This document shows, piece by piece, positions 1 through 64,000 of a DNA stretch of 64,000 bases. Position 1 is the stretch's first letter; every line of letters starts with the position of its first letter. The position numbers and the translations under genes were made by a program. The DNA comes from Brachionus manjavacas. Taxonomy: Eukaryota > Rotifera > Eurotatoria > Ploima > Brachionidae. The notes beneath the pieces are model-generated. The model saw only the letters and a program-made list of their open reading frames with translations. It did not search any database and was not told the origin of the DNA. Where the stretch lies: the NCBI GenBank assembly GCA_019054805.1, contig JAHQIY010000009.1, forward strand, positions 3,658,001-3,722,000, written 5' to 3'.

Positions 1-435
1 AAATAATAAATCTATTTAGAGAAAGGGATAAAAAGAGATGGAGAACATCTCAACAAAAATCGAATTCCACCGCAAACAAAATTGTAGTTTTTTATAGATT
101 TTTTTGATATTTGTTACCTCAAAAAAAATAGTTAATTGAATTTGCTAAAATTTTATTTAAATGGAAAAAAGATGGTCCTATTGGACTTATTAAGCTTTTA
201 CGGAAAAACTGGTGATTTTCGTAAATTTTCGAAGGTTAAAAAAATTACCTTAAAAACCATTGTTTAGCGCATCATTACAGTAGATTAATACATTTACAGT
301 ATCACTTGCATCACAAGATACGCAGATATGCTTATCACTTTAATTAAAAAAGAAATAAAATAAAAAAGATTAAAATATATTTTATTGTAAAAAGACTAAA
401 AATTTGGGCTAAATATCTGACAAAAACAAAAACAC
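1..435. other. AT-rich intergenic DNA, 3' flank of GMD
   Basis: No open frame or repeat that I can support. A minus-strand AATAAA lies at 381-386, about 50 bases past the dehydratase stop codon, and is the likely poly(A) signal of that gene. Confidence 0.5.
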
Positions 436-1509
436 TTATGCATTTGGATTTTTTCTCATTAGTTCAATATCGCTTTCAAGCATTTCTTTTACCAAGTCCA
501 TGAATGAGACTTTGGGCTTCCATCCGAGATTCTTGAACGCCTTTTCAGCACTTCCCTGCAAATAGTCTACTTCAGTAGGCCGATAAAACTTGGCATCTAT
601 CTTAATCCTCACTATTCCGGACCCTTTTTCCATCCCCACTTCTTGCTCGCCACTTCCTTGCCACTCAATCTCTTTGCCAACTTCTCTAAACGCAATCTCA
701 CAAAATTCCCTCACACTATGTACCTCATTTGTTGCTACCACATAATCCTCGGCATTCTCTTGCTGCAGCATCAGCCACATAGCTTCAACATAATCTCTAG
801 CATGACCCCAGTCTCTTTTCGAGTCCAAATTGCCTAAAGTTATAAACTCCTGTTGACCTAGGTGAATTTTAGCTACACCACGAGTAATTTTTCTGGTCAC
901 AAAGTTTTCGCCACGTCTGGGTGACTCATGATTGAACAAAATTCCGTTCACAGCAAACATGTCATACGCTTCGCGATAGTTGACAGTGATCCAGTAAGCG
1001 TATAGCTTGGCGCACCCGTAAGGTGATCTGGGATAAAATGGTGTTTGTTCTGTCTGAGGAATCTGCTGAACCTTGCCGTACATTTCACTGGTTGACGCTT
1101 GGTAAAATTTTATTTTTTTCTCCATGTTGCATGTACGAATGGCGTCCAGAAGTCGGAGAGTGCCGACTGCATCAACCTCAGCCGTGTACTCGGCTAGGTC
1201 GAAGGAAATTTTCACATGGCTCTGGGCACCCAAGTTGTACACTTCGTTTGGCTGAATTTCGTAGATCAATTTTACCAAGTTGGTGCTATCTGTGAGGTCA
1301 CCATAGTGCAGCTTCATTCTGGACTCGGTGTGAGTCCTTCGATCAGCGTACAGATGTTCAATTCGAGCTGTATTGAATGAACTAGAGCGCCTGACTATTC
1401 CGTGAACAATGTAGCCTTTGCTAATCAACAGCTCGGCTAGGTAGCTGCCGTCTTGGCCGGTTATTCCAGTTATCAACGCAACTCTCGGTGAATCAACACT
1501 CTGGTTCAT
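436..1509 (-). CDS. gmds: GDP-mannose 4,6-dehydratase
   Basis: The product is a cytosolic short-chain dehydrogenase/reductase that converts GDP-D-mannose to GDP-4-keto-6-deoxymannose, the first step of de novo GDP-L-fucose synthesis. Visible are the Rossmann NADP-binding loop [13 protein letters not shown] near residues 13-25, the RRSSSFNT cofactor segment, the STSEMYG active-site motif, the catalytic YGCAK (YxxxK) pair and the conserved [16 protein letters not shown] stretch. The length of 357 residues is close to the ~370 usual for animal GMD, so the gene looks complete in a single exon. I chose the ATG at 1509; an open frame continues upstream only through a TTG. The sequence just before the ATG reads TTTTCCAAG, which would serve as a 3' splice or spliced-leader acceptor. 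Base composition is clearly richer in GC than the flanks. The family assignment is secure; enzymatic activity is inferred. Confidence 0.96.
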
Positions 1510-1672
1510 CTTGGAAAATTTTAAGATCAATTGGCAAGACTAAATATCAGGGTAGGCTACACCATGATTAATGATGAAAAAAATTTTTTTTTTATAAATT
1601 TATTTTTATATTTACACTAAATAAAATCTAAAATAAACTAGTTGAAAATTTAAAATGGGTTTTATTTTAGTT

Positions 1673-4600
1673 TTATTCAATGTTGAATTTGTCAGTGAGG
1701 GCTTTGACAATTTGGCTGTCAGGCGATGCTGTTGTCAGCAGGCATCCTACATAGGTCTTGGTGCCCCACGAGTGGTGACTGATTACTTTGCAGCAGCCGT
1801 AATCGATTATCTCGAATCCTAGCTTGCGGTATCGCTCGTCACTCTCATAAAATGTAGCATGGGTGTATGGACTCTTGAACTTGAATAATTTTTTTTAATT
1901 TTTTAAAATTAATTTTATTTAAATTTAAAATAATTTTTTTAAAGGTCTAAAAAATCAATTAAATTTGACATTTTTTTTTCTACTTGATTGATAGCCTTTA
2001 TATTAAATAAAAATAAAAATTTCATTCTCGAGTGTTTTGAAAAAATATAATTAAATATCGAATTATAAAGATTTCATTTTCAATAAATAACATAATAATC
2101 TCATGGGACTTATACTTAAATTAAATAAATAAATGATAAAATTTCTTAAATTCCGGTAGACAAATTTGTCATTTAAAATTCTTAATAAATTTTAAGGCAT
2201 CGTCAGCATCAATAATATTTTATTTCGTCACAAAGTAATAGAATTGGAAACCATTAATTTAATCAATTAGTTTAATTGTATTCATTCCTAAAAAAAGTTA
2301 AAGAAGAGAACAATCAAATTCACAGTTAATGACGACTCATACATTATTATTCATTCACATCAAGTCATGTTGCAATTGATGAGTTCATTTCGTGGTCTCA
2401 ATCGATAAAGTATGTTCATATCATAAATTCAAAATTGAATTGAATTATGATTAAAATTTGAATTTAAATTCGATTATTTTTCTCAGCTTAATTTCTAACT
2501 CAAATTTAAAAATTAATTTTTTTATTCAATAGTAAATTCAAATGCTATTTATTTACAAAACTAGTTTAAATACATTTCTAGCAATTGTGACTTTGGCTTA
2601 AACTTAAAAACAAGCCTGGCCGAAATATCATCATCATTAAAAAAAAATAACCATCTTTTTTCTGACAAATTACACTTTGCTTAATTAACTAATTTGATTA
2701 ATTAGTATTTTTTTTTAAAGATTAGCCTAAATTAATAGAGAAATAGATTTCAGAAAAAATGAGTTATGGACCTAATCACATATCCGAATCGAATACTTGG
2801 ACTATTGAAGTCAACGACAAGCTCTGGTCTAGTTGAGACAAATTCAACAACTCAAGTTAACCGTGGTGAAAAAAGCAAAATCACACGACTAGAGATGCCG
2901 ACTTTAATAAGTAGTACAATAGGCAAAGAGAACTTTAAAATTATTATTAAATGATGAGAAACCATAAACCACAATTTTTTAACAGTTTTTGTTAATAATA
3001 TTAGTTATAAAATTTTTCTTCTTAATTTAAATAAAAATTGTATATTTTATTTACAAAGTATAATTAAATTAATTTTTTGTTTTTTATTAGAATAAATTTT
3101 TTTAATAGTTAATTTTGAATTTTTTTAAACAGGCTTGAGTATTTTATTATTTTTTTCAAAAATATTTTATAAATTAAATTAAAATAAAGAAATAACAATT
3201 GATAAATTACTTTTAAATTTATTTTAACTCAATGAAAAAAAATTTATTGAAATATATAAGAAAAACCGATGAAATTTATATTTTTCATCGATGTAACATA
3301 ATGAATCCGCTCACTCCTCATCGATGATAACTCGACGAATTTTTTTTTTATTAATTACTAGATAAAATTGAATAGTTACTCAATATTTTATTTGATTGAT
3401 TTATTAATTTATTAAACTCGATCAAATATATGTTATAATTCTCTTAGCTTTACTTTACTTTACTAATTACTTTATTACAACAAATAACTTTACTAAAACA
3501 ATTGAAAAATGATGTATCCAGACACCGACTCTTCGAATACGACGAGTTCTGAGAACACCGAACCTAGCAGTGAATACACTGATACTGAAACATACGAAGT
3601 GGCGCCACGACAAACTCGCCCTTTATCTCCTTCTGGATTCAATAAAACAGCAATCGTTCAACAGACTGTCAAGAATAGTTGCGGAAAATTCTAGCGATGA
3701 AGATACGTGCGTAGCGTTCGCGGAAGCAAACACCGTCTGGAAAAGCAGTTAACCAAGAAAAGAGAACATTTTCTGTTGAATAGAGTTGCTGACAATTGGA
3801 ACAATTTAACAACAAAGACTATTACATCCAGAAGCAAAAACCTCTTCAAGAAAAGAGTAGACGATTCAGAAGCCTTCAAGGTGGGAAGGTTATTAAATGC
3901 AAAATTGCTACCAGTTAAGCTGTTGTAGCTTATTATTATTGTTATTATTAATAAGACTATCTAGATATCGGTAAATAAGCAAACAAATATACAAATTAAC
4001 AATTCAACAGAAAACATTTGTGAAAACGTAGAGGAAGAGGAAATAAAACATGTTGAATTAAGAATTCCTGCTGGTGAAGAAACAACTCAACCGAAAAGTG
4101 TTCGTGTTAGACCAAAAAAAGTGTCAACGATGTTCCAACCACTCAATCTAAAAAAAGAGCTGCTTCAAACAATAATCAAATTGATGCTCAACATGTTCAT
4201 GAGTCGCGCAATAAAAGAAAGAAAATTAAGTACTTAAAACTAAGTAATAAGTAGTAAACTTTCTTTTCACTTTTTTTTTTTAACTTATATATTTATTTTA
4301 TTTTTAATTTTTTTTTATAATTTATTCTCAAAGAGCTCTAGCTCGGTACAGAAAACAAATAAATAAATAAGTGCTTATTTATTTTATATATTTTTTTTTC
4401 GATTTCTTGTCTATCAAATAATTTCTTTATCTTGTAAAAATATTTTTATATTTTTATATAGTGTTTTGTCTTTTTTTCTATTAGTTATTAAAAATTTCTA
4501 GTAAATTTCATCTTTTTATCTATTATAATTAATCCTTTTCCAACATCAACAACTCAATGAAACATTGTATCCAAATTAAATCGATTAACATTTAATGGAG

Positions 4601-7374
4601 AATTAAGTACCAGAGCCTATCCGGAAATGTGAATTTTAATAAAAATCTTCCAAAAATGACAGAATTGAGCTTTTTAAACTTCGATGATGAAAAAAGATGA
4701 AACAAAATATGTTTCACTAAATAGAACAAAAAACGATTAAATAAATGATCAAAATATCAATATTTTGTAATTTATTTATTTACTGTCTCTATGATTCATT
4801 TTGGACAGAATTTTTTTATTCATTTTGTAAATTTATTTTATTTAAATGTTAAATCCTATCATCGTTACAATTGTAAAAATTTTAATTTTTCAATTTTAAG
4901 CTCACATACAATTTGATTAAAAACAATCAATTTATTAATTTTTTTTCTTAAACTAGAGTGTTAAATGAATCATTGTTTGTTCAACCTTTTAAAACTTACG
5001 CAAAAATCTTAAGTACAAAATCAATGTTTTTATGGCATTGTGAGTTTTGGAACAAAGAACAGATACAAAAATTTTAAAATGAAATAACTTTTTTACAATA
5101 AGTCCATAAATTGATCTGCAAAATGTATCAGCTGATACAAACTTTGTACCATACAAATTAAATTTCTGCAAAAACTCTGCAAGTCTGCAAAGCACTACTT
5201 GTATTTGATAATCATTAAAATTAAATTGCAGAGTTATTACAGAGACTTAATTTGGGTGGCATAAAGTTTGAATCAGCTGATACACTTTGCAGAGCAATTT
5301 TTAGACTAACACTGTGATGAAGACATCACTGTGTATGTACGCGGTTCGCTGTGCAGTTGCATTCACGCGTATTTCATATTTATATTTTATATTTATTTAT
5401 TTTATTTATTTCATTTTTCCTCATATTTCTTTTATATAATGTGATTTATATTTCCGCCCGGTGTTCAGTCTACGACGACGACCGGGCCCGGTTTTTCTTT
5501 TTAGAATTAATAAAGTTTTTATGACTTAAAATAAATAGTTTACTTTATTTTAAACACTAAATAAAGTTATTTCATTTTAAAAATTTTTTTAAGAATTTAA
5601 ATTTTTTATTGGAATTTTTGTAAGAAAATTTGCAAGATGAAGAATTGTTAATTGAAATTCAGGCTATAGTTGCGTCTAACATTAAAGAAAGAGACAGTGG
5701 ACTAAAATCAAAAGATTCAAATTTTCTAACAAAAAGGCAGCTAATTAAATATAATTAATTAAAAATCTTAAATTTTTTTAAACGTTATAATTAGTTTTGT
5801 TATTAATAAAATATTGAAATTTGATGCGTTAATTTTAAACAATTAAAGTTTTGACAGAAAAAAAAATAATTTCATAAAAAAAATTAAAGACAAGTGAAAG
5901 AAAAAACTGAAATTTTCTTTTGCTATTCAATTATTTAAAAATCTTTTCAATGAGATGTTAAGTAGTAAACTTTCTTTTCACTTTTTTTTTTAACTTATAT
6001 TTTTATTTTATTTTTTTTTTTTATCTTCTTTTATTAACTCTATTTTTGTTTTAATTTTTTTTATAATTTATTCTGAAGGAGCTCTAGCTCGGTACAGAAA
6101 ACAAATAAATAAATAAGTGCTCATTTATTTTATATATTTTTTTTCGATTTCTTGTCTATCAAATTATTTCTTTATCTTGTAAAAATATTTTTATATAGTG
6201 TTTTGTCTTTTTTTCGATTCCTCAGAAATTATGTTACCTTTTTATTATTTTCTCATTATTTTTTTTAAAATAAATTAAATTTTGCTATGAATTAATTAAA
6301 TAATTAAAAAAATTAAATAAAAAAAACGAAGTCCTTTTAGCTTCTCGGGTTTAAGTTTAATTTGATTTTCAATTAAAATGGACCTTTTTTTTTACCTTTA
6401 AAATCAGTGTTGGAAGTTTTTCCTGAAATACTTAGTGGATCAAAGGATTAAAAAAAAACGTCCATAGCAACTCTGAATACAACAGAAAGAAGAATGAATG
6501 AAAATTTTATTTACCGGTCTACCAGATGACGGATCAATAAAGTCAGCCCAGCAGCCTTCTTTTTCAAACACCGAGCACAGCTCTTGAGCAGTATCGACAA
6601 ATTTTTTGATCAAAATTTCTCTCTCATTGTCAACAAGGTCGTTCCAAGTGGCCATGTCGTTCTCTGTCTTGAACGAAATAGTCAGCACAGTCAGACTTAA
6701 TTCGTCAATAGAGTTAGAGCGGAAATAATTTTGAAAATCTATCAAGAAATTAAACAAATTTTTCTTTCCTTTTTATTTAGAAAAAAAATCTCACCTTTGG
6801 CTAACGACAGAGGGCATTTCACAGCCTTGAGCTCGAAATGATTCTTCTTGAGGCCCAAAGCATCCAAATTTAGCAAACTGTTTTCCATTTTTTCTTTCAA
6901 GTAAAAAGCTCCACACGCTTCTTTCAGCTTGTTGGCTTGATTATCTATCGGTAGCGGTCTGTTTAATAGATAACTTAAATTCTCCTGTTTGACCGAATTG
7001 TTTTCTGAAGGTTTGAAAAGTTTCAAATTTTTTTCCTTTTGCTCTTCGACAAAAACACCAGTTTGGCCAGGTAATGGAAAATCACTAGTTCTGTTTATTT
7101 GTTTGGCTAGTTCAGACCAGTTTTGCTCCGACCACACGCTTACCTCTATAAAGTTTAAAAGTGTTAAAATTAAATTTTAATCAAAAGCATCAAAAATTCA
7201 TCCCACCGTTGTTCAGAATGGAAAAAATTCCCGACCTAGTTCTGCTAAACGATGAGAGTTTTCTGCAGTTGATTAAGAAGAGCACGTTACGGCTTGATTG
7301 ATTAAGCTTAAAAAAATAAATATAAAAATGATGACGTAGATATACAAAGGTTAATAGCTAACCAAACTAGACAT
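1673..7374 (-). CDS. mmadhc: MMADHC (cobalamin trafficking protein CblD), five exons
   Basis: MMADHC (CblD) works with MMACHC to route vitamin B12 to cytosolic methionine synthase or mitochondrial methylmalonyl-CoA mutase. I assembled the exons by eye: 7363-7374, 7207-7306, 6795-7145, 6515-6738 and 1673-1879. Every junction is GT-AG and the phases agree (0, 1, 1, 0). The sum is 894 bp or 297 residues, against 296 in human. Diagnostic segments are VWSEQNW at the start of exon 3, GCWADFIDPSSG at the end of exon 4, and DERYRKLGF, GCCKVI and ASPDS in the last exon. The basic, hydroxylated N-terminus encoded by exon 2 would suit a mitochondrial targeting peptide. Introns 1-3 are 56-61 bp, but intron 4 is 4,635 bp (1880-6514) and packed with repeats. 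The four-residue first exon is the weakest part of the model; exons 3-5 are strong. A poly(A) signal AATAAA overlaps the stop codon region. Confidence 0.9.
3180..3350 (+). repeat. Inverted-repeat partner of 8729-8895
   Basis: About 165 bases here recur in reverse complement at 8729-8895, including the shared block ATGAATCCGCTCACTCCTCA and flanking ATCGATGTAACAT. The two copies lie 5.4 kb apart, one inside MMADHC intron 4 and one beyond the gene's 5' end. Several AACTCGATGA/TCATCGAGTT words recur inside each copy. It may be a dispersed MITE family or the two ends of one large element. Confidence 0.6.
3500..4240 (+). pseudogene. LINE 3' end remnant with low-complexity ORF pieces
   Basis: The frame at 3707-3928 encodes FLLNRVADNWNNL followed by NLFKKRVDD, the pattern seen at the extreme C-terminus of jockey/CR1-like LINE reverse transcriptases. 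It is followed by a short stem (AAGCT, loop, AGCTT) and a TTATTATTATTG microsatellite, as expected of a LINE 3' tail. Immediately upstream, 3509-3694 is a Ser/Thr/Glu-rich frame, and 3963-4237 is an open frame without a start codon. I cannot assign these two; they may be pieces of a broken LINE ORF1. All lie in intron 4 of MMADHC on the opposite strand. Confidence 0.55.
4245..4485 (+). repeat. Dispersed repeat carrying LINE-type tail hairpin, copy 1
   Basis: Roughly 240 bases match 5955-6215 in direct orientation. The centre holds the hairpin GAGCTCTAGCTC (4333-4344) followed by GGTACAG and an AAATAAATAAATAA run, a signature shared by at least nine other sites in the window. The duplicated sequence continues past the run, so this is more than a simple LINE 3' end. 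Confidence 0.75.
5096..5316. mobile_element. Foldback MITE in MMADHC intron 4
   Basis: The left part (about 5099-5155) and right part (about 5255-5313) are inverted copies of each other. Both contain the palindromic core TGTATCAGCTGAT flanked by TCTGCAAA on one side and CAAACTTT on the other. Total length is about 220 bp. I cannot define a target-site duplication. Confidence 0.6.
5312..5600 (+). repeat. Possible solo-LTR fragment with GC-rich hairpin
   Basis: The stretch begins TGTGATGAAGACATCAC, the same palindromic style as the LTR start of the 27.5-31.5 kb element. It contains TATATAATG and AATAAAG words and a GC-rich hairpin, CCCGGT with ACCGGG near 5457-5490, followed by a T run. Its end is not defined. 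The LTR call is tentative. Confidence 0.3.
5955..6215 (+). repeat. Dispersed repeat with LINE-type tail hairpin, copy 2
   Basis: Direct duplicate of 4245-4485, with hairpin GAGCTCTAGCTC at 6079-6090 preceded by TTCTGAAG. It differs mainly by small indels in the T and A runs. It lies about 300 bases from the donor site of MMADHC intron 4. Confidence 0.75.
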
Positions 7375-8728
7375 TTTTGAGCTGAGCTGTTTTTACTGAA
7401 AAAGTCTAATCAAAGATTTTAGAATTAAGTAGTTCCAGGTAGGCTTTTGATTGCCTTAACCGATGGGTGTATCAAGAAAATAGTTGTTTAAAATAAGACG
7501 AAAATTAAATTTATTTATTATGAAAAAATAAATTTATAATTTATAGCTGAAAGAAATATTGTAGGGGTGCAGAAATTTTTACTCTTTTTTCTGGATCGAA
7601 AGATTAGAAATAATTTGAAATTTTTTTAAACGCTAATTTTTATTATAGATATCGCAATAACATTTAGTAATACCGAATTTAATTTTACTAATATTTTGTT
7701 AAATTTATTCTTTAATTTAAGAAAAAATTTTATTCAAATAATTATCTAATTTTTGGAGTATCACTAAAATATCACTAATACCGCAGTAGAAAATTTCAAA
7801 GTCGTTTTAAAAAATTATTTGAAAAATGAATAAAAAATTAAAATTGCTTAGGTTATTTCCTTTGGATATATTTTGCTTTTATTTTCTGTTCAAAATACAG
7901 ATTAAGAATTTCATCTTTATTTTTTTCTTAGTTGCTATCTTTGATGTGTCAACCTAACCATATTTTCTTGTAAAGATTGAATACAAAAAATGGCATTGAG
8001 ACTTGCTTGATGTATTAAAACATATGTTTTTTATCAAAATATAAGCTTTTATGACACTTTTCTCATCAAGTTCAGTTTTTAGCAATTCTTTTGACCCTCA
8101 CGTTGTGTTTTCTATCCCAGATCTATCCCACATTGGGTTGGAAAGTTGTGATTTAATCTTTTGAAACCATCTTGGTAATAATTTAAAGAATCATGACCTG
8201 CCGGTCTTATTTTTTATCGAAAAAAAAACGCCATTAATTTAATTAAAATTTATTTGGCAAAAAAAAATTATTTAGTTTTATCACCAATTTTATTAGTAAA
8301 GCTAAGAAAAAATTTGACAGGTTTCTACAATATTTAATTTGATATTTAAAAAAAAGATAAAAAAAGTACAATTTTAATTTTTGATTTTCCTTCTTAAATT
8401 ATGTTTTCCAATGTTATCATTTTTTTATATTTTATTTGTTGGATTATCAATAAAAGGAGACCATTCAGTTTGGATCGAGGCTTCATTAACTAATCGCTTT
8501 GAAAAACAAGTTCAAGAACGGACACGATGCCTTCCGGTCTGGTCAACAATCTTGAACATGAACATACATTTATAAAATTTTTCTTTTACAGCTTTTAAAT
8601 CTTACTATATTAAAATCAGGAAATTTCATCTTTTTTCTTCAGAACATTTAAAAATGACCTAATCATGAAAATTTAGTTTTTCAAACAGAACCCAATCATT
8701 TAAAATTTGATGTTGCATCAATGAAAAA

Positions 8729-8895
8729 AAAATTCATCGAGTTATCATCGTTGAGGAGTGAGCGGATTCATCATGTTACATCGATGAAAAATATAAATTT
8801 CATCGGTTTTTCATATATTTCAATAAATTTTTTTTCATCGAGTTAAAATAAATTTAAAAGTAATTTATCAATTGTTAATTCTTTATTTTCACAAC
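8729..8895 (-). repeat. Inverted-repeat partner of 3180-3350
   Basis: Reverse-complement copy of the 3180-3350 repeat, in the 2 kb gap between MMADHC and the glycosyltransferase-like gene. The rest of that gap (7375-9354) is AT-rich and I see no convincing gene in it. Confidence 0.6.
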
Positions 8896-9354
8896 ATATT
8901 TTTCTACTTCATGAAGTAGGAAAATATTATGTTTTAATTAGAAATTATGTTTTAATTAAAAGCTTTAATTAGAAAAATGGTCTTATCTACTTAATACTTT
9001 AGAAGTATTAATTTTGGATAAAAATATCGCATATTTAAAAAAATTAGAAACTTTTTATTTTCAAGATAATCAAAGAAAAAAATGAAAAAACACTTAATTA
9101 TCAGAATTTCATGGTCATGTTCAAAAAAATTTTTTAAAAGCCGATCAATTAATTTTTATTTTTAAAACTTAACGCAAATCTTATTTGTTAAGTTAAACAT
9201 TCAATTCTTGGTTTGAAACATGGTTTGCTTAGCATGAAAATATGTCTCTGCATTGAATGCTATAAAATAAATAAATTAATTAGTTTCGAAAAATAATTTT
9301 TGTCTTTTAGATCATTTTAATTTTATCATAAACTTAAATTTGCCGAAAAAAACA

Positions 9355-10528
9355 TCAACAATAAATCCAATCTTGATGATTTTTAGGTCTACATTCAATC
9401 GGACATGGTAAAACTGGTTCATTTTTACAACATCCAACACATCCAAAGAAACATCCATTTTCTCGCTTAGTTGGCCACGGATCACCACCCAATACTTGAC
9501 AAAAATAACTATCATGAGTTGTTGAATTTTTTTTTTAATATTTATAAAAAAAATCTTCTAATAAAAATTGATCAAAGCCTTTTGAATTGACCCCTTCTGG
9601 GTTATAATGTGAAGCAATCCGCTTGTTTGTGATAACTTTTAGTAAATATTCACCCAGGTCTCTATTCCTTTCATTTGCATAGCCCCATCCACCACCTAGT
9701 ATTTTTGTAAAATGACTTTTATGATCTTAAAAAGATTTACAAAATTTAAAATTAAAAATTGTCTCTTGATTTTTTCTAATTACCTCTCATTACATGAAAA
9801 ACAGTGTTTGATTTTAACCATACGTTTACTGAATCAATTTCCCTCTGAAATATTTCGCTGTCAGTGTCTCTGCTGGACCAAAAGTCAACAAAATGGTCAC
9901 CCATTGGCAACCATCGCCAACTCATTGCATGCATAAAGGACAAATCAACATGATCAAGTCCATCAGCTATTTGTTTGACATTACAAAAATCAACAATATC
10001 GTAAAAACTCATTTCTCTTTCGTTCCACAAGCATTCCAATTCACACTTTATTTTATGGTCTATACTGTCATCATGATATATTCTCATTAGCCATGTGGGA
10101 TACTTTTCTTTAATTTGTTTGACTAGTTTCTTCAATAAATGGAAATAAAAAGAATTTTTGCCATAGAGTGAAAAAGAAATGACTCTAGTTGCGGGTCCTC
10201 TGTTAATCGAGTTGTACAGATTACAGTTTAGCTGAAGAGAAGTAAATTTCTGCACAGGTATTGAATAGGAATATTTGTGATCCTTGAAGATGTCGAGATT
10301 TTCCGAGTTTTTTTCTATTGAGATATTTGGTCTACAAAAACACTGCGAGGTTAGGGAAAGTTTATGGAAACTTTTCGGCTCATGATTAAACAGAAAGTCT
10401 TTTTCGAAGAAAAATGTCGAGTACAATAAAAAATTGATTCTATTTTTTAACAAGAAAATCACCAGAAGAAAAATAAAAATAAAGCATTTAAAATAAATCC
10501 TTAATCTAATTCTATTTAAAATGAGCAT
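9355..10528 (-). CDS. Type II membrane glycosyltransferase-like protein, two exons, in-frame TAA
   Basis: Exon 1 is 9784-10528 and exon 2 is 9355-9725, separated by a 58-bp GT-AG intron in phase 1. The N-terminus is short and basic, followed by one hydrophobic anchor (about residues 9-28), suggesting a Golgi type II topology. Conserved-looking segments are FMHAMSWRWLPMGD, the SRDTDS motif, FHVMRDH across the splice junction, and ILGGGWGYANER, then a Cys-rich end PIECRPKNHQDWIYC. The SRD(T)DS ... MRDH ... ILGG.WG layout recalls an uncharacterised glycosyltransferase-like family of bacteria and invertebrates; the substrate is unknown. Codon 312 is TAA (9535-9537), beside runs of 8 T and 10 A, yet the frame continues with good Cys-rich sequence to a final TGA at 9355. 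This is either a recent nonsense allele or paired homopolymer indels in the sequence. Confidence is high for the gene structure and low for function. Confidence 0.75.
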
Positions 10529-12289
10529 TTTGAATAATAAGTATTTTTCTTTTGGAATTTGGTGTGAATTTTTAGAATTTTTTGAAAAGCATTATGCTCG
10601 AAAGAGCAGATTGATTAATTCTTAAAAAATCATGTCTAAAATAAATTGTTTGTAACAATTTTTAAAAAGTTCAAATTTTTTTTTAATAAACGGTTTCCAA
10701 TGGAAACCCGAGTCTTAAATTTATTTTAATTTCTTGAAAAAGTTTAACAGTAAATATTTTCATTAGTTTTAATCAATAAACGTATTGAACTGACGGTAGC
10801 ATTATTTAAATTTTCTCAATCAAGTTTTTTTGTTTTATTATAAAAATTTTTACAAACAGTCTTTAGGACTTATTTTTTTTCTTTCAAATTTACTTAAAGT
10901 TCTAAATTATTTCATAACTTTATGAATGAATCATAATATTTTGGAAGGACTTAAGTTTTAAAATTTTTCAATTTCATATTTTTGATTTATTTTATTAAAT
11001 AGTCTAAATTCCGATTAATTAAAGCTTAAATTATTAAATATCTAAGAAATTAAGGAAATAAAAAGTTTTCCTCCAAGTAAAGAAAAAAATTACGATTTAA
11101 TTTAGTAACTAGATTTCAAAACACTTAACAAAAATAAATCAAAAATATTTTACTTCATCATAAAATCATTAAATGACAGCAATATTAATTCCTTAAATTA
11201 AAATGAGATGCCAAAGCTGAGCCTTTATACTAAATTTCAAATTTAAGATTTTCTTAATATTCAAAAGATAAAATTGCCTTATAGAGTTTCTGATTCATAA
11301 TTTTAGTAGTTAATCTTGTTCTGTGTGGTTCTATTAATAACGCCCTTTTTTGACAACATCTGAGGAAGAATGTATCTATAAAAATTTTTGAACTAATACG
11401 AACTGACGAGGAAATCTAGTCTTATAATTAAGCCAAAGTTGCTTTCAGTTTGTTTCTCAATCATATTTCTATATTCAAAAAGTCGTCGATTTCACGTTTA
11501 AACAACACTTGTTCATTTGTTTCAGTACATATGCTTTCTATCACCAGAATTAGTTCGAATTACTATTAAAATTAAAACACTTTTAAATTTTTTTTTATTT
11601 TTATTTATTCGAGATATTACAAGCCACTCTAATTTAAAAATTGGACCCATGAATGAAGCAATTAACCATGTATAGTCCAGGTAATCAAGTCTTAAAAACT
11701 TTAAGGAAATAAACAAATCTATCCATTATTTGAAGCTTTAATTCGTCAATTAATGATCGCAAAGAATTAATAGAAAGTTGAAATTTGTCAAACGTTCCAC
11801 TGATTGTTATAATGGTGAAAAAACTAAACTAATTGTTGGAAAGATTTCCCCTGAAATAGTGATGATCAAAATTTGATATTATAAAAATCTGTATTACCCT
11901 GAGTCTCAATAAGGACATATTGAAAAGGTTTACAATGTTTGTCAATCTAGAAAACCATGATTGATTAATTCTCAAATTATTTTAATTTTAATTTTAATTT
12001 ATAATTAAAATTATAATTTTTCCATTCAGATAATTTGCTAAATTTTTCTTTTTACCATATTTTGCTGCAATTTTTGTACATCTAAAAACAAATAAAACAA
12101 TTTTTTAATTTTAATTTAGTTTATTCTTATTCTCAAAGATTTTTGAATAATTATAAAAAGAAATTAAATAATTATTTTAAAAAGACTTAAATTTTGTGCT
12201 GATACTAAATTTATTTTTCTGCTACTAAAAAAATAAAAATGATACTAAAATTTACACTTAAGATACTAAAAATTTATTATTTATTTGTT
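10529..12289. other. AT-rich intergenic DNA
   Basis: I see no supported gene, RNA or repeat boundary. Open frames here are short and have the composition of non-coding AT-rich DNA. Confidence 0.5.
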
Positions 12290-12494
12290 AACTGTACCGA
12301 GCTAAAGCTCCTTCAGAATAAAAATAAAAAATAAAAATTAAGTTAAATAAAATTAAAAATTAAAAAAGTTAAGTAAAATAAATCAAAAAAAAAAAATAAA
12401 AATTAATATGAATAAAGTTTGTAAGAATTAATAACCTTGAATAAAAAATTGATATATGATAATGAGAGTTTTAGGTCATTCAGGTTTACATAGT

Positions 12495-12911
12495 TTAGGT
12501 TTCAGGAAAAAAAGAGGAAATTGTAAGGTAGCAGTTACACAATGGAGTCAGGTATTCGATATTTCTTGATTCGAAACCCGCTTTGTATTCATCCACCAGT
12601 CTGACAACCAATGGAATGGAATTACTCAGTCCTGTCCCAACATATCTCTCACTCAACTCAAGAAGTCGATTCGAGACTGTCAGTAATTTAAGTTTATTAA
12701 AAGCCTCCTGATGCATGATGCTGGAGGGAGTATCATATTTTAATCTGAGGATAGATCTGACTGCTGTATTCTGAATTGCTTGTAACTTTTTGATATTATT
12801 TTCTGAAAATGAATTCAAGCAAGGAAACGAATAACCTAGAATTGAACCAACTAAAGATTTATAAAGATTTCCCAACGTTTTTTGATTAAGACTCCATTTT
12901 TTAAATTTCAT
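12495..12911 (-). pseudogene. LINE ORF2 C-terminal domain
   Basis: The 138-residue frame includes LGNLYKSLVGSILGYSFPC, AIQNTAVRSILRLKYDTP and a terminal Cys-containing segment. This is the thumb/C-terminal part of the LINE ORF2 protein. Close relatives of this segment are at 21010-21170, 21691-21972, 25520-25700 and 49925-49985, showing it is a family marker within the window. Confidence 0.8.
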
Positions 12912-12931
12912 AAATTGTTAAGTTAAGATTA

Positions 12932-13971
12932 TCACTTTCTTTCTTTCTTAGAAAAGACTACTGAACACGACTTTTCAACTGACATTTTCATTTTCCATTT
13001 AATTAGCCATTGTTCTAGTTCGTTGGTGTATTTATTTATCTTATTTTCAAGATTCCCCTTTTTGTTGTAAATAAAAAAAGTAACTAGATCATCTGCAAAA
13101 AGAAGAGAGTATTCATTATTTGTTTTGTTTCTTTTAGGGATATAATTAATATAAATGCTAAATAAAAGAGGACTAATAACTGAGCCTTGAGGAACACCTG
13201 CAGTTATTTGATATTCGTCGCTCAAGTGGTCATTCACATTCACCCTAAATGTCCTTGAGTCTAAGAAGGATCTAATCCAGTTAATTAAGTATTGTGGTGG
13301 ATTTATTTTCATTAATTTATAAATTAAACCTTCGTACCAAACCCTATCAAAGGCTTTAGAAATATCAAAGAAAAGGGAACAAACTCTTTTCTTTCTATTA
13401 AATGACTCTACAATTTTTTGAATCAAAAAGTGAAGATTATCGGAAGTTCTCCGATGTTTCCTAAATCCTGACAAGTAATAATTTTTTTTCTAAAAAATTG
13501 AGTCTTATGAAGATTATACGCTCAAGTAACTTCCTAGGCAACTCGTTATACTGATTGGTCTGTAGTTTGAAGGATCTTGTGGAGAAGATGCATTTTTTTG
13601 AATCATAGTTATGTTCGCAGTTTTCCATGATTTTGGAAAAATACCATGTCGCAGAGATAAGTTAAAAAGCTTTGAGATTTCTTCTAAGGTATTTCTTGGT
13701 AAATTTTTAAGCATTAGATTATTTGGTCAGGACCTGAAGTCGCATCAGTCTTCAGTCTTTTTAAAGCCAGTGTAAGTTCGTTTGGGCAAATAGGATCATT
13801 GAAATTACACTGATTGTAATTATTGAGGTATTCAAAATTAAAGCTAATTATTTCATTATCTTTTTCAGTATCTATTAGATCAGAGTTAGGACTAAATGTT
13901 GAAGATAATATATCGCCGAAGCATTTTCCTTTTTCCTTATCAGTTTTTAATTCCTTGTTATTTGAGATCAA
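12932..13971 (-). pseudogene. LINE reverse transcriptase domain, frameshifted
   Basis: Three overlapping frames (13714-13971, 13514-13714 and 12932-13474) together cover the reverse transcriptase. Seen are NYRPIS (finger motif), FFDISKAFDRVW (first catalytic Asp), AGVPQGSVISPLLF and LLFADDL, the FADD catalytic box. The order and spacing fit jockey/CR1-type enzymes that copy LINE RNA at the target site. Two frameshifts separate the three frames, so no full-length enzyme is made. Confidence 0.88.
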
Positions 13972-13989
13972 TTTGCAATTAATTTTGAT

Positions 13990-14944
13990 CCTGTCTGTGT
14001 TCTAAATTTGTTTATTTTTTTCCAAAAAGGAAAAAAGTGGATTTTCCCCATTTTCTGAATGAAATCAAACCAATTTTGATTCCAGAATTATCTTACTGAG
14101 ATTTTTAACTCTGAGGTTAAGTGATTAAAATCTTTTCTTAAGTAATGGACAACGAGTTCTTTGAAAGTTTCTTCTAATTTTTCTACGTTCTTTGATCAGC
14201 ATAACTATATCTGGTGGTAGACTAGTTTTGTATAATTTCTCTGATTGATAAGGTATGCATTTATGTGAAGCAGAAATGATTTATTTTATAATTTTCTTAT
14301 TCAGCTCATCTATTGAAAGTGTGTTTTCACTAAGGTAAACTCTATCTTCATTTAAGGTGTCTCTAAAAAGTTGCCAGTTTGCTTCCTATAGTTGAATTTT
14401 TCTAATTATAGATTTGCTTTTAATTAATTAGCCAATGGAAATAGATGCTTCAATTGGAAAAAGGTCACTAGTCATATCTTGACTATTGAGAACACAAAAA
14501 TCAGTAACTTAATCTATTAATAAAGAAGAAACTAAAAAAAGATCTAGAATTTCAAAGTTATTCCTATTAAAAATATTATATGTAGGACATTTGTCGTTAA
14601 TCACTGAAAAATCTAATTCATTGATTATTTTTTCTAACAATGAGCCGTTTTCATTTTCTCCTTAACAGCCTATTTGCTTCGTTCTGGCGTTAAGGTCCGC
14701 ACGCAAATGTAGTTTCTACAGTTCCTTTTTGTCGTTTTAAATAGCTCAAAGTTAAGTAATTTGTTGGGTTGATTGTATAGACTAAACACAGATATTTCAT
14801 TAATCTTTCCTTGATTATGTTTAATACAAAGCAGTTCACAATTAAATTGTCCAAAAGTTTAGTCTTACTGGGAAGATGAAAACAATTCCAGTGTGTTACT
14901 ACTAACCTTTTTTTTATAAGAGAGTTATTTTTTGAAACGATCAT
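13990..14944 (-). pseudogene. LINE endonuclease-region remnant
   Basis: This tract sits between ORF1 and reverse transcriptase where an apurinic-type endonuclease belongs. Frames are short and broken; 14690-14944 is the longest (84 residues). The sequence around 14556-14800 recurs at 54690-54902 and 55611-55650, confirming that it is part of the repeat family. I cannot see the catalytic motifs clearly. Confidence 0.6.
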
Positions 14945-15105
14945 TCTAAATTTTCTTGTATATTGTTTGAACCAGTTGGTTGTTCAATTACTGTGTTCGT
15001 TCTAAACTTTTTAGATTGTTCAGTTCCTTTTAGAAAGCTTCTCGTTGAATTCATTGCTTCTGACTGGAAAGGATTATCGTCATCATTATCTGTGTCCGAT
15101 TTCTC

Positions 15106-15960
15106 TTAATTTGAATCATCATTGTGGGGCTTGGATTCAGATAGTCTCTTCGTTTCGATTTTCGTCTGAATAAAATGTTTTGTTTTGTCAGTTTTATTTG
15201 CTTGAACCGGTGTTAAAATGTCTTGAGTGAAAGTTTTTTGCACATCACGAAGATGATCTTCTAAAACAGGAGTTTTAAGGATTTGAGATCCTGTAACATG
15301 GGCCAGATTTGAATCATTGCTATTGTTGGATTCTAGCTGATATACAGGTTTGTTTGACTTACAAATTTCTTCAGAATCAATTTTTTCTTGTTCATGGATT
15401 GATTGGATTTCTTCTTTTTCCACAAAAAGTTCACTTTGGTCAACTTTTTTTCTCTCAATAGATTTATGTTTTTCGGCAATCGAGCATTTTTGAGTCATGT
15501 GGCCTTTTTGCTTACACCTTTCACATGTTGTATCTTTGACTGGGCATTTCGCTATATTATGTCCTTTTTCATCACAAAAATAGCATTTTTGTTTTTGTCC
15601 AACAATTGAAACAACACATTTTAGGTGGTTCATGATTGTTGCGCCAGACAAGCTTCTGATAATGTTGTCTACTTCCTTTGGATAAGAAATTCTAATTCTT
15701 CTTACACCATTTTTTCTAATGATCAATACGAACCGCGTTGAAAGAGGATTTCAGAAGATTGTTATCGAAATCTGTAGTCAAGAAATGAAATCTAAAGGTA
15801 CAATATCTTCTAAGATCGGGGATTTTTTTCGTATCTTCAAGCTTAAAAATGGTGCCATTTTCTCGACCAAAAATTTCTGCGACATAAGATGAGTCATCAA
15901 TTCGATAATCCATATCTTTCTCGACGAAAAGTTGTAAATTGACGTGATTAAGTCATTCTG
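15106..15960 (-). pseudogene. LINE ORF1 (gag-like) with CCHC zinc knuckles, frameshifted
   Basis: The frame at 15106-15726 contains tandem zinc knuckles, CYFCDEKGHNIAKC and CERCKQKGHMTQKC, followed by an acidic and Lys-rich tail. The frame at 15716-15913 supplies the preceding domain (SSYVAEIFGRENG). ORF1 proteins of this type bind the LINE RNA. A frameshift near 15720 and more changes upstream break the gene. A related knuckle fragment is at 57720-57830. Confidence 0.8.
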
Positions 15961-16429
15961 GACTTGATTAAGTGCGACATCAAGAGAGTCAAATATTATT
16001 TTGTGGGTGACTGGATTATCTAAATTCTTAAGGTTTAGTTTGACCGAATTTTAAAAAATCCAGCGTCTATTTAGGTTAGGATTGGTTAGTGACATTGCTA
16101 ACTCACAAATTTTAACAGTTTTGTGTATCACATGATGACGCTATTAATTAAATTTGGTTTTTCAAATTTGCTAAGCCAAACGACAATGTTCTTAATTGAA
16201 CCAACTACAACTAGATAAAATTAAAATGATACTTATTTTGTTTTTGTGATACAAAAATTTTTTTATATTGGTATCAAATAATTAATCAAATAAATATTAA
16301 TTGACAGCTATATAAATGTGTTAATATACTCAAACATGTTGATTGAACTAATTAAGCAATTAATGAGTTGTAAATACGGAATAATATAAAAAACTTCCTG
16401 TTTTTCTGTTTATAATCAATAAAGATCTT

Positions 16430-17260
16430 CAATAATCAGTCGTGGCTCAAAGAAGTTAGTAAAATTTGGACAATCAAATTGAATGATGCTGAATTGAGAA
16501 AGATTACGTGTACTTGTCCCTTTTGGAAAAAAAAAAATATGTGCAAACATATAGTTATGTCCGAATATGACACAAGACAAAATATTTTAATTAAACTAAC
16601 TATTGGTTTAAGTAAGTATAGTCATACAAGACCTCTATTTGAAGCCATCAAACTAGAGTCTATTAAACAGATTTACTACAAACATAAAATTTTTTTCTTA
16701 AAACAAATTATAAATAATAGCTTATGCTGGAAAGTTTTTAATGAAATTAAAAAAGGAAATGAAGTTTATGACAGGGACAATACGTCCTTTTGTAAACAAA
16801 TCAAAAATGTTGAAGAAAAACTGTATGTAAACTGTCTTGATTATGATCCAAATACGATGGTAGAACTGGTTAATTCCCTATTTAGATGTAATAACATGGG
16901 CTTATTTGATTCTGTAAAATACTATTTTTATCTAATACAAAAATTTATATTGAATAAAACTAATTATTTTTATTTGTACAATGAGCTAAATGCTTTATTA
17001 AAAGTGACTTAAATTTTTATATAAATACTTTTTTTTTTATATATATAAATGAACCTTTTTTTACTAAATGCCTACGAGGTGTATGTATTTTTTTAAAAAA
17101 TAATAATAATAATAATAGTAGCTATTACTGTCGCGATAGAGGTATGCCATGGCACGAGAGCGCAAAAAATGTGCCACTGGGTAAAAATAGAAAGAAAAGA
17201 AGCACTTCGAAGAATAAAGATGCTCTTAACCGCCAGCTTTTTTATTTTTAGAATAAATTT
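16430..17260 (+). pseudogene. MULE transposase C-terminal remnant with SWIM zinc finger
   Basis: The 177-residue frame 16479-17012 opens with CTCPFWKKKNMCKHIV, a SWIM-type zinc finger (CxC...CxH), which follows the catalytic domain in Mutator-like transposases. The rest is a Lys/Tyr/Asn-rich helix-prone stretch. Around 17130-17250, in another frame, lies a basic Lys/Arg-rich piece typical of the tail of such proteins. The DDE core is absent. A (TAA)n run separates the two pieces. Confidence 0.7.
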
Positions 17261-17323
17261 TTTTTATATAACTAAGTCAATAGAATAATGCAGGAGTAAA
17301 AATTAGCTTTACAAAATTTCTCG

Positions 17324-17398
17324 GGTCATGTTAACCTGTATATTGAAAATCACTAATATTCGATTTTCAATATAAATGATATTCAGGTTAACAAGACC
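17324..17398. repeat. Short perfect-arm foldback
   Basis: GGTCATGTTAACCTG (17324-17338) pairs with CAGGTTAACAAGACC (17384-17398), with further inner pairing of ATATTGAAAATC and GATTTTCAATAT. The 75-bp unit could be a tiny MITE or an RNA hairpin. Confidence 0.6.
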
Positions 17399-17437
17399 AA
17401 ACTTTTCTACTAAAAATATTTGTGCAAATGGCATTAA

Positions 17438-18564
17438 GGCGTGTAATAACATGCATCCACAAATTTAATAAAAATATCCACAAATTTATCTTTTTTCGAA
17501 TAAAACAAATAAAAAAGTAACAAACATAAAAAAAATTGTCAAATATAATTAAATAAAAATTGATATTTGTATTTTAACACTTATTTTAATATCTGATAAT
17601 AAAATCAATAAATTCCGCACATTAATTATAAATAAATAATACATTTTGAGAATACCCTTAATTTTTCTGTGTCAACTAATTAACAAATTAATTAACTACA
17701 CCTAATAATGATGATAAAACTTTGTAGTTTACTATTTATAAACTTTAAACTTCTGGTATTTTACCAAATTTAAATTCTAATTTTATCTAAAAAAAATGGA
17801 AAACGATCCAAAAACTGTTTAAAATGAGAGTGTCTTGATGAACCCTGACGACGATACCTTGGTCGATGCGGAAAACGTGGTCGTGTTAAAGCAAAGTGAT
17901 ACGAAAAAAAGAGGAGCAAACATCGAATACGAATTCTTTTGCAGCTACTACAATTATAATGAATTTGTTGAGAAAATTGTTAGGGGTGAAGTAAAAGGAA
18001 AATACCTGCAATTTAAACATCAAAACGGTGAAAAATATCGTTTTTATTGTAGGTATCTTTCTAAGGGATGTAGGGCATCTCTTTATTTGCAATCAACTGA
18101 AGGTTCGTCTGGTCATTGTTTCGTTTCAATTGATGACCATTCAAATCATCCAGAGCAAGAAAGAGAAAAAATTGAAGATAGGTTAATGTTATTGATTAAA
18201 GAGTTAGAACAACTTGGTGTCAAAGCTGAAGGTATTATCAAGCAATTGATAAGAGACGGCATTCAACCACCAGCAAAAGTTAAAATTAACAATATTTTGC
18301 AATCAATTAGTAGGTACTATTATTGCATTAACAAATGTACTCAAGATTAATTTTTTTCTTTTTTAAATAATTATCAATTTTGTGTAAATTAATAAAAATT
18401 AGTTTTTTTTTTATTATTATTTTTCTTTTTTTCTTATATTTGTTATGAAATAAATAAAATAATTAATATTCAATAACTTATATCTTTTTTTATTGTTTTT
18501 ATTCATCGTTTATTATATTTGTGGTAGTTTTTATTAAATTTGTGGATAAAAATTATTTAACGTC
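17438..18564 (+). mobile_element. Short MULE element with 9-bp target duplication
   Basis: The 9-bp repeat TGGCATTAA at 17429-17437 and 18565-18573 flanks a 1,127-bp unit. Its inverted ends (about 48 bases) share G.CGT..AATAA followed by ATCCACAAATTTAATAAAAA. A 9-bp duplication and long inverted ends are the hallmark of Mutator-like elements. The only gene inside is a FLYWCH-like ORF, so it must rely on a transposase from elsewhere. Confidence 0.87.
17835..18350 (+). CDS. FLYWCH-like zinc-finger protein inside the short MULE
   Basis: The protein has about 170 residues. An acidic N-terminus is followed by a domain with FFCSYYNYNEF, KYRFYCRYLSKGCRASLYL and a closing DDHSNHPEQ, the C..C...H.H layout of FLYWCH or FAR1-type DNA-binding domains found at the N-terminus of MULE transposases. 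The remainder is helical and charged. There is no DDE domain; the element has probably kept only the DNA-binding end of its transposase, which could bind the shared terminal repeats and act as a repressor. That role is inference. An ATG occurs at 17838; the AT-rich 5' and 3' sequence belongs to the element. Confidence 0.6.
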   Translation: MMNPDDDTLVDAENVVVLKQSDTKKRGANIEYEFFCSYYNYNEFVEKIVRGEVKGKYLQFKHQNGEKYRFYCRYLSKGCRASLYLQSTEGSSGHCFVSIDDHSNHPEQEREKIEDRLMLLIKELEQLGVKAEGIIKQLIRDGIQPPAKVKINNILQSISRYYYCINKCTQD

Positions 18565-18838
18565 TGGCATTAAATGTATTTTTTTATTATGTAAGTTCTT
18601 GTCTGTTATGACATAAATCATAAACAAATCAAACCTTTTATTTGAATTAACGATAGCATCCCTAAGTCTATATCAATTTGTTCGTCAGACTTAAATTATC
18701 ATTATTTTGAACATAATTTTTTAAAATTTCAGTCAGACTGAATTTTTTTTAAAAAACTGAAGAGCCTTCGTACAAAAATTGATTTATTATTTTTAAGAAT
18801 TAAAATATTATTTTTTGTTTTATTCGTTTTCTGTACCA

Positions 18839-18849
18839 ATCTAAAGCTC
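18839..18849 (-). repeat. LINE-type tail hairpin, isolated
   Basis: Minus-strand CTGAAGGAGCTTTAGATTGG followed by TACAGAAAACG is a decayed copy of the common tail motif. No coding part of a LINE is attached that I can recognise. Confidence 0.5.
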
Positions 18850-18977
18850 CTTCAGAAAAGATTAAAATACAAAAATTCAAAATAAAGTAACGTAATCATC
18901 CGAATTGAGTGACATGTCTTTAAAATAGGGTTTAGTGACTTTTTAAAAAAAATAAAAATTCAATTTTAATAACAAAT

Positions 18978-19370
18978 GACATTTTCTCGTCGAAAAAAGA
19001 ATAAAGATTCAAACTATTGGTTCTGTAGACATAAAAATTGTAATGCTAGCTTGACCATAAGTCACAGTGGAGTTGTAACAAGTCGTTCAAAGAAGCCACA
19101 TGAAATACAAGACCAAATCTAGGAGTTGATCCAAAAGACGTCCATGTTCAGTTAAATGAATATGAGATAATGACGTTACATTTTATTAAAATAGTTGAAA
19201 TTCGTTGTTCAACTGAAGACATTGGATCCAAACAAATTTTCGAACAAGAACAAAACCGTCTATTCAAATTATTACAAAACGACGAAGATAAGGATGCAGT
19301 AGCGTCTTTGATTCCGAATTTAGAATTTGATTTTAGAATTTTTTTTTCTTATAATCAGGGACCACCAAAA
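18978..19370 (+). pseudogene. FLYWCH-like MULE N-terminal fragment
   Basis: An ATG at 18978 begins a short frame with NYWFCRHKNCNASL and a later His pair, matching a FLYWCH zinc finger. It stops soon after, and a second frame from about 19170 carries a charged helical segment (IFEQEQNRLFKLLQNDEDKD). It is a broken relative of the ORF at 17835-18350. Confidence 0.5.
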
Positions 19371-19412
19371 TATTCTTTTTTGATGCTCAAAATATGCTTT
19401 CAAATTTTTCGC

Positions 19413-19420
19413 TATAAATT
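19413..19420 (+). promoter_or_regulatory. TATA box of the U6 gene
   Basis: TATAAATT ends 28 bases before the first base of U6. A TATA box near -30 directs RNA polymerase III at type 3 promoters. The proximal sequence element should lie near 19380-19400 but I cannot recognise a consensus. Confidence 0.55.
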
Positions 19421-19447
19421 TTAAGGAAACTACCAAATTATGTTAAA

Positions 19448-19463
19448 GTACCACTTCGGTGGT

Positions 19464-19503
<40 letters not shown>

Positions 19504-19555
19504 GGCCCCTGCGCAAGGATGACACGCAAAATCGTGAAGCGTTCCATATTTTTTT
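19448..19555 (+). ncRNA. U6: U6 spliceosomal snRNA
   Basis: The sequence is a near-perfect U6. It opens with a 7-bp stem and UUCG loop (GTACCAC-TTCG-GTGGTAC), then CATATACTAAAATTGG, the invariant ACAGAGA box (GATACAGAGAAGATTAGC), the AGC triad, GGCCCCTGCGCAAGG and ACACGCAAAATCG, and ends GCGTTCCATATT with a run of seven T that stops RNA polymerase III. The 5' stem differs from vertebrate U6 by paired changes that keep it double-stranded, as expected for a working gene. A TATA box is correctly placed upstream. It is the only RNA gene I find, and it lies between MULE and LINE debris. Confidence 0.96.
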
Positions 19556-19559
19556 CTCT

Positions 19560-19920
19560 CCTCTTCAATAGTAAAATGTTGAACCAGTCAAACCTATTCA
19601 GGAAAGATGCAAAAAACTTGTCAACAACTATCTCACCAGAGCTCTTAGATCAAATCCTCTTATAATAGATCTTGTAAAATTTTACAACATGGCTCCGCAA
19701 ATAAGCGAAGACTGGGCTAGATAAGGAATTCCTAGACCTACTCCAATAGGTATTCTCCAGAAGCCTTAGACAATTTGTACATACTGTAAATACCATATAG
19801 TTTAGCTTATTTTGTCCATAATTTTCATGACTAATGCTTGGTCTATAATTGTCTTAACCAAATTGATCCATAAAAAACAAAAAAAAAAGGAAACAAAACA
19901 ATTAAAAAAAAAAAAAAGAA
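19560..19920 (+). pseudogene. LINE 3'-terminal remnant directly downstream of U6
   Basis: Starting a few bases after the U6 T run, one frame reads ERCKKLVNNYLTRAL, then NPLIIDLVKFYNMAPQ and an IPRPTPIGIL-like end with single stops. This resembles the C-terminal region of LINE ORF2 proteins. It is followed within about 100 bases by A-rich sequence (19876-19920). It could be a separate insertion or the 3' half of a U6-LINE chimera. Confidence 0.45.
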
Positions 19921-20119
19921 ATTTTCATTTTCCGTGTATTATAGATAAAAACTTTAGTTTGATTTGAATTTTTTTTTCTTTTTTTTTCAAATCTTCTCCC
20001 CACTCTGGACCTCCGAGTCTCTCTCCTCTTCGCACAAAAAAAAGGTTTGTGTTGGAACAACCTTGAGAGTTCATCTCTCTAAAACTAAATATCTCTCTCT
20101 CACATTAAGTTAAAATTGT

Positions 20120-20476
20120 GGTTGTGAAGTTCGTTTCAATTCGATCATTTCAATTCAAAAAAAATTGAATAACTTTTTTACTAAAAGTGAAAATTCAATT
20201 CTGTAAAATGCTTAATTATAAGCAAATTTGCTTAATGCAGTAAAATAAGTCTGCAAAATACTCTGCAATTTTCTGCATTTTGCACCCTATTAAAAAGTAT
20301 TCCAATCAAGTGTGCAATTACATTGCAGAGTTTTTGCAGACATATATTTTTGAATTAAGCAAAGTTGCTTAACCATTGAGCATTTTACAGAACTAAATTA
20401 TCTCTTTTAGTAAAAAAGTTATTCAAGTTTTTCTGAATTGAAACGATCGAATTGAAATGAACTTCACAACCCCCTG
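20120..20476. mobile_element. hAT-like MITE
   Basis: AAAATTGT at 20112-20119 and 20477-20484 forms an 8-bp target duplication. The inverted arms are about 120 bases, beginning GGTTGTGAAGTTC and ending GAACTTCACAACCCCCTG. The right end CAGGGGG matches hAT ends; the left end has lost the outermost CAGGG. No coding sequence is present. A one-sided relative is near 55796-55825. Confidence 0.8.
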
Positions 20477-21009
20477 AAAATTGTATTTGAATAAAAAAAG
20501 AGCAGTAAAATAAAAAAGGAAATCATTTAATTTTCTAACAAAATACTCATCATTACTTTCAAAACAAAATTCATATTCATTAAAATTATCATAAAAAAAT
20601 TGGCAATCTTTATTGTTTCTTGACTCATGTTGAGCCTTAAATCATTCAAAAGAAACTTATATTTCGAAAATGCCCTTTATAAGTTCATCAAAATATGCTC
20701 TAGCATATTTTGGTGAACTCTGCTTATAATAGACTTAGAGGATATAACTTTATTTATGCATTTATCAAAATATTAAATATTTAATCAATTTATCAATTTC
20801 TCCTTTTCTATTATTGAAAATTTTATACTATTTTAGGGGACGCAAAAAAGATGTTTTTTTCGCTAGTGAAAAAAAGTAGTGACTCTAAAATTGAACGATA
20901 CTTTTTTTAAAACCAGTGCTAATTTTTTTAATGACATGTCATTATTTGATTTAGTGACATGTCACTAAATTAGAAAAATTACGTTAAAATAAGCTAAAAT
21001 AAAATGAAA

Positions 21010-21340
21010 AAATAATTAAAAACATTATGAGCCATTCTGTTCCATTAACTGTTAGACTGGTGGAAGAATATAACAAAGGTTTCGAATCAAGATACATCGA
21101 GTACCCAACTCCATTGTGTAATTGCTACCTTACTATTTCTTCCTTTTTTCCTGAATCATCAAATATTTAAAAAAATATGTATTCTGTTACTCTCTATCAA
21201 AATTAATCTAATTTTAATTTTAATATTTATTTAATTTTTAACTTATATCATTTAAACTTTATTTTTATTTTTTTTTATTTAATCTGATCGAGCTTTAGTT
21301 CGGTACAAATATACAAATGAATAAATAAAAAAAACACATG
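21010..21340 (+). mobile_element. LINE 3' end fragment
   Basis: From 21027 one frame reads SHSVPLTVRLVEEY, then FESRYIEYPTPLCNCYLTIS, the same C-terminus as the LINE at 12495-12911. It is followed by AT-rich 3' UTR and the hairpin GAGCTTTAGTTC (21290-21301) with a GGTAC and AAATAAATAA-type tail. It is 5'-truncated. Confidence 0.8.
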
Positions 21341-21364
21341 TTGAAATAGCGTGTCACATGTGAC

Positions 21365-21627
21365 CAGACTTGTTTTTAAGTCACAAGCCTTAAGTCAAGT
21401 CAAGTCAATGACCCAAAATTTATTTTTTAAAAGAAATAAATTTCCAAATAAACCATAATCTTAAAATTATATCGTTCAGAGTTATCTGCATTTATCCATA
21501 AGGTTCGGCCTTCAGACAAAAAATACATTTCGTCGAATAACGCTCATTTAATAAAAGGTGATACGTTTCTTAAAGAAATGGAATTTTTGTGACTTAGACT
21601 CAAAACTGTGACTTATAATCAAGTCTT
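21365..21627. mobile_element. CAGACTTG MITE, copy A
   Basis: Ends CAGACTTGTTTTTAAGTCAC and (inverted, slightly mutated) AAGTCTT are flanked by the 8-bp repeat CATGTGAC at 21357-21364 and 21628-21635. The interior is rich in AAGTCA words. It lies between two LINE fragments. Confidence 0.85.
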
Positions 21628-21639
21628 CATGTGACTCAT

Positions 21640-22430
21640 GTTTACATAGTTGAAGCTTCAGGAAAAAAAGAAGAAATAGTAAGGTAGCAATTACTCAATG
21701 GAGTTGGGTGTTCGATATATCTTGATTCGAAACCTGCCTTGTATTCTTCCACCAATCTGACAACCAGGAGCAAAATGACTCGGTCCCGTCCCAACATATC
21801 TCTCACTTAACTCAAAAAGTCGATTTAAGGCTGTTAGCAATTTAAGTTTATTAAAAGCCTCGTGGTGCAAGATGTCCGAGGAAGCATCATATTTTAACTT
21901 AAAGATAGATCTGACTGTTGTGTTCTGAATTGCTTGTAGTTTTTTGATATTATTTTCTGAAAACGAATTCAAGCAAGGAAAAGAATAGTCGAAGATTGAT
22001 CCGACTAAAGATTTATATAAATTTCCTAGAGTATTTTGAATTAATAATATTTAGCCTCTTAATGCAGAGTTCTTTAATTTCGTTTACCAGTATTTTAAAA
22101 TTTAACTTAGAATCAAATTTGATACCAAGAAACTTGATTTCTTTTTGGCTCACTATTCTGTTTCCATAGATTTTGAAGTTTAGATTTTCAATCTCTTTTT
22201 TGTATTTAGAAAAGACTACTGATCACGGCTTTTCAACTGATATCTTCATTTTCCACTTAATAACCCACTGTTCTAGTTCGTTGGAGTATTTATTTATCTT
22301 ATTTTATAGGTTCCCCTTTTTGTTTTAAATAAAGAATGAAATTAGATCATATGCAAAAAGCAGAGAGTATTCATTATTTGTTTTGTTTCTTTTGGGGATG
22401 TCATTAATTTATTTACTAAATAAAATAAAA
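21640..22430 (-). mobile_element. LINE fragment (reverse transcriptase tail to C-terminus)
   Basis: The frame 21691-21972 encodes the C-terminal domain (AIQNTTVRSIFKLKYDAS). Upstream on the minus strand, around 22030-22260, broken frames encode the linker (KFLGIKFDSKLNF) and part of the reverse transcriptase. It preserves the region missing from the LINE at 12.3-16.1 kb. It has stops and frameshifts and is 5'-truncated. Confidence 0.75.
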
Positions 22431-22552
22431 ATAAGAAAATAAAAAAAAATGTAAAAGAAGGAACAAAAAACAACACATTTGTATTCTAATAAAGCTATGA
22501 AAAAATTTTTAGTCAATAATTAGACTAAAAAATTTGTTAAAATAAAAATAGT

Positions 22553-24256
22553 TTATTTAAGCTTAATTGATTCATTTGTTTCGAGTTTGTTACTCGAAAT
22601 TTTCTGGGCTTGATTCTTCTTTTTTTTGAGATAGACTTCATTTTTTTGATCAATATTAAATGCTTGAAATTTACGAGAACTCGCATTGTATGATTTTTTC
22701 TTTGCAAAATGGAAACCAGTAACGTGGGTCTTACCACATATGATGCAGAATCGCTTTTCGGCTGTTTTCTTTTTTTTGGTAATATTTTTGTGCTCATTTG
22801 GATCTAACTCGCTTGAATTTGTTGTAGAGCTTACAGGTCTTGATGCATCGAAAATCGACTCATTATCTGTGATTTCACTTTTTTCTCTATTTAAAATGTT
22901 GTGTAAATCAGATTGCGAAAAATGGCTCTCAATTTTGTTTTTTCTTGAACATTTCTTAATCAAAAAGAAACACACAAATCCAAGAATTGCCATCAAAGTC
23001 AAAACACCTATAGAAATAGACAAAGGAATTATCCAATTTTTATTCTCGTTTTCTTCTAATGACTTTTCTCCAATCGAACTAGATATGGTACTAAGTGAGC
23101 TAATATAAGAAGTTGATGAACTGTGCCTGTTGAATACGCGAGGGGTGATACTCCCGATCAAATTGATGCATCTTAATTCAGTTGATGCACCTTGCAAGTT
23201 TTGAGCTTGGAAGCAAAAAAGATTTAAGCCTTCTTGACCCGTTTCCAAATGAGTCCATGTAAAATTTACATACCATAAGTCAATTGTATCATTGTATAAA
23301 GAAATAGGGGATTTCCACAAGCCTAAAGGTGACAAAGTCATTAAATCAACTACTCTGGATGAACTGTTTACCACTATTTGTCCGAACAGTGTCTCATTGT
23401 GTTGTACAATAAATTCTGAACCATCTTCTGGTGTTACATAAAAAAATTGAATTTGATCTTCATACTCCTCTATGGTCCTATTTTGGGCATAAAGCATAAA
23501 TTGAAGTGGTACACTGCTTAATGGCAAATCGTCTGTGGCATTGTAAAAGTCTTCGATCTGCAGAGCTACTACATAGAATCCTTCCTTTTCGGGAGTAAAA
23601 GAAATTGTACAATTATCTTGGTCTAATAATGTTCCGGGAGCTGAATTACAGACACCTGCACATTCTCCTAAAATAGACAGGGCCCATCTACATTTTACAA
23701 CATCAAAATCAGCATCTCTTGTTGGAATCTTTATGACAGATGTGTAATTAAGAGGTAAAACGGTCAAAGGACTCATTAGGGCAATAGGAGACGAATTTGT
23801 TTTATTATTATCTTTTCTTTTATTTAAGTCGAGTTTTAGTTTTAGATGCCAACTGCCTCCACCATAGACCAAACTAATCCAACAGCAAGAATAAAAATTT
23901 GCTTCCAGTTTGCCAACAGACTGGTTTAAAGTAATTACTTCAGATTGCTGTCCACCCGACCAAATGTATTTGCCGTCATGTATTCCATTGTCTGTGCAAA
24001 CAACGCCAGATTGCATTTGTAGATTGTTTCCAATTTTAATACTAGCTTCTCTGGCTCCGATTATCTTTTTGCCTAAAATATGATTATCATTGCATGGATA
24101 AGTATCAAAATCCCAGTAGAATCTGTACTGAAAAATGATGTCTATATTCGCTGCTAAACTTTGATCTAAGGGCTTCCAAATGATAGAACCACCAAAGAAG
24201 TGGGATGCTGCAACAATTTTGAAAAATAAGGCCGCACATAAAATATTTTGGTGCAT
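22553..24256 (-). CDS. Single-pass type I membrane protein, unknown function
   Basis: The 567-residue product starts with a signal peptide (MHQNILCAALFFKIVAAS). A large extracellular part follows, with SHFFGGSIIWKP, paired cysteines (SCCWISL, CNSAPG, CINLIG) and many N-glycosylation sites. A Ser/Thr-rich stalk leads to one membrane span near residues 408-435 (IIPLSISIGVLTLMAILGF) and a ~130-residue basic cytoplasmic tail. The tail holds a CIICGKTHVTGFH cluster that could bind zinc. The GG..I.W start and Cys pattern recall secreted or membrane proteins of molluscs and rotifers that have no known role. The ATG at 24256 is preceded by TTGTGTTCAAAG, a possible splice acceptor; no intron is seen in the coding part. 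A poly(A) signal AATAAA overlaps the stop. I do not recognise a named family. Confidence 0.85.
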   Translation of the reverse strand: MHQNILCAALFFKIVAASHFFGGSIIWKPLDQSLAANIDIIFQYRFYWDFDTYPCNDNHILGKKIIGAREASIKIGNNLQMQSGVVCTDNGIHDGKYIWSGGQQSEVITLNQSVGKLEANFYSCCWISLVYGGGSWHLKLKLDLNKRKDNNKTNSSPIALMSPLTVLPLNYTSVIKIPTRDADFDVVKCRWALSILGECAGVCNSAPGTLLDQDNCTISFTPEKEGFYVVALQIEDFYNATDDLPLSSVPLQFMLYAQNRTIEEYEDQIQFFYVTPEDGSEFIVQHNETLFGQIVVNSSSRVVDLMTLSPLGLWKSPISLYNDTIDLWYVNFTWTHLETGQEGLNLFCFQAQNLQGASTELRCINLIGSITPRVFNRHSSSTSYISSLSTISSSIGEKSLEENENKNWIIPLSISIGVLTLMAILGFVCFFLIKKCSRKNKIESHFSQSDLHNILNREKSEITDNESIFDASRPVSSTTNSSELDPNEHKNITKKKKTAEKRFCIICGKTHVTGFHFAKKKSYNASSRKFQAFNIDQKNEVYLKKKKNQAQKISSNKLETNESIKLK

Positions 24257-24299
24257 TTTTGCTTTGAACACAAAAATTATTTATCAAAGAAATGTTTTA

Positions 24300-25480
24300 A
24301 ATAATTGGAAGTTATTTTTTAATTTTAGATTTTTTTATACAAGATAATTTCAGACTTTTGAATAAAGATATTTCATAATTTTTGATTTAATTAAAAAAAC
24401 GTAATTTGAAGTTGCTTGGTTTCAGTATTTTTTTGAACTGTTTAATTTTATATTTCTGAGAAGTGGTAAAAAATATTTTAGCTGGCTTCTGTATAAAAAA
24501 TTACCTTGCGAAGGTTAATATTTAAATAAAATTTTGTTTTTAATCAAAATAATCGTTTTTTTTTAATTTATTAATATCTTGAAGTTTGTTTTGACTAAAT
24601 TTTTTTGTTAAGAAAGCCGAAAGTCCTCGAAAAAGGTACTTTTGATAAGTCTTCGCGCTAATTTCATAAAAATGACTAATGGACAGCTTTTTGCTTTATT
24701 CGAATTTATAATTATCCTTTTTTGGTTATTATTTTAATTTTTAAAATCTAGAATTTCAAATTTGAATAAGTATAAAGTATAAAAATAAATTTTCTTTTAA
24801 ATGTAGAATAGTTTAAAATAGTTACAGAACCTTGGTTTTTTTAATATACTCTAATGCAATGAATTAAGTGATAATTAAATTAATGCTATATTTTATTTAT
24901 TTTATTAAAAAAAAAAATTTAGGCACATGCCAGGGCGGTCAAGAACCGTAAAAAACCTTCTTTTCATCCTTCATTCAATTTTGTTTTTGATTATTTAAAA
25001 AAGATAAGAAAGTCGAATTCGAATAAAAATTGATCATAAAATTTAATAACTAAAAATATTTTTTTTCATTTTGGTATATCATTAAAAAACGAAACTAATC
25101 ACAAAAATTAATTTATGAATTTAATGCCAAATAATTAAATAAGAAAGTAATGAATCTAAAAAGAAAAAAACAATTGTTATGAAAGCCAACATACAATTTT
25201 TTATACATTTGAACAATTCAATTAATGGTTATTTTTTGGTGAAATTTTTTCAAAAAAAAATAAGACTTTTTTTTAAATAAAAAAAATAATTTACAAATAT
25301 CTTTTAAAAATTAAAAAAAAAAGCTGATTTAAACTTTTGATTCAATGGAAATATAATCATAGACAAAAAGAGTTTCTTGTTAAAAATTCGATTCTAAATC
25401 AAATTTTAAGTCAATGATAAATGAAATTAAAGAACGTTGAAATACTAAGCTCAATCTAATCAAATTTTCTCAAATAAAAA
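24300..25480. other. AT-rich intergenic DNA
   Basis: No supported gene or repeat boundary. One locally GC-richer word (near 24920-24960) is too short to interpret. Confidence 0.45.
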
Positions 25481-25499
25481 ATAGGGAATAAATTATAAA

Positions 25500-25815
25500 A
25501 CTATAGGAAACCTTTATAAATCTTTAGTTGGATTCATTTTGGATTATGCGTTCCCATGTCTTAACTCATTCTCAGGAACTGATATTAAAAGAATACAAGT
25601 AATTCAGAATTCAGCAGTTAGATCTATCCTTAAGTTAAAATAAGATACTCCCTCCAACATTTTACATCACGAGGCTTTAAATAAGCTTAAATTACTATCA
25701 TTAATTTTTCATTCAAAATTTTCTTTTATATTTTAACATATTTTACTTTAAAGAATTATTTTATTTTTTCTTGGTTTTAATTTTTTATTTCTTTTAAAAC
25801 AGAATGAGCTATATC
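25500..25815 (+). mobile_element. LINE 3' fragment interrupted by a foldback element
   Basis: Coding traces (VIQNSAVRSILKLK, then TPSNILHHEALNKLKLL) match the C-terminal LINE domain. They are followed by AT-rich 3' sequence to AATGAGCTATATC, where the foldback element begins. The sequence resumes at 26446. The same 3' sequence without the insert is at 51130-51490. Confidence 0.75.
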
Positions 25816-26437
25816 GGGTCCTACTAAAATACTGACCCCCAATTTTTTAAATTTTCTGACCCCCATTTATTTTGCAAAGCAAAAATATTTTTAAAAGTTT
25901 TAATTTATCATTTAGTTTGAATTTTTCTCTATTTTTTGAAAATTAAACTAGTTTGTCTCCAAATTTTTTTTTTTTTGTGAAAATCGAATATTTTTATACT
26001 TTTAAAAACCTGACCCCCAACTGACCCCCATTTTTCTTGAAGAGAATTTAACAAGCTTTCCAAAAATGTATTAAAATATCGTATTAAAAATTTTAATATC
26101 CGATTTCAGAATAACTAAGGTCTTTTATTATAATCAAAATATCTCAAAAACTATACATCCTGGAGAAAAACTAGGCACATTTTTGGAAAGCTTGTTAAAT
26201 TCTCTTCAAGAAAAATGGGGGTCAGTTGGGGGTCAGTCGTAAAAAATTGGGGGTCAGTAGGGGGTCAGGTTTTTAAAAGTATAAAAATATTCGATTTTCA
26301 CAAAAAAAAAATTTTTGGAGACAAACTAGTTTAATTTTCAAAAAATAGAGAAAAATTCAAACTAAATGATAAATTAAAACTTTTAAAAATATTTTTGCTT
26401 TGCAAAATAAATGGGGGTCAGTATTTTAGTAGGACCC
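25816..26437. mobile_element. Long-arm foldback element (GGGTCCTAC family), copy 1
   Basis: A 622-bp unit with inverted arms of about 255 bases, beginning GGGTCCTACTAAAATACTGA and ending in its inverse. Subterminal TGACCCCCA words repeat within each arm. GCTATATC occurs on both sides (25808-25815 and 26438-26445), an 8-bp target duplication, and the related locus at 51281-51293 shows the uninterrupted site. No coding sequence. A transcript would form a very long hairpin. Confidence 0.92.
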
Positions 26438-26445
26438 GCTATATC

Positions 26446-26670
26446 TCGACACAGATAAACAAATAAATAATAAAATACATTTTCAGCAAAATAAATATTT
26501 TGCAAGCTTACGGATCAAAGATGACAAAATAGTAAAAACCAATGTAAAGAATTACCATGAACCATTAACAGACTCATAGATAATTATACTCAAATCAACA
26601 CAAAAACTTAAGTAAGAAGTAACAATTAACATAACAAAATCGATGTTACAACCAAACTCAAATTCAATTA
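26446..26670 (+). repeat. Continuation of the interrupted LINE repeat
   Basis: From TCGACACAGATAAAC this matches 51291-51490, including an AAATAAATAATAAAATAC run and TTGCAAGCTTACGGATCAAA. The shared sequence runs well beyond the LINE tail, pointing to a duplicated block or transduced flank. Confidence 0.7.
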
Positions 26671-26939
26671 ATGTTACAAAATATTCTTAAAAGATCATTG
26701 CAGTCAAATTTCTTGCTAACACATTGCAAAAGAGAGGGAGTAAGCTTCCTACTGTGTGATGTCTTTAATTTCATTTTATAAATAATAAATTTGAGAATAA
26801 CTATAAGTAAGCTTTGCAAATAACAGCATGTAATAAAAAGTGCATGCTAAAGAGGGCGAGTATTTCAATTGAATATAAATTCAATTGTAAAATCATTTTC
26901 TGGAGGTTCTTCTTTCTCTCTTGATAAAAGTTAAAAAAA

Positions 26940-27110
26940 TTTTAAATAAGCAACACTCTTTCTTTAATTGGAAAAGAGCAGAATCTTACACTACTGTACC
27001 AAGTTTATTTAATGATCTTGAGAATGGTGATTTTTCAATCACTACAATTAAAAGGCCTTTTTAAAGGAATGTTTGAATTAATTTGGCAAGTTTTTTAAAC
27101 AAACAAAAAA
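26940..27110 (+). pseudogene. Possible LINE C-terminal fragment
   Basis: One frame gives SYTTVPSLFNDLENGDFSI followed by a basic stretch, similar in layout to the end of CR1-like ORF2 proteins. Frame is broken. Weak evidence. Confidence 0.3.
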
Positions 27111-27121
27111 TGTTTATTATC

Positions 27122-27459
27122 CAGACTTGTTTTTTAGTCACAGTTTTAAGTCAGAGTCACAAAAAATTAAGCCAAAATAATGACTTGACTTAATTTTTTT
27201 TTTTATAATTAACAATCACAAAAATCATAAAATGTTAAAAAATTAAATTCTATTTCTTTAAGAAATGTATCACCTATTAATAAATGCGCGTTATTCAACA
27301 CATTATATATTTTTTTTCTGAAGGCTGAACCTAATGGATAAATGTAGATAACTCTGACCGATATAATTTTAAGATTTTGGTTTATTTAGAAATTTATTTC
27401 ATTAAAAAAAATTTAAGTCATTGACTTTACTTATGACTTGTGACTTAAAAACAACTCTG
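27122..27459. mobile_element. CAGACTTG MITE, copy B
   Basis: CAGACTTG at the left and its inverse (ACTCTG variant) at the right are flanked by TTATTATC at 27114-27121 and 27460-27467. The 338-bp interior is rich in AAGTCA words. Confidence 0.85.
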
Positions 27460-27496
27460 TTATTATCTCAATTAAATAAAAAAATAGATTTTTTCC

Positions 27497-27866
27497 TGTG
27501 GTGTTTCGCGGGGGTGGTCAGATGATAAAGATTTATTTTGTTAATGAATTATTTTATTGAAAATTTTGTATTATCGCATTACATCAAAATTATTATATAT
27601 TCCCTTTTTTTTTTAATTTATTTATTTTTATACTTCAAAGATCGGGCGTGTTAAGCCACTAGAAATTTTTAGCTTAAAGCATTGGAATATGCTTCTTGAG
27701 CCAAAGAAGCATATGTTTGTTCAAGCAACACTTGAACAAAAGATTTGATTAAACAATAGAGAAAGAATACTAAGATTAAACAAAAGAGTCATAGATTAAA
27801 CAAAATAAAACTTTTCTTTTTAATATTTTTTATAGTTTCAAATGCGTGATGTCACACGACATCACA
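27497..27866 (-). repeat. 3' LTR of the gypsy-type element
   Basis: Full-length LTR of 370 bp. On the sense strand it begins TGTGATGTCGTG and ends CACCACA next to the TTTCC duplication. Confidence 0.85.
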
Positions 27867-27879
27867 TCTTCTTCTCTTT

Positions 27880-29182
27880 TTACTTATTGACTCGGTTGAT
27901 TGAGTAGGATTTTGAATTCACCGATTTGATGTCAAATTGTTTTGGGAGTTGTTTTGTCCTAGTGGATTGGCGTAGTTTTAGCGTTTTGATGTTAGACGCT
28001 AGCGCTGTTTGATGGGCTGATTGACAGTGTTTTTCGGAGGTCTGAGGGACTTCAGGCGATTCCGGTTCAACGAGAGTGTCAGGGTTTGATGGCTTACTTT
28101 TATTAATATTTTCTCCAGTGTGAGATGTGTTGTTCAAGTTGTTGGGGTTTTCGTTTTGGCCTATTCGAGTCTCTGGAGTAGTTGGTACGCTAGTTAATAG
28201 TACGTTGTGATTTAGAGGTGAGCTGATTTGGTCAATCTGAATTTCATTGTGTATCGTGAGATTTTCAGGCAGAAGTTCAGATGGAGCCTTCATTTTACAG
28301 CTCTCTATTATTTCCACCACTTTGAGATTAATAAGGATGTCATTTGGTTGGACAGTTTGTTGTTCTTTGCAAGCTACAATTGATGGCTTTATGACTTTGA
28401 AATGTGTGATGTTTCGGGTGATTGTGCTGTTGTTGGTTTTGTTTGTGGCAGTGACCATTGTGCCTTTTTTGTCCGTGACTGTGAGTGGTGTTGGTTTAAA
28501 AATCGGTGTGTATTTTGTGCTCTTCTTTTGTTGAACTAATACCTGATCGCCTAAATGTGGAGTTTTAGTATTGTGTCGTTTATTCGCAGTAATTTCTTGA
28601 GTTAATGTTGTTTTTTGGGGTTTGTTATCGGGAATGTGCTGTTGGGATGGACCAGAGAGTTGTGGCAATCGGGTTGTTTTTGCGTCACTTTTTAGAAAGA
28701 GTGAAATTGTTGGGACCTTGGTGGTGCAGTGTGGTGTTGAGAGATAGTTTTTAAGGAATTTTTCGAGTTCCACTCTCCAGGATGAGGACGTTATGTGAGC
28801 TGCCGTGACGACTTTAGTCAGGTTCTTCATAAAGCGTTCGACCATGCCATTAGCTTGAGGCCAGAGTGGAGTGATTTTTTTGTGTTTGAAACCCAAATAA
28901 TCAGCGAATTCTTTAAACTGATGCCCGTTGAAAGGTGGGCCATTATCAGTTTTTACACCTTCGGGGATGCCGAATCTTGTAAAGATTTTGTTTAGCCGGG
29001 GGATTACAGCAAGGTGTGATGTGGTGTTTACTTCTTCGGTTAATACGTAGCGTGAATGCTCACACGTAATTACCATTATGTATACGCCATTAATTGGCCC
29101 ATAAAAGTCAATAGATATGATTTTCCATGGACCTGAAGGAGGATCAGTTTTAAGGTTTTGAGGGGTCGAGGCTAGACAGGGG
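27880..29182 (-). pseudogene. Integrase core and C-terminal region
   Basis: The frame 27880-29076 (398 residues from its first ATG) carries the integrase catalytic core, with RFGIPEGVKTDNGPPF (second Asp) and PLWPQANGMVERFM (catalytic Glu), then a long Lys/Thr/Pro-rich tail. Upstream in the same frame (to 29182) is the PWKIISIDFYGPI segment with the first Asp. A TGA at about 29182-29184, where a zinc-finger Cys would be expected, separates it from the H2C2 domain. The enzyme would insert the element's DNA into the genome. Confidence 0.88.
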
Positions 29183-29184
29183 AT

Positions 29185-29517
29185 TCATTCGGCGAGTTTC
29201 TCGTCGACAAGGGAACCTAAGTTCGGAAACCAAACCTTTTCTCTCAACAAAGATTTAGTTTTAGCGCGTCCGAGGTGTCCTTTGTGTGCTATTTTTATAA
29301 CTTTGTCTTGTAGTGATGCTGGAATCACCAATTTGCCACCCTTTAGAACGATACCGGATTCGGTAACTGTCAATTCATTTTTGATATTTGAAGAAGGTTT
29401 GAGTTCGGGACCACAGTCTTTTGATCCCAAAGTGACCATCTCAATTACCTTTTGTAAACTCTTATCGGACCGTGTTTGTTCCCTTATTTCTTCAATGCTC
29501 ACAGCTTTTGGGGTCAT
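29185..29517 (-). pseudogene. Integrase N-terminal zinc-binding domain
   Basis: This 110-residue frame holds IAHKGHLGRAKTKSLLREKVWFPNL, the HHCC-type zinc-binding segment of gypsy integrases. It is in the same frame as the integrase core and cut off by one TGA. Upstream, a stop near 29527 separates it from RNase H. Confidence 0.8.
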
Positions 29518-29526
29518 TTCTAACTC

Positions 29527-30860
29527 TTAAAAGTTAATATATTCCTCTGCTGGGCTACGAACAGGTGGATGCTCAATTGGGTTCCGTGATAAAAAATCTG
29601 CAGGATTTGTGCTTCCAGGTTTATGTTGGATGCTAAAATCGTATTGACTTAAGCGAAGACACCATCTTTGAATTCTTGCTGGTGGGTTCGATTTAGGATT
29701 ACGAAAAATGAGTTCTACAGCCTTGTTGTCGGTAGTGCCTTTGAATGGGCGTCCGTACAGGTAGAGATGGAACTTTTCACAGCCCCAAACAAATGCTAAA
29801 GCTTCCTTTTCGATTTGAGAATAGCGCCTTTCGGTGTCTGAGAGTAGTCTACTTGCATAAGCTACTACACGAGTGATGTTTGGGTTTTTTGGATCTTCCT
29901 GGGTTAAAATTGCACCTAAGCCGACTGGACTCGCGTCAACTACTAAATTTGTGTTCCATGTGGGATCGAAATGGGATGTGCCATCCGTAATTATGCTTTC
30001 TTTGATGGAATCAAGTGCAGTTCTGTGTTTTTCTGTCCATTCCCATTTGGCGTTTAGTTTTGTGAGAGACCAGAGGGGTTCCGAAATAGTGGCGTAGTCT
30101 TTAATAAACCGAGATACGAAGTTGGCGAGTCCAAGAAAACTCCTGGTTTCAGTTGCGGATTTAGGCGTGGTCGTGCTTCGGATTGTTTCTACTTTGTTTT
30201 GGTCAGGTTTGATGCCATTTCCGGAGAATACCATTCCATAAAAGTTTATTTCAGGGCAATCAATTACTACTTTTTTCTTGTTTACTATACCATTCACGTC
30301 GCGAAGCCTCTTAAAGAGTTTGTGCAGATTTTCGTCATGCATAGATTTTGTTTTACCAAAGATGAGAATGTCGTCACTTATGTTTTTGGTGCCAGGGATG
30401 TCGCAAATGATGTTTGCTATCGTGTTTTGAAATATCTCTGCTGCGCTACTGATTCCAAAGTTCAACCTTTTATATTGAAAAAGACCTATATGGGTTGAAA
30501 AGACAGTAATGTATCTGGAGTCCGGATGGAGTTCAAGTTGGTGGTATCCGGACAATAAGTCAATTTTTGAAAGGTGTTTTGCACCATTTAAATCACAAAC
30601 TAGGTCATCAATGGTAGGAGTCAAATGGCGTTCACGGATGATCGCTTGATTAGCTCTTCTCATGTCAATACATATCCTGATCTCCTCTGGTCTACCAGGT
30701 TTGGGTACAACTACAATAGGTGAAATTCATGGTGTTGGTCCATGTACCGGTTCAATTACATCCATTTGTAACATCTTTGTGATCTCAACGTTCAACCATT
30801 TGTCTGAGGTCGAAGGGAATTCTTCGATGTGGTTGATGAACAGGATGTACGCCATTGTTT
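29527..30860 (-). pseudogene. Reverse transcriptase and RNase H
   Basis: From 30663 the frame encodes SKIDLLSGYHQLEL, FGISSAAEIFQ, ISDDILIFG (the catalytic DD, with Ser in place of the usual Tyr/Val-x), RSFLGLANFVSRFI and the RNase H segment VDASPVGLGAIL with YSQIEKEALAFVWG. The 5' part of the domain (30730-30860) is in frame but cut off by a TGA at about 30728-30730, probably from TGG. It copies the element's RNA into DNA. A one-base shift in a T run near 30890 separates it from the protease. Confidence 0.88.
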
Positions 30861-30869
30861 ATGTGGAGC

Positions 30870-31335
30870 TTAATTTGAACTCCTTTTATTCTGCCGAAAA
30901 ACTTCTGGGTATTGGTCTTCAAGGTTGATGTTGCACGTAATTTTCACTATTCCCAGTGACTCCAGCGTTTCCAGACCCAAAATACAACCATATTTTCCTT
31001 CCATTATTGCAAATTCAGTCTTCAGGGTCTCAATTTGATAATGAATGTTAATTTCAAAAACACCTAAAATGTTTAAAGCTGTGTTTGACCCATAGCCAAA
31101 CACTCGAGTATTAAAGGGTTTGATTTTTACTTTTTTGAAGTTAAGAGATTCAAACGTACATTGATCAATGATGTTTAGACTGGTGCCTGTGTCAATCAGG
31201 AAGTCTACACTTGAGTCAAGCATCTTTATTTTGACGTATTTTTTTTTTGATACGTTTGTTTTGATTGAGAATGCATTTTCTTCTTCATGATCGTCGTATC
31301 TTTCTCCATTTTCTAAGCTGTTGACTTGGCGCTGA
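30870..31335 (-). pseudogene. Retropepsin-like protease
   Basis: The frame shows DFLIDTGTSLNIID (active-site DTG) and GCILGLETLESLG, the two ends of an aspartic protease that cleaves the Gag-Pol precursor. It begins abruptly at the 5' LTR deletion junction (31335/31336), so its natural N-terminus and gag are missing. Confidence 0.82.
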
Positions 31336-31482
31336 TTCAAGCAACACTTGAACAAAAGATTTGATTAAACAATAGAGAAAGAATACTAAGATTAAACAAA
31401 AGAGTCATAGATTAAACAAAATAAAACTTTTCTTTTTAATATTTTTTATAGTTTCAAATGCGTGATGTCACACGACATCACA
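31336..31482 (-). repeat. 5' LTR remnant of the gypsy-type element
   Basis: The first 147 bases of the LTR (sense), matching 27720-27866 without a visible difference, joined directly to protease sequence. Confidence 0.88.
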
Positions 31483-31487
31483 TTTCC

Positions 31488-33490
31488 CAATTGAATAATG
31501 GATGAATTCGAATAGTTTATCTAACCTTAAATTGTAAAAAAGAATTTTTTGTTTTAAGTTTTTTTTAAAAAAAAAAAGGAAATGTATTTTGTAAAATTAA
31601 AATTAGAAACAATTTTTTTTTGTCCATGGGACTTCAAATTTTAATAATAATAATTGTAAAGATGTAATTTCAAGACTAAAAAAGGAAAAAATAAAATTTT
31701 AATAAAATTTACCTTGAAGTTATTTTTAGAAAAGTTAATGAGAAAAACTCTCAAAACTTTGGAATTTTCATATATATTAATTGTTTTTTTGAATAATAAA
31801 CTAACTAAAAAACTTAAATAAAATCTTAGAAAGAAAATTATATCTTAATTTACTTTCCGGGGAAAGAAATTGAAAAGTATCTTTTAGTTCAATTTTATAG
31901 ATGATTGAAAAGTATCCTATTTTTAAAAAATCCTATTGCTTCGTTCCTTGAGGCCCTAGGGACTAGGCGAAAGATTTGCTCATAAGCTGACCAACTCAAG
32001 CACAGAGTAGTCTAGTTTTTCCGTATATTGAAAAGTATACAAAAAAGGCATTGAGAAGTGCCATAGGGACCCCTCTTTCGATCGTATATCAGTCAAGCAA
32101 ATCAATAATCGAAGATCGATCAAAAACCACTCGACCGTGACGGATCAGAAACTCACGCGAAGCATCACATAATAATTTTGATAACTAGCAACATTGGATT
32201 CATCTGTCACTAAATTGGTTTATCATTAGTTTTTTTTAACGTTAATTAACTAGAAATTAGCGTATTAAATAATTAAATTAATTAAAAAGATTGATCTTTT
32301 CTAAAAAAATTTGATTGCTTGTACAATAAAGAATTATTTTTAAAAACAAAAAAAGCTAAATAATTAAGATGTGATCGATTTTATTCAAATGTTACAAGAT
32401 TGCAAAAGTAACTGCAATTAATTTTTACATTGCACTTTTATCATGCTTTTTCAAAATTGTACAAGAATTTTAATTAAAAGACTAAAAAATAAATCATTTA
32501 AATAAAAATACACTAAGAATAAATAAAAGTGTCAAAATTTTCAACTTTTTAATGGCTTTTCTTGAATCATATGAATTCAATTTCATATATTTCACTGATA
32601 TTTTAAAAAAATATTTTATTTCTGTAATGTTTCGCTATGAGAGTATTAAGTAAAAGTATGTGCTTGGCTGTGTCTCGAGTCAAACACTGTTTTATATTGT
32701 AACTTTATATTGTTTAAATCTCGATTCAAATACTATCGAGATTTTCTCTTACTTGATTTATTGCCAAACTTTCACTAGTTTCTTATTCTCTCTCTCTCTT
32801 TAAGCATGGAAACTCTTTTCTTCTCTTGCACGCTTTCTTTTATTCACATGTTTATGTATCATCCTTTTTATCATGTTTAAGCTTAACTCTTTTCTTTTTA
32901 AACTAACTCCTTTTTATATTTAATAAATGTAGTTGTTTGAATAAAGAACTATAACAAATAAGATTTTATCATTTGATTGGGTTGCCAACGTTTACAATTA
33001 TTGAATAGTTAACTATCAAAAAGAACACAACTGATTGATTGATAATCAAAAACTATCAAGTAACTGATCTGTCCTATATTTTGTCTTAACTCTAGTAAAT
33101 TGTTGCCCTCTTTTTTTAGCAGTAATTTTGTTTTGGAGATTTGATTTTCATCTATTTATTTCATCAACAATGTCTTTAGTCGTTTTAACAGAACTTGGCA
33201 AATTTGTACTAGTTATGAAAATCGTTTACTTTTTTTTTTAATAGTTAATTTAATATTTAAAATATATGGCTTTTAGTAATAAAACTCCTTTCGTACTTTT
33301 TTTTGATTTGTTTAGTCAACTTTATAGCTATATAATTCTTGTTTGATCTTAATTAAGTAATAAGAGGCGAATTAATCCATATTTAATATATTAATTTAAT
33401 AGCTTAATAAGTTCTAAACTAAAGATTTTGACACTGAGCTAAAATTGTTTAATAAACAACTAAAAAAATTCTATCAATTTAAATTTGGTT
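31488..33490. other. AT-rich intergenic DNA with possible LTR-like tract
   Basis: No gene is evident. A GC-richer patch at 31940-32165 is unassigned. 32640-33100 has an LTR-like make-up: TGTGCTTGGCTGTGTC near its start, a pyrimidine-rich (TCTC)n tract, and AATAAATGTAG and AATAAAGAACT poly(A)-type words. I cannot find a matching second copy or target duplication. Confidence 0.3.
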
Positions 33491-34357
33491 TTATTTTTTG
33501 TGTTTGAATTACAAAATGTATCCAATGTTGAAATAACGTTGAAAAAGTGCGATTTTTCAAATATATTTTTCAGTTTCAAAAAAAAACAATTTTAAGTATA
33601 TTTAATAAGCATGAAAAACTTTGTATTTTTTTTATAAATTTTGACTTTAGATTTGTGTTATGATGATCCTTAAGATAATATTTGGAGTTGAAAAAACTAT
33701 CTACGCTCTGTTTTCCATTTCCGTCAATTGAGTTTTTGTTAAGATGCATTAAACGAAAGTCTTAAGAATAACAAAGATTTCATGTCTAGGCGATTAGGGA
33801 AACTGGTTTACCTGTTCCTGGAACAAAAAAAGTCAAGTCAATGACTTAAAAATATTTTTATTTTTTTTTAAGTCAAGTCAATGACTTAAAATTTTTTTTT
33901 TTTTAAGTCAAGTCAATGACTTAAAAATTTTTAAGTTTAAAAAATCGGTAAAAAAAAAGCGGCAAGTCAAAGTTACGGTCAACATTGTGGCGGGCGGTCA
34001 TTTAGCCGTTCAGCTTGGCGGCCAGAATTTGGGACTGTGGCGCTGAAAAAAAAGATGCCAAAATATCATAAAAAATTAAAAAGTTAAGAAAATTAAATAT
34101 GTTTATTAATTAAAAAAAAACCATAATTTTATTAAAAAAAAAAAACCAACGGCCAACAATCATCCACTACCAATAATACTCAATTTTAATGAAATAAATA
34201 ATTAAAAGTATTTCTAATCTAACTCATGACTTTGACTTAAAAAAAAAAAAATTTTAAGTCATGACTTTGACTTAAAAAAAAAAAAAAAATTTTAAGCCAT
34301 GACTTTGACTTAAAAAAAAAAAAAAAATTTTAAGTCATGACTATTTTTATTCTGAAG

Positions 34358-34478
34358 GAGCATAAGCTCGGCACTAAATAAATTATTTAATAGTTAAAAA
34401 AAGAATTTCAACTTCATTTTTTCAAATTTCCAAACAAAAATTAAACTCATTCTATTTCACCAAAGAGTTTAAATTCAA
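34358..34478 (+). repeat. LINE-tail block, first of two direct copies
   Basis: TTCTGAAGGAGCATAAGCTC (hairpin GAGC-ATAA-GCTC) and about 110 following bases recur at 35484-35606. The hairpin loop differs from other copies in the window while the stem is kept. Confidence 0.75.
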
Positions 34479-34527
34479 ATAAAAAATTTTCGCCCAACTT
34501 GCTCGTTATATCGAGGATTGACTGTAC

Positions 34528-34941
34528 ATATATTTTAGTGATTTGACCAGTCGCCATTTTTCTCAATTACAATTTCAATTACCCAATTTATCAAAATTAA
34601 TATTTTAAAAAGCCAAAAACTTTAATTTAAATTTCAACCTTTTTCAGATGATTTACTTTTGTACTTTTGAAAATTTTGTTTTTGTTGACGAAACAACAAT
34701 GCGCCTTTCACAGAGACCAACTTATCATCTAAGGTATCGCTCAAAATATCCAAATGCTTTACCGAGTACGTCCAAATATGAAGGAAAGCTTAATATTTGG
34801 GCTGGTATTTCTCATAAAGGGGCTACAAATATTGGAGTTTGAATTTTTTCTACTTTGCATTGTTTGATATTCAAGGAAAACATGAATTTAGTGTTATACA
34901 GGAAAATAATGTCAGATTATTTGTTACCATTTGGTGCATTT
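34528..34941 (+). mobile_element. Tc1-like element fragment
   Basis: Begins at the terminal sequence CATATATTTTAGTGATTTGA next to a pogo-type end (GAGGATTGACTGTA, 34510-34527). It contains the frame 34648-34842 with FVDETTMRL (first catalytic Asp) and WAGISHKGATNIG. It breaks off at 34941 where AAGTCA repeats resume. It matches the Tc1 copies at 41381-41999 and 45636-46254. Confidence 0.8.
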
Positions 34942-35483
34942 GGTACAAAAAATTTTAAGTCATGACTTTGACTTAAAAAAAAAAAAATTTAAGTCAAGTC
35001 ATGACTTTGACTTAAAAAAAAAAAAAAAATTTTAAGTCATGACTTAGACTTAAAACTGTGACTTAAAAACAAGTCTGAATTTTTTAATCTATTTAGAAAA
35101 ATTTGCGAAATAGATGAATCCTTGTTCCCCAAAGTCAAACACTTGACGGGTGAAAAATTAATTTTAAATTTCTTTAATTTTTATTATTTATGTTTTAAGG
35201 CAGAGATTTAAGAAGAGGGGGCATTTAGGTATTCGGGATTGTTTAAAGGGTAATATCAGGTCAACCAGATCCGAGCAAATGCTATTTCTAAAGCTCTTTC
35301 AAATTAAAAAAAATATATCTACTTTAATTGTTTATTTTTATATCAGTTTCGAAAATTAGGCATTCTATTAAATAACTTAATTCAATTTGTTCACAAAATC
35401 TAAAACTTTAATCTGAATGAATTATTTTTCTTTTGCTTTTTTTTTTAATTCATTTTTTATTTTCAAATATTTTTATTCTGAAG

Positions 35484-35606
35484 GAGCATAAGCTCGGCAC
35501 TAAATAAATTATTTAATAGTTAAAAAAGAATTTCAACTTCATTTTTTCAAATTTCCAAACAAAAATTAAACTCATTCTATTTCACCAAAGAGTTTATATT
35601 CAAATA
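35484..35606 (+). repeat. LINE-tail block, second direct copy
   Basis: Near-identical to 34358-34478, including GGAGCATAAGCTCGGCAC and the following TTTCAACTTCATTTTTTC stretch. Confidence 0.75.
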
Positions 35607-35986
35607 TGAAAATGTCTGCAATATTAACTTAAAATAATTTTTTTTTGAAACTGAAAAAAATATTCGAAACATGGCACTTTTTCAATGTTATCTTAACTTT
35701 GGATACATTTTGTAATTCAAACACAAAATTCTAAACTATTTCTATATTAATTTTTTTCTATGTCTTATTTTCTTAAGTTGCAATTCTATGTATTTTTTTT
35801 CTATCATTTGATAGTTCACCTGATTAACATAATCCCACAGTCTCCAGATCTTAAAAAGCGACTTCTTTTTTTAACTTTTTTTAATTTCATATTCCCAGGG
35901 TTCTGCTTTCTTTAGAAAAAAAAAAAAAATATTTTTCAATTAAAAATTTTATCAAAAATTAACCATAAAGTGAATAAAAAAAAATT

Positions 35987-37369
35987 CTATTTTTTGGATA
36001 AAAATCTTAGACCGAAACCAATAGCTTTGGATGCCATTTCAAACTTATTAAAACTGTTCTGTGCTAAATTTGAATTCTCCTCTACAATATTAGGATCAAA
36101 AACTATTAAATATTTAACACAATTAAAATGTCCGATAATTGTCAATTCTAATGGCGGACTTAATCTGGCAAGCTTCAAAATTCTAAATTCAAATTTAAAA
36201 CACAAATCGTCCTTCAACGGATCATTGTAATTAAATGCCGCCTCGGCACCACAAACTAATTTAGCACATAAAACATTTTCTTTGTTTTCTATTGAGCTAA
36301 AGCTAATAAAAATCTCATACATATCAATTGCCCTTTGAATTCTGAGCTTGTACAAGTCATTTTCTGACAAATTCAAATCTGTTATAGCCTCGAATAACTT
36401 CGAATTATAGCACTTAAGATTGTAGAAATAATTAGATTCACAATTAAAAAAGTAATTTTGAATGAAATGGTTGTAGGCCTGGCTTAAAAGAGTGCTCAAA
36501 TTGCCCAGCTGAGTTACCGAATCCATTTTGACTGTGTCGACCATTTTTAAGCCACTTTTGTCCAACTGAAACTGAATCCCGAACTGTTCGTATTTTGGAA
36601 TCAGAGTCTGAATCAAAGGTCTGGCCATTTGTATTCCCTGCTGTATTCTTGAGAAAAAAGACCCATCGTCTGGCAAACTGTGACTATCCATTTCTGCATG
36701 AACTTTGTTCGTCAAATAATCAAGTGCTATGACAACTAAATCGTCTTCGTTTTTGATAAAATGAAAATTGTTTTTGTGCATTTTTTCGATGTTATTCTTA
36801 AAATGCTGGTCCCCAATCAACGGACAGCCGAATCCGATGAACAAAATGTTGTGCGAATTTTCAAAGCCTACTTTGGTGCTTAGGATGAGCTTGACTGCAA
36901 TGAGGCAACTAACGGCTGCGCCAAGACTGTGGCCTGTCAGTATAAGCCTGTATCCTTGACTTAATTTTTTGATGAAGTAGTTTAGGGGCACGGACTGTGA
37001 GCGGTCAAAAAAGCCCGAGTGAATTTTGCCCATGTAAGCACTTGAAGAAGAGTTGATGCGCGCATCGGTGACAAAGTCGCTGGTGCAGATTGAGCCGCGG
37101 AACGCGGCTAGGATTCTCTTTTCGCCAATATCGCATACCAAATACTTTATGTCGTTTAGTGGACTGATATGTCGGGTCAGTGGTGAGGTGTGCTGATGGC
37201 TGAAGCAAATTTTGTTCAGCGAGTGGTTGTAGGAAACAAACGGAGTCGATTTGAGCAGGTCTATTGGATTCGGATCGTAGACTATGCGACATGCTATTGT
37301 GCAGTTCAAGAGTAAATCAACATAGTCGGGATGCTTATCGAGGATTTGGCCCGCTATAGAATTTGCCAT
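35987..37369 (-). CDS. Class-3 lipase family protein
   Basis: An intronless gene for 460 residues. The alpha/beta-hydrolase core shows AFRGSICTSDFVTDA (oxyanion region, near residue 90), the nucleophile elbow LTGHSLGAA with Ser148, GFGCPLIGD near 180, and NEDDLVV near 207-213 supplying the likely catalytic Asp. The His is probably in the following segment (HAEMDSHSL, about 224-232), but I cannot prove which. This layout matches the lipase_3 family (fungal triacylglycerol lipase/DAGL type). The C-terminal ~200 residues are not familiar. No signal peptide or membrane span is evident, so an intracellular enzyme acting on acylglycerols or phospholipids is likely; the substrate is not known. Its coding GC content is well above that of its surroundings. 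The ATG at 37369 is the first in frame. Confidence 0.9.
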   Translation of the reverse strand: MANSIAGQILDKHPDYVDLLLNCTIACRIVYDPNPIDLLKSTPFVSYNHSLNKICFSHQHTSPLTRHISPLNDIKYLVCDIGEKRILAAFRGSICTSDFVTDARINSSSSAYMGKIHSGFFDRSQSVPLNYFIKKLSQGYRLILTGHSLGAAVSCLIAVKLILSTKVGFENSHNILFIGFGCPLIGDQHFKNNIEKMHKNNFHFIKNEDDLVVIALDYLTNKVHAEMDSHSLPDDGSFFSRIQQGIQMARPLIQTLIPKYEQFGIQFQLDKSGLKMVDTVKMDSVTQLGNLSTLLSQAYNHFIQNYFFNCESNYFYNLKCYNSKLFEAITDLNLSENDLYKLRIQRAIDMYEIFISFSSIENKENVLCAKLVCGAEAAFNYNDPLKDDLCFKFEFRILKLARLSPPLELTIIGHFNCVKYLIVFDPNIVEENSNLAQNSFNKFEMASKAIGFGLRFLSKK

Positions 37370-38183
37370 AGCTTAAATTATAATTTTGAAATTATGAAAA
37401 CAAAAAATTTAGCTTTATTTTTATGAAAATATTGAATGCTAATTTGAGACAACAAATAATTTGAATTGTTAAGCTTATTGTTTTAAAAGAGTAGATATAA
37501 GCGTGGTAATTTTTTCTTTTCAAATTTTAAATGCTTGTCACCAATGCTTTATCTACAAGGGGTAAAATTAGACTTGTCTCTTTAGATGACTAATTTTTTT
37601 AAAAGTAAATATCAGCAAGGAAAATTTGTCTTTTTGCAATCTCCGGTCAGAGTTGCTTGAAATTAGTTGAAATTATAAAATCAAGGCACTACCCGGTTAT
37701 GTTATCATGCGGATAACAAAAAATGTTATGAAGGAAAAATGTTATCAAAAAACTTTAAAGAAAAAACCAGTTATTATTAGAAAAATTATTGTAAAAAAAT
37801 ATCATTAAAAAAAATTTGAAAATTGTAAAAATGAATATTGCTTTTTTTTATGAGTGCGGGACATATGTACAGTACTGATTTGTTCCAGTGGTTTTACCAA
37901 AATTTACGCGAATTTACCAAAATTGTTAGTAAATTTACGGGAATTCCGGTAATTTTACGTAAAATCGCAAAGTGAAAAAAAAGTGAAAAACATTTAATTT
38001 AACTGAATTCCCGTAAATTTACCAGAATTTAACGGATTTTCCGTAAAATTTCGTAAAAACCAAAGGGGCCAAAAAAATCAAAATTTTTGCAATTTTTTCA
38101 CTTTTTTTAGTTGTTTTTCAAAATTATTAAAAAAATTAAAAAAAAAAAATTGTATTTTTTTTCCCAAATTTTCGTAAATTTTT

Positions 38184-41100
38184 GAGTGAATTTATTTAAA
38201 CACAAATTGTGGATAAATATCTTGTTTTATCGCACACAATTTACCTGTAAATAAACAAAAAAATTTTCTTGTGTATATAAAATAATTAGTTATTTAGCCA
38301 CAAATTGACAATATTTTTTGTTTATTCTTTACATTGAAATCCATCAAAAAAATATAATTGAAGCTCATCAAATCAATTAATTAGGAATAAGCTTGAATAA
38401 GAACATATAAAATATAAGAAATGGCTCCTTATCTATCATCATTCTTAAATCAAAATGGAAAACGAATTTTACATTGGAAGAGTTTTCGATTCTTTCGACG
38501 ACTTTATCGAGCTATTGAACGATTACTCAAAGCAATCATATTCAATATGGAAAAAATTTAACAGCAAAAAAATTGACGAAGAAAATGGTACTCAATACAA
38601 GTTTGTTCATTTGAAATGCGTTTACCATCGTGACGAAAAAGACATAACAACCAAATCGAAAGGAACAAGGCCGATTCAAGGCTATGTAGCGCCATGCAAT
38701 TGTTTGACTGAAATCAGAGTAAACTACGTCATATCAGGTCGACACAAAGACAAATACGAAATAACAAAGTGCGATTTAAAACATCAACGTATAAATAAAG
38801 AGACAAAACAACTCGAAGAAGCTCACAGGCTCAATCAAGAAGACTATGCGAAGCATCCAAGCAATAGACGTTTAACAGAAGAAGAAGAGCGAGAAATTTA
38901 CGAACATTTTGAAACAGGAGGGGATGCAAAGATGATAGCTATGACAATGAGTCAAAAGACGAACAAATGGCTAACAACTCGTGACATGTGGAACGTTCGG
39001 AAAAAATTATCAAAAAAAAATATAACCAAGGACGATCACCCGTTAAAAGCTTTCGAAAACGTGATGAACGAAAGAATCAAAATAGATAACCACAACAACT
39101 TCAAACTCGTATACGATGAAGTTAACGCGAAAACATTGTTAATGGTGTATTATCAAAGTATACAAATGAAACAGTTATACGCACAATATGGAGAGATACT
39201 TTTTATTGATGGTACATATAGTTTGAATCACAACAACTACCCAGTTTATTTAATAGTTGTTCGTGACTGCAATGGTAACTCTCAAATCGTAGCGTTTGCA
39301 ATAGTAGCATACGAAAGACAACTTTTACTCGATCGATTTATTGACATATTTAGACAGCTAAACGAAATTAAACAAACTCGGACTATTATGATTGACAAAG
39401 ATTTAACCGAGTGGAACGTGTTAACCAAGTATTTACCGGATGCCGACATATTTTACTGCAAGTTTCATTGTATACAAATATTTCGTCGATCAATCAAGAA
39501 CAAAGAGTTAGAACCCATCCTTACAGCTTTGTTAAACTGCGAGACTGAGATCAGCTTTCAAGAATCTTATAATGATTTATTAAAAGCAATTGATTGGCGT
39601 GACAAGACATATCTCGAAAACAACTGGTTAAAAGAAGAACAACTTGATATGTGGGTGAAATACAAGAGACTTGGTAAAATAACGCTCGATAATGATACAA
39701 ATAACTCGGTCGAAACACTCAATGGTCTCCTTAAAAGTTTTATCAAGTCGAAAACAACTTTAGACAAGTGTTTACTTGGCATTTTTAAATTGGACGACTA
39801 TTTACGTACAAAATATTCATTCAACGATTTTAACCAGCGTACCAAAATTATAATCGATCGCAGTAGCCAAAAGGATAAACAAGCTGACGTAATTTACAAA
39901 CTTTTCACACCGTACGCAGCACAAATTGTTAACGATTCCTATGGTTTGACAAGCAAAATAACATATAAAATCGTATATGATGGTGAAAATGTTACACTAT
40001 CTTCTGACAAAAACAGTTCGATCGTATCTGATTATAATAGTGATAAGCCATCGTGCAACTGTTTCGATTTTACTTGTAGTTTATTCCCATGTCGTCATAT
40101 TTTATATATACGCAAACATCACAATTTAACCATAATTACGCGAGATATGGTTCATCAACGATGGTTAAATCGAAAATTTGATAACGCACAACTTCAAGTA
40201 TTGGATGATCAAGTCGAGTGTTTATCATATGTCAATATAAATAGTATTGTCTCAAAGCCTAATCCCAATAAACCAAAGTCATCCAAATCTGATTCGAATT
40301 CACGATTCAATGAATGTAAACGGATAATGAATGAAATTGCTCAACTTGTGTCTGGAGATTCAGAGGACGTTTTTCATGATCGCATGGAACAGCTCTTAAT
40401 GATTAAAGAAATGTGGGAAAAAAACATCAACTTTACACTCAAGCCGATTGAAAGCTCAAATGTCGAAGATAAAGTTACTCCAGATGATATTTCAACTTAT
40501 AATGCGATCGAGATCAATGATGACAAATCGATCGATGAGCCAATTTCAATTGATGAACCTAAATCAGTCGATATAGAAACGGAGATTTTAGATGAAAATG
40601 TCGAAAAAATAAGTTTAGCATCGATTGAATTAGCAAAAGATGTGCCAAAACGAGGAGCTCCTACTTTGAAGGAACGTAAACGAAAAGCCAAAGCAAACAC
40701 AATTACAACACAACGGTCAAAATCAATCAAATTAAATGACGACAGCGAGTTAAAAGAATTTTTTACTCAAATTCTACTCGATGAATTCAAGCCAAGTGTA
40801 GATAGTTTCATTTCAAAAGAGCGTGTCGTCGATGAAGAGCATATACAAGTAATACCTTCGAAAATTAATCCTAGTGTACTTAGTTGTGCTTTTGTGAATG
40901 AAAATAATGAAATATCTTCTTTAGTTTCAAGTTTCTTCACTAGTGATGCTCTCTTAATGTTGCAAAATACATTATCAGCATTAAGATCACATGGTCAATT
41001 AAATTCTTGCAACTCTTGTTCTTTATCTTGCGACTCTAAGTTTATCGTTTGTAGTTCTTGTAATAATTATTTTCATTTAAAATGTGTTAAAAAAGCTTAT

Positions 41101-41296
41101 GCTCCTAAGATTAAAAAATGGCTTTGTGCTAATTGTAACTCTAATTAATTAATCTAAATTTGTTAATCTTATTTTTTTTTATTTTTTAATATAACATGTG
41201 TCTAAATAAATAAAAAAATTTCAAATCCACATCCACTTTTTGTGTGTATCAATTTTTGTTTATTTATCCATAAAATTTGTGAAAATAAACGCTACC
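38184..41296 (+). mobile_element. Autonomous-looking MULE with 9-bp target duplication
   Basis: TAAATTTTT at 38175-38183 and 41297-41305 flanks a 3,113-bp unit. Ends GAGTGAATTTATTTAAACAC and, inverted, GGTAGCGTTTATTTTCACAA continue into TGGATAAATA-type sequence, giving imperfect inverted repeats of about 40 bases. It contains a single long transposase ORF without a stop. Confidence 0.82.
38455..41148 (+). CDS. Mutator-like transposase with SWIM and PHD-like zinc fingers
   Basis: The 897-residue product looks complete. The N-terminal ~110 residues form a FAR1/FLYWCH-like DNA-binding region with Cys/His pairs. The MULE catalytic domain follows: EILFIDGTYSLN (first Asp, about residue 251), DADIFYCKFHC (second, about 328) and NNSVETLNGLL (Glu, about 419). 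A SWIM finger, CNCFDFTCSLFPCRH, is at about 533-547. After a low-complexity Ser/Asp/Glu region and a basic PKRGAPTLKERKRKAK stretch, the C-terminus (about 851-896) has CNSCSLSC...CSSCNNYFHLKC...WLCANC, a PHD-type C4HC3 pattern. MULE transposases cut and paste DNA in the nucleus; a PHD finger could tie targeting to histone marks, which is inference. The intact frame suggests recent activity. Confidence 0.93.
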   Translation: MENEFYIGRVFDSFDDFIELLNDYSKQSYSIWKKFNSKKIDEENGTQYKFVHLKCVYHRDEKDITTKSKGTRPIQGYVAPCNCLTEIRVNYVISGRHKDKYEITKCDLKHQRINKETKQLEEAHRLNQEDYAKHPSNRRLTEEEEREIYEHFETGGDAKMIAMTMSQKTNKWLTTRDMWNVRKKLSKKNITKDDHPLKAFENVMNERIKIDNHNNFKLVYDEVNAKTLLMVYYQSIQMKQLYAQYGEILFIDGTYSLNHNNYPVYLIVVRDCNGNSQIVAFAIVAYERQLLLDRFIDIFRQLNEIKQTRTIMIDKDLTEWNVLTKYLPDADIFYCKFHCIQIFRRSIKNKELEPILTALLNCETEISFQESYNDLLKAIDWRDKTYLENNWLKEEQLDMWVKYKRLGKITLDNDTNNSVETLNGLLKSFIKSKTTLDKCLLGIFKLDDYLRTKYSFNDFNQRTKIIIDRSSQKDKQADVIYKLFTPYAAQIVNDSYGLTSKITYKIVYDGENVTLSSDKNSSIVSDYNSDKPSCNCFDFTCSLFPCRHILYIRKHHNLTIITRDMVHQRWLNRKFDNAQLQVLDDQVECLSYVNINSIVSKPNPNKPKSSKSDSNSRFNECKRIMNEIAQLVSGDSEDVFHDRMEQLLMIKEMWEKNINFTLKPIESSNVEDKVTPDDISTYNAIEINDDKSIDEPISIDEPKSVDIETEILDENVEKISLASIELAKDVPKRGAPTLKERKRKAKANTITTQRSKSIKLNDDSELKEFFTQILLDEFKPSVDSFISKERVVDEEHIQVIPSKINPSVLSCAFVNENNEISSLVSSFFTSDALLMLQNTLSALRSHGQLNSCNSCSLSCDSKFIVCSSCNNYFHLKCVKKAYAPKIKKWLCANCNSN

Positions 41297-41380
41297 TAAA
41301 TTTTTATTGATTTTAGTGAAAAATAGTAAAAAAATGGAAAAATTTAAATTAAGTTTTTTTAATATTGAAATTATTAAATA

Positions 41381-41999
41381 CATGTATTTTAGTGATTTGA
41401 CCAGTCGCCATTTTTCTCAATTACAATTTCAATTACCTAATTTATCAAAATTAATATTTTTATATTTTATATTTGCTTATTATTTTACCCATTTAGTTTT
41501 GTTTATATCTAAAAATGATCTGCATAATAAACTACTGTGTTTAGGATCATTGTCTTGATGCAACTGAAATTCCGAATCGAATTTACTTGCACCAAATGGT
41601 AACAAATAATCTGACATTATTTTCCTGTATAACACTAAATTCATGTTTTCCTTGAATATCAAACAATACAAAGTAGAAAAAATTCAAACTCCAATATTTG
41701 TAGCCCCTTTATGAGAAATACCAGCCCAAATATTAAGCTTTCCTTCATATTTGGACGTACTCGGTAAAGCATTTGGATATTTTGAGCGATACCTTAGATG
41801 ATAAGTTGGTCTCTGTGAAAGGCGCATTGTTGTTTCGTCAACAAAAACAAAATTTTCAAAAGTACAAAAGTAAATCATCTGAAAAAGGTTGAAATTTAAA
41901 TTAAAGTTTTTGGCTTTTTAAAATATTAATTTTGATAAATTGGGTAATTGAAATTGTAATTGAGAAAAATGGCGACTGGTCAAATCACTAAAATATATG
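41381..41999 (-). mobile_element. Tc1-like element, left-arm copy
   Basis: 619 bp with inverted ends of about 74 bases (CATGTATTTTAGTGATTTGA... outward) and TA at both sides (41379-41380, 42000-42001). Two frames (41684-41878, 41480-41671) hold FVDETTMRL and HQDNDPKHSS, the first and second catalytic Asp of the Tc1/mariner DDE domain. A TGA separates them, and the N-terminus and third catalytic residue are missing, so it is a non-autonomous derivative. Confidence 0.87.
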
Positions 42000-42001
42000 T
42001 A

Positions 42002-42106
42002 CAGTCAATCCTCGATATAACGAGCAAGTTGGGCGAAAATTTCGTTGCTCGTTATATCGAAACTCGTTATATCGAAATTGCATTGAAAAAGATGGGCAAA
42101 AAAATT
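42002..42106 (+). mobile_element. pogo/Tigger-type end, left-arm copy
   Basis: TA-CAGTCAATCCTCGATATAACGA followed by repeated GCTCGTTATATCGA words is a typical pogo terminal sequence. It is interrupted after ~100 bases by the LTR at 42107. The inverse copy is at 45529-45633; a third end is at 34495-34526. Confidence 0.7.
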
Positions 42107-42432
42107 TGTAATACACCCTACGTATCACTTCATCATCAGCTTCTCAACTGATGCGCAATGATAAGAAAGAATTAATACAATTGTCACGTATCTCATAAGA
42201 TAGACGCTTCTAGATGCTGATATAAACATTTATATAATAGCTCACATCTTGTCTTAATTATAAGCCCGTGTTCTTGACACGAACTCATGGGTATAAATAA
42301 TGATTCCATTCTCAGTGCTTAGAGAGATATTTTTAGGGATTTTACTAATTATATAAATTGTTAGAGCTCAACAATTATTTAATAAACTATTCAAAAGTAT
42401 ACTTGTTTTATCATTCATTAACCCGCCTTACA
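42107..42432 (+). repeat. LTR of retrotransposon in the palindrome, left-arm copy
   Basis: 326 bp starting TGTAATACACCC and ending CGCCTTACA (TG...CA). Directly after it TCTTGGTAGCAGCGATAAG is a plausible primer-binding site. The inverse copy is 45203-45528, so the two LTRs face each other instead of lying in the same direction. Confidence 0.75.
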
Positions 42433-43236
42433 TCTTGGTAGCAGCGATAAGTAAAAATGTCCACAATGAGTTTCTTTTCATTGCCAATACCCATGGAATA
42501 TTGCGAAAGTTTGCCCGTTCAGGCACTTGTTCACATGGTAAAAGCTCAGAACCACTTGGAAACCTCGTCAAGAATACAGTTGCTGAGTGTATTCTTGTAC
42601 ATTGTCACCTGAAAGTTTACATTCCAATTGTTTAATATCACAGGTATCGAAAATTAAGTTTGATTTGCTTTTCAAGGTAACTCTTTTAACAGTACACACA
42701 AATCCATAACTCATTACAGGTCTAAGCCACTTGAATATTTCTTTAGGAGTACCATCAAATATACAATCATCATTCTCACAGGACATTTTTGATCCTTCAC
42801 ATGTCCTTGAACTTACCATATTTTCAAATTCTTTCTTACCAATTTCCTCCTTATGAATGCTTTTTGATGAGCTTCTTGAACCAAACAGGTCTCTTTCCAT
42901 AACAGACTTTCTGTATGGTCTGATATAGATTGGGGTGTATTCTGTTAGCTTAATGATATGCTTGTCGACATTAGATTTTTTAAGATCTCTTACTTCTGCT
43001 GCGAATCTATCTTTAATAGCATCAATAGCTTGCCTGAAGTGGTTGAGGTCATTATCTTTTAGGTCCTCTTGTGGTTTAATAACCAATTTAGTTTTGATTT
43101 TTCTAGAGGCCATTCTTCCTCGGACAGTTCAAAATCATCAGCGAATTTGATACTACACGCTTCTTCCGTGAGCAGTGTTTCCATTTCGTCTTCATCCGAG
43201 TTCATCAAGATTATATCGCTCGGAAATTTTATCAAT
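42433..43236. mobile_element. Leader joined to inverted 3' part of the retrotransposon
   Basis: 42433-42563 is leader sequence reading plus. At 42564 it is joined to an inverted copy of 44399-45071, seen as the minus-strand frame 42568-43113. The last 57 leader bases (ending AGAACCACTTGGAAACC) recur at 43238-43294 before gag. This is the inner end of the left arm. Confidence 0.75.
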
Positions 43237-43237
43237 T

Positions 43238-44009
43238 TTGTTTGCCCGTTCAGGCACTTGTTCACATGGTAAAAGCTCAGAACCACTTGGAAACCGATTT
43301 TCACTACCTTCAGGAATATGGAACATTAGTAAATGGCTCAGAAGTAGAACAAGCTGATTGGTTGGAGAAAATAACGCTACTAAAGCTCCTAAGAAACTTT
43401 TAACTAGTCTTCTGACCCAAAGAGCGGTACTTGTAGCAAAGAAAAAGGAACAACCAGATGCAAGCGATCAAAATAAATCGACACCCCAATCAAGCTTATC
43501 AATTAAGATCCGAATTAAAGGCAATCAAATTGGACGCGAATTATGAGGAAAATGTTCTGAAATTCCAGCAAATTGCCAACAAAATCGAAAAAATAGATGA
43601 GTTCGAGTTGGTATGGATGTTTTTTGACGCGGTTGACCCCCGCGTTAGAGCTGAGTTGGAAAGCAAAAATGTCAAGACACTTGACGATGCTATAACTCAA
43701 GCTAGGATATTCAGTAGGAGTACGTGGAGTGTTAATAAGCCAGTACCCGTTTATTATTCAAGAAACAATTATAAGAAGCGCTTAAAATCATTCTATAACT
43801 TAAGAGAGAAAGAAGTTGATAGAGGAAAAAACTTAAATAATAAAACAGATGATAGAGGTAAAATCCCTGTCTGTTACAGATGTAAAAAACCAGGTCACAT
43901 TAAAGCAGATTGCAAAGTGAAATTGTTTAGCGGCGAGAACAATAACAAATCAAATTATGGAAGGAATCAGAACAAAGGAAAATGGAGCAACCCGAAGAAA
44001 TCATACTAA
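43238..44009 (+). pseudogene. Retrotransposon gag with zinc knuckle, frameshifted
   Basis: The main frame 43458-44009 (183 residues) includes EFELVWMFFDAVDPRVRAEL and a nucleocapsid zinc knuckle CYRCKKPGHIKADC followed by a basic Asn/Lys-rich tail. An upstream frame from 43358 overlaps it, and the sequence before that lies in yet another frame, so gag is broken by frameshifts. Gag packages the element's RNA. It lies in the unpaired centre of the palindrome and therefore exists in one copy. Confidence 0.78.
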
Positions 44010-44018
44010 GCAGAAGAA

Positions 44019-44576
44019 ATGGAAGAACCAGAGTCAAACAATCGTAATCGTGATACTGAATACGTATACGTTTGCACAACAGGTAACTTACTGAGAATAA
44101 ATGGTCTTGTAGACGGTAAACCAGTTAAGTTCGCTATCGACAGCGGATGCACAAGCTCTATTATTTCAAGTAAAACTGTTAATAATTTTGGATTAAGAAT
44201 TTTACCATCCAGTTCGAAAATTAAAACAGCTGATAATACAATAAGCATGGTAGTCGGCAAAACAGAAAAAATAAAACTGGACATTCAGGGTCATGTATGC
44301 TTAATGGAGTTTTTGATAATAGGCCACGAGGATAACGATGGACTTTTAGGTCTCGATTGGTTTATGCAAACAGGTGCTAGTCTTAATCCTAGTCAAAAAT
44401 TGATAAAATTTCCGAGCGATATAATCTTGATGAACTCGGATGAAGACGAAATGGAAACACTGCTCACGGAAGAAGCGTGTAGTATCAAATTCGCTGATGA
44501 TTTTGAACTGTCCGAGGAAGAATGGCCTCTAGAAAAATCAAAACTAAATTGGTTATTAAACCACAAGAGGACCTAA
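44019..44576 (+). pseudogene. Retropepsin-like protease of the nested retrotransposon
   Basis: The frame has PVKFAIDSGCTSSIIS, with DSG in place of DTG at the active site, and DNDGLLGLDWFMQTGA, the usual retropepsin C-terminal motif. The acidic tail after it (MNSDEDEMETLLTEEA) is the start of a spacer. The 3' part is in the right arm and is repeated inverted at 43059-43236. Confidence 0.78.
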
Positions 44577-45067
44577 AAGATAATGACCTCAACCACTTCA
44601 GGCAAGCTATTGATGCTATTAAAGATAGATTCGCAGCAGAAGTAAGAGATCTTAAAAAATCTAATGTCGACAAGCATATCATTAAGCTAACAGAATACAC
44701 CCCAATCTATATCAGACCATACAGAAAGTCTGTTATGGAAAGAGACCTGTTTGGTTCAAGAAGCTCATCAAAAAGCATTCATAAGGAGGAAATTGGTAAG
44801 AAAGAATTTGAAAATATGGTAAGTTCAAGGACATGTGAAGGATCAAAAATGTCCTGTGAGAATGATGATTGTATATTTGATGGTACTCCTAAAGAAATAT
44901 TCAAGTGGCTTAGACCTGTAATGAGTTATGGATTTGTGTGTACTGTTAAAAGAGTTACCTTGAAAAGCAAATCAAACTTAATTTTCGATACCTGTGATAT
45001 TAAACAATTGGAATGTAAACTTTCAGGTGACAATGTACAAGAATACACTCAGCAACTGTATTCTTGA
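44522..45067 (+). pseudogene. pol-start fragment fused to an unassigned ORF
   Basis: The 181-residue frame begins with KHIIKLTEYTPIYIRPYRKS, the segment that precedes reverse transcriptase in gypsy-type pol. It then passes without a stop into a Cys-containing stretch (SCENDDCIFDG...WLRPVMSYGFVC) that I cannot assign; it could be the 3' or envelope-like ORF of the element. The catalytic reverse transcriptase, RNase H and integrase are deleted. The inverse copy is 42568-43113. Confidence 0.6.
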
Positions 45068-45202
45068 CGAGGTTTCCAAGTGGTTCTGAGCTTTTACCAT
45101 GTGAACAAGTGCCTGAACGGGCAAACTTTCGCAATATTCCATGGGTATTGGCAATGAAAAGAAACTCATTGTGGACATTTTTACTTATCGCTGCTACCAA
45201 GA

Positions 45203-45528
45203 TGTAAGGCGGGTTAATGAATGATAAAACAAGTATACTTTTGAATAGTTTATTAAATAATTGTTGAGCTCTAACAATTTATATAATTAGTAAAATCCCT
45301 AAAAATATCTCTCTAAGCACTGAGAATGGAATCATTATTTATACCCATGAGTTCGTGTCAAGAACACGGGCTTATAATTAAGACAAGATGTGAGCTATTA
45401 TATAAATGTTTATATCAGCATCTAGAAGCGTCTATCTTATGAGATACGTGACAATTGTATTAATTCTTTCTTATCATTGCGCATCAGTTGAGAAGCTGAT
45501 GATGAAGTGATACGTAGGGTGTATTACA
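45203..45528 (-). repeat. LTR of nested retrotransposon, right-arm copy
   Basis: Inverse of 42107-42432. The adjoining leader (45072-45202) is also inverted. Confidence 0.75.
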
Positions 45529-45635
45529 AATTTTTTTGCCCATCTTTTTCAATGCAATTTCGATATAACGAGTTTCGATATAACGAGCAACGAAATTTTC
45601 GCCCAACTTGCTCGTTATATCGAGGATTGACTGTA

Positions 45636-46254
45636 CATATATTTTAGTGATTTGACCAGTCGCCATTTTTCTCAATTACAATTTCAATTACCCAATTTAT
45701 CAAAATTAATATTTTAAAAAGCCAAAAACTTTAATTTAAATTTCAACCTTTTTCAGATGATTTACTTTTGTACTTTTGAAAATTTTGTTTTTGTTGACGA
45801 AACAACAATGCGCCTTTCACAGAGACCAACTTATCATCTAAGGTATCGCTCAAAATATCCAAATGCTTTACCGAGTACGTCCAAATATGAAGGAAAGCTT
45901 AATATTTGGGCTGGTATTTCTCATAAAGGGGCTACAAATATTGGAGTTTGAATTTTTTCTACTTTGTATTGTTTGATATTCAAGGAAAACATGAATTTAG
46001 TGTTATACAGGAAAATAATGTCAGATTATTTGTTACCATTTGGTGCAAGTAAATTCGATTCGGAATTTCAGTTGCATCAAGACAATGATCCTAAACACAG
46101 TAGTTTATTATGCAGATCATTTTTAGATATAAACAAAACTAAATGGGTAAAATAATAAGCAAATATAAAATATAAAAATATTAATTTTGATAAATTAGGT
46201 AATTGAAATTGTAATTGAGAAAAATGGCGACTGGTCAAATCACTAAAATATATG
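45636..46254 (+). mobile_element. Tc1-like element, right-arm copy
   Basis: Inverse of 41381-41999, with transposase frames 45757-45951 and 45964-46155 in the same register but separated by a TGA. Ends CATATATTTTAGTGATTTGA at the left and its inverse at the right. Confidence 0.85.
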
Positions 46255-46359
46255 TATCTAATAATTTCAATATTAAAAAAACTTAATTTAAATTTTTCTT
46301 TTTTTTAACTTTTTTTCCCTTTTTTTTTACTATTTTTCACTAAAATCAATAAAAATTTA

Positions 46360-47647
46360 GGTAGCGTTTATTTTCACAAATTTTATGGATAAATAAACAA
46401 AAATTGATACACACAAAAAGTGGATGTGGATTTGAAATTTTTTTATTTATTTAGACACATGTTATATTAAAAAATAAAAAAAAATAAGATTAACAAATTT
46501 AGATTAATTAATTAGAGTTACAATTAGCACAAAGCCATTTTTTAATCTTAGGAGCATAAGCTTTTTTAACACATTTTAAATGAAAATAATTATTACAAGA
46601 ACTACAAACGATAAACTTAGAGTCGCAAGATAAAGAACAAGAGTTGCAAGAATTTAATTGACCATGTGATCTTAATGCTGATAATGTATTTTGCAACATT
46701 AAGAGAGCATCACTAGTGAAGAAACTTGAAACTAAAGAAGATATTTCATTATTTTCATTCACAAAAGCACAACTAAGTACACTAGGATTAATTTTCGAAG
46801 GTATTACTTGTATATGCTCTTCATCGACGACACGCTCTTTTGAAATGAAACTATCTACACTTGGCTTGAATTCATCGAGTAGAATTTGAGTAAAAAATTC
46901 TTTTAACTCGCTGTCGTCATTTAATTTGATTGATTTTGACCGTTGTGTTGTAATTGTGTTTGCTTTGGCTTTTCGTTTACGTTCCTTCAAAGTAGGAGCT
47001 CCTCGTTTTGGCACATCTTTTGCTAATTCAATCGATGCTAAACTTATTTTTTCGACATTTTCATCTAAAATCTCCGTTTCTATATCGACTGATTTAGGTT
47101 CATCAATTGAAATTGGCTCATCGATCGATTTGTCATCATTGATCTCGATCGCATTATAAGTTGAAATATCATCTGGAGTAACTTTATCTTCGACATTTGA
47201 GCTTTCAATCGGCTTGAGTGTAAAGTTGATGTTTTTTTCCCACATTTCTTTAATCATTAAGAGCTGTTCCATGCGATCATGAAAAACGTCCTCTGAATCT
47301 CCAGACACAAGTTGAGCAATTTCATTCATTATCCGTTTACATTCATTGAATCGTGAATTCGAATCAGATTTGGATGACTTTGGTTTATTGGGATTAGGCT
47401 TTGAGACAATACTATTTATATTGACATATGATAAACACTCGACTTGATCATCCAATACTTGAAGTTGTGCGTTATCAAATTTTCGATTTAACCATCGTTG
47501 ATGAACCATATCTCGCGTAATTATGGTTAAATTGTGATGTTTGCGTATATATAAAATATGACGACATGGGAATAAACTACAAGTAAAATCGAAACAGTTG
47601 CACGATGGCTTATCACTATTATAATCAGATACGATCGAACTGTTTTT
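46360..47647 (-). pseudogene. MULE remnant, right-arm copy (C-terminal third)
   Basis: The 333-residue frame 46508-47509 equals the last third of the 897-residue transposase, from MVHQRWLNRKF to the PHD-like end. Upstream sequence to 47647 includes the SWIM region. About 1.8 kb of the MULE 5' part is absent. At the break (47648-47667) sits a short stretch equal to the MULE insertion site, AAATCAATAAAAATTTA. Confidence 0.88.
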
Positions 47648-47980
47648 TTAAAATCAATAAAAATTTACGAAAATTTGGGAAAAAAAATACAATTTTTTTT
47701 TTTTAATTTTTTTAATAATTTTGAAAAACAACTAAAAAAAGTGAAAAAATTGCAAAAATTTTGATTTTTTTGGCCCTTTTGGTTTTTACGAAATTTTACG
47801 GAAAATCCGTTAAATTCTGGTAAATTTACGGGAATTCAGTTAAATTAAATGTTTTTCACTTTTTTTTCACTTTGCGATTTTACGTAAAATTACCGGAATT
47901 CCCGTAAATTTACTAACAATTTTGGTAAATTCGCGTAAATTTTGGTAAAATCACTGGAACAAATCAGTACTGTAATTAAA

Positions 47981-48261
47981 CAGACTTGTTTTTAAGTCAC
48001 AGTTTTAAGTCTTAGTAAGAAAAATTTAAGTCATAGTTATGACTTGACTTAATTTTTTTTTTTAGTCAAAGCCAATGTCTTACAAATTATTTTTTATTTT
48101 TTTAGTGAAGTTTAGTCGAGTCAACTAATTTTCTGATTTTAAAACTTAACTTTTTTTGGATTAAAAAAAAAAATCATTTAATCAATTTATTTTTTAGTTT
48201 TAAAATAAGAAAATTAGTTGACTTGACTTGACTTAAGACTTGTGAATTAAAAACAAGTCTG
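47981..48261. mobile_element. CAGACTTG MITE, copy C
   Basis: CAGACTTGTTTTTAAGTCAC at the left and AAACAAGTCTG at the right, flanked by TAATTAAA (47973-47980) and TAATTAAG (48262-48269), 7 of 8 matching. It has inserted directly beside the right end of the palindrome. Confidence 0.82.
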
Positions 48262-48407
48262 TAATTAAGCAACCGGGGCCTTCCATATATTTTACGTCAA
48301 AGTAAAGACATTTTTCGTTATCCGCATGATAACAAAACCGGAGGTGACCAGTTTGATAACAAAATATGTTATCAGCTGATAACATAAGCGGGTAGTCCCA
48401 AAATCAA

Positions 48408-49680
48408 TTGTTATCCTTGAGTATAAGATCGCTGAAGATGTATTATTAACAGTCCAAGTCACAAATGAAGTATATGAACTTACATAGTCATCTTCTATGT
48501 TAATGACTCAGTACACTTTATTTCTAACTTTTGTTAATAACTTATTTAAAAATCAAGCTAAAATGTTGAGCTAGTTTTTAAAAAACTATTAAAATAAAAT
48601 AATTTTGTTCAAAATTTTAAAAAATTAATTTTTTAATTTTTGATTTCAAAAAATTATAAAATTTTACAAATTCTTTATTCATTGAGAAACAAGGATAAAC
48701 TAATTGAACCAAAAGCTAATAAGAAATATGGTGAAAGCACATTTACCTTCTTTTTCTGTAAATTTATAAATTCTTTATTGATTAATCATTTTAAAAAAAA
48801 AGTTTTTTAAAAGACATAAAAATTTGTGTTTCAAAATATTTAGAAAAAATTGTAGAAAAAGCTATTGCTGGATTTAATATTTTCAATATTCATATCAAAT
48901 ATTTTTACTGCTTTTATAAATAATTTTTGTATTTTATTTTATTTTGAAATGTTTTTAATTTTTATCTTTTTATCAATGATAATTGTAAATCTTAAACAAA
49001 TTCGAATAATTTTTTTAAATTATTTTTTAGGTTTTACCTGCTTTAGTTTTTTGGAAATTTAATAAATAGATAAAAAATTCTGTATCAATTTCAGATTCTT
49101 CATCACTATGGTCCTTTGCGGTCATACATATTTCGTTAATTGTTATTTCATCACCAAAAGTTTCCAAAATTAAATTGAAAATTAAGAAATTATTTTTTTG
49201 CAAAACTTAACAGTTTATGTTTAACTTTTTAAACTTATAGGTGTGTAATTAAAATTTTTTTTAATCCCTTGAGACTTTACAAAAATTAATTCAAAAGCAA
49301 ACTGTAGTTTTTGATCAAGGTAAATTAAAAATGTTATAAATATTTAATAAATTATTTTGAGTTAGCCCCGATATAATTTACAGTGTTTTACAGTAAGATA
49401 AATTTTTCTAGAACCAGACAGACAAAAAATTTAAAATACTTTAATTTTTTTTTAGGTTTGATTAATATATAGAGGAAATAAAAGATTTAATTTTTAGTAA
49501 ATAATGTTGCAATTTTTTTTAAATTTCGTATTTTTTACTTTTTCAAAAAGGAAATATTTTTATTCAATATGGTGGTAGTATTAGTAGTAGTAAGTTTGCT
49601 AAAAAAACCAGCTATTTAATCCATCTTTAAAGCATTCTAATCCTTTGATGCCATTTTGCATGCCATTATTGTTTTAAGAC
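48408..49680. other. AT-rich intergenic DNA
   Basis: No gene or repeat boundary that I can support. The hydrophobic frame at 48865-49062 is low-complexity Phe/Ile/Leu sequence from AT-rich DNA. Confidence 0.45.
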
Positions 49681-49694
49681 AGAGTTTGATGATG

Positions 49695-49930
49695 CTGATC
49701 ACGAATATGAAGTCAGATGGAGGAAGGTGTCAAGGGGGACATGGTGACCACATTTTGTTTTTTTTTTTAAACTTTTTTGAATTTAAAGGGGGAAAATGAC
49801 TACTGGAGGGTAAATGAGGGTGCTGATCACGAATATAAGGTCAGTTAGGGGGGTGTCAAGGGGGTATGATGACCAAGTTTTGGCATATTATAAAATTTTA
49901 AATTTAAAGAGGGAAAATAGCTAATGGTGG
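49695..49930. repeat. Two-unit imperfect tandem repeat
   Basis: Units of about 120 bases start at 49697 and 49822 with GCTGATCACGAATAT, continue through GGTGTCAAGGGGG and GATGACCAA/GGTGACCAC, and end in AATTTAAAG.GGGAAAAT. The G-rich plus strand is unusual here. No coding sense is visible. Confidence 0.65.
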
Positions 49931-50250
49931 TCCCATGTCTTAACTCATTCTCTTAAACTAATATTAAAAGAATACAGGTAATGCAAAACTTTTCTTTTTT
50001 TAAAGCCAAGAAATTCTGCCGTTCCAAGTATTAGTTATTGTGGCGGGCAAATTTCCTTTTTTTCCAAAAGCCCAAGTCCATACCAAAAAAGAGATTAAAG
50101 TATTCGACTTGGACTTGAATAGAGACTCGTGATTTCTAACCTTTTTCCTAAAACTTCAAATATTTAATTTTAATTTATTTTATTTTCTTCTTAATTTAAT
50201 TTAATTTTACTCTGAAGGAGTTTAACTGGGTACCGAAAAAGAATAAATAA
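49931..50250 (+). mobile_element. LINE fragments with tail motif
   Basis: CCCATGTCTTAACTCATTCTC at 49931 on matches the LINE C-terminal segment at 25555. At 50211-50235 a decayed tail motif, TCTGAAGGAGTTTAACTGGG, is followed by AAATAAATAAAA. The part between is mixed sequence. Confidence 0.5.
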
Positions 50251-51129
50251 AATAATCAAATGAGATATATGTTAGGGCAGGACTGGGTCATTCTATTCGA
50301 ATGGTTTTCAAACGGCCATCAATTAATGAACTGACAAAAAAGACTAAATCTACTTGCAAAAAAACTACATTTGATGACAAATGAATTAATACTTTTTGAT
50401 TGACTAGTTACCGTAAACTCTTGGCTACTACTCTTGGAACTGTGTCAAAATTTGGGTTTATTCTATACGGAACATTCACCCAATGCATCAAATAAGGATT
50501 GCCTTAAGAGAGAGGCCGAAGTAGAGACTGAATCGTGTGCATCATAAGCAAGCAAGCTTTCAAGGAAAGATGAAGATTTGGAGAAAAAACATTTACTTTG
50601 TTTACGGCGTAAAAGAAGATCAGATCGTTCAAGAAAGGTGTTTTAAATATTCATCATTAACTAAAATTTTTATGATTTTTTTTTTAAATTTGTATTATAG
50701 AACTCATTTAAAATGAAACTTGAGTGATCATTTAATTTAATTCAGAGCTCATTTTTAATTTTTTCAGAGCACTTAATTTTCAGAACACAAGTGAAATCAT
50801 TTAGAGCACTATTAAATTTATCCCTATTAAAAAGAAGTCCCTGTTTCTGAACATATGACAAATCCCTTAATGGGTAAACGAAAAATATCTCAATTTCTAT
50901 AAGAAATTAGCAACACTATCGTTTTCCATTTCCATTCCTGATTCACGTGGATCAGAATTAACAAGTCAATGCAAAATTTCGAGTGCGCTTTTTCTTGAAC
51001 CATATTTTTTATTTCTTTATTATTGTTATTAAAACTTTTGTTTATATATAATTGTGTCTATTACTTTTAAATATCTTTCTAATAATTCAAAGGCAGAGGC
51101 CCATGGAGTTAAATAAATAAACAATTGTA

Positions 51130-51490
51130 AAATATTTTACATCACGAGGCTTTAAATAAACTTTAACTACTATCATTAATTTTTCATACAATATTTTCTT
51201 TTATATTTTAACATATTTTACTTTAAATAATTATTTTATTTTTTCTTGATTTTTATTTTTTATTTCTTTTAAAACAGAATGAGCTATATCTCGACACAGA
51301 TAAACATATAAATAATAAAATACATTTTCAGCAAAAAAAATATTTTGCAAGCTTACGGATCAAAGATGACAAAATAGTAAAAACCAATGTAAAGCATTAC
51401 CATGAACCATTAACAGACTCAGAGATAATTATACTCAAACTTCACAAAAACTTAAGCAAGAAGTAACAATTAACATAACAAAATCGATAC
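51130..51490 (+). repeat. LINE 3' repeat with intact foldback-insertion site
   Basis: Matches 25660-25815 joined to 26438-26670, with no foldback element between. The site AATGAGCTATATCTCGACAC (51279-51298) carries GCTATATC once, which proves the duplication at the occupied copy. Confidence 0.85.
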
Positions 51491-51633
51491 ATCAATGTTA
51501 CAACCAGATTTCAAATTTCAAAAAAATTTTCCTTTTTGGAAAAAATAAATAAAATAAAAAATGAAAAAATATTGCAGCTATTTTTACACAAAATTAAATC
51601 TTTTATTTTCTCTTTAAATTAATCTAATCTGTT

Positions 51634-51925
51634 GTAGTTCTCTCAATAACTACATCACCGACTCTATACATCTAAAGTTTCTTTAGTTTCACAGTGCAAT
51701 ACTATGATCTCATGCGATTAGCAAGTCGTTAGTATTTAACACTGTGCAAAATATTAGACATGTGCGATTAGAAGAAAAACTTTAAAAATTATTTTTCTTT
51801 TCTTTTCTCCATTTTTCTTTATTATTTGTTCAGACTAGAAGTGGCCATTTATTAATAAAGTAATTATTATTATTTAATTTTCTTTTATTATCTACGTTAT
51901 AACCACGAACCACCAGATCCTAACA
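51634..51925 (+). repeat. Possible solo LTR
   Basis: Starts TGTAGTT-CTCTCAAT-AACTACA, a palindromic opening like the other LTRs here, and holds AATAAAG near 51855. It ends near CAGATCCTAACA. No target duplication or partner is found, so the call is tentative. Confidence 0.3.
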
Positions 51926-52807
51926 GATCCGGAAGAAAGAAGAATAAAAATTTTGTTTAATTTTTTGACTGTTTGTTCCGAGAAAAAAATATTTTATTTT
52001 AAAAAAGGAGAACTTTTTATCTTTAATATTAATTAAATTTTTGTTAAATTTCACCACGCCCCAAAGAAGCTCATCAGAAAAGGACAAATGACCGAATAAA
52101 AAGATAAAATCCATCGTGCAAATGCAAACGTTCAAATGTTTTTTAAAATCTCAAAGATTAAAAATTATAGAATTGTAATAAATTTAATTTTTAATAAAAA
52201 TAATTATGGAACTGCTTTTAAGTAATACATTAAATTCTAAATCGATCGATTTGATTTTTTTATTAATATAATTAGAAGTCAATTTTTTATATTCCTAAAT
52301 TAAATTATTTTTTGTTTAAATTAAAATCGTAATAATAATTTGCTCAAATTATCAATTTCATAAACAACACTACTTTTTATGAAATTCATTTCATTTCACC
52401 TACATTAGCTTATTCATTAGGATCTAAATAGGTGTTAATAAATTAGTGAAAAAAATTAAAAATAATCATTTTTGAAAAGAATAAATTTTTTACCCTTTTA
52501 CAGAACAGGCTTAAAAAAGACTAATAAATTATTAATTCACGATAAGTAAAAGCATCTCAGTGCTAACAAGTGTCGAAACAAATTTTAAAAAATTTGCACT
52601 CTTATCAAATTAAGAATTGTTCTACTCTTAAAATTTACAGAAACTGAACTAAAAAAAATTGTACCCATAAATAACTTATGAAATTATCTTTTTTTAGCGA
52701 GAAATTTATCATTCTAACTTTGAGAGCCAATTCGCACTATTTAAAGCAAGAAAAAAATTAAACACTCGACATTTTTGACTAAGAAAAAATTCGGTAAATT
52801 CAGAAAA

Positions 52808-52966
52808 ATGGACACACAAGAGGCAAAACACACAGAGCCCGTAGCAGAAACCATCAATTTGGAGCTAATTTTAGTCAGCGCAGTGATCGAATTCGATCCT
52901 CAATTTGACAATTTCAATGATTTTTCTAAATTTAAAAATTTATTTTATGACTACTTGATTGAATAA
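52808..52966 (+). CDS. Small ORF upstream of the F-box gene
   Basis: A 52-residue frame from ATG 52808, acidic and rich in Phe/Asp (SAVIEFDPQFDNFNDF), with base composition closer to coding than the flanks. It ends 85 bases before the F-box ATG. It may be an upstream ORF, an alternative first exon, or the first cistron of a trans-spliced pair. I do not recognise it. Confidence 0.35.
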   Translation: MDTQEAKHTEPVAETINLELILVSAVIEFDPQFDNFNDFSKFKNLFYDYLIE

Positions 52967-53051
52967 ACAAACAAAATATTTTGTAAATAAATTTTTATTT
53001 TGTGTTTATTTTTTTTTATTTTTTTTTAAAAGTAATAAAACCAGACCGAGC

Positions 53052-53840
53052 ATGAATCAATTGCCAAATGAAATTTTGCTATCTATTTTCTCGAGGCTTT
53101 CGTTCCACGACTTGGTTAAGAGTGCTTCTTTGACTTGTAAAAAATGGTACTCGCTCATACAGAGTGAGCATTTCTGGAAGTTTAAAATAAAAGCGGACCT
53201 AGGTCTGCAACTAGGCCCATGCCTTGATCACTCATCATTGAAGACATTCTATTTAAAAAATCCATTTGGCCGAAATCTGATCAGAAATCCGTGCTTCAGC
53301 TCTGGTTTGGATCACTGGTTTGTTACGGACGAATTGTGCGCAGACTCAATCGAGGACTATTCAATTTCTGACAACTTCATAATCGAGGAGCATGATGAAT
53401 GCAGTGTTCCAGCTTTTGATGAAAACAAAATGCCCATAAAAAAATTTGCCACCTCGTCATCAATTATTTTCAAATATCAATTGATCGATTTGCAATCAGA
53501 GGGCTTATGTTGGTCTCTTTTAGAGTACTTAAGGCCTTGCATCAAAATCAAAGACTCGTATGCCGGAAGACTTTATTTAGGCTACGAGTACTATATCCAG
53601 GTTGTTCTGTATGATGACAGTTTAAATGAACTTGGCTCAATTTCCTATGATGAAAAAGTGAGCGAGGAAAATTGGTCTAATTGTGAATGGAAAGAGTTTG
53701 TGTATACGTTTGAAGATTGTTCAAGTAGTTTAAGATTTATTCTATTCATACATGGAGGCAGAGATGCTACCAACTGGACTGGTTTTTATGGAGTTAAGCT
53801 TACCAATTCTCAAGTGACAATTAATTGTAGTAATGAGTAG
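53052..53840 (+). CDS. F-box protein with FBA (sugar-chain binding type) domain
   Basis: The 262-residue product resembles the FBXO2/FBXO6/FBXO44 group. Residues 1-45 are an F-box (LPNEILLSIFSRLSFHDL...CKKWYSL) that binds SKP1 in an SCF ubiquitin ligase. From about residue 75 the FBA domain begins with NPFGRNLIRNPCFSSGLDHW and ends with GGRDATNWTGFYGVKLTNSQV. In vertebrate members this domain binds high-mannose glycans or other substrates; here the substrate is unknown. I chose the ATG at 53052. The upstream open frame runs through a T-rich stretch ending TTTTTTTTTAAAAG (53020-53033), which looks like a splice or spliced-leader acceptor, so the true 5' exon may lie upstream. There are no introns in the coding part. 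Confidence 0.9.
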   Translation: MNQLPNEILLSIFSRLSFHDLVKSASLTCKKWYSLIQSEHFWKFKIKADLGLQLGPCLDHSSLKTFYLKNPFGRNLIRNPCFSSGLDHWFVTDELCADSIEDYSISDNFIIEEHDECSVPAFDENKMPIKKFATSSSIIFKYQLIDLQSEGLCWSLLEYLRPCIKIKDSYAGRLYLGYEYYIQVVLYDDSLNELGSISYDEKVSEENWSNCEWKEFVYTFEDCSSSLRFILFIHGGRDATNWTGFYGVKLTNSQVTINCSNE

Positions 53841-54420
53841 GAGTTTAATTCTAAATTATTTTAATATTGAATGCTTTAAAAATATATCAATAAATAAAAT
53901 TTTTAAAAATCTTTATGATTTGGAATAAAGAAAAAAGTTTTATCGAAAATATAATATTTTATAATCATAAAATAAATTTGTGAATTAGACCAGCTAAGAC
54001 TGCAGAGCGAGATCTAAATTTTTTTTATAAATTTTGTATTCACTCTGGCCAATATATAATCAATTTTACATTTTTAAGCTTTCTTTCTTATCATATTTTC
54101 TAATATTGTTTGTGCAATTTCAGAAAATTTTTATTTTATTTTTTCATAAGTAAAATTTATAGAAAATATTGAAATATAAAAATTTAAAAATGTAAAATTA
54201 TTTATTTTTTGTCGCACTTTATTTTATCCAACTTTGGGGCTTCATCCTAGGCTATCCAAAATTGTATAATGATGTCTGTGCATTTTTTGAAACTTCTAAC
54301 TTATAATCAATTATAATTATAAAGAAATATTGCATCTGTAAATGTCCGTTTTGTCTAAAAAATTTAAATAAATTCAAAAAAGATGTTTTTCTAAATAATC
54401 GAAATAAAAGTGTCTTCATT
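53841..54420. other. AT-rich intergenic DNA
   Basis: Poly(A)-type AATAAA words follow the F-box gene (53893-53920). Nothing else supported. Confidence 0.45.
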
Positions 54421-54424
54421 TAAT

Positions 54425-54902
54425 GCCGTGACGAGCTTAAGCTCTTTGAGATTTAAAAAAATTAAATAAACAATAGAAATTAAATCAAGAAAAAATATAA
54501 AAAAAAATAAAAAGTTGAGGTGAAAATAAAATAAAAGTAAAATAATTTAAAATACAATATAAAAGAAAATTACATGAAAAATTAATGACAGGTGCTACAT
54601 GTCTAAATATTAAATAGATAAGAAAAGAAAGAAGAAATAATAGGGTTAGGGTTAGCTCCTTCAGAATAAAATCAAAATTTAAGTTCCTATTAGAAATATT
54701 ATGAGTAAGACAATTATCATTAATTAGTGAAAAATCTAACTCATTGATTATTCTATCTAATATTGAGCCGTTTTCATTTTCACCTAAACAGTCTTTTTGC
54801 TTCGTTCTGGCGTTAACGTCACCACCAAAATTTAGTTTCTACAGTTCCTATTAAAAGTTTTAAATAGATCAAAATTAATTAATCTGTTGAGTGGATTGCA
54901 AA
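54425..54902 (-). mobile_element. LINE tail and endonuclease-region fragment
   Basis: A tail hairpin GAGCTTAAGCTC is at 54433-54444 (minus). A second partial tail (TTAGCTCCTTCAGAATAAAA, 54653-54672) adjoins sequence matching 14556-14800 of the main LINE, including GAGCCGTTTTCATTTTC and TTTGCTTCGTTCTGGCGTTA. It stops at the foldback element and resumes at 55611-55650. Confidence 0.7.
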
Positions 54903-55610
54903 GGGTCCTACTAAAACACTGACCCCCATTTTTTTTTGCAAAGCAAAAATACTTTCAAAAGTTTTAATATATCATCTAGTTTGAATTTTTCTCTTTTTTT
55001 TGAAAATTAAATTAGTTTTTCTCCAAAATTTTTATTTTTTGTGAAAATTGAATATTTTTATATTTTTAAAACCTGACCCCCTACTGAGCCCCCATTTCGA
55101 GAATTTCAATGGATTTCATAATAATTGAGAAAAATTCAACTTATAATTGTATTATTTGATATTTTATGTTTTATTAATAAATTTTTTAAATTTTTTAACA
55201 AAAATTACTATTGATTTATAACAATTAATTTAATAAAAAAATCTAAAGTCTATGTCTTAAATTTTTAATTACGTAAAAATTGACAAACTTAAATGAGGCG
55301 AAATTTTTTATTTTTATTAATAATTTTTACCAACTATACTTCCTGGAGAAAAACTAGACATATTTTTAGAAAGCTCGTTAAATTCTCTTCAAGAAAAATG
55401 GGGGTTAGTCGTATAAAATTTGGGGTCAGTAGGGGGTCAGGTTTTTAAAAATATAAAAATATTCAATTTTCACAAAAAATAAAAATTTTGGAAAAAAACT
55501 AATTTAATTTTCAAAAAAAAGAGAAAAATTCAAACTGAATGAAATATTAAAACTTTTGAAAATATTTTTGCTTTGCAAAAAAAATGGGGGTCGGTGTTTT
55601 AGTAGGACTC
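54903..55610. mobile_element. Long-arm foldback element (GGGTCCTAC family), copy 2
   Basis: 708 bp, starting GGGTCCTACTAAAACACTGA and ending in the inverse, TGTTTTAGTAGGACTC. ATTGCAAA at 54895-54902 and 55611-55618 is an 8-bp target duplication. The right part is close to copy 1; the left arm and centre differ. It interrupts a LINE whose empty site can be read at about 14780 in the main LINE. Confidence 0.9.
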
Positions 55611-55795
55611 ATTGCAAAGACTAAACACAAATAATTCATTTTAATTAAAAATAAACTAAAAGCTTTATCAACTAAATTATAAATAAAATTTTTAATAAGA
55701 AAAGAAGCTTTGGTTTTACATTGAAAAAATACAAATAAATCTTTGACTTTATATTATGCTTTTTTCGAAAAAAAAAATTTTTTCTTGGGGATTGT

Positions 55796-55830
55796 GAAGT
55801 TCATTTCAGAGTTGGTCAAAAGTCAAAGTG
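55796..55830 (+). repeat. One-sided hAT-MITE end
   Basis: GGGGATTGTGAAGTTCATTTC resembles the end of the 20120-20476 MITE. No opposite end found. Confidence 0.35.
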
Positions 55831-56214
55831 GCGAAATTTTTTTGAAATAAAAAATAATGATAATAATAACAACAATAAAACTCTAGTCAAGATATCATTA
55901 AACCATTTATTGGATTCTGAAAGAAATATTATTGAATAAAATTTACAAGATGAAGATCAAACTATATAGATAATTTAGTAAATCGAAACTATTTAATTTC
56001 TTAAATCCAGAGAAATAATTAGCCCTTTAATAATAAAGAGTTTAAAAGTTTTGTCTATAATCTTTTGAAAACAAAAATATGAACTCAATTTTCGAAAAAT
56101 GATATTGAGTCAAGTGAATCTTTATGATGAAAAAATAATCATGAACTTTGAATTTAAAACATACTGATCAAACAACCGTATATGATGTTTTGAGTCCAAC
56201 AATTTCTTAAAAAA

Positions 56215-57200
56215 TTTAATATTTACCTATTATTATTATTATTATTATTGAATTGAATTAACCTCCTTTAAGGAGAAGTAAAAGAAAATAAAGATAAAAT
56301 TTTTTTTTTTTTTTGTGTTTTTGTGTTTTTTTAAAAAATGAAAAATTATTATCTAAAAATAAAATTACAAAAATAAAAAAGGAACATTAGTTCGAAAATA
56401 GAAAAAGGGATGAAAGTTAGAAAGCAAGATAATTCGGACCAAAATTCATGAATTTCTTTTATTTTGAATTAGCTCATTTAGGAGAGTTCTGTAATGTTTT
56501 AATTTTAAATTGCAAAGACATAACCAAATTGAATCAGATATACCATCATTAGAAATCAGATTAATCCTAAGATTTTCTTTAAGTTGGTTTATATTTACTG
56601 AAATTTTTGAGGTTTCAAATTTAAAGTACTTGGAAATAAGTACTAAGTCGGAGGAAAAAGATTTATTAGAGGGGGGGTCACTTAGCATATATTTTAAAAA
56701 TTGTGATGATAGATAATTATATTTAATTGTATCAATAAAAGTTAGTTTTGAAAATAGATAAAATTCATCAAAGTTGAATAATTTTAGTACTTTTAAGACT
56801 CGTGACATGTGACAGTAGGCTTTTAAACCAAACATTTGTCTAATTAAGTTGTTTTGTAATTTATTTATTGAATCCTTTGTGGTCGAATTAAGAGTAAGAG
56901 CCTCAAGACCATATGTGAATTTAGATAAGCAAAATGTTTTGTATATAAAAGATTTGAATTTAGGTGAAGAGGTAGGACTATTTTTAGGCAGAAGATATGA
57001 AATTCCAAAAAGCTGCTCCGAACTTTTTTAAAATTTATAACTGCCTGTGTGTTAAGGTCAAGATTAGAATCTATAATGAATCCTAAGTATTTTAACTGAT
57101 TTGCTTCTTCAAGTTCGGATCCATTAAGGTGAAATACCGACTTAAATAATTGAGTGCCAAAGTTAACAACTTTTGTTTTATTAAAATATCATTTATTAGC
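56215..57200 (-). mobile_element. LINE of a second lineage, 3' part
   Basis: Minus-strand frames (56446-56835 and broken ones up to 57190) read, in order, FGTQLFKSVFHLNG, NQLKYLGFIIDSNLDLN, FTYGLEALTLNSTTKDSINK and MFGLKAYCHMSRVLKVLKL. This is the region after the reverse transcriptase of a LINE unlike the jockey-like family. The 3' tail has the hairpin CTCCTT-AAAGGAG (near 56262-56275) followed by AATTCAATTC and (AAT)n at 56228-56250. Several frameshifts are present and the 5' part is missing. Confidence 0.7.
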
Positions 57201-57719
57201 AACTCTGAAACAAGCTGATGTTCAAGGGGCTTAGATAAAAAATTAAAGATAATAAACATGAAGCAAACGTTTCTATTTTTTTTCTTAAATCAAAGTATTT
57301 AAAAAAAATTAAAAAACATAATCGTATAAAAAAAATCTTATAAGAACCCAAAATAAACGTATAGAATCAGAATTGATTTAGAAATGAATGCATAAAAAAA
57401 AACTTAAAGTACTCAAAAGAACCATAACTTTTGAATTAGTGGGTTAGCAATTTTAAATATTTCAAAATTTACGTTTAAATCCAAAGATTGAACAATAGAC
57501 CTAACGACAATCTAGAACATTTAAAGCGAGCGATTCAATTTAAGAAACAATACGAAAAGCTTCTACCGTTAGCAATAAATTTTATTCAAGACAATCAAAA
57601 TATAATATAATTTATCGATAACTCCTAGAGAGATAAAACTGGACAGTTATTTATATATTAGACAAGTAACACAGTTTTATAAAGAATAATGTTCGTAATT
57701 TCAATTATTCGAAAGTAAA

Positions 57720-57835
57720 TTGCTTTTTTGTAATGGTGAAGGTCACAACATTGCAAGATGTCAAATTTAGAACTAAGCTTGCGGGAAGTGTAATCAAAAT
57801 GGACATTTGACACAGAAATGCTGATAAGCTGTGAT
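57720..57835 (+). pseudogene. LINE ORF1 zinc-knuckle fragment
   Basis: FCNGEGHNIARC and CGKCNQNGHLTQKC are readable in order, with stops between, closely paralleling the knuckles at 15106-15726. The surrounding sequence (57240-57720, 57840-58770) shows nothing else I can assign. Confidence 0.65.
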
Positions 57836-58771
57836 ACTTAAATCGATTGAACAAGTTGAAATCGACGAACTATGCTTATTCAGTTTACCAGTCAAACTTT
57901 ATAAAGATCTGAACAAGTAAACTGGTAAAATATGGGAAAATTATGGAATCAATTTAGAGTCATTAAAATACCTTTAAACCAATAATCAAACAAGTAAGCT
58001 TTAAAGAAATTTTAAGAAATATTTAATCTAAAAAATTTTTGACCCTAACCCCTAAGATTTAAAAAAAAAAAAATTGGCTACCTTTGAGCTAAAATATCTA
58101 ATGTTCTATTAGACATAACCTTATTAATATGTGTTTATTCTGAAAGTGCACAGTCTAATCTACATAATGATGTATTAAATAAATTTATTATTTTACCAAT
58201 AGATCGATATTTTGGCAAAAAACGGTAACAAATGGTATTTTTTCACTATTTTTGTATCCAATCCGTCCAAAATATTTGAACCATTTTATTTATTTATCGA
58301 ATTTAAAGCCAAAATAAAATTGAATTAAATGAGTTTGATACAAATTTTTGAAAAAACGTAATTTTTTATTGTGTAAAAAGTCAGAATTAAACCTGAAATT
58401 AGTAAAATGTTTTTAAAACTTAATTTAATTTTTGTTAAATAATTACTTTGCTAATTATTTTCTTTCTTAATATTTTTTGAGATGCCTAAATTACCCGAAA
58501 GAGTCTCTAAGCTTTAAATCTTGAAAATAGTAATTTTCAAAATTCGAAAAAAAAGGAATGAAAATTATTCGAATGGCAAATATTTGAATGACACATCATC
58601 GATTGATGATCATTCTGAAAAATAGTTTGAAATTTTGAAGAAATTACACGTGTTGATACAAAACTTATTTCTGATATAAAAGAGTTTATTTTAATTAGGA
58701 ATTCGACTCGCAGATCTTAAAGTTTATTAATTTTGGCTGTTATAAAGGAATTTGATTTTGATTTGTTTTTT

Positions 58772-59765
58772 TTTTGTGTTTGAATTACAGAATGTATACA
58801 ATGTTGAAATAACATTGAAAAAGTACGATTTTAAAAAATTATTTTCTTCAGTTTCAAATAAGAAAAACAATTCAAAGTTAATATTGCAAACATGAAAAAC
58901 TTTGAGTTTTTTTTATAACTATGACGTTGGGTTTGTGATATGATGATCCTTAAAGATAATGTTAAAAAACTTTCTATTTTCTGTTTTGCATTTTTCATAA
59001 ATTAAGTTTTTGTTAAAAAGCACCAAACGAAAGTAAATTATTACATATGTCAAAATTATATACGAAGAAAACAAAGTTTTTCGGGTCTAGTCCCTTAGGT
59101 AAACTATGGTTCACCTGTTCCTGGAACGATTCTTGTTCTCAGGTTTCATGAACTATTAGTTCACCTAATTCAAATAAGCTAATGTATTGATAAAAAATAA
59201 GATAGAATAAATAATTACATAGAAAATTTAAAGTTGGGCGGAAGGGAAATATTTGCGAAATATATAGATCTTTGTTCCCCAAAGTAAAACACTTAAAATG
59301 TGAAAAATTAATTTTAGCAATCTTTAATTTTTATTATTTTATACCAGAGTTTTTTTTAAGTCACAATTCTTAAGTCAAGTCAAGTCAATGACTTAAATTT
59401 TTTTTTTTTTAGTGAAGTTTAGTCAAGTGAACTAATTTTCTGATTTTTAAACTAAAAAATAAATATTATTTTTTATTTTAATCCAAAAAAAGTTTAGTTT
59501 TAGAATCAGAAAATTAGTTGACTCGATTAAACTTCACTAAAAAAATAAAAAAAAATTTTAAGACATTGGCTTTGACTTAATAAAAAAAAATTAAGTCAAG
59601 TCATAACTTTGAATTAAATTTTTGTGACTTAGACTAAAAACTGTGACTTAAAAACAAGTCTGTTTTATACTGAAAGGCAAATATTTAAGTAGAGAGCGCA
59701 TTTGGGTAATTGGGATTTTTCAATGTTAGTTCAATATTGGATACATTTTCTTATTCAAACACAAA
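58772..59765. mobile_element. Long-TIR DNA transposon (R family), copy 2
   Basis: Left end TTTTGTGTTTGAATTACAGA and right end (inverse) TTGTGTTTGAATAAGAAAAT, with internal blocks shared with 33497-35728. No transposase is visible. A CAGACTTG MITE sits inside it. Confidence 0.78.
59345..59662. mobile_element. CAGACTTG MITE, copy D
   Basis: CAGAGTTTTTTTTAAGTCAC at the left and AAACAAGTCTG at the right, flanked by TTTTATAC at 59337-59344 and 59663-59670. It is nested in the R-family transposon. Confidence 0.87.
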
Positions 59766-60148
59766 AAATTGAACCATTTATTAAATTACATCTTTTCTTT
59801 TCTTTTATTTAAATTTCCTCAGAAAATTTGGTTTAAATTATAGAATTTTTATCAGAAATAAATTGTTTAACTATTAAATCAGCAAACGAACAGCTAATTA
59901 GGCTAAATAAATTTGGACTAGATTATTTAATTTTGGATTTTCGTTAAGGTATTAAAATTTAAAAATTTTATTTATTTTTCTAATTCATTTTTAAGGCAAG
60001 CAAAAATCGTCTTTTTATGACTATTTTCCAGAGTTTAAAACTGAAGCTTAGCTTTTTGTTGAAGAACAGACCATCAAAAAAGAATGTTCATTCACTATTC
60101 GCAATTTAGCAAAGCATATGAAAGAAGTATACTGTGAACTTTCAAAAA

Positions 60149-60935
60149 CAGTCGACTCGCTTTAATCCGAAACTCCTTAATTCGTAAAATTCGGCATTCG
60201 GACGTTTTTCTCCGGTCCCTACCCCCTTTCCAATACTTTCAATAAAAATTTCATCACTTTTATTCGTAATTTTAGTTTGGTTTATTTTGCCATTCGTAAC
60301 AAAAAAGGTGCGGTATTATGCCAACAACAACAAACGTACCAACTCCAAGTATCCAAGATGAACTTTTAAAAAAACTCAAAAGTGGCTTTTATAATTAAAA
60401 AATGACCACTGATGAATTGATAGACGTTGATGCTGACGAATCGTCGGGCGAGGCCCTAACAGATCAAGATATAATTGAAATTGTTCAAAAAAACAATCAA
60501 AACTTTGATGACGAAGTTGAGGTAATTGATCATGAAACTGTATCTGTAAGTTATAAACAAGCAAAGCAGGCAATAGATCAAGTTCAAATTTTTTTCGAAA
60601 CTTCTAAAGATTTTAACGAGTGTGACTTAGAATTGTTATCGAAAATAAAAGAGCGGATGTCTGATTTGAGGTTGTCAAGTCTAAACCAGACATTTATTTC
60701 TTCTTTTTTAAAAAAAAATTAATTTAAAAATTATTCCGTTTACTTTAAAATTAAATGTTTATTAAACTTTATTTCTATAAATAAAAAATTAATAAAATTT
60801 TGTATAAAAGTTTACATTCGTCAATCCGAAAATTATAAGATTTTCGCTCGTTTACGGATTAAAGATAGTCCGTAAAACTTAATCCGTAATGGTTATTTTC
60901 GGTCCCGTCTGTTACGGGTTAAAGAAAGTTGACTG
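60149..60935 (+). mobile_element. Deleted pogo/Tigger element
   Basis: Ends CAGTCGACTCGCTTTAATCC (left) and, inverted, CAGTCAACTTTCTTTAACCC (right) are pogo/Tigger termini. Between them are a short N-terminal-type frame from ATG 60319 (26 residues) and the C-terminal frame below. The DNA-binding and DDE domains are missing. TA is seen on the right flank only. Confidence 0.82.
60402..60722 (+). pseudogene. Tigger transposase C-terminal fragment
   Basis: The 106-residue acidic product (DVDADESSGEALTDQDIIEI...) ends with QAKQAIDQVQIFFETS and QTFISSFLKKN, the usual tail of pogo/Tigger transposases (and of CENP-B/jerky relatives). It has its own ATG, so it could be translated, but it lacks catalytic residues. 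Confidence 0.7.
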
Positions 60936-61804
60936 TAGTACTATTCAAGAAAACAATTTTATAAGGTCTAATTTAATTTTTAGACGAGGAAGGAGCTTAA
61001 TCGCTTTTTAAGGAGCTTTTTCCAATGTTAATTATTTTAAATTTGTCTTTAAAAATCTGAAATAAAGATTTTGGAAGAATCAATTTTAATCAAATAAAAA
61101 ATGATTGAAATTAAAATAATAAACATTTTGTGTTTAATTAGCTTTTTTTTAATGAAAAAAAGCTAATTTCATCATTTCGATTAAGATTTTAATCAATTAA
61201 GTTTTGATATTTCAAGTTGCCAAATTTTTATTTGAATTTATTATCAATCCATAGATGATGAATATTTTTGCTGCAAGAGAAGTAAATATTTTTTATTGAA
61301 TAGTTAATTGAAGATGTCAAAACTAATGTATAAAATAATTTAATCGTATTTGAATTTTTACTAAATAATTAAAAATCAAAATAAATTTTAATAAAAAGTA
61401 ATAAGTTTGATTTTAAGTTTTTATTTAATTTGAAAAAAATTAGAATTATTCTTTTTAACTCTCAGTTTAGAACTGAAATTTAATGTCTTTTTAATTTTTA
61501 TAGTAACTGTTTGAATTTTTTCAAAAAATCATCAAAAACTTTGACTGAACCATAAATTTGATTTTAACAAAAAAGATCAAAAAATGTTTAAAAGTGCCCT
61601 AAAAGCTATTTTCATATCACATTATACCTAATAATGTAGCATATTTAAATAAGTCAAAACTTTCTCAAAATTATCTAAGATTAAAAATTCAAAATTTATT
61701 CTACATTAAACAAACACACCAAATGATAAAAACTCTTCTAATTCTCATCATTAAATCAATAAATAGTTGCTTGAAAAATAAAATACTTTAAATAAAAATT
61801 TAAA
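60936..61804. other. AT-rich intergenic DNA upstream of the LPMO gene
   Basis: No gene is seen. The promoter of the LPMO gene must lie here, but I cannot pick a specific element. Confidence 0.4.
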
Positions 61805-62923
61805 ATGATCAAGTTAATTTTATTAGCTTTTTTTTTAATTACTTTGGCAAGTTTGATCAAAGGTCATGGCAGGCTCATGGACCCACCAGCTAGATCCACT
61901 GCATGGCGCGAGGACCCAAATCGTTTTCCGGCTTACTACAACGATATGGAAATGTTTTGTGGAGGAAAGCCAGTCCAGTGGAACGAAAATGGAGGCAAGT
62001 GTAGCATTTGTGGTGAAAACTGGTCTAAATCAAAACGATTCGAGAAAGGTGGAGATCTCTACCGTGGCCATGTTGTCCGAAATTATCAAATGAATACCAA
62101 AATTCCAGTCACTGTTGAACTTACTACTAATCACCGAGGTTGGTTCGAGTTTAGACTGTGCAATGTTGACACTATGCCTAATGGAGAGGCAGACCATGAT
62201 TGTTTGAAAAAAATTCTACTAACTGATGAAAATGGAAACACTAGGTTTAGCACACCGAGTCAAATCGAAGGCTGGCAAGGGTTCTTCAAAAAAGAGCTTG
62301 TGATACCGAAAAATTTTAAATGTAATCATTGTGTGCTTCAATGGAAATGGAATGTGGGAAATTCTCATGGTTATGACTTTGAAACTGGTGAGTACTGCTT
62401 AGGTTGTGGCGCTCAAGAACAGTTCTATGGATGTTCTGACATTAGGATTGTTGATGGAATTTTGATCACCACGTCAGCACCGACTGAAAAACCACAAACT
62501 GCTCAAGGCGCTTTGTGGAGTCAAGTAATTGAAAAATTAAAATTTCTTGAAAAAAATTTATTTTGAAGAAAAAATTTTTAAAATTAAGTAAAATTTTTTT
62601 ATTTTTCTATAAGTGTGGAGGCTTGACTTGGACTGGTTCTATTGAGTGCCAATCTGGTCTAAAGTGTGAATATGTAAACCAATGGTACTCCCAATGTATT
62701 CAAAAAGACTCTTTTTCTGACAATAAACAGCCTGAAGTTCAGCAAACGAACCAAATCGGTGGCGATATTTGGAATCAAGTAGCTTTTTTAATTCATTAAG
62801 TTTTAGCCTGACTTTGTATCAAAGTGTGGTGGTCAAAGCTGGAGTGGAAGTACCAAATGTAAAGATGGCCTTAAATGTATTTACGTTGATATTTGGTATT
62901 CACAATGTTTGCCAGGTAATTAA
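61805..62923 (+). CDS. Secreted AA15 LPMO with two C-terminal CBM1 modules, three exons
   Basis: Exons 61805-62524, 62614-62778 and 62825-62923 are joined by phase-0 GT-AG introns of 89 and 46 bp and give 327 residues. A signal peptide (1-20) is cut to expose His21 (HGRLMDPPARS), the N-terminal His of the copper histidine brace; the second is His89 in YRGHVVRNY, and GAQEQFYGCSDI carries the axial aromatic residue. This is the AA15 lytic polysaccharide monooxygenase family, which oxidatively cleaves chitin or cellulose. After a Thr/Pro-rich linker, exon 2 encodes CGGLTWTG...WYSQC and exon 3 CGGQSWSG...WYSQC. Each has the four cysteines and aromatic face of family-1 carbohydrate-binding modules, normally fungal. 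Both introns fall just before the CGG, after WSQ or WNQ, so each module is one exon. Likely role: digestion of algal or fungal walls. Confidence 0.9.
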
Positions 62924-63544
62924 CAATCACAAATGAAAAAGATTGCAATCTTATCGTTTGTATTCTTTTCCAAATAATAATTCTCCAGTTATTGAAAATT
63001 TTAATATCGCATAAATAGCTGAAAAAATATATTCTTTACAATTCTTGGCGATCACTTTTTATTGAATTTTTTTAATAAATTAAGTTTAAATTTCAAAAAT
63101 GTTAAAATTTATTAAGACTAAACTTAATTTTTTAAACCCCGTGGTTGAAGGGGAGAGGCTTTCAAAGGGTGGTTTGTTACCAACATTGTACTTTATTTTC
63201 TATAAGAAAACGACCGTTTTAAGCCAAAAGTACAAAGTTTGTAAAAAAAAAAAAGGAGAAAAGAAAATTAAGCCTAGCTTTCAAATTTTACAAGAAATAA
63301 AAAATATACAAAAAAATTCATTTTTTTTAAATTTAAACTTTAAATAAACAATCAAATATAATAAAATTTTATTTTTATTTTATAGCAAAAAATTTATATC
63401 AAAATCTAAATAAATATAGGCTATTACTTTCATTTTCAAGGGAAAGTTATATATTTAGATTTACATAGAATGCTTTTTAGTGTTTTATTAAAATTTAAAT
63501 ACAATTTTGAAAATCATTGAAAATGTACGATGTATCAAAATTAT
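62924..63544. other. AT-rich intergenic DNA
   Basis: An 82-residue Lys-rich frame from ATG 63099 (NPVVEGERLSKGG...) is present but unrecognised; its 5' part has near-coding composition. I cannot support a gene. Confidence 0.35.
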
Positions 63545-64000
63545 TTTATTTTAACAAACCTAAAGTAGAAACCATTTTTATTTGGTCACCAAAATAACTA
63601 ATTAAAGATCTATTGAAATCTTTTTCATTCAAAATTGCTTTTAAAAATGAATCTTGTTCCGTGATGAGCTTGTTCTTCTCAAGATGCTTGACGAAATAAT
63701 CCTTAATTAGCGACTCTAACACTTTGCAAGGAACGGAGGTTAGAGAGACAGGATGATAGTTGCTTACAATAGTTCTGCTACCCTTTTTATGTATTGGTGA
63801 TACATTAACAATTTTCCAATCAGCACTTCTGATAAGATCAAAGACTGCTTGAAGACGAAGGAAAGTGGTCCGGCTTGCGACTCAGCGCACATTTTCAGAG
63901 CGTGTGTGTTGACCTGATCGACTCCAGCTGACTTATCACTGTTTAAAATCCTTAGTTTTTTCAATACCAAGTCAAGAGTAACGACGTCCTCAATTACAAA
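63545..64000 (-). mobile_element. LINE reverse transcriptase fragment (third lineage), cut by window end
   Basis: The frame 63764-63970 reads VLKKLRILNSDKSAGVDQVN, then further frames give HKKGSRTIVSNYHPVSLTSV and KVLESLIKDYFVKHLEKN. This is the finger region at the start of a CR1/L2-like reverse transcriptase. It ends at 63545 without the catalytic part, and its 5' side runs off the window. Confidence 0.75.

Follow-up and report, generated by a model that had tools for sequence, protein, structure and literature searches.

How a palindrome of about 10 kb came to lie between the ends of one small transposon is the question raised by a locus in the rotifer Brachionus manjavacas, which was analysed in a window of 64,000 nucleotides (contig JAHQIY010000009.1, positions 3,658,001 to 3,722,000). 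A single lipase gene agrees with the assignment to Brachionus, at 76% to B. plicatilis (P0003) and 49% to B. calyciflorus (P0004); the two top-ranked hits stood at 75% and 74%. The features discussed below are collected in Table 1.

Table 1. Coordinates of the features of the locus, numbered within the window
Feature	Position	Strand	Basis or remark
Detached third copy of 41588-42042	34484..34938	-	454/455 identical; 3 kb outside the element
TA target-site copies	left 37868..37869, right 47973..47974	.	flank the termini
Native left TIR, up to the MULE insertion point	37870..38183	+	matches family copies elsewhere
9-bp TSD TAAATTTTT	38175..38183, second copy 41297..41305	+	flanks the MULE
Full-length MULE within the left TIR	38184..41296	+	Pfam, family-hit boundaries, ends and TSD
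Inverted duplication, left inner arm	40009..43239	+	self-comparison
Inner host-element part beyond the MULE	41306..42001	+	internal order unlike most fetched family copies
Patch, sole inner-arm difference (21-bp indel and 4 mismatches)	41329..41384	+	56 bp
Truncated pogo-like end, inserted at TA	42002..42106	+	sequence inspection
5' LTR of the LTR retrotransposon, 326 bp	42107..42432	+	LTR pairs in compared loci
d, 56-bp retroelement stretch	42509..42564	+	again at 43240-43295, inverted at 45071-45126
48-bp filler, left-arm copy	42565..42612	-	inverted copy of 45023-45070
X', inverted distal retrotransposon piece	42613..42888	-	comparison with retrotransposon copies
D', inverted retroelement piece	42889..43239	-	reverse complement of 44396-44746
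Spacer between the inner arms	43240..44395	+	second d, then gag and start of the protease frame
Inverted duplication, right inner arm	44396..47647	-	self-comparison
D/X junction, internal retroelement deletion of ~2.9-3.0 kb	44746..44747	.	in the genome only at two arm positions
48-bp filler, right-arm copy, linking X to inverted d	45023..45070	+	22 bp match L064:4689-4710
Inverted 5' LTR copy, facing the left LTR	45203..45528	-	locus comparison
MULE 3' part, inverted copy, 1288 bp	46360..47647	-	frame 46508-47647, last 379 codons
Join of native right TIR and MULE interior	47647..47659	-	host sequence 47649-47658, extra A 47648, MULE from 40009
Native right TIR with empty MULE site	47649..47972	-	family comparison

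Geometry of the palindrome

Self-comparison recovered the inverted arms, and the palindrome reported in the initial annotation is real. The inner arms were 99.2% identical in inverted orientation over 3252 columns, with four mismatches and one 21-bp gap, and the outer blocks (37868-38202 and 47641-47974) were 97.6% identical. The ungapped inverted pairs comprised 41315-43239 with 44396-46320 (1925 nt), 40009-41334 with 46322-47647 (1326 nt) and 37868-38183 with 47659-47974 (316 nt). The symmetry is flanked by TA on both sides as proposed initially, although the ends had been placed at 37871 and 47970, which is off by 1-2 bases because the termini CAGTACTG are located at 37870-37877 and 47965-47972. 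The symmetry of the palindrome has two sources: native TIRs, which occupy the outer ~316 bp on each side, and an inverted duplication further in.

Native TIRs of the host element

The host is a MITE-like element that we take to be a member of the Tc1/mariner superfamily from its TA target and CAG ends. Among 14 fetched family loci, all 25 printed matches to CAG[TG][AC]CTG adjoined TA, mutated ends being uncounted. A genome search with the left end returned at least 74 matches, with the best 40 of 148 candidates scored and some matches falling on the MULE end in the query. All DNA searches scored the best 40 candidates, so that copy numbers are lower bounds and the lack of any other full-length match applies among those candidates. 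The possibility that the palindrome is carried by the whole family was rejected: the fetched two-ended copies measured ~0.5-1.5 kb with ordinary TIRs, and the searched junctions were unique. The host element has an odd internal order at 41457-41861. An earlier fold-back of the same locus was entertained as the source of this order and dropped; as L049 and C32:141061-141351 have parts in common with it, the order seems to be an older subfamily feature.

TIRs were aligned from 13 of the 14 loci (20 TIRs, identities ignoring gaps); L049 was omitted as its TIR is truncated, and a single TIR was used for six loci (L047, L051 and L055-L058). In the seven other copies that were compared, the two TIRs were 91.7-99.7% alike with gaps not counted, and terminal symmetry is therefore expected without any duplication. 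The sequences adjacent to the TIRs differed between the ends of L045, L046, L050, L053 and L054, for which both ends were printed, whereas both arms of the present element share one such sequence. Thus, the right inner arm is not native. At this locus just 2 of the 315 bases compared distinguish the two TIRs, which share 18 private alignment columns, 11 of which are a gap in all 20 other TIRs. Such agreement would fit a single inverted copy of the entire left arm, TIR included, that extended to the transposon terminus, with later loss of 1.8 kb from the right arm. However, high identity between the TIRs of one copy also is seen in ordinary copies (99.7% in L052 and 98.4% in L045), and the decisive evidence comes from the MULE insertion.

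An empty MULE target site in the right TIR

The MULE lies in a stop-to-stop frame of 899 codons (38449-41148) with ZSWIM1-3 RNaseH-like and MULE transposase matches that exceed the Pfam cut-offs (PF10551, 55 bits against a cut-off of 27.6; PF21056, 100.7 bits against 27.2), together with PHD-finger matches below the cut-off. Family hits started in a cluster near 38184 and ended near 41296-41308. The ends GAGTGAATTTATTT... and GGTAGCGTTTATTT... are bordered on both sides by TAAATTTTT, a pattern of termini and target duplication that is Mutator-like; an exact-end search of the fetched loci found the exact MULE ends in no other copy. The MULE with its 9-bp TSD is present in the left TIR only. The piece in the right arm was 99.5-99.7% identical over its 1288 bp to L011, L013 and L014.

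In the right TIR, family sequence passes through the empty MULE target, continues for 10 bp beyond the insertion point and then gives way to MULE interior. As the empty site is retained and joined to the interior of the MULE, copying stopped inside the MULE and not at the transposon terminus as had been envisaged: the right TIR is native, runs through the empty target and jumps to MULE position 40009. The 1.8-kb one-sided deletion that had been invoked is not needed for the same reason, and the missing stretch is more readily explained as one that copying never reached. A copy of a MULE-bearing arm would lack both the uninterrupted empty site and the host sequence beyond it, which contradicts copying of the whole arm unless the template was a MULE-free allele and makes that explanation highly improbable. 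Alternative (reversed-end) transposition of the MULE or the host also was set aside: no transposon ends at 40009 or 43239, where the inner copy is bounded.

Near-identity of the inner arms

The inner arms contain the 3' part of the MULE, host DNA, an end that we presume to be pogo-like and an LTR retrotransposon represented by its 5' part. The MULE, pogo-like and LTR-retroelement sequences that were recognized at the outset thus are common to both arms, and with the 9-bp TSD of the nested MULE they bear out the view that insertion preceded arm duplication. Consecutive identical bases numbered 1855 from the inner end of the arms and 1326 from the outer end, which is far beyond chance. The arm substitutions and the ~21-bp indel described initially are present, but within the inner arms they are clustered in a single patch, not scattered (P about 3e-5 for four independent events); the outer TIR blocks differ at two more positions (37891 and 38065). 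Within the patch the left arm is private and the right arm resembles most fetched family copies. Quasi-palindrome correction behind the changes at 41377 and 41384 was considered and set aside; by eye, each half of the small palindrome concerned holds one of these changes. The near-identity of the inner arms outside the one clustered patch requires either great youth or later gene conversion.

Arms of 3.2 kb almost without differences also might be produced by an assembly or read artefact, either a chimeric fold-back read or mixed alleles. A fold-back read predicts an inverted left flank, whereas the right side rejoins the native TIR and a different flank. Moreover, a mirrored left-arm read could not give the majority family state that the right arm carries where the left arm is private. 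An artefact is therefore very unlikely, in keeping with the initial argument against a simple assembly duplication.

Retrotransposon joins and filler

The retroelement from 42107 onward has the properties of an LTR retrotransposon, namely paired LTRs starting with TG and ending with CA, a gag zinc knuckle and an aspartic protease, with PF00098 and PF13975 above cut-off in its frames. Paired LTRs were found in three of the five loci compared (L059, 100%; L061, 96.0%; L062, 99.2% over 266 bp), and a 3' LTR in forward orientation is absent from the element. The spacer holds the gag zinc knuckle frame (43437-44009) and leads into the protease frame (44010-44576); compared with the retrotransposon copies it is without ~340 bp at 43503-43505.

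Three junction patterns were sought in the genome with up to three mismatches. The D/X pattern and the filler pattern each gave two matches, one in each arm, and the TIR/MULE pattern gave one match at this locus; none was found elsewhere. Of the 48 filler bases, 22 match the retrotransposon exactly at a distant site, ~1 kb upstream of X, and the remaining 26 are untraced. A second match of 11 bp, GCAACTGTATT, which could be due to chance, occurs in 5 of 11 fetched retrotransposon loci. An inverted copy thus coincides at a junction with filler that was templated in part from nearby sequence, as expected of a template-switch scar of the MMBIR/foldback type. When joins were read by eye, D/X showed 2 bp (AC) of microhomology and none was evident at the TIR/MULE, X/filler, filler/d and D'/d joins.

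Probable origin by break repair

The locus is best explained as a complex break-repair scar and not as a new class of transposon. The inner arms probably arose by a break in the nested element, fold-back or template-switch synthesis and end-joining to the native right TIR, with at least two inversion-type joins. The starting state would have been a host MITE-like element that held the MULE in its left TIR, the pogo-like element and the LTR retrotransposon, and that suffered a wrongly repaired double-strand break or fork collapse. The left end, terminating in the retrotransposon, may then have been extended or folded back, with switches from D to X, from X to the 48-bp filler and from the filler to inverted d, after which its own left side would have been copied outward for ~2.6 kb to a stop at MULE position 40009. 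The TIR/MULE join is observed directly; it would be accounted for if the copied end was end-joined, with a single A added, to what was left of the native right TIR at a point 10 bp past the MULE target site. A second inversion-type join at 43239/43240 would have placed the inverted filler-X-D block and the second d in the left arm, either by copying from the right arm or in a second round of breakage-fusion or template switching. The outer symmetry would be the pair of native TIRs. The initial proposal of a small TIR element that gathered insertions, lost one half, here the inner right one, and rebuilt it as an inverted copy is upheld in this sequence of events, apart from copying as far as the terminus.

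The empty MULE site, the unique junctions, the filler derived in part from the retrotransposon and the detached third copy of part of an arm, 3 kb away, support an origin by break repair. Work in yeast describes templated insertions, and foldback synthesis from one end while the other is end-joined (PMC11724301); inverted repeats that are widely spaced are described as folding back in single-stranded DNA (PMC10164571). Several observations count against the reading: the yeast foldbacks, mostly ~5-34 bp (PMC11724301), are far shorter than the present copy, most joins are without evident microhomology, the near-identity of the inner arms demands youth or gene conversion, and the reading does not account for the clustered patch.

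The break might instead have been the gap left when transposase excised the host element from one chromatid, with synthesis templated by the sister switching sides and carrying left DNA to the right. Gap repair that aborts, slips or switches template is one reported source of defective copies after cut-and-paste transposition (PMC4168063), and matching ends and TA are retained on both sides of the element. However, the left side is complete although excision should endanger both sides, and where animal TIR elements have captured DNA, the breakpoints are moderately skewed to the interior (PMC8277862), which favors internal breaks over excision. Aborted gap repair consequently is rather unlikely.

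Under the preferred break-repair reading, this 10-kilobase palindrome is an apparent record of an error-prone DNA repair event. In inverted duplications the native parts often are hard to recognize. As the MULE insertion marks only one TIR, it can be decided here base by base what belongs to the native right end, what was copied and where the joins lie, and the locus provides a well-resolved natural example of the passage from nested transposon to giant palindrome in an animal outside the usual models.

Comparison with known systems

No paper about this locus was found by title in the open-licence PMC literature, among the matches listed. Foldback-type transposons, which include Tetris and Tm1 as well as FB4 and Galileo, resemble the locus in their reported very long inverted arms, shorter spacer and intact termini. 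They are multi-copy families, whereas the present locus is unique for the three searched junctions and its arms consist largely of other transposons. The name foldback element that the locus was given initially suits its shape; mobility as a 10-kb unit, with more than one copy of the same arm structure, finds no support in the junction patterns, which match only here. The TIRs of FB4 and Galileo are reported to vary in structure (PMC8277862, PMC4168063).

In the gap-filling or FoSTeST model of Pack-TIR elements, a template switch brings a copy of nearby DNA into a TIR element, and Ssk-FB4 has a 45 bp de novo insertion at its breakpoint (PMC8277862). Template-switch capture of nearby DNA and a breakpoint insertion are common to the locus, whereas the captured DNA here is the left half of the element itself, inverted and 3.2 kb long. 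Foldback inversions at breaks and inverted-repeat fold-back similarly combine an inverted copy and short filler of nearby origin with end-joining at the other end (PMC11724301, PMC10164571). The yeast foldbacks differ in length as given above; the inverted-repeat fold-back is tied to dicentric chromosomes and gross rearrangements (PMC10164571).

The two LTRs are inverted relative to each other and point towards the spacer from opposite sides, so that RNA started in an LTR or by read-through would fold into a long hairpin. The predicted hairpin would contain sequence of the retrotransposon and, further out, of the MULE, and might supply small RNAs that silence the intact members of both families; the sequence potential lies in the close match of the right-arm MULE piece to L011, L013 and L014. 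Transcription of such loci, if it occurs, would offer a genome a simple means of acquiring one trigger for the silencing of several mobile elements together. Mu killer, a single locus of maize, reportedly carries part of a Mutator-type transposase gene as an inverted duplication. That the accident made a multi-target silencing locus, a putative two-family counterpart of Mu killer in an animal, is quite doubtful. Although the present arms also span an LTR retrotransposon and belong to an animal and not a plant, they have in common with Mu killer an inverted partial duplication of a Mutator-type transposase that might in principle make hairpin RNA.

Architecture of the Palindrome

The locus is a genuine rearrangement of a nested transposon, both complex and well resolved. 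The palindrome claimed in the initial annotation was borne out by self-comparison of the window (G000:C9:3658001-3722000; GC content 28.5%), which revealed inner arms within outer inverted blocks. The host element adjoins a lipase gene whose closest named proteins are from Brachionus plicatilis (76%) and B. calyciflorus (49%), which makes a Brachionus rotifer the most likely source. With d, D and X denoting retrotransposon pieces, filler denoting junction DNA and primes marking inverted copies, the plus strand reads left TIR, MULE, host, pogo-like end, LTR, d, filler', X' and D', followed by the second d, gag-protease, D, X, filler, d', LTR', pogo-like', host', MULE' (to 47647) and right TIR. 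The gag and protease frames begin within the spacer.

Features of the palindrome and its nested elements (window positions)
Feature	Position	Details
Host element	37870-47972	CAGTACTG at each end, TA outside
Outer inverted blocks	37868-38183; 47659-47974	
Inner arms	40009-43239; 44396-47647	
MULE	38184-41296	3113 bp; in left TIR; 9-bp duplication TAAATTTTT
Pogo-like end (presumed)	starts 42002	after TA
LTR retrotransposon	starts 42107	326-bp LTR, TG...CA
d	42509-42564; 43240-43295	second interval is second copy
D	44396-44746	
X	44747-45022	
Filler	45023-45070	48 bp

Host Family and Nested Elements

A left-end query that included the start of the MULE gave at least 74 genome matches (40 of 148 candidates were scored). 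Fourteen host-family loci were fetched for comparison; the two-ended copies among them are short (about 0.5-1.5 kb) with TIRs, and in the 14 loci together TA adjoins 25 of 25 printed terminal-motif matches. The host internal order at 41457-41861 is unlike that of most fetched copies, and the variant order was found in part in family locus L049 and at C32:141061-141351. Of the 315 bases compared between the two TIRs of the host element, 2 differ, and the pair has 18 private columns in common, 11 of which are gaps in all 20 other TIRs; within-copy TIR identity was 91.7-99.7% (gaps not counted) in seven other family copies. Because these private columns are common to both ends, the ends were homogenised at some time.

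The 899-codon stop-to-stop frame of the MULE matched MULE and ZSWIM1-3 transposase domains (Pfam), with PHD-finger matches below the Pfam cut-off. The first ~220 and last ~510 bp of the MULE adjoin each other in at least 22 places, giving short versions of roughly 760 bp (C10:623003-623761 is one), and lie about 3 kb apart in four places (contigs C19, C3, C22 and C8). Dispersed MULE-end matches are mostly 97-100% identical, and the long and short copies appear to be a recently active autonomous/non-autonomous pair. LTR pairs were present in three of the five retrotransposon loci compared (L059, L061 and L062). Of the 40 matches to X that were listed, 22 lie on contig C46 (from 3231 to 147392), apparently as a dense array of related elements.

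Junctions within the Palindrome

The left TIR is broken by the MULE directly after TAAATTTTT; CGTAAATTTTTATTGATTTTAGTGAAAAATAG or a near variant is the TIR stretch at this site in most fetched family copies. In the right TIR, family sequence runs 10 bases further (ATTGATTTTA), followed by one extra A and then the MULE from position 40009. Because family sequence continues past the MULE target, the right TIR is a native end with an empty MULE site. The inverted copy thus spans 40009-43239 only, and the 1.8 kb of MULE missing from the right arm would never have been copied. Neither a 1.8-kb one-sided deletion nor copying up to the transposon terminus, both proposed initially, is upheld by this junction.

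About 2.9-3.0 kb separates D from X in the four retrotransposon copies used for comparison (L061, L062, L064 and L065). Whole-genome pattern searches of the assembly (114 Mb, 61 contigs) did not bear out further copies of the palindrome: the D/X junction and the filler each gave two matches, both in its arms, the TIR/MULE join gave one, at this locus, and none was found elsewhere. Twenty-two of the 48 filler bases are identical to L064:4689-4710 and occur in 6 others of the 11 fetched retrotransposon loci; the matching stretch lies upstream of X. As the same filler join is present in both arms, it arose once and was then copied, and with the separate join at 43239/43240, which occurs once, at least two inversion-type joins are indicated.

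Differences between the Arms

Counted from the outer end, the inner arms agree at every base for 1326 bp, and counted from the inner end for 1855 bp; the rearrangement is apparently young or homogenised. Differences are confined to 41329-41384 (P about 3e-5 for equally tight clustering of four randomly placed events). In this patch the right arm has the state of most fetched family copies; the left-arm version had no second match in the genome at ≤3 mismatches, and much of the A/G tract also is absent from family loci L053 and L056 and one end of L046. This agreement of the right arm with the family, alongside a private left-arm version, argues against the right arm being a mirrored read of the left, and supports the earlier contention that arm differences speak against a simple assembly duplication. 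The patch is most simply put down, as a guess rather than a firm explanation, to local repair or conversion in the left arm.

Neighboring Repeats

The stretch 41588-42042 recurs inverted at 34484-34938 (454 of 455 bases). Among the 40 of 1181 candidates scored, no full-length match was found besides the two arms and this detached copy, and the next best was on contig C32 (89% over part). A 140-bp stretch closely preceding the detached piece recurs at 35468-35606 (98.6%) and is a dispersed repeat, its other matches being 81-88%. Together they form a segment of about 605 bp (34342-34946) with a copy of a tandem-like repeat on each side. The segment resembles a second patch copied, at some time, from local DNA, the kind of trace that several template switches in the neighborhood would be expected to leave.

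Shorter palindromes made of self-inverted repeats (73-81% alike) occur at 25856-26421, 20120-20471, 5101-5307 and 59367-59583, and are perhaps unrelated foldback-like MITEs. Another repeat element, at about 47981-48262 (AGACTTGTTTTTAA..., ends by eye), starts just a few bases beyond the palindrome's right end and has related stretches at 59415-59668 and 27116-27205.

Possible Consequences and Mechanism

The right-arm MULE sequence is 99.5-99.7% identical to loci L011, L013 and L014 over 1288 bp, and 99.7% to L012 over 996 bp. For the LTR and leader of the arm, the best match in each of the 11 retrotransposon loci L059-L069 has 95.0-98.7% identity (L059 in pieces only). On the most novel, though improbable, reading of the locus, convergent RNA could begin at the facing LTRs and form a hairpin, for which Mu killer is reportedly a precedent arising from an inverted duplication.

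The sequence shows the joins directly; that copying ran outward, which enzymes acted, what lesion began it and in what order the steps came are our interpretation. The structure calls for loss of the right inner half of the host element, outward copying of the left side as far as 40009, a join of the copied end to the right TIR stub with no evident microhomology, and one more inversion-type join. Gap repair after excision, a route described in PMC4168063, is a less probable alternative source of the rearrangement.

The rearrangement is ordinary in kind and unusual in clarity. Published work describes foldback synthesis in yeast in which end-joining captures the other end, as well as templated insertions (PMC11724301), the fold-back and dicentrics that follow when widely spaced inverted repeats anneal in single-stranded DNA (PMC10164571), and internal template switching in animal TIR elements, one case having a 45-bp de novo insertion (PMC8277862).
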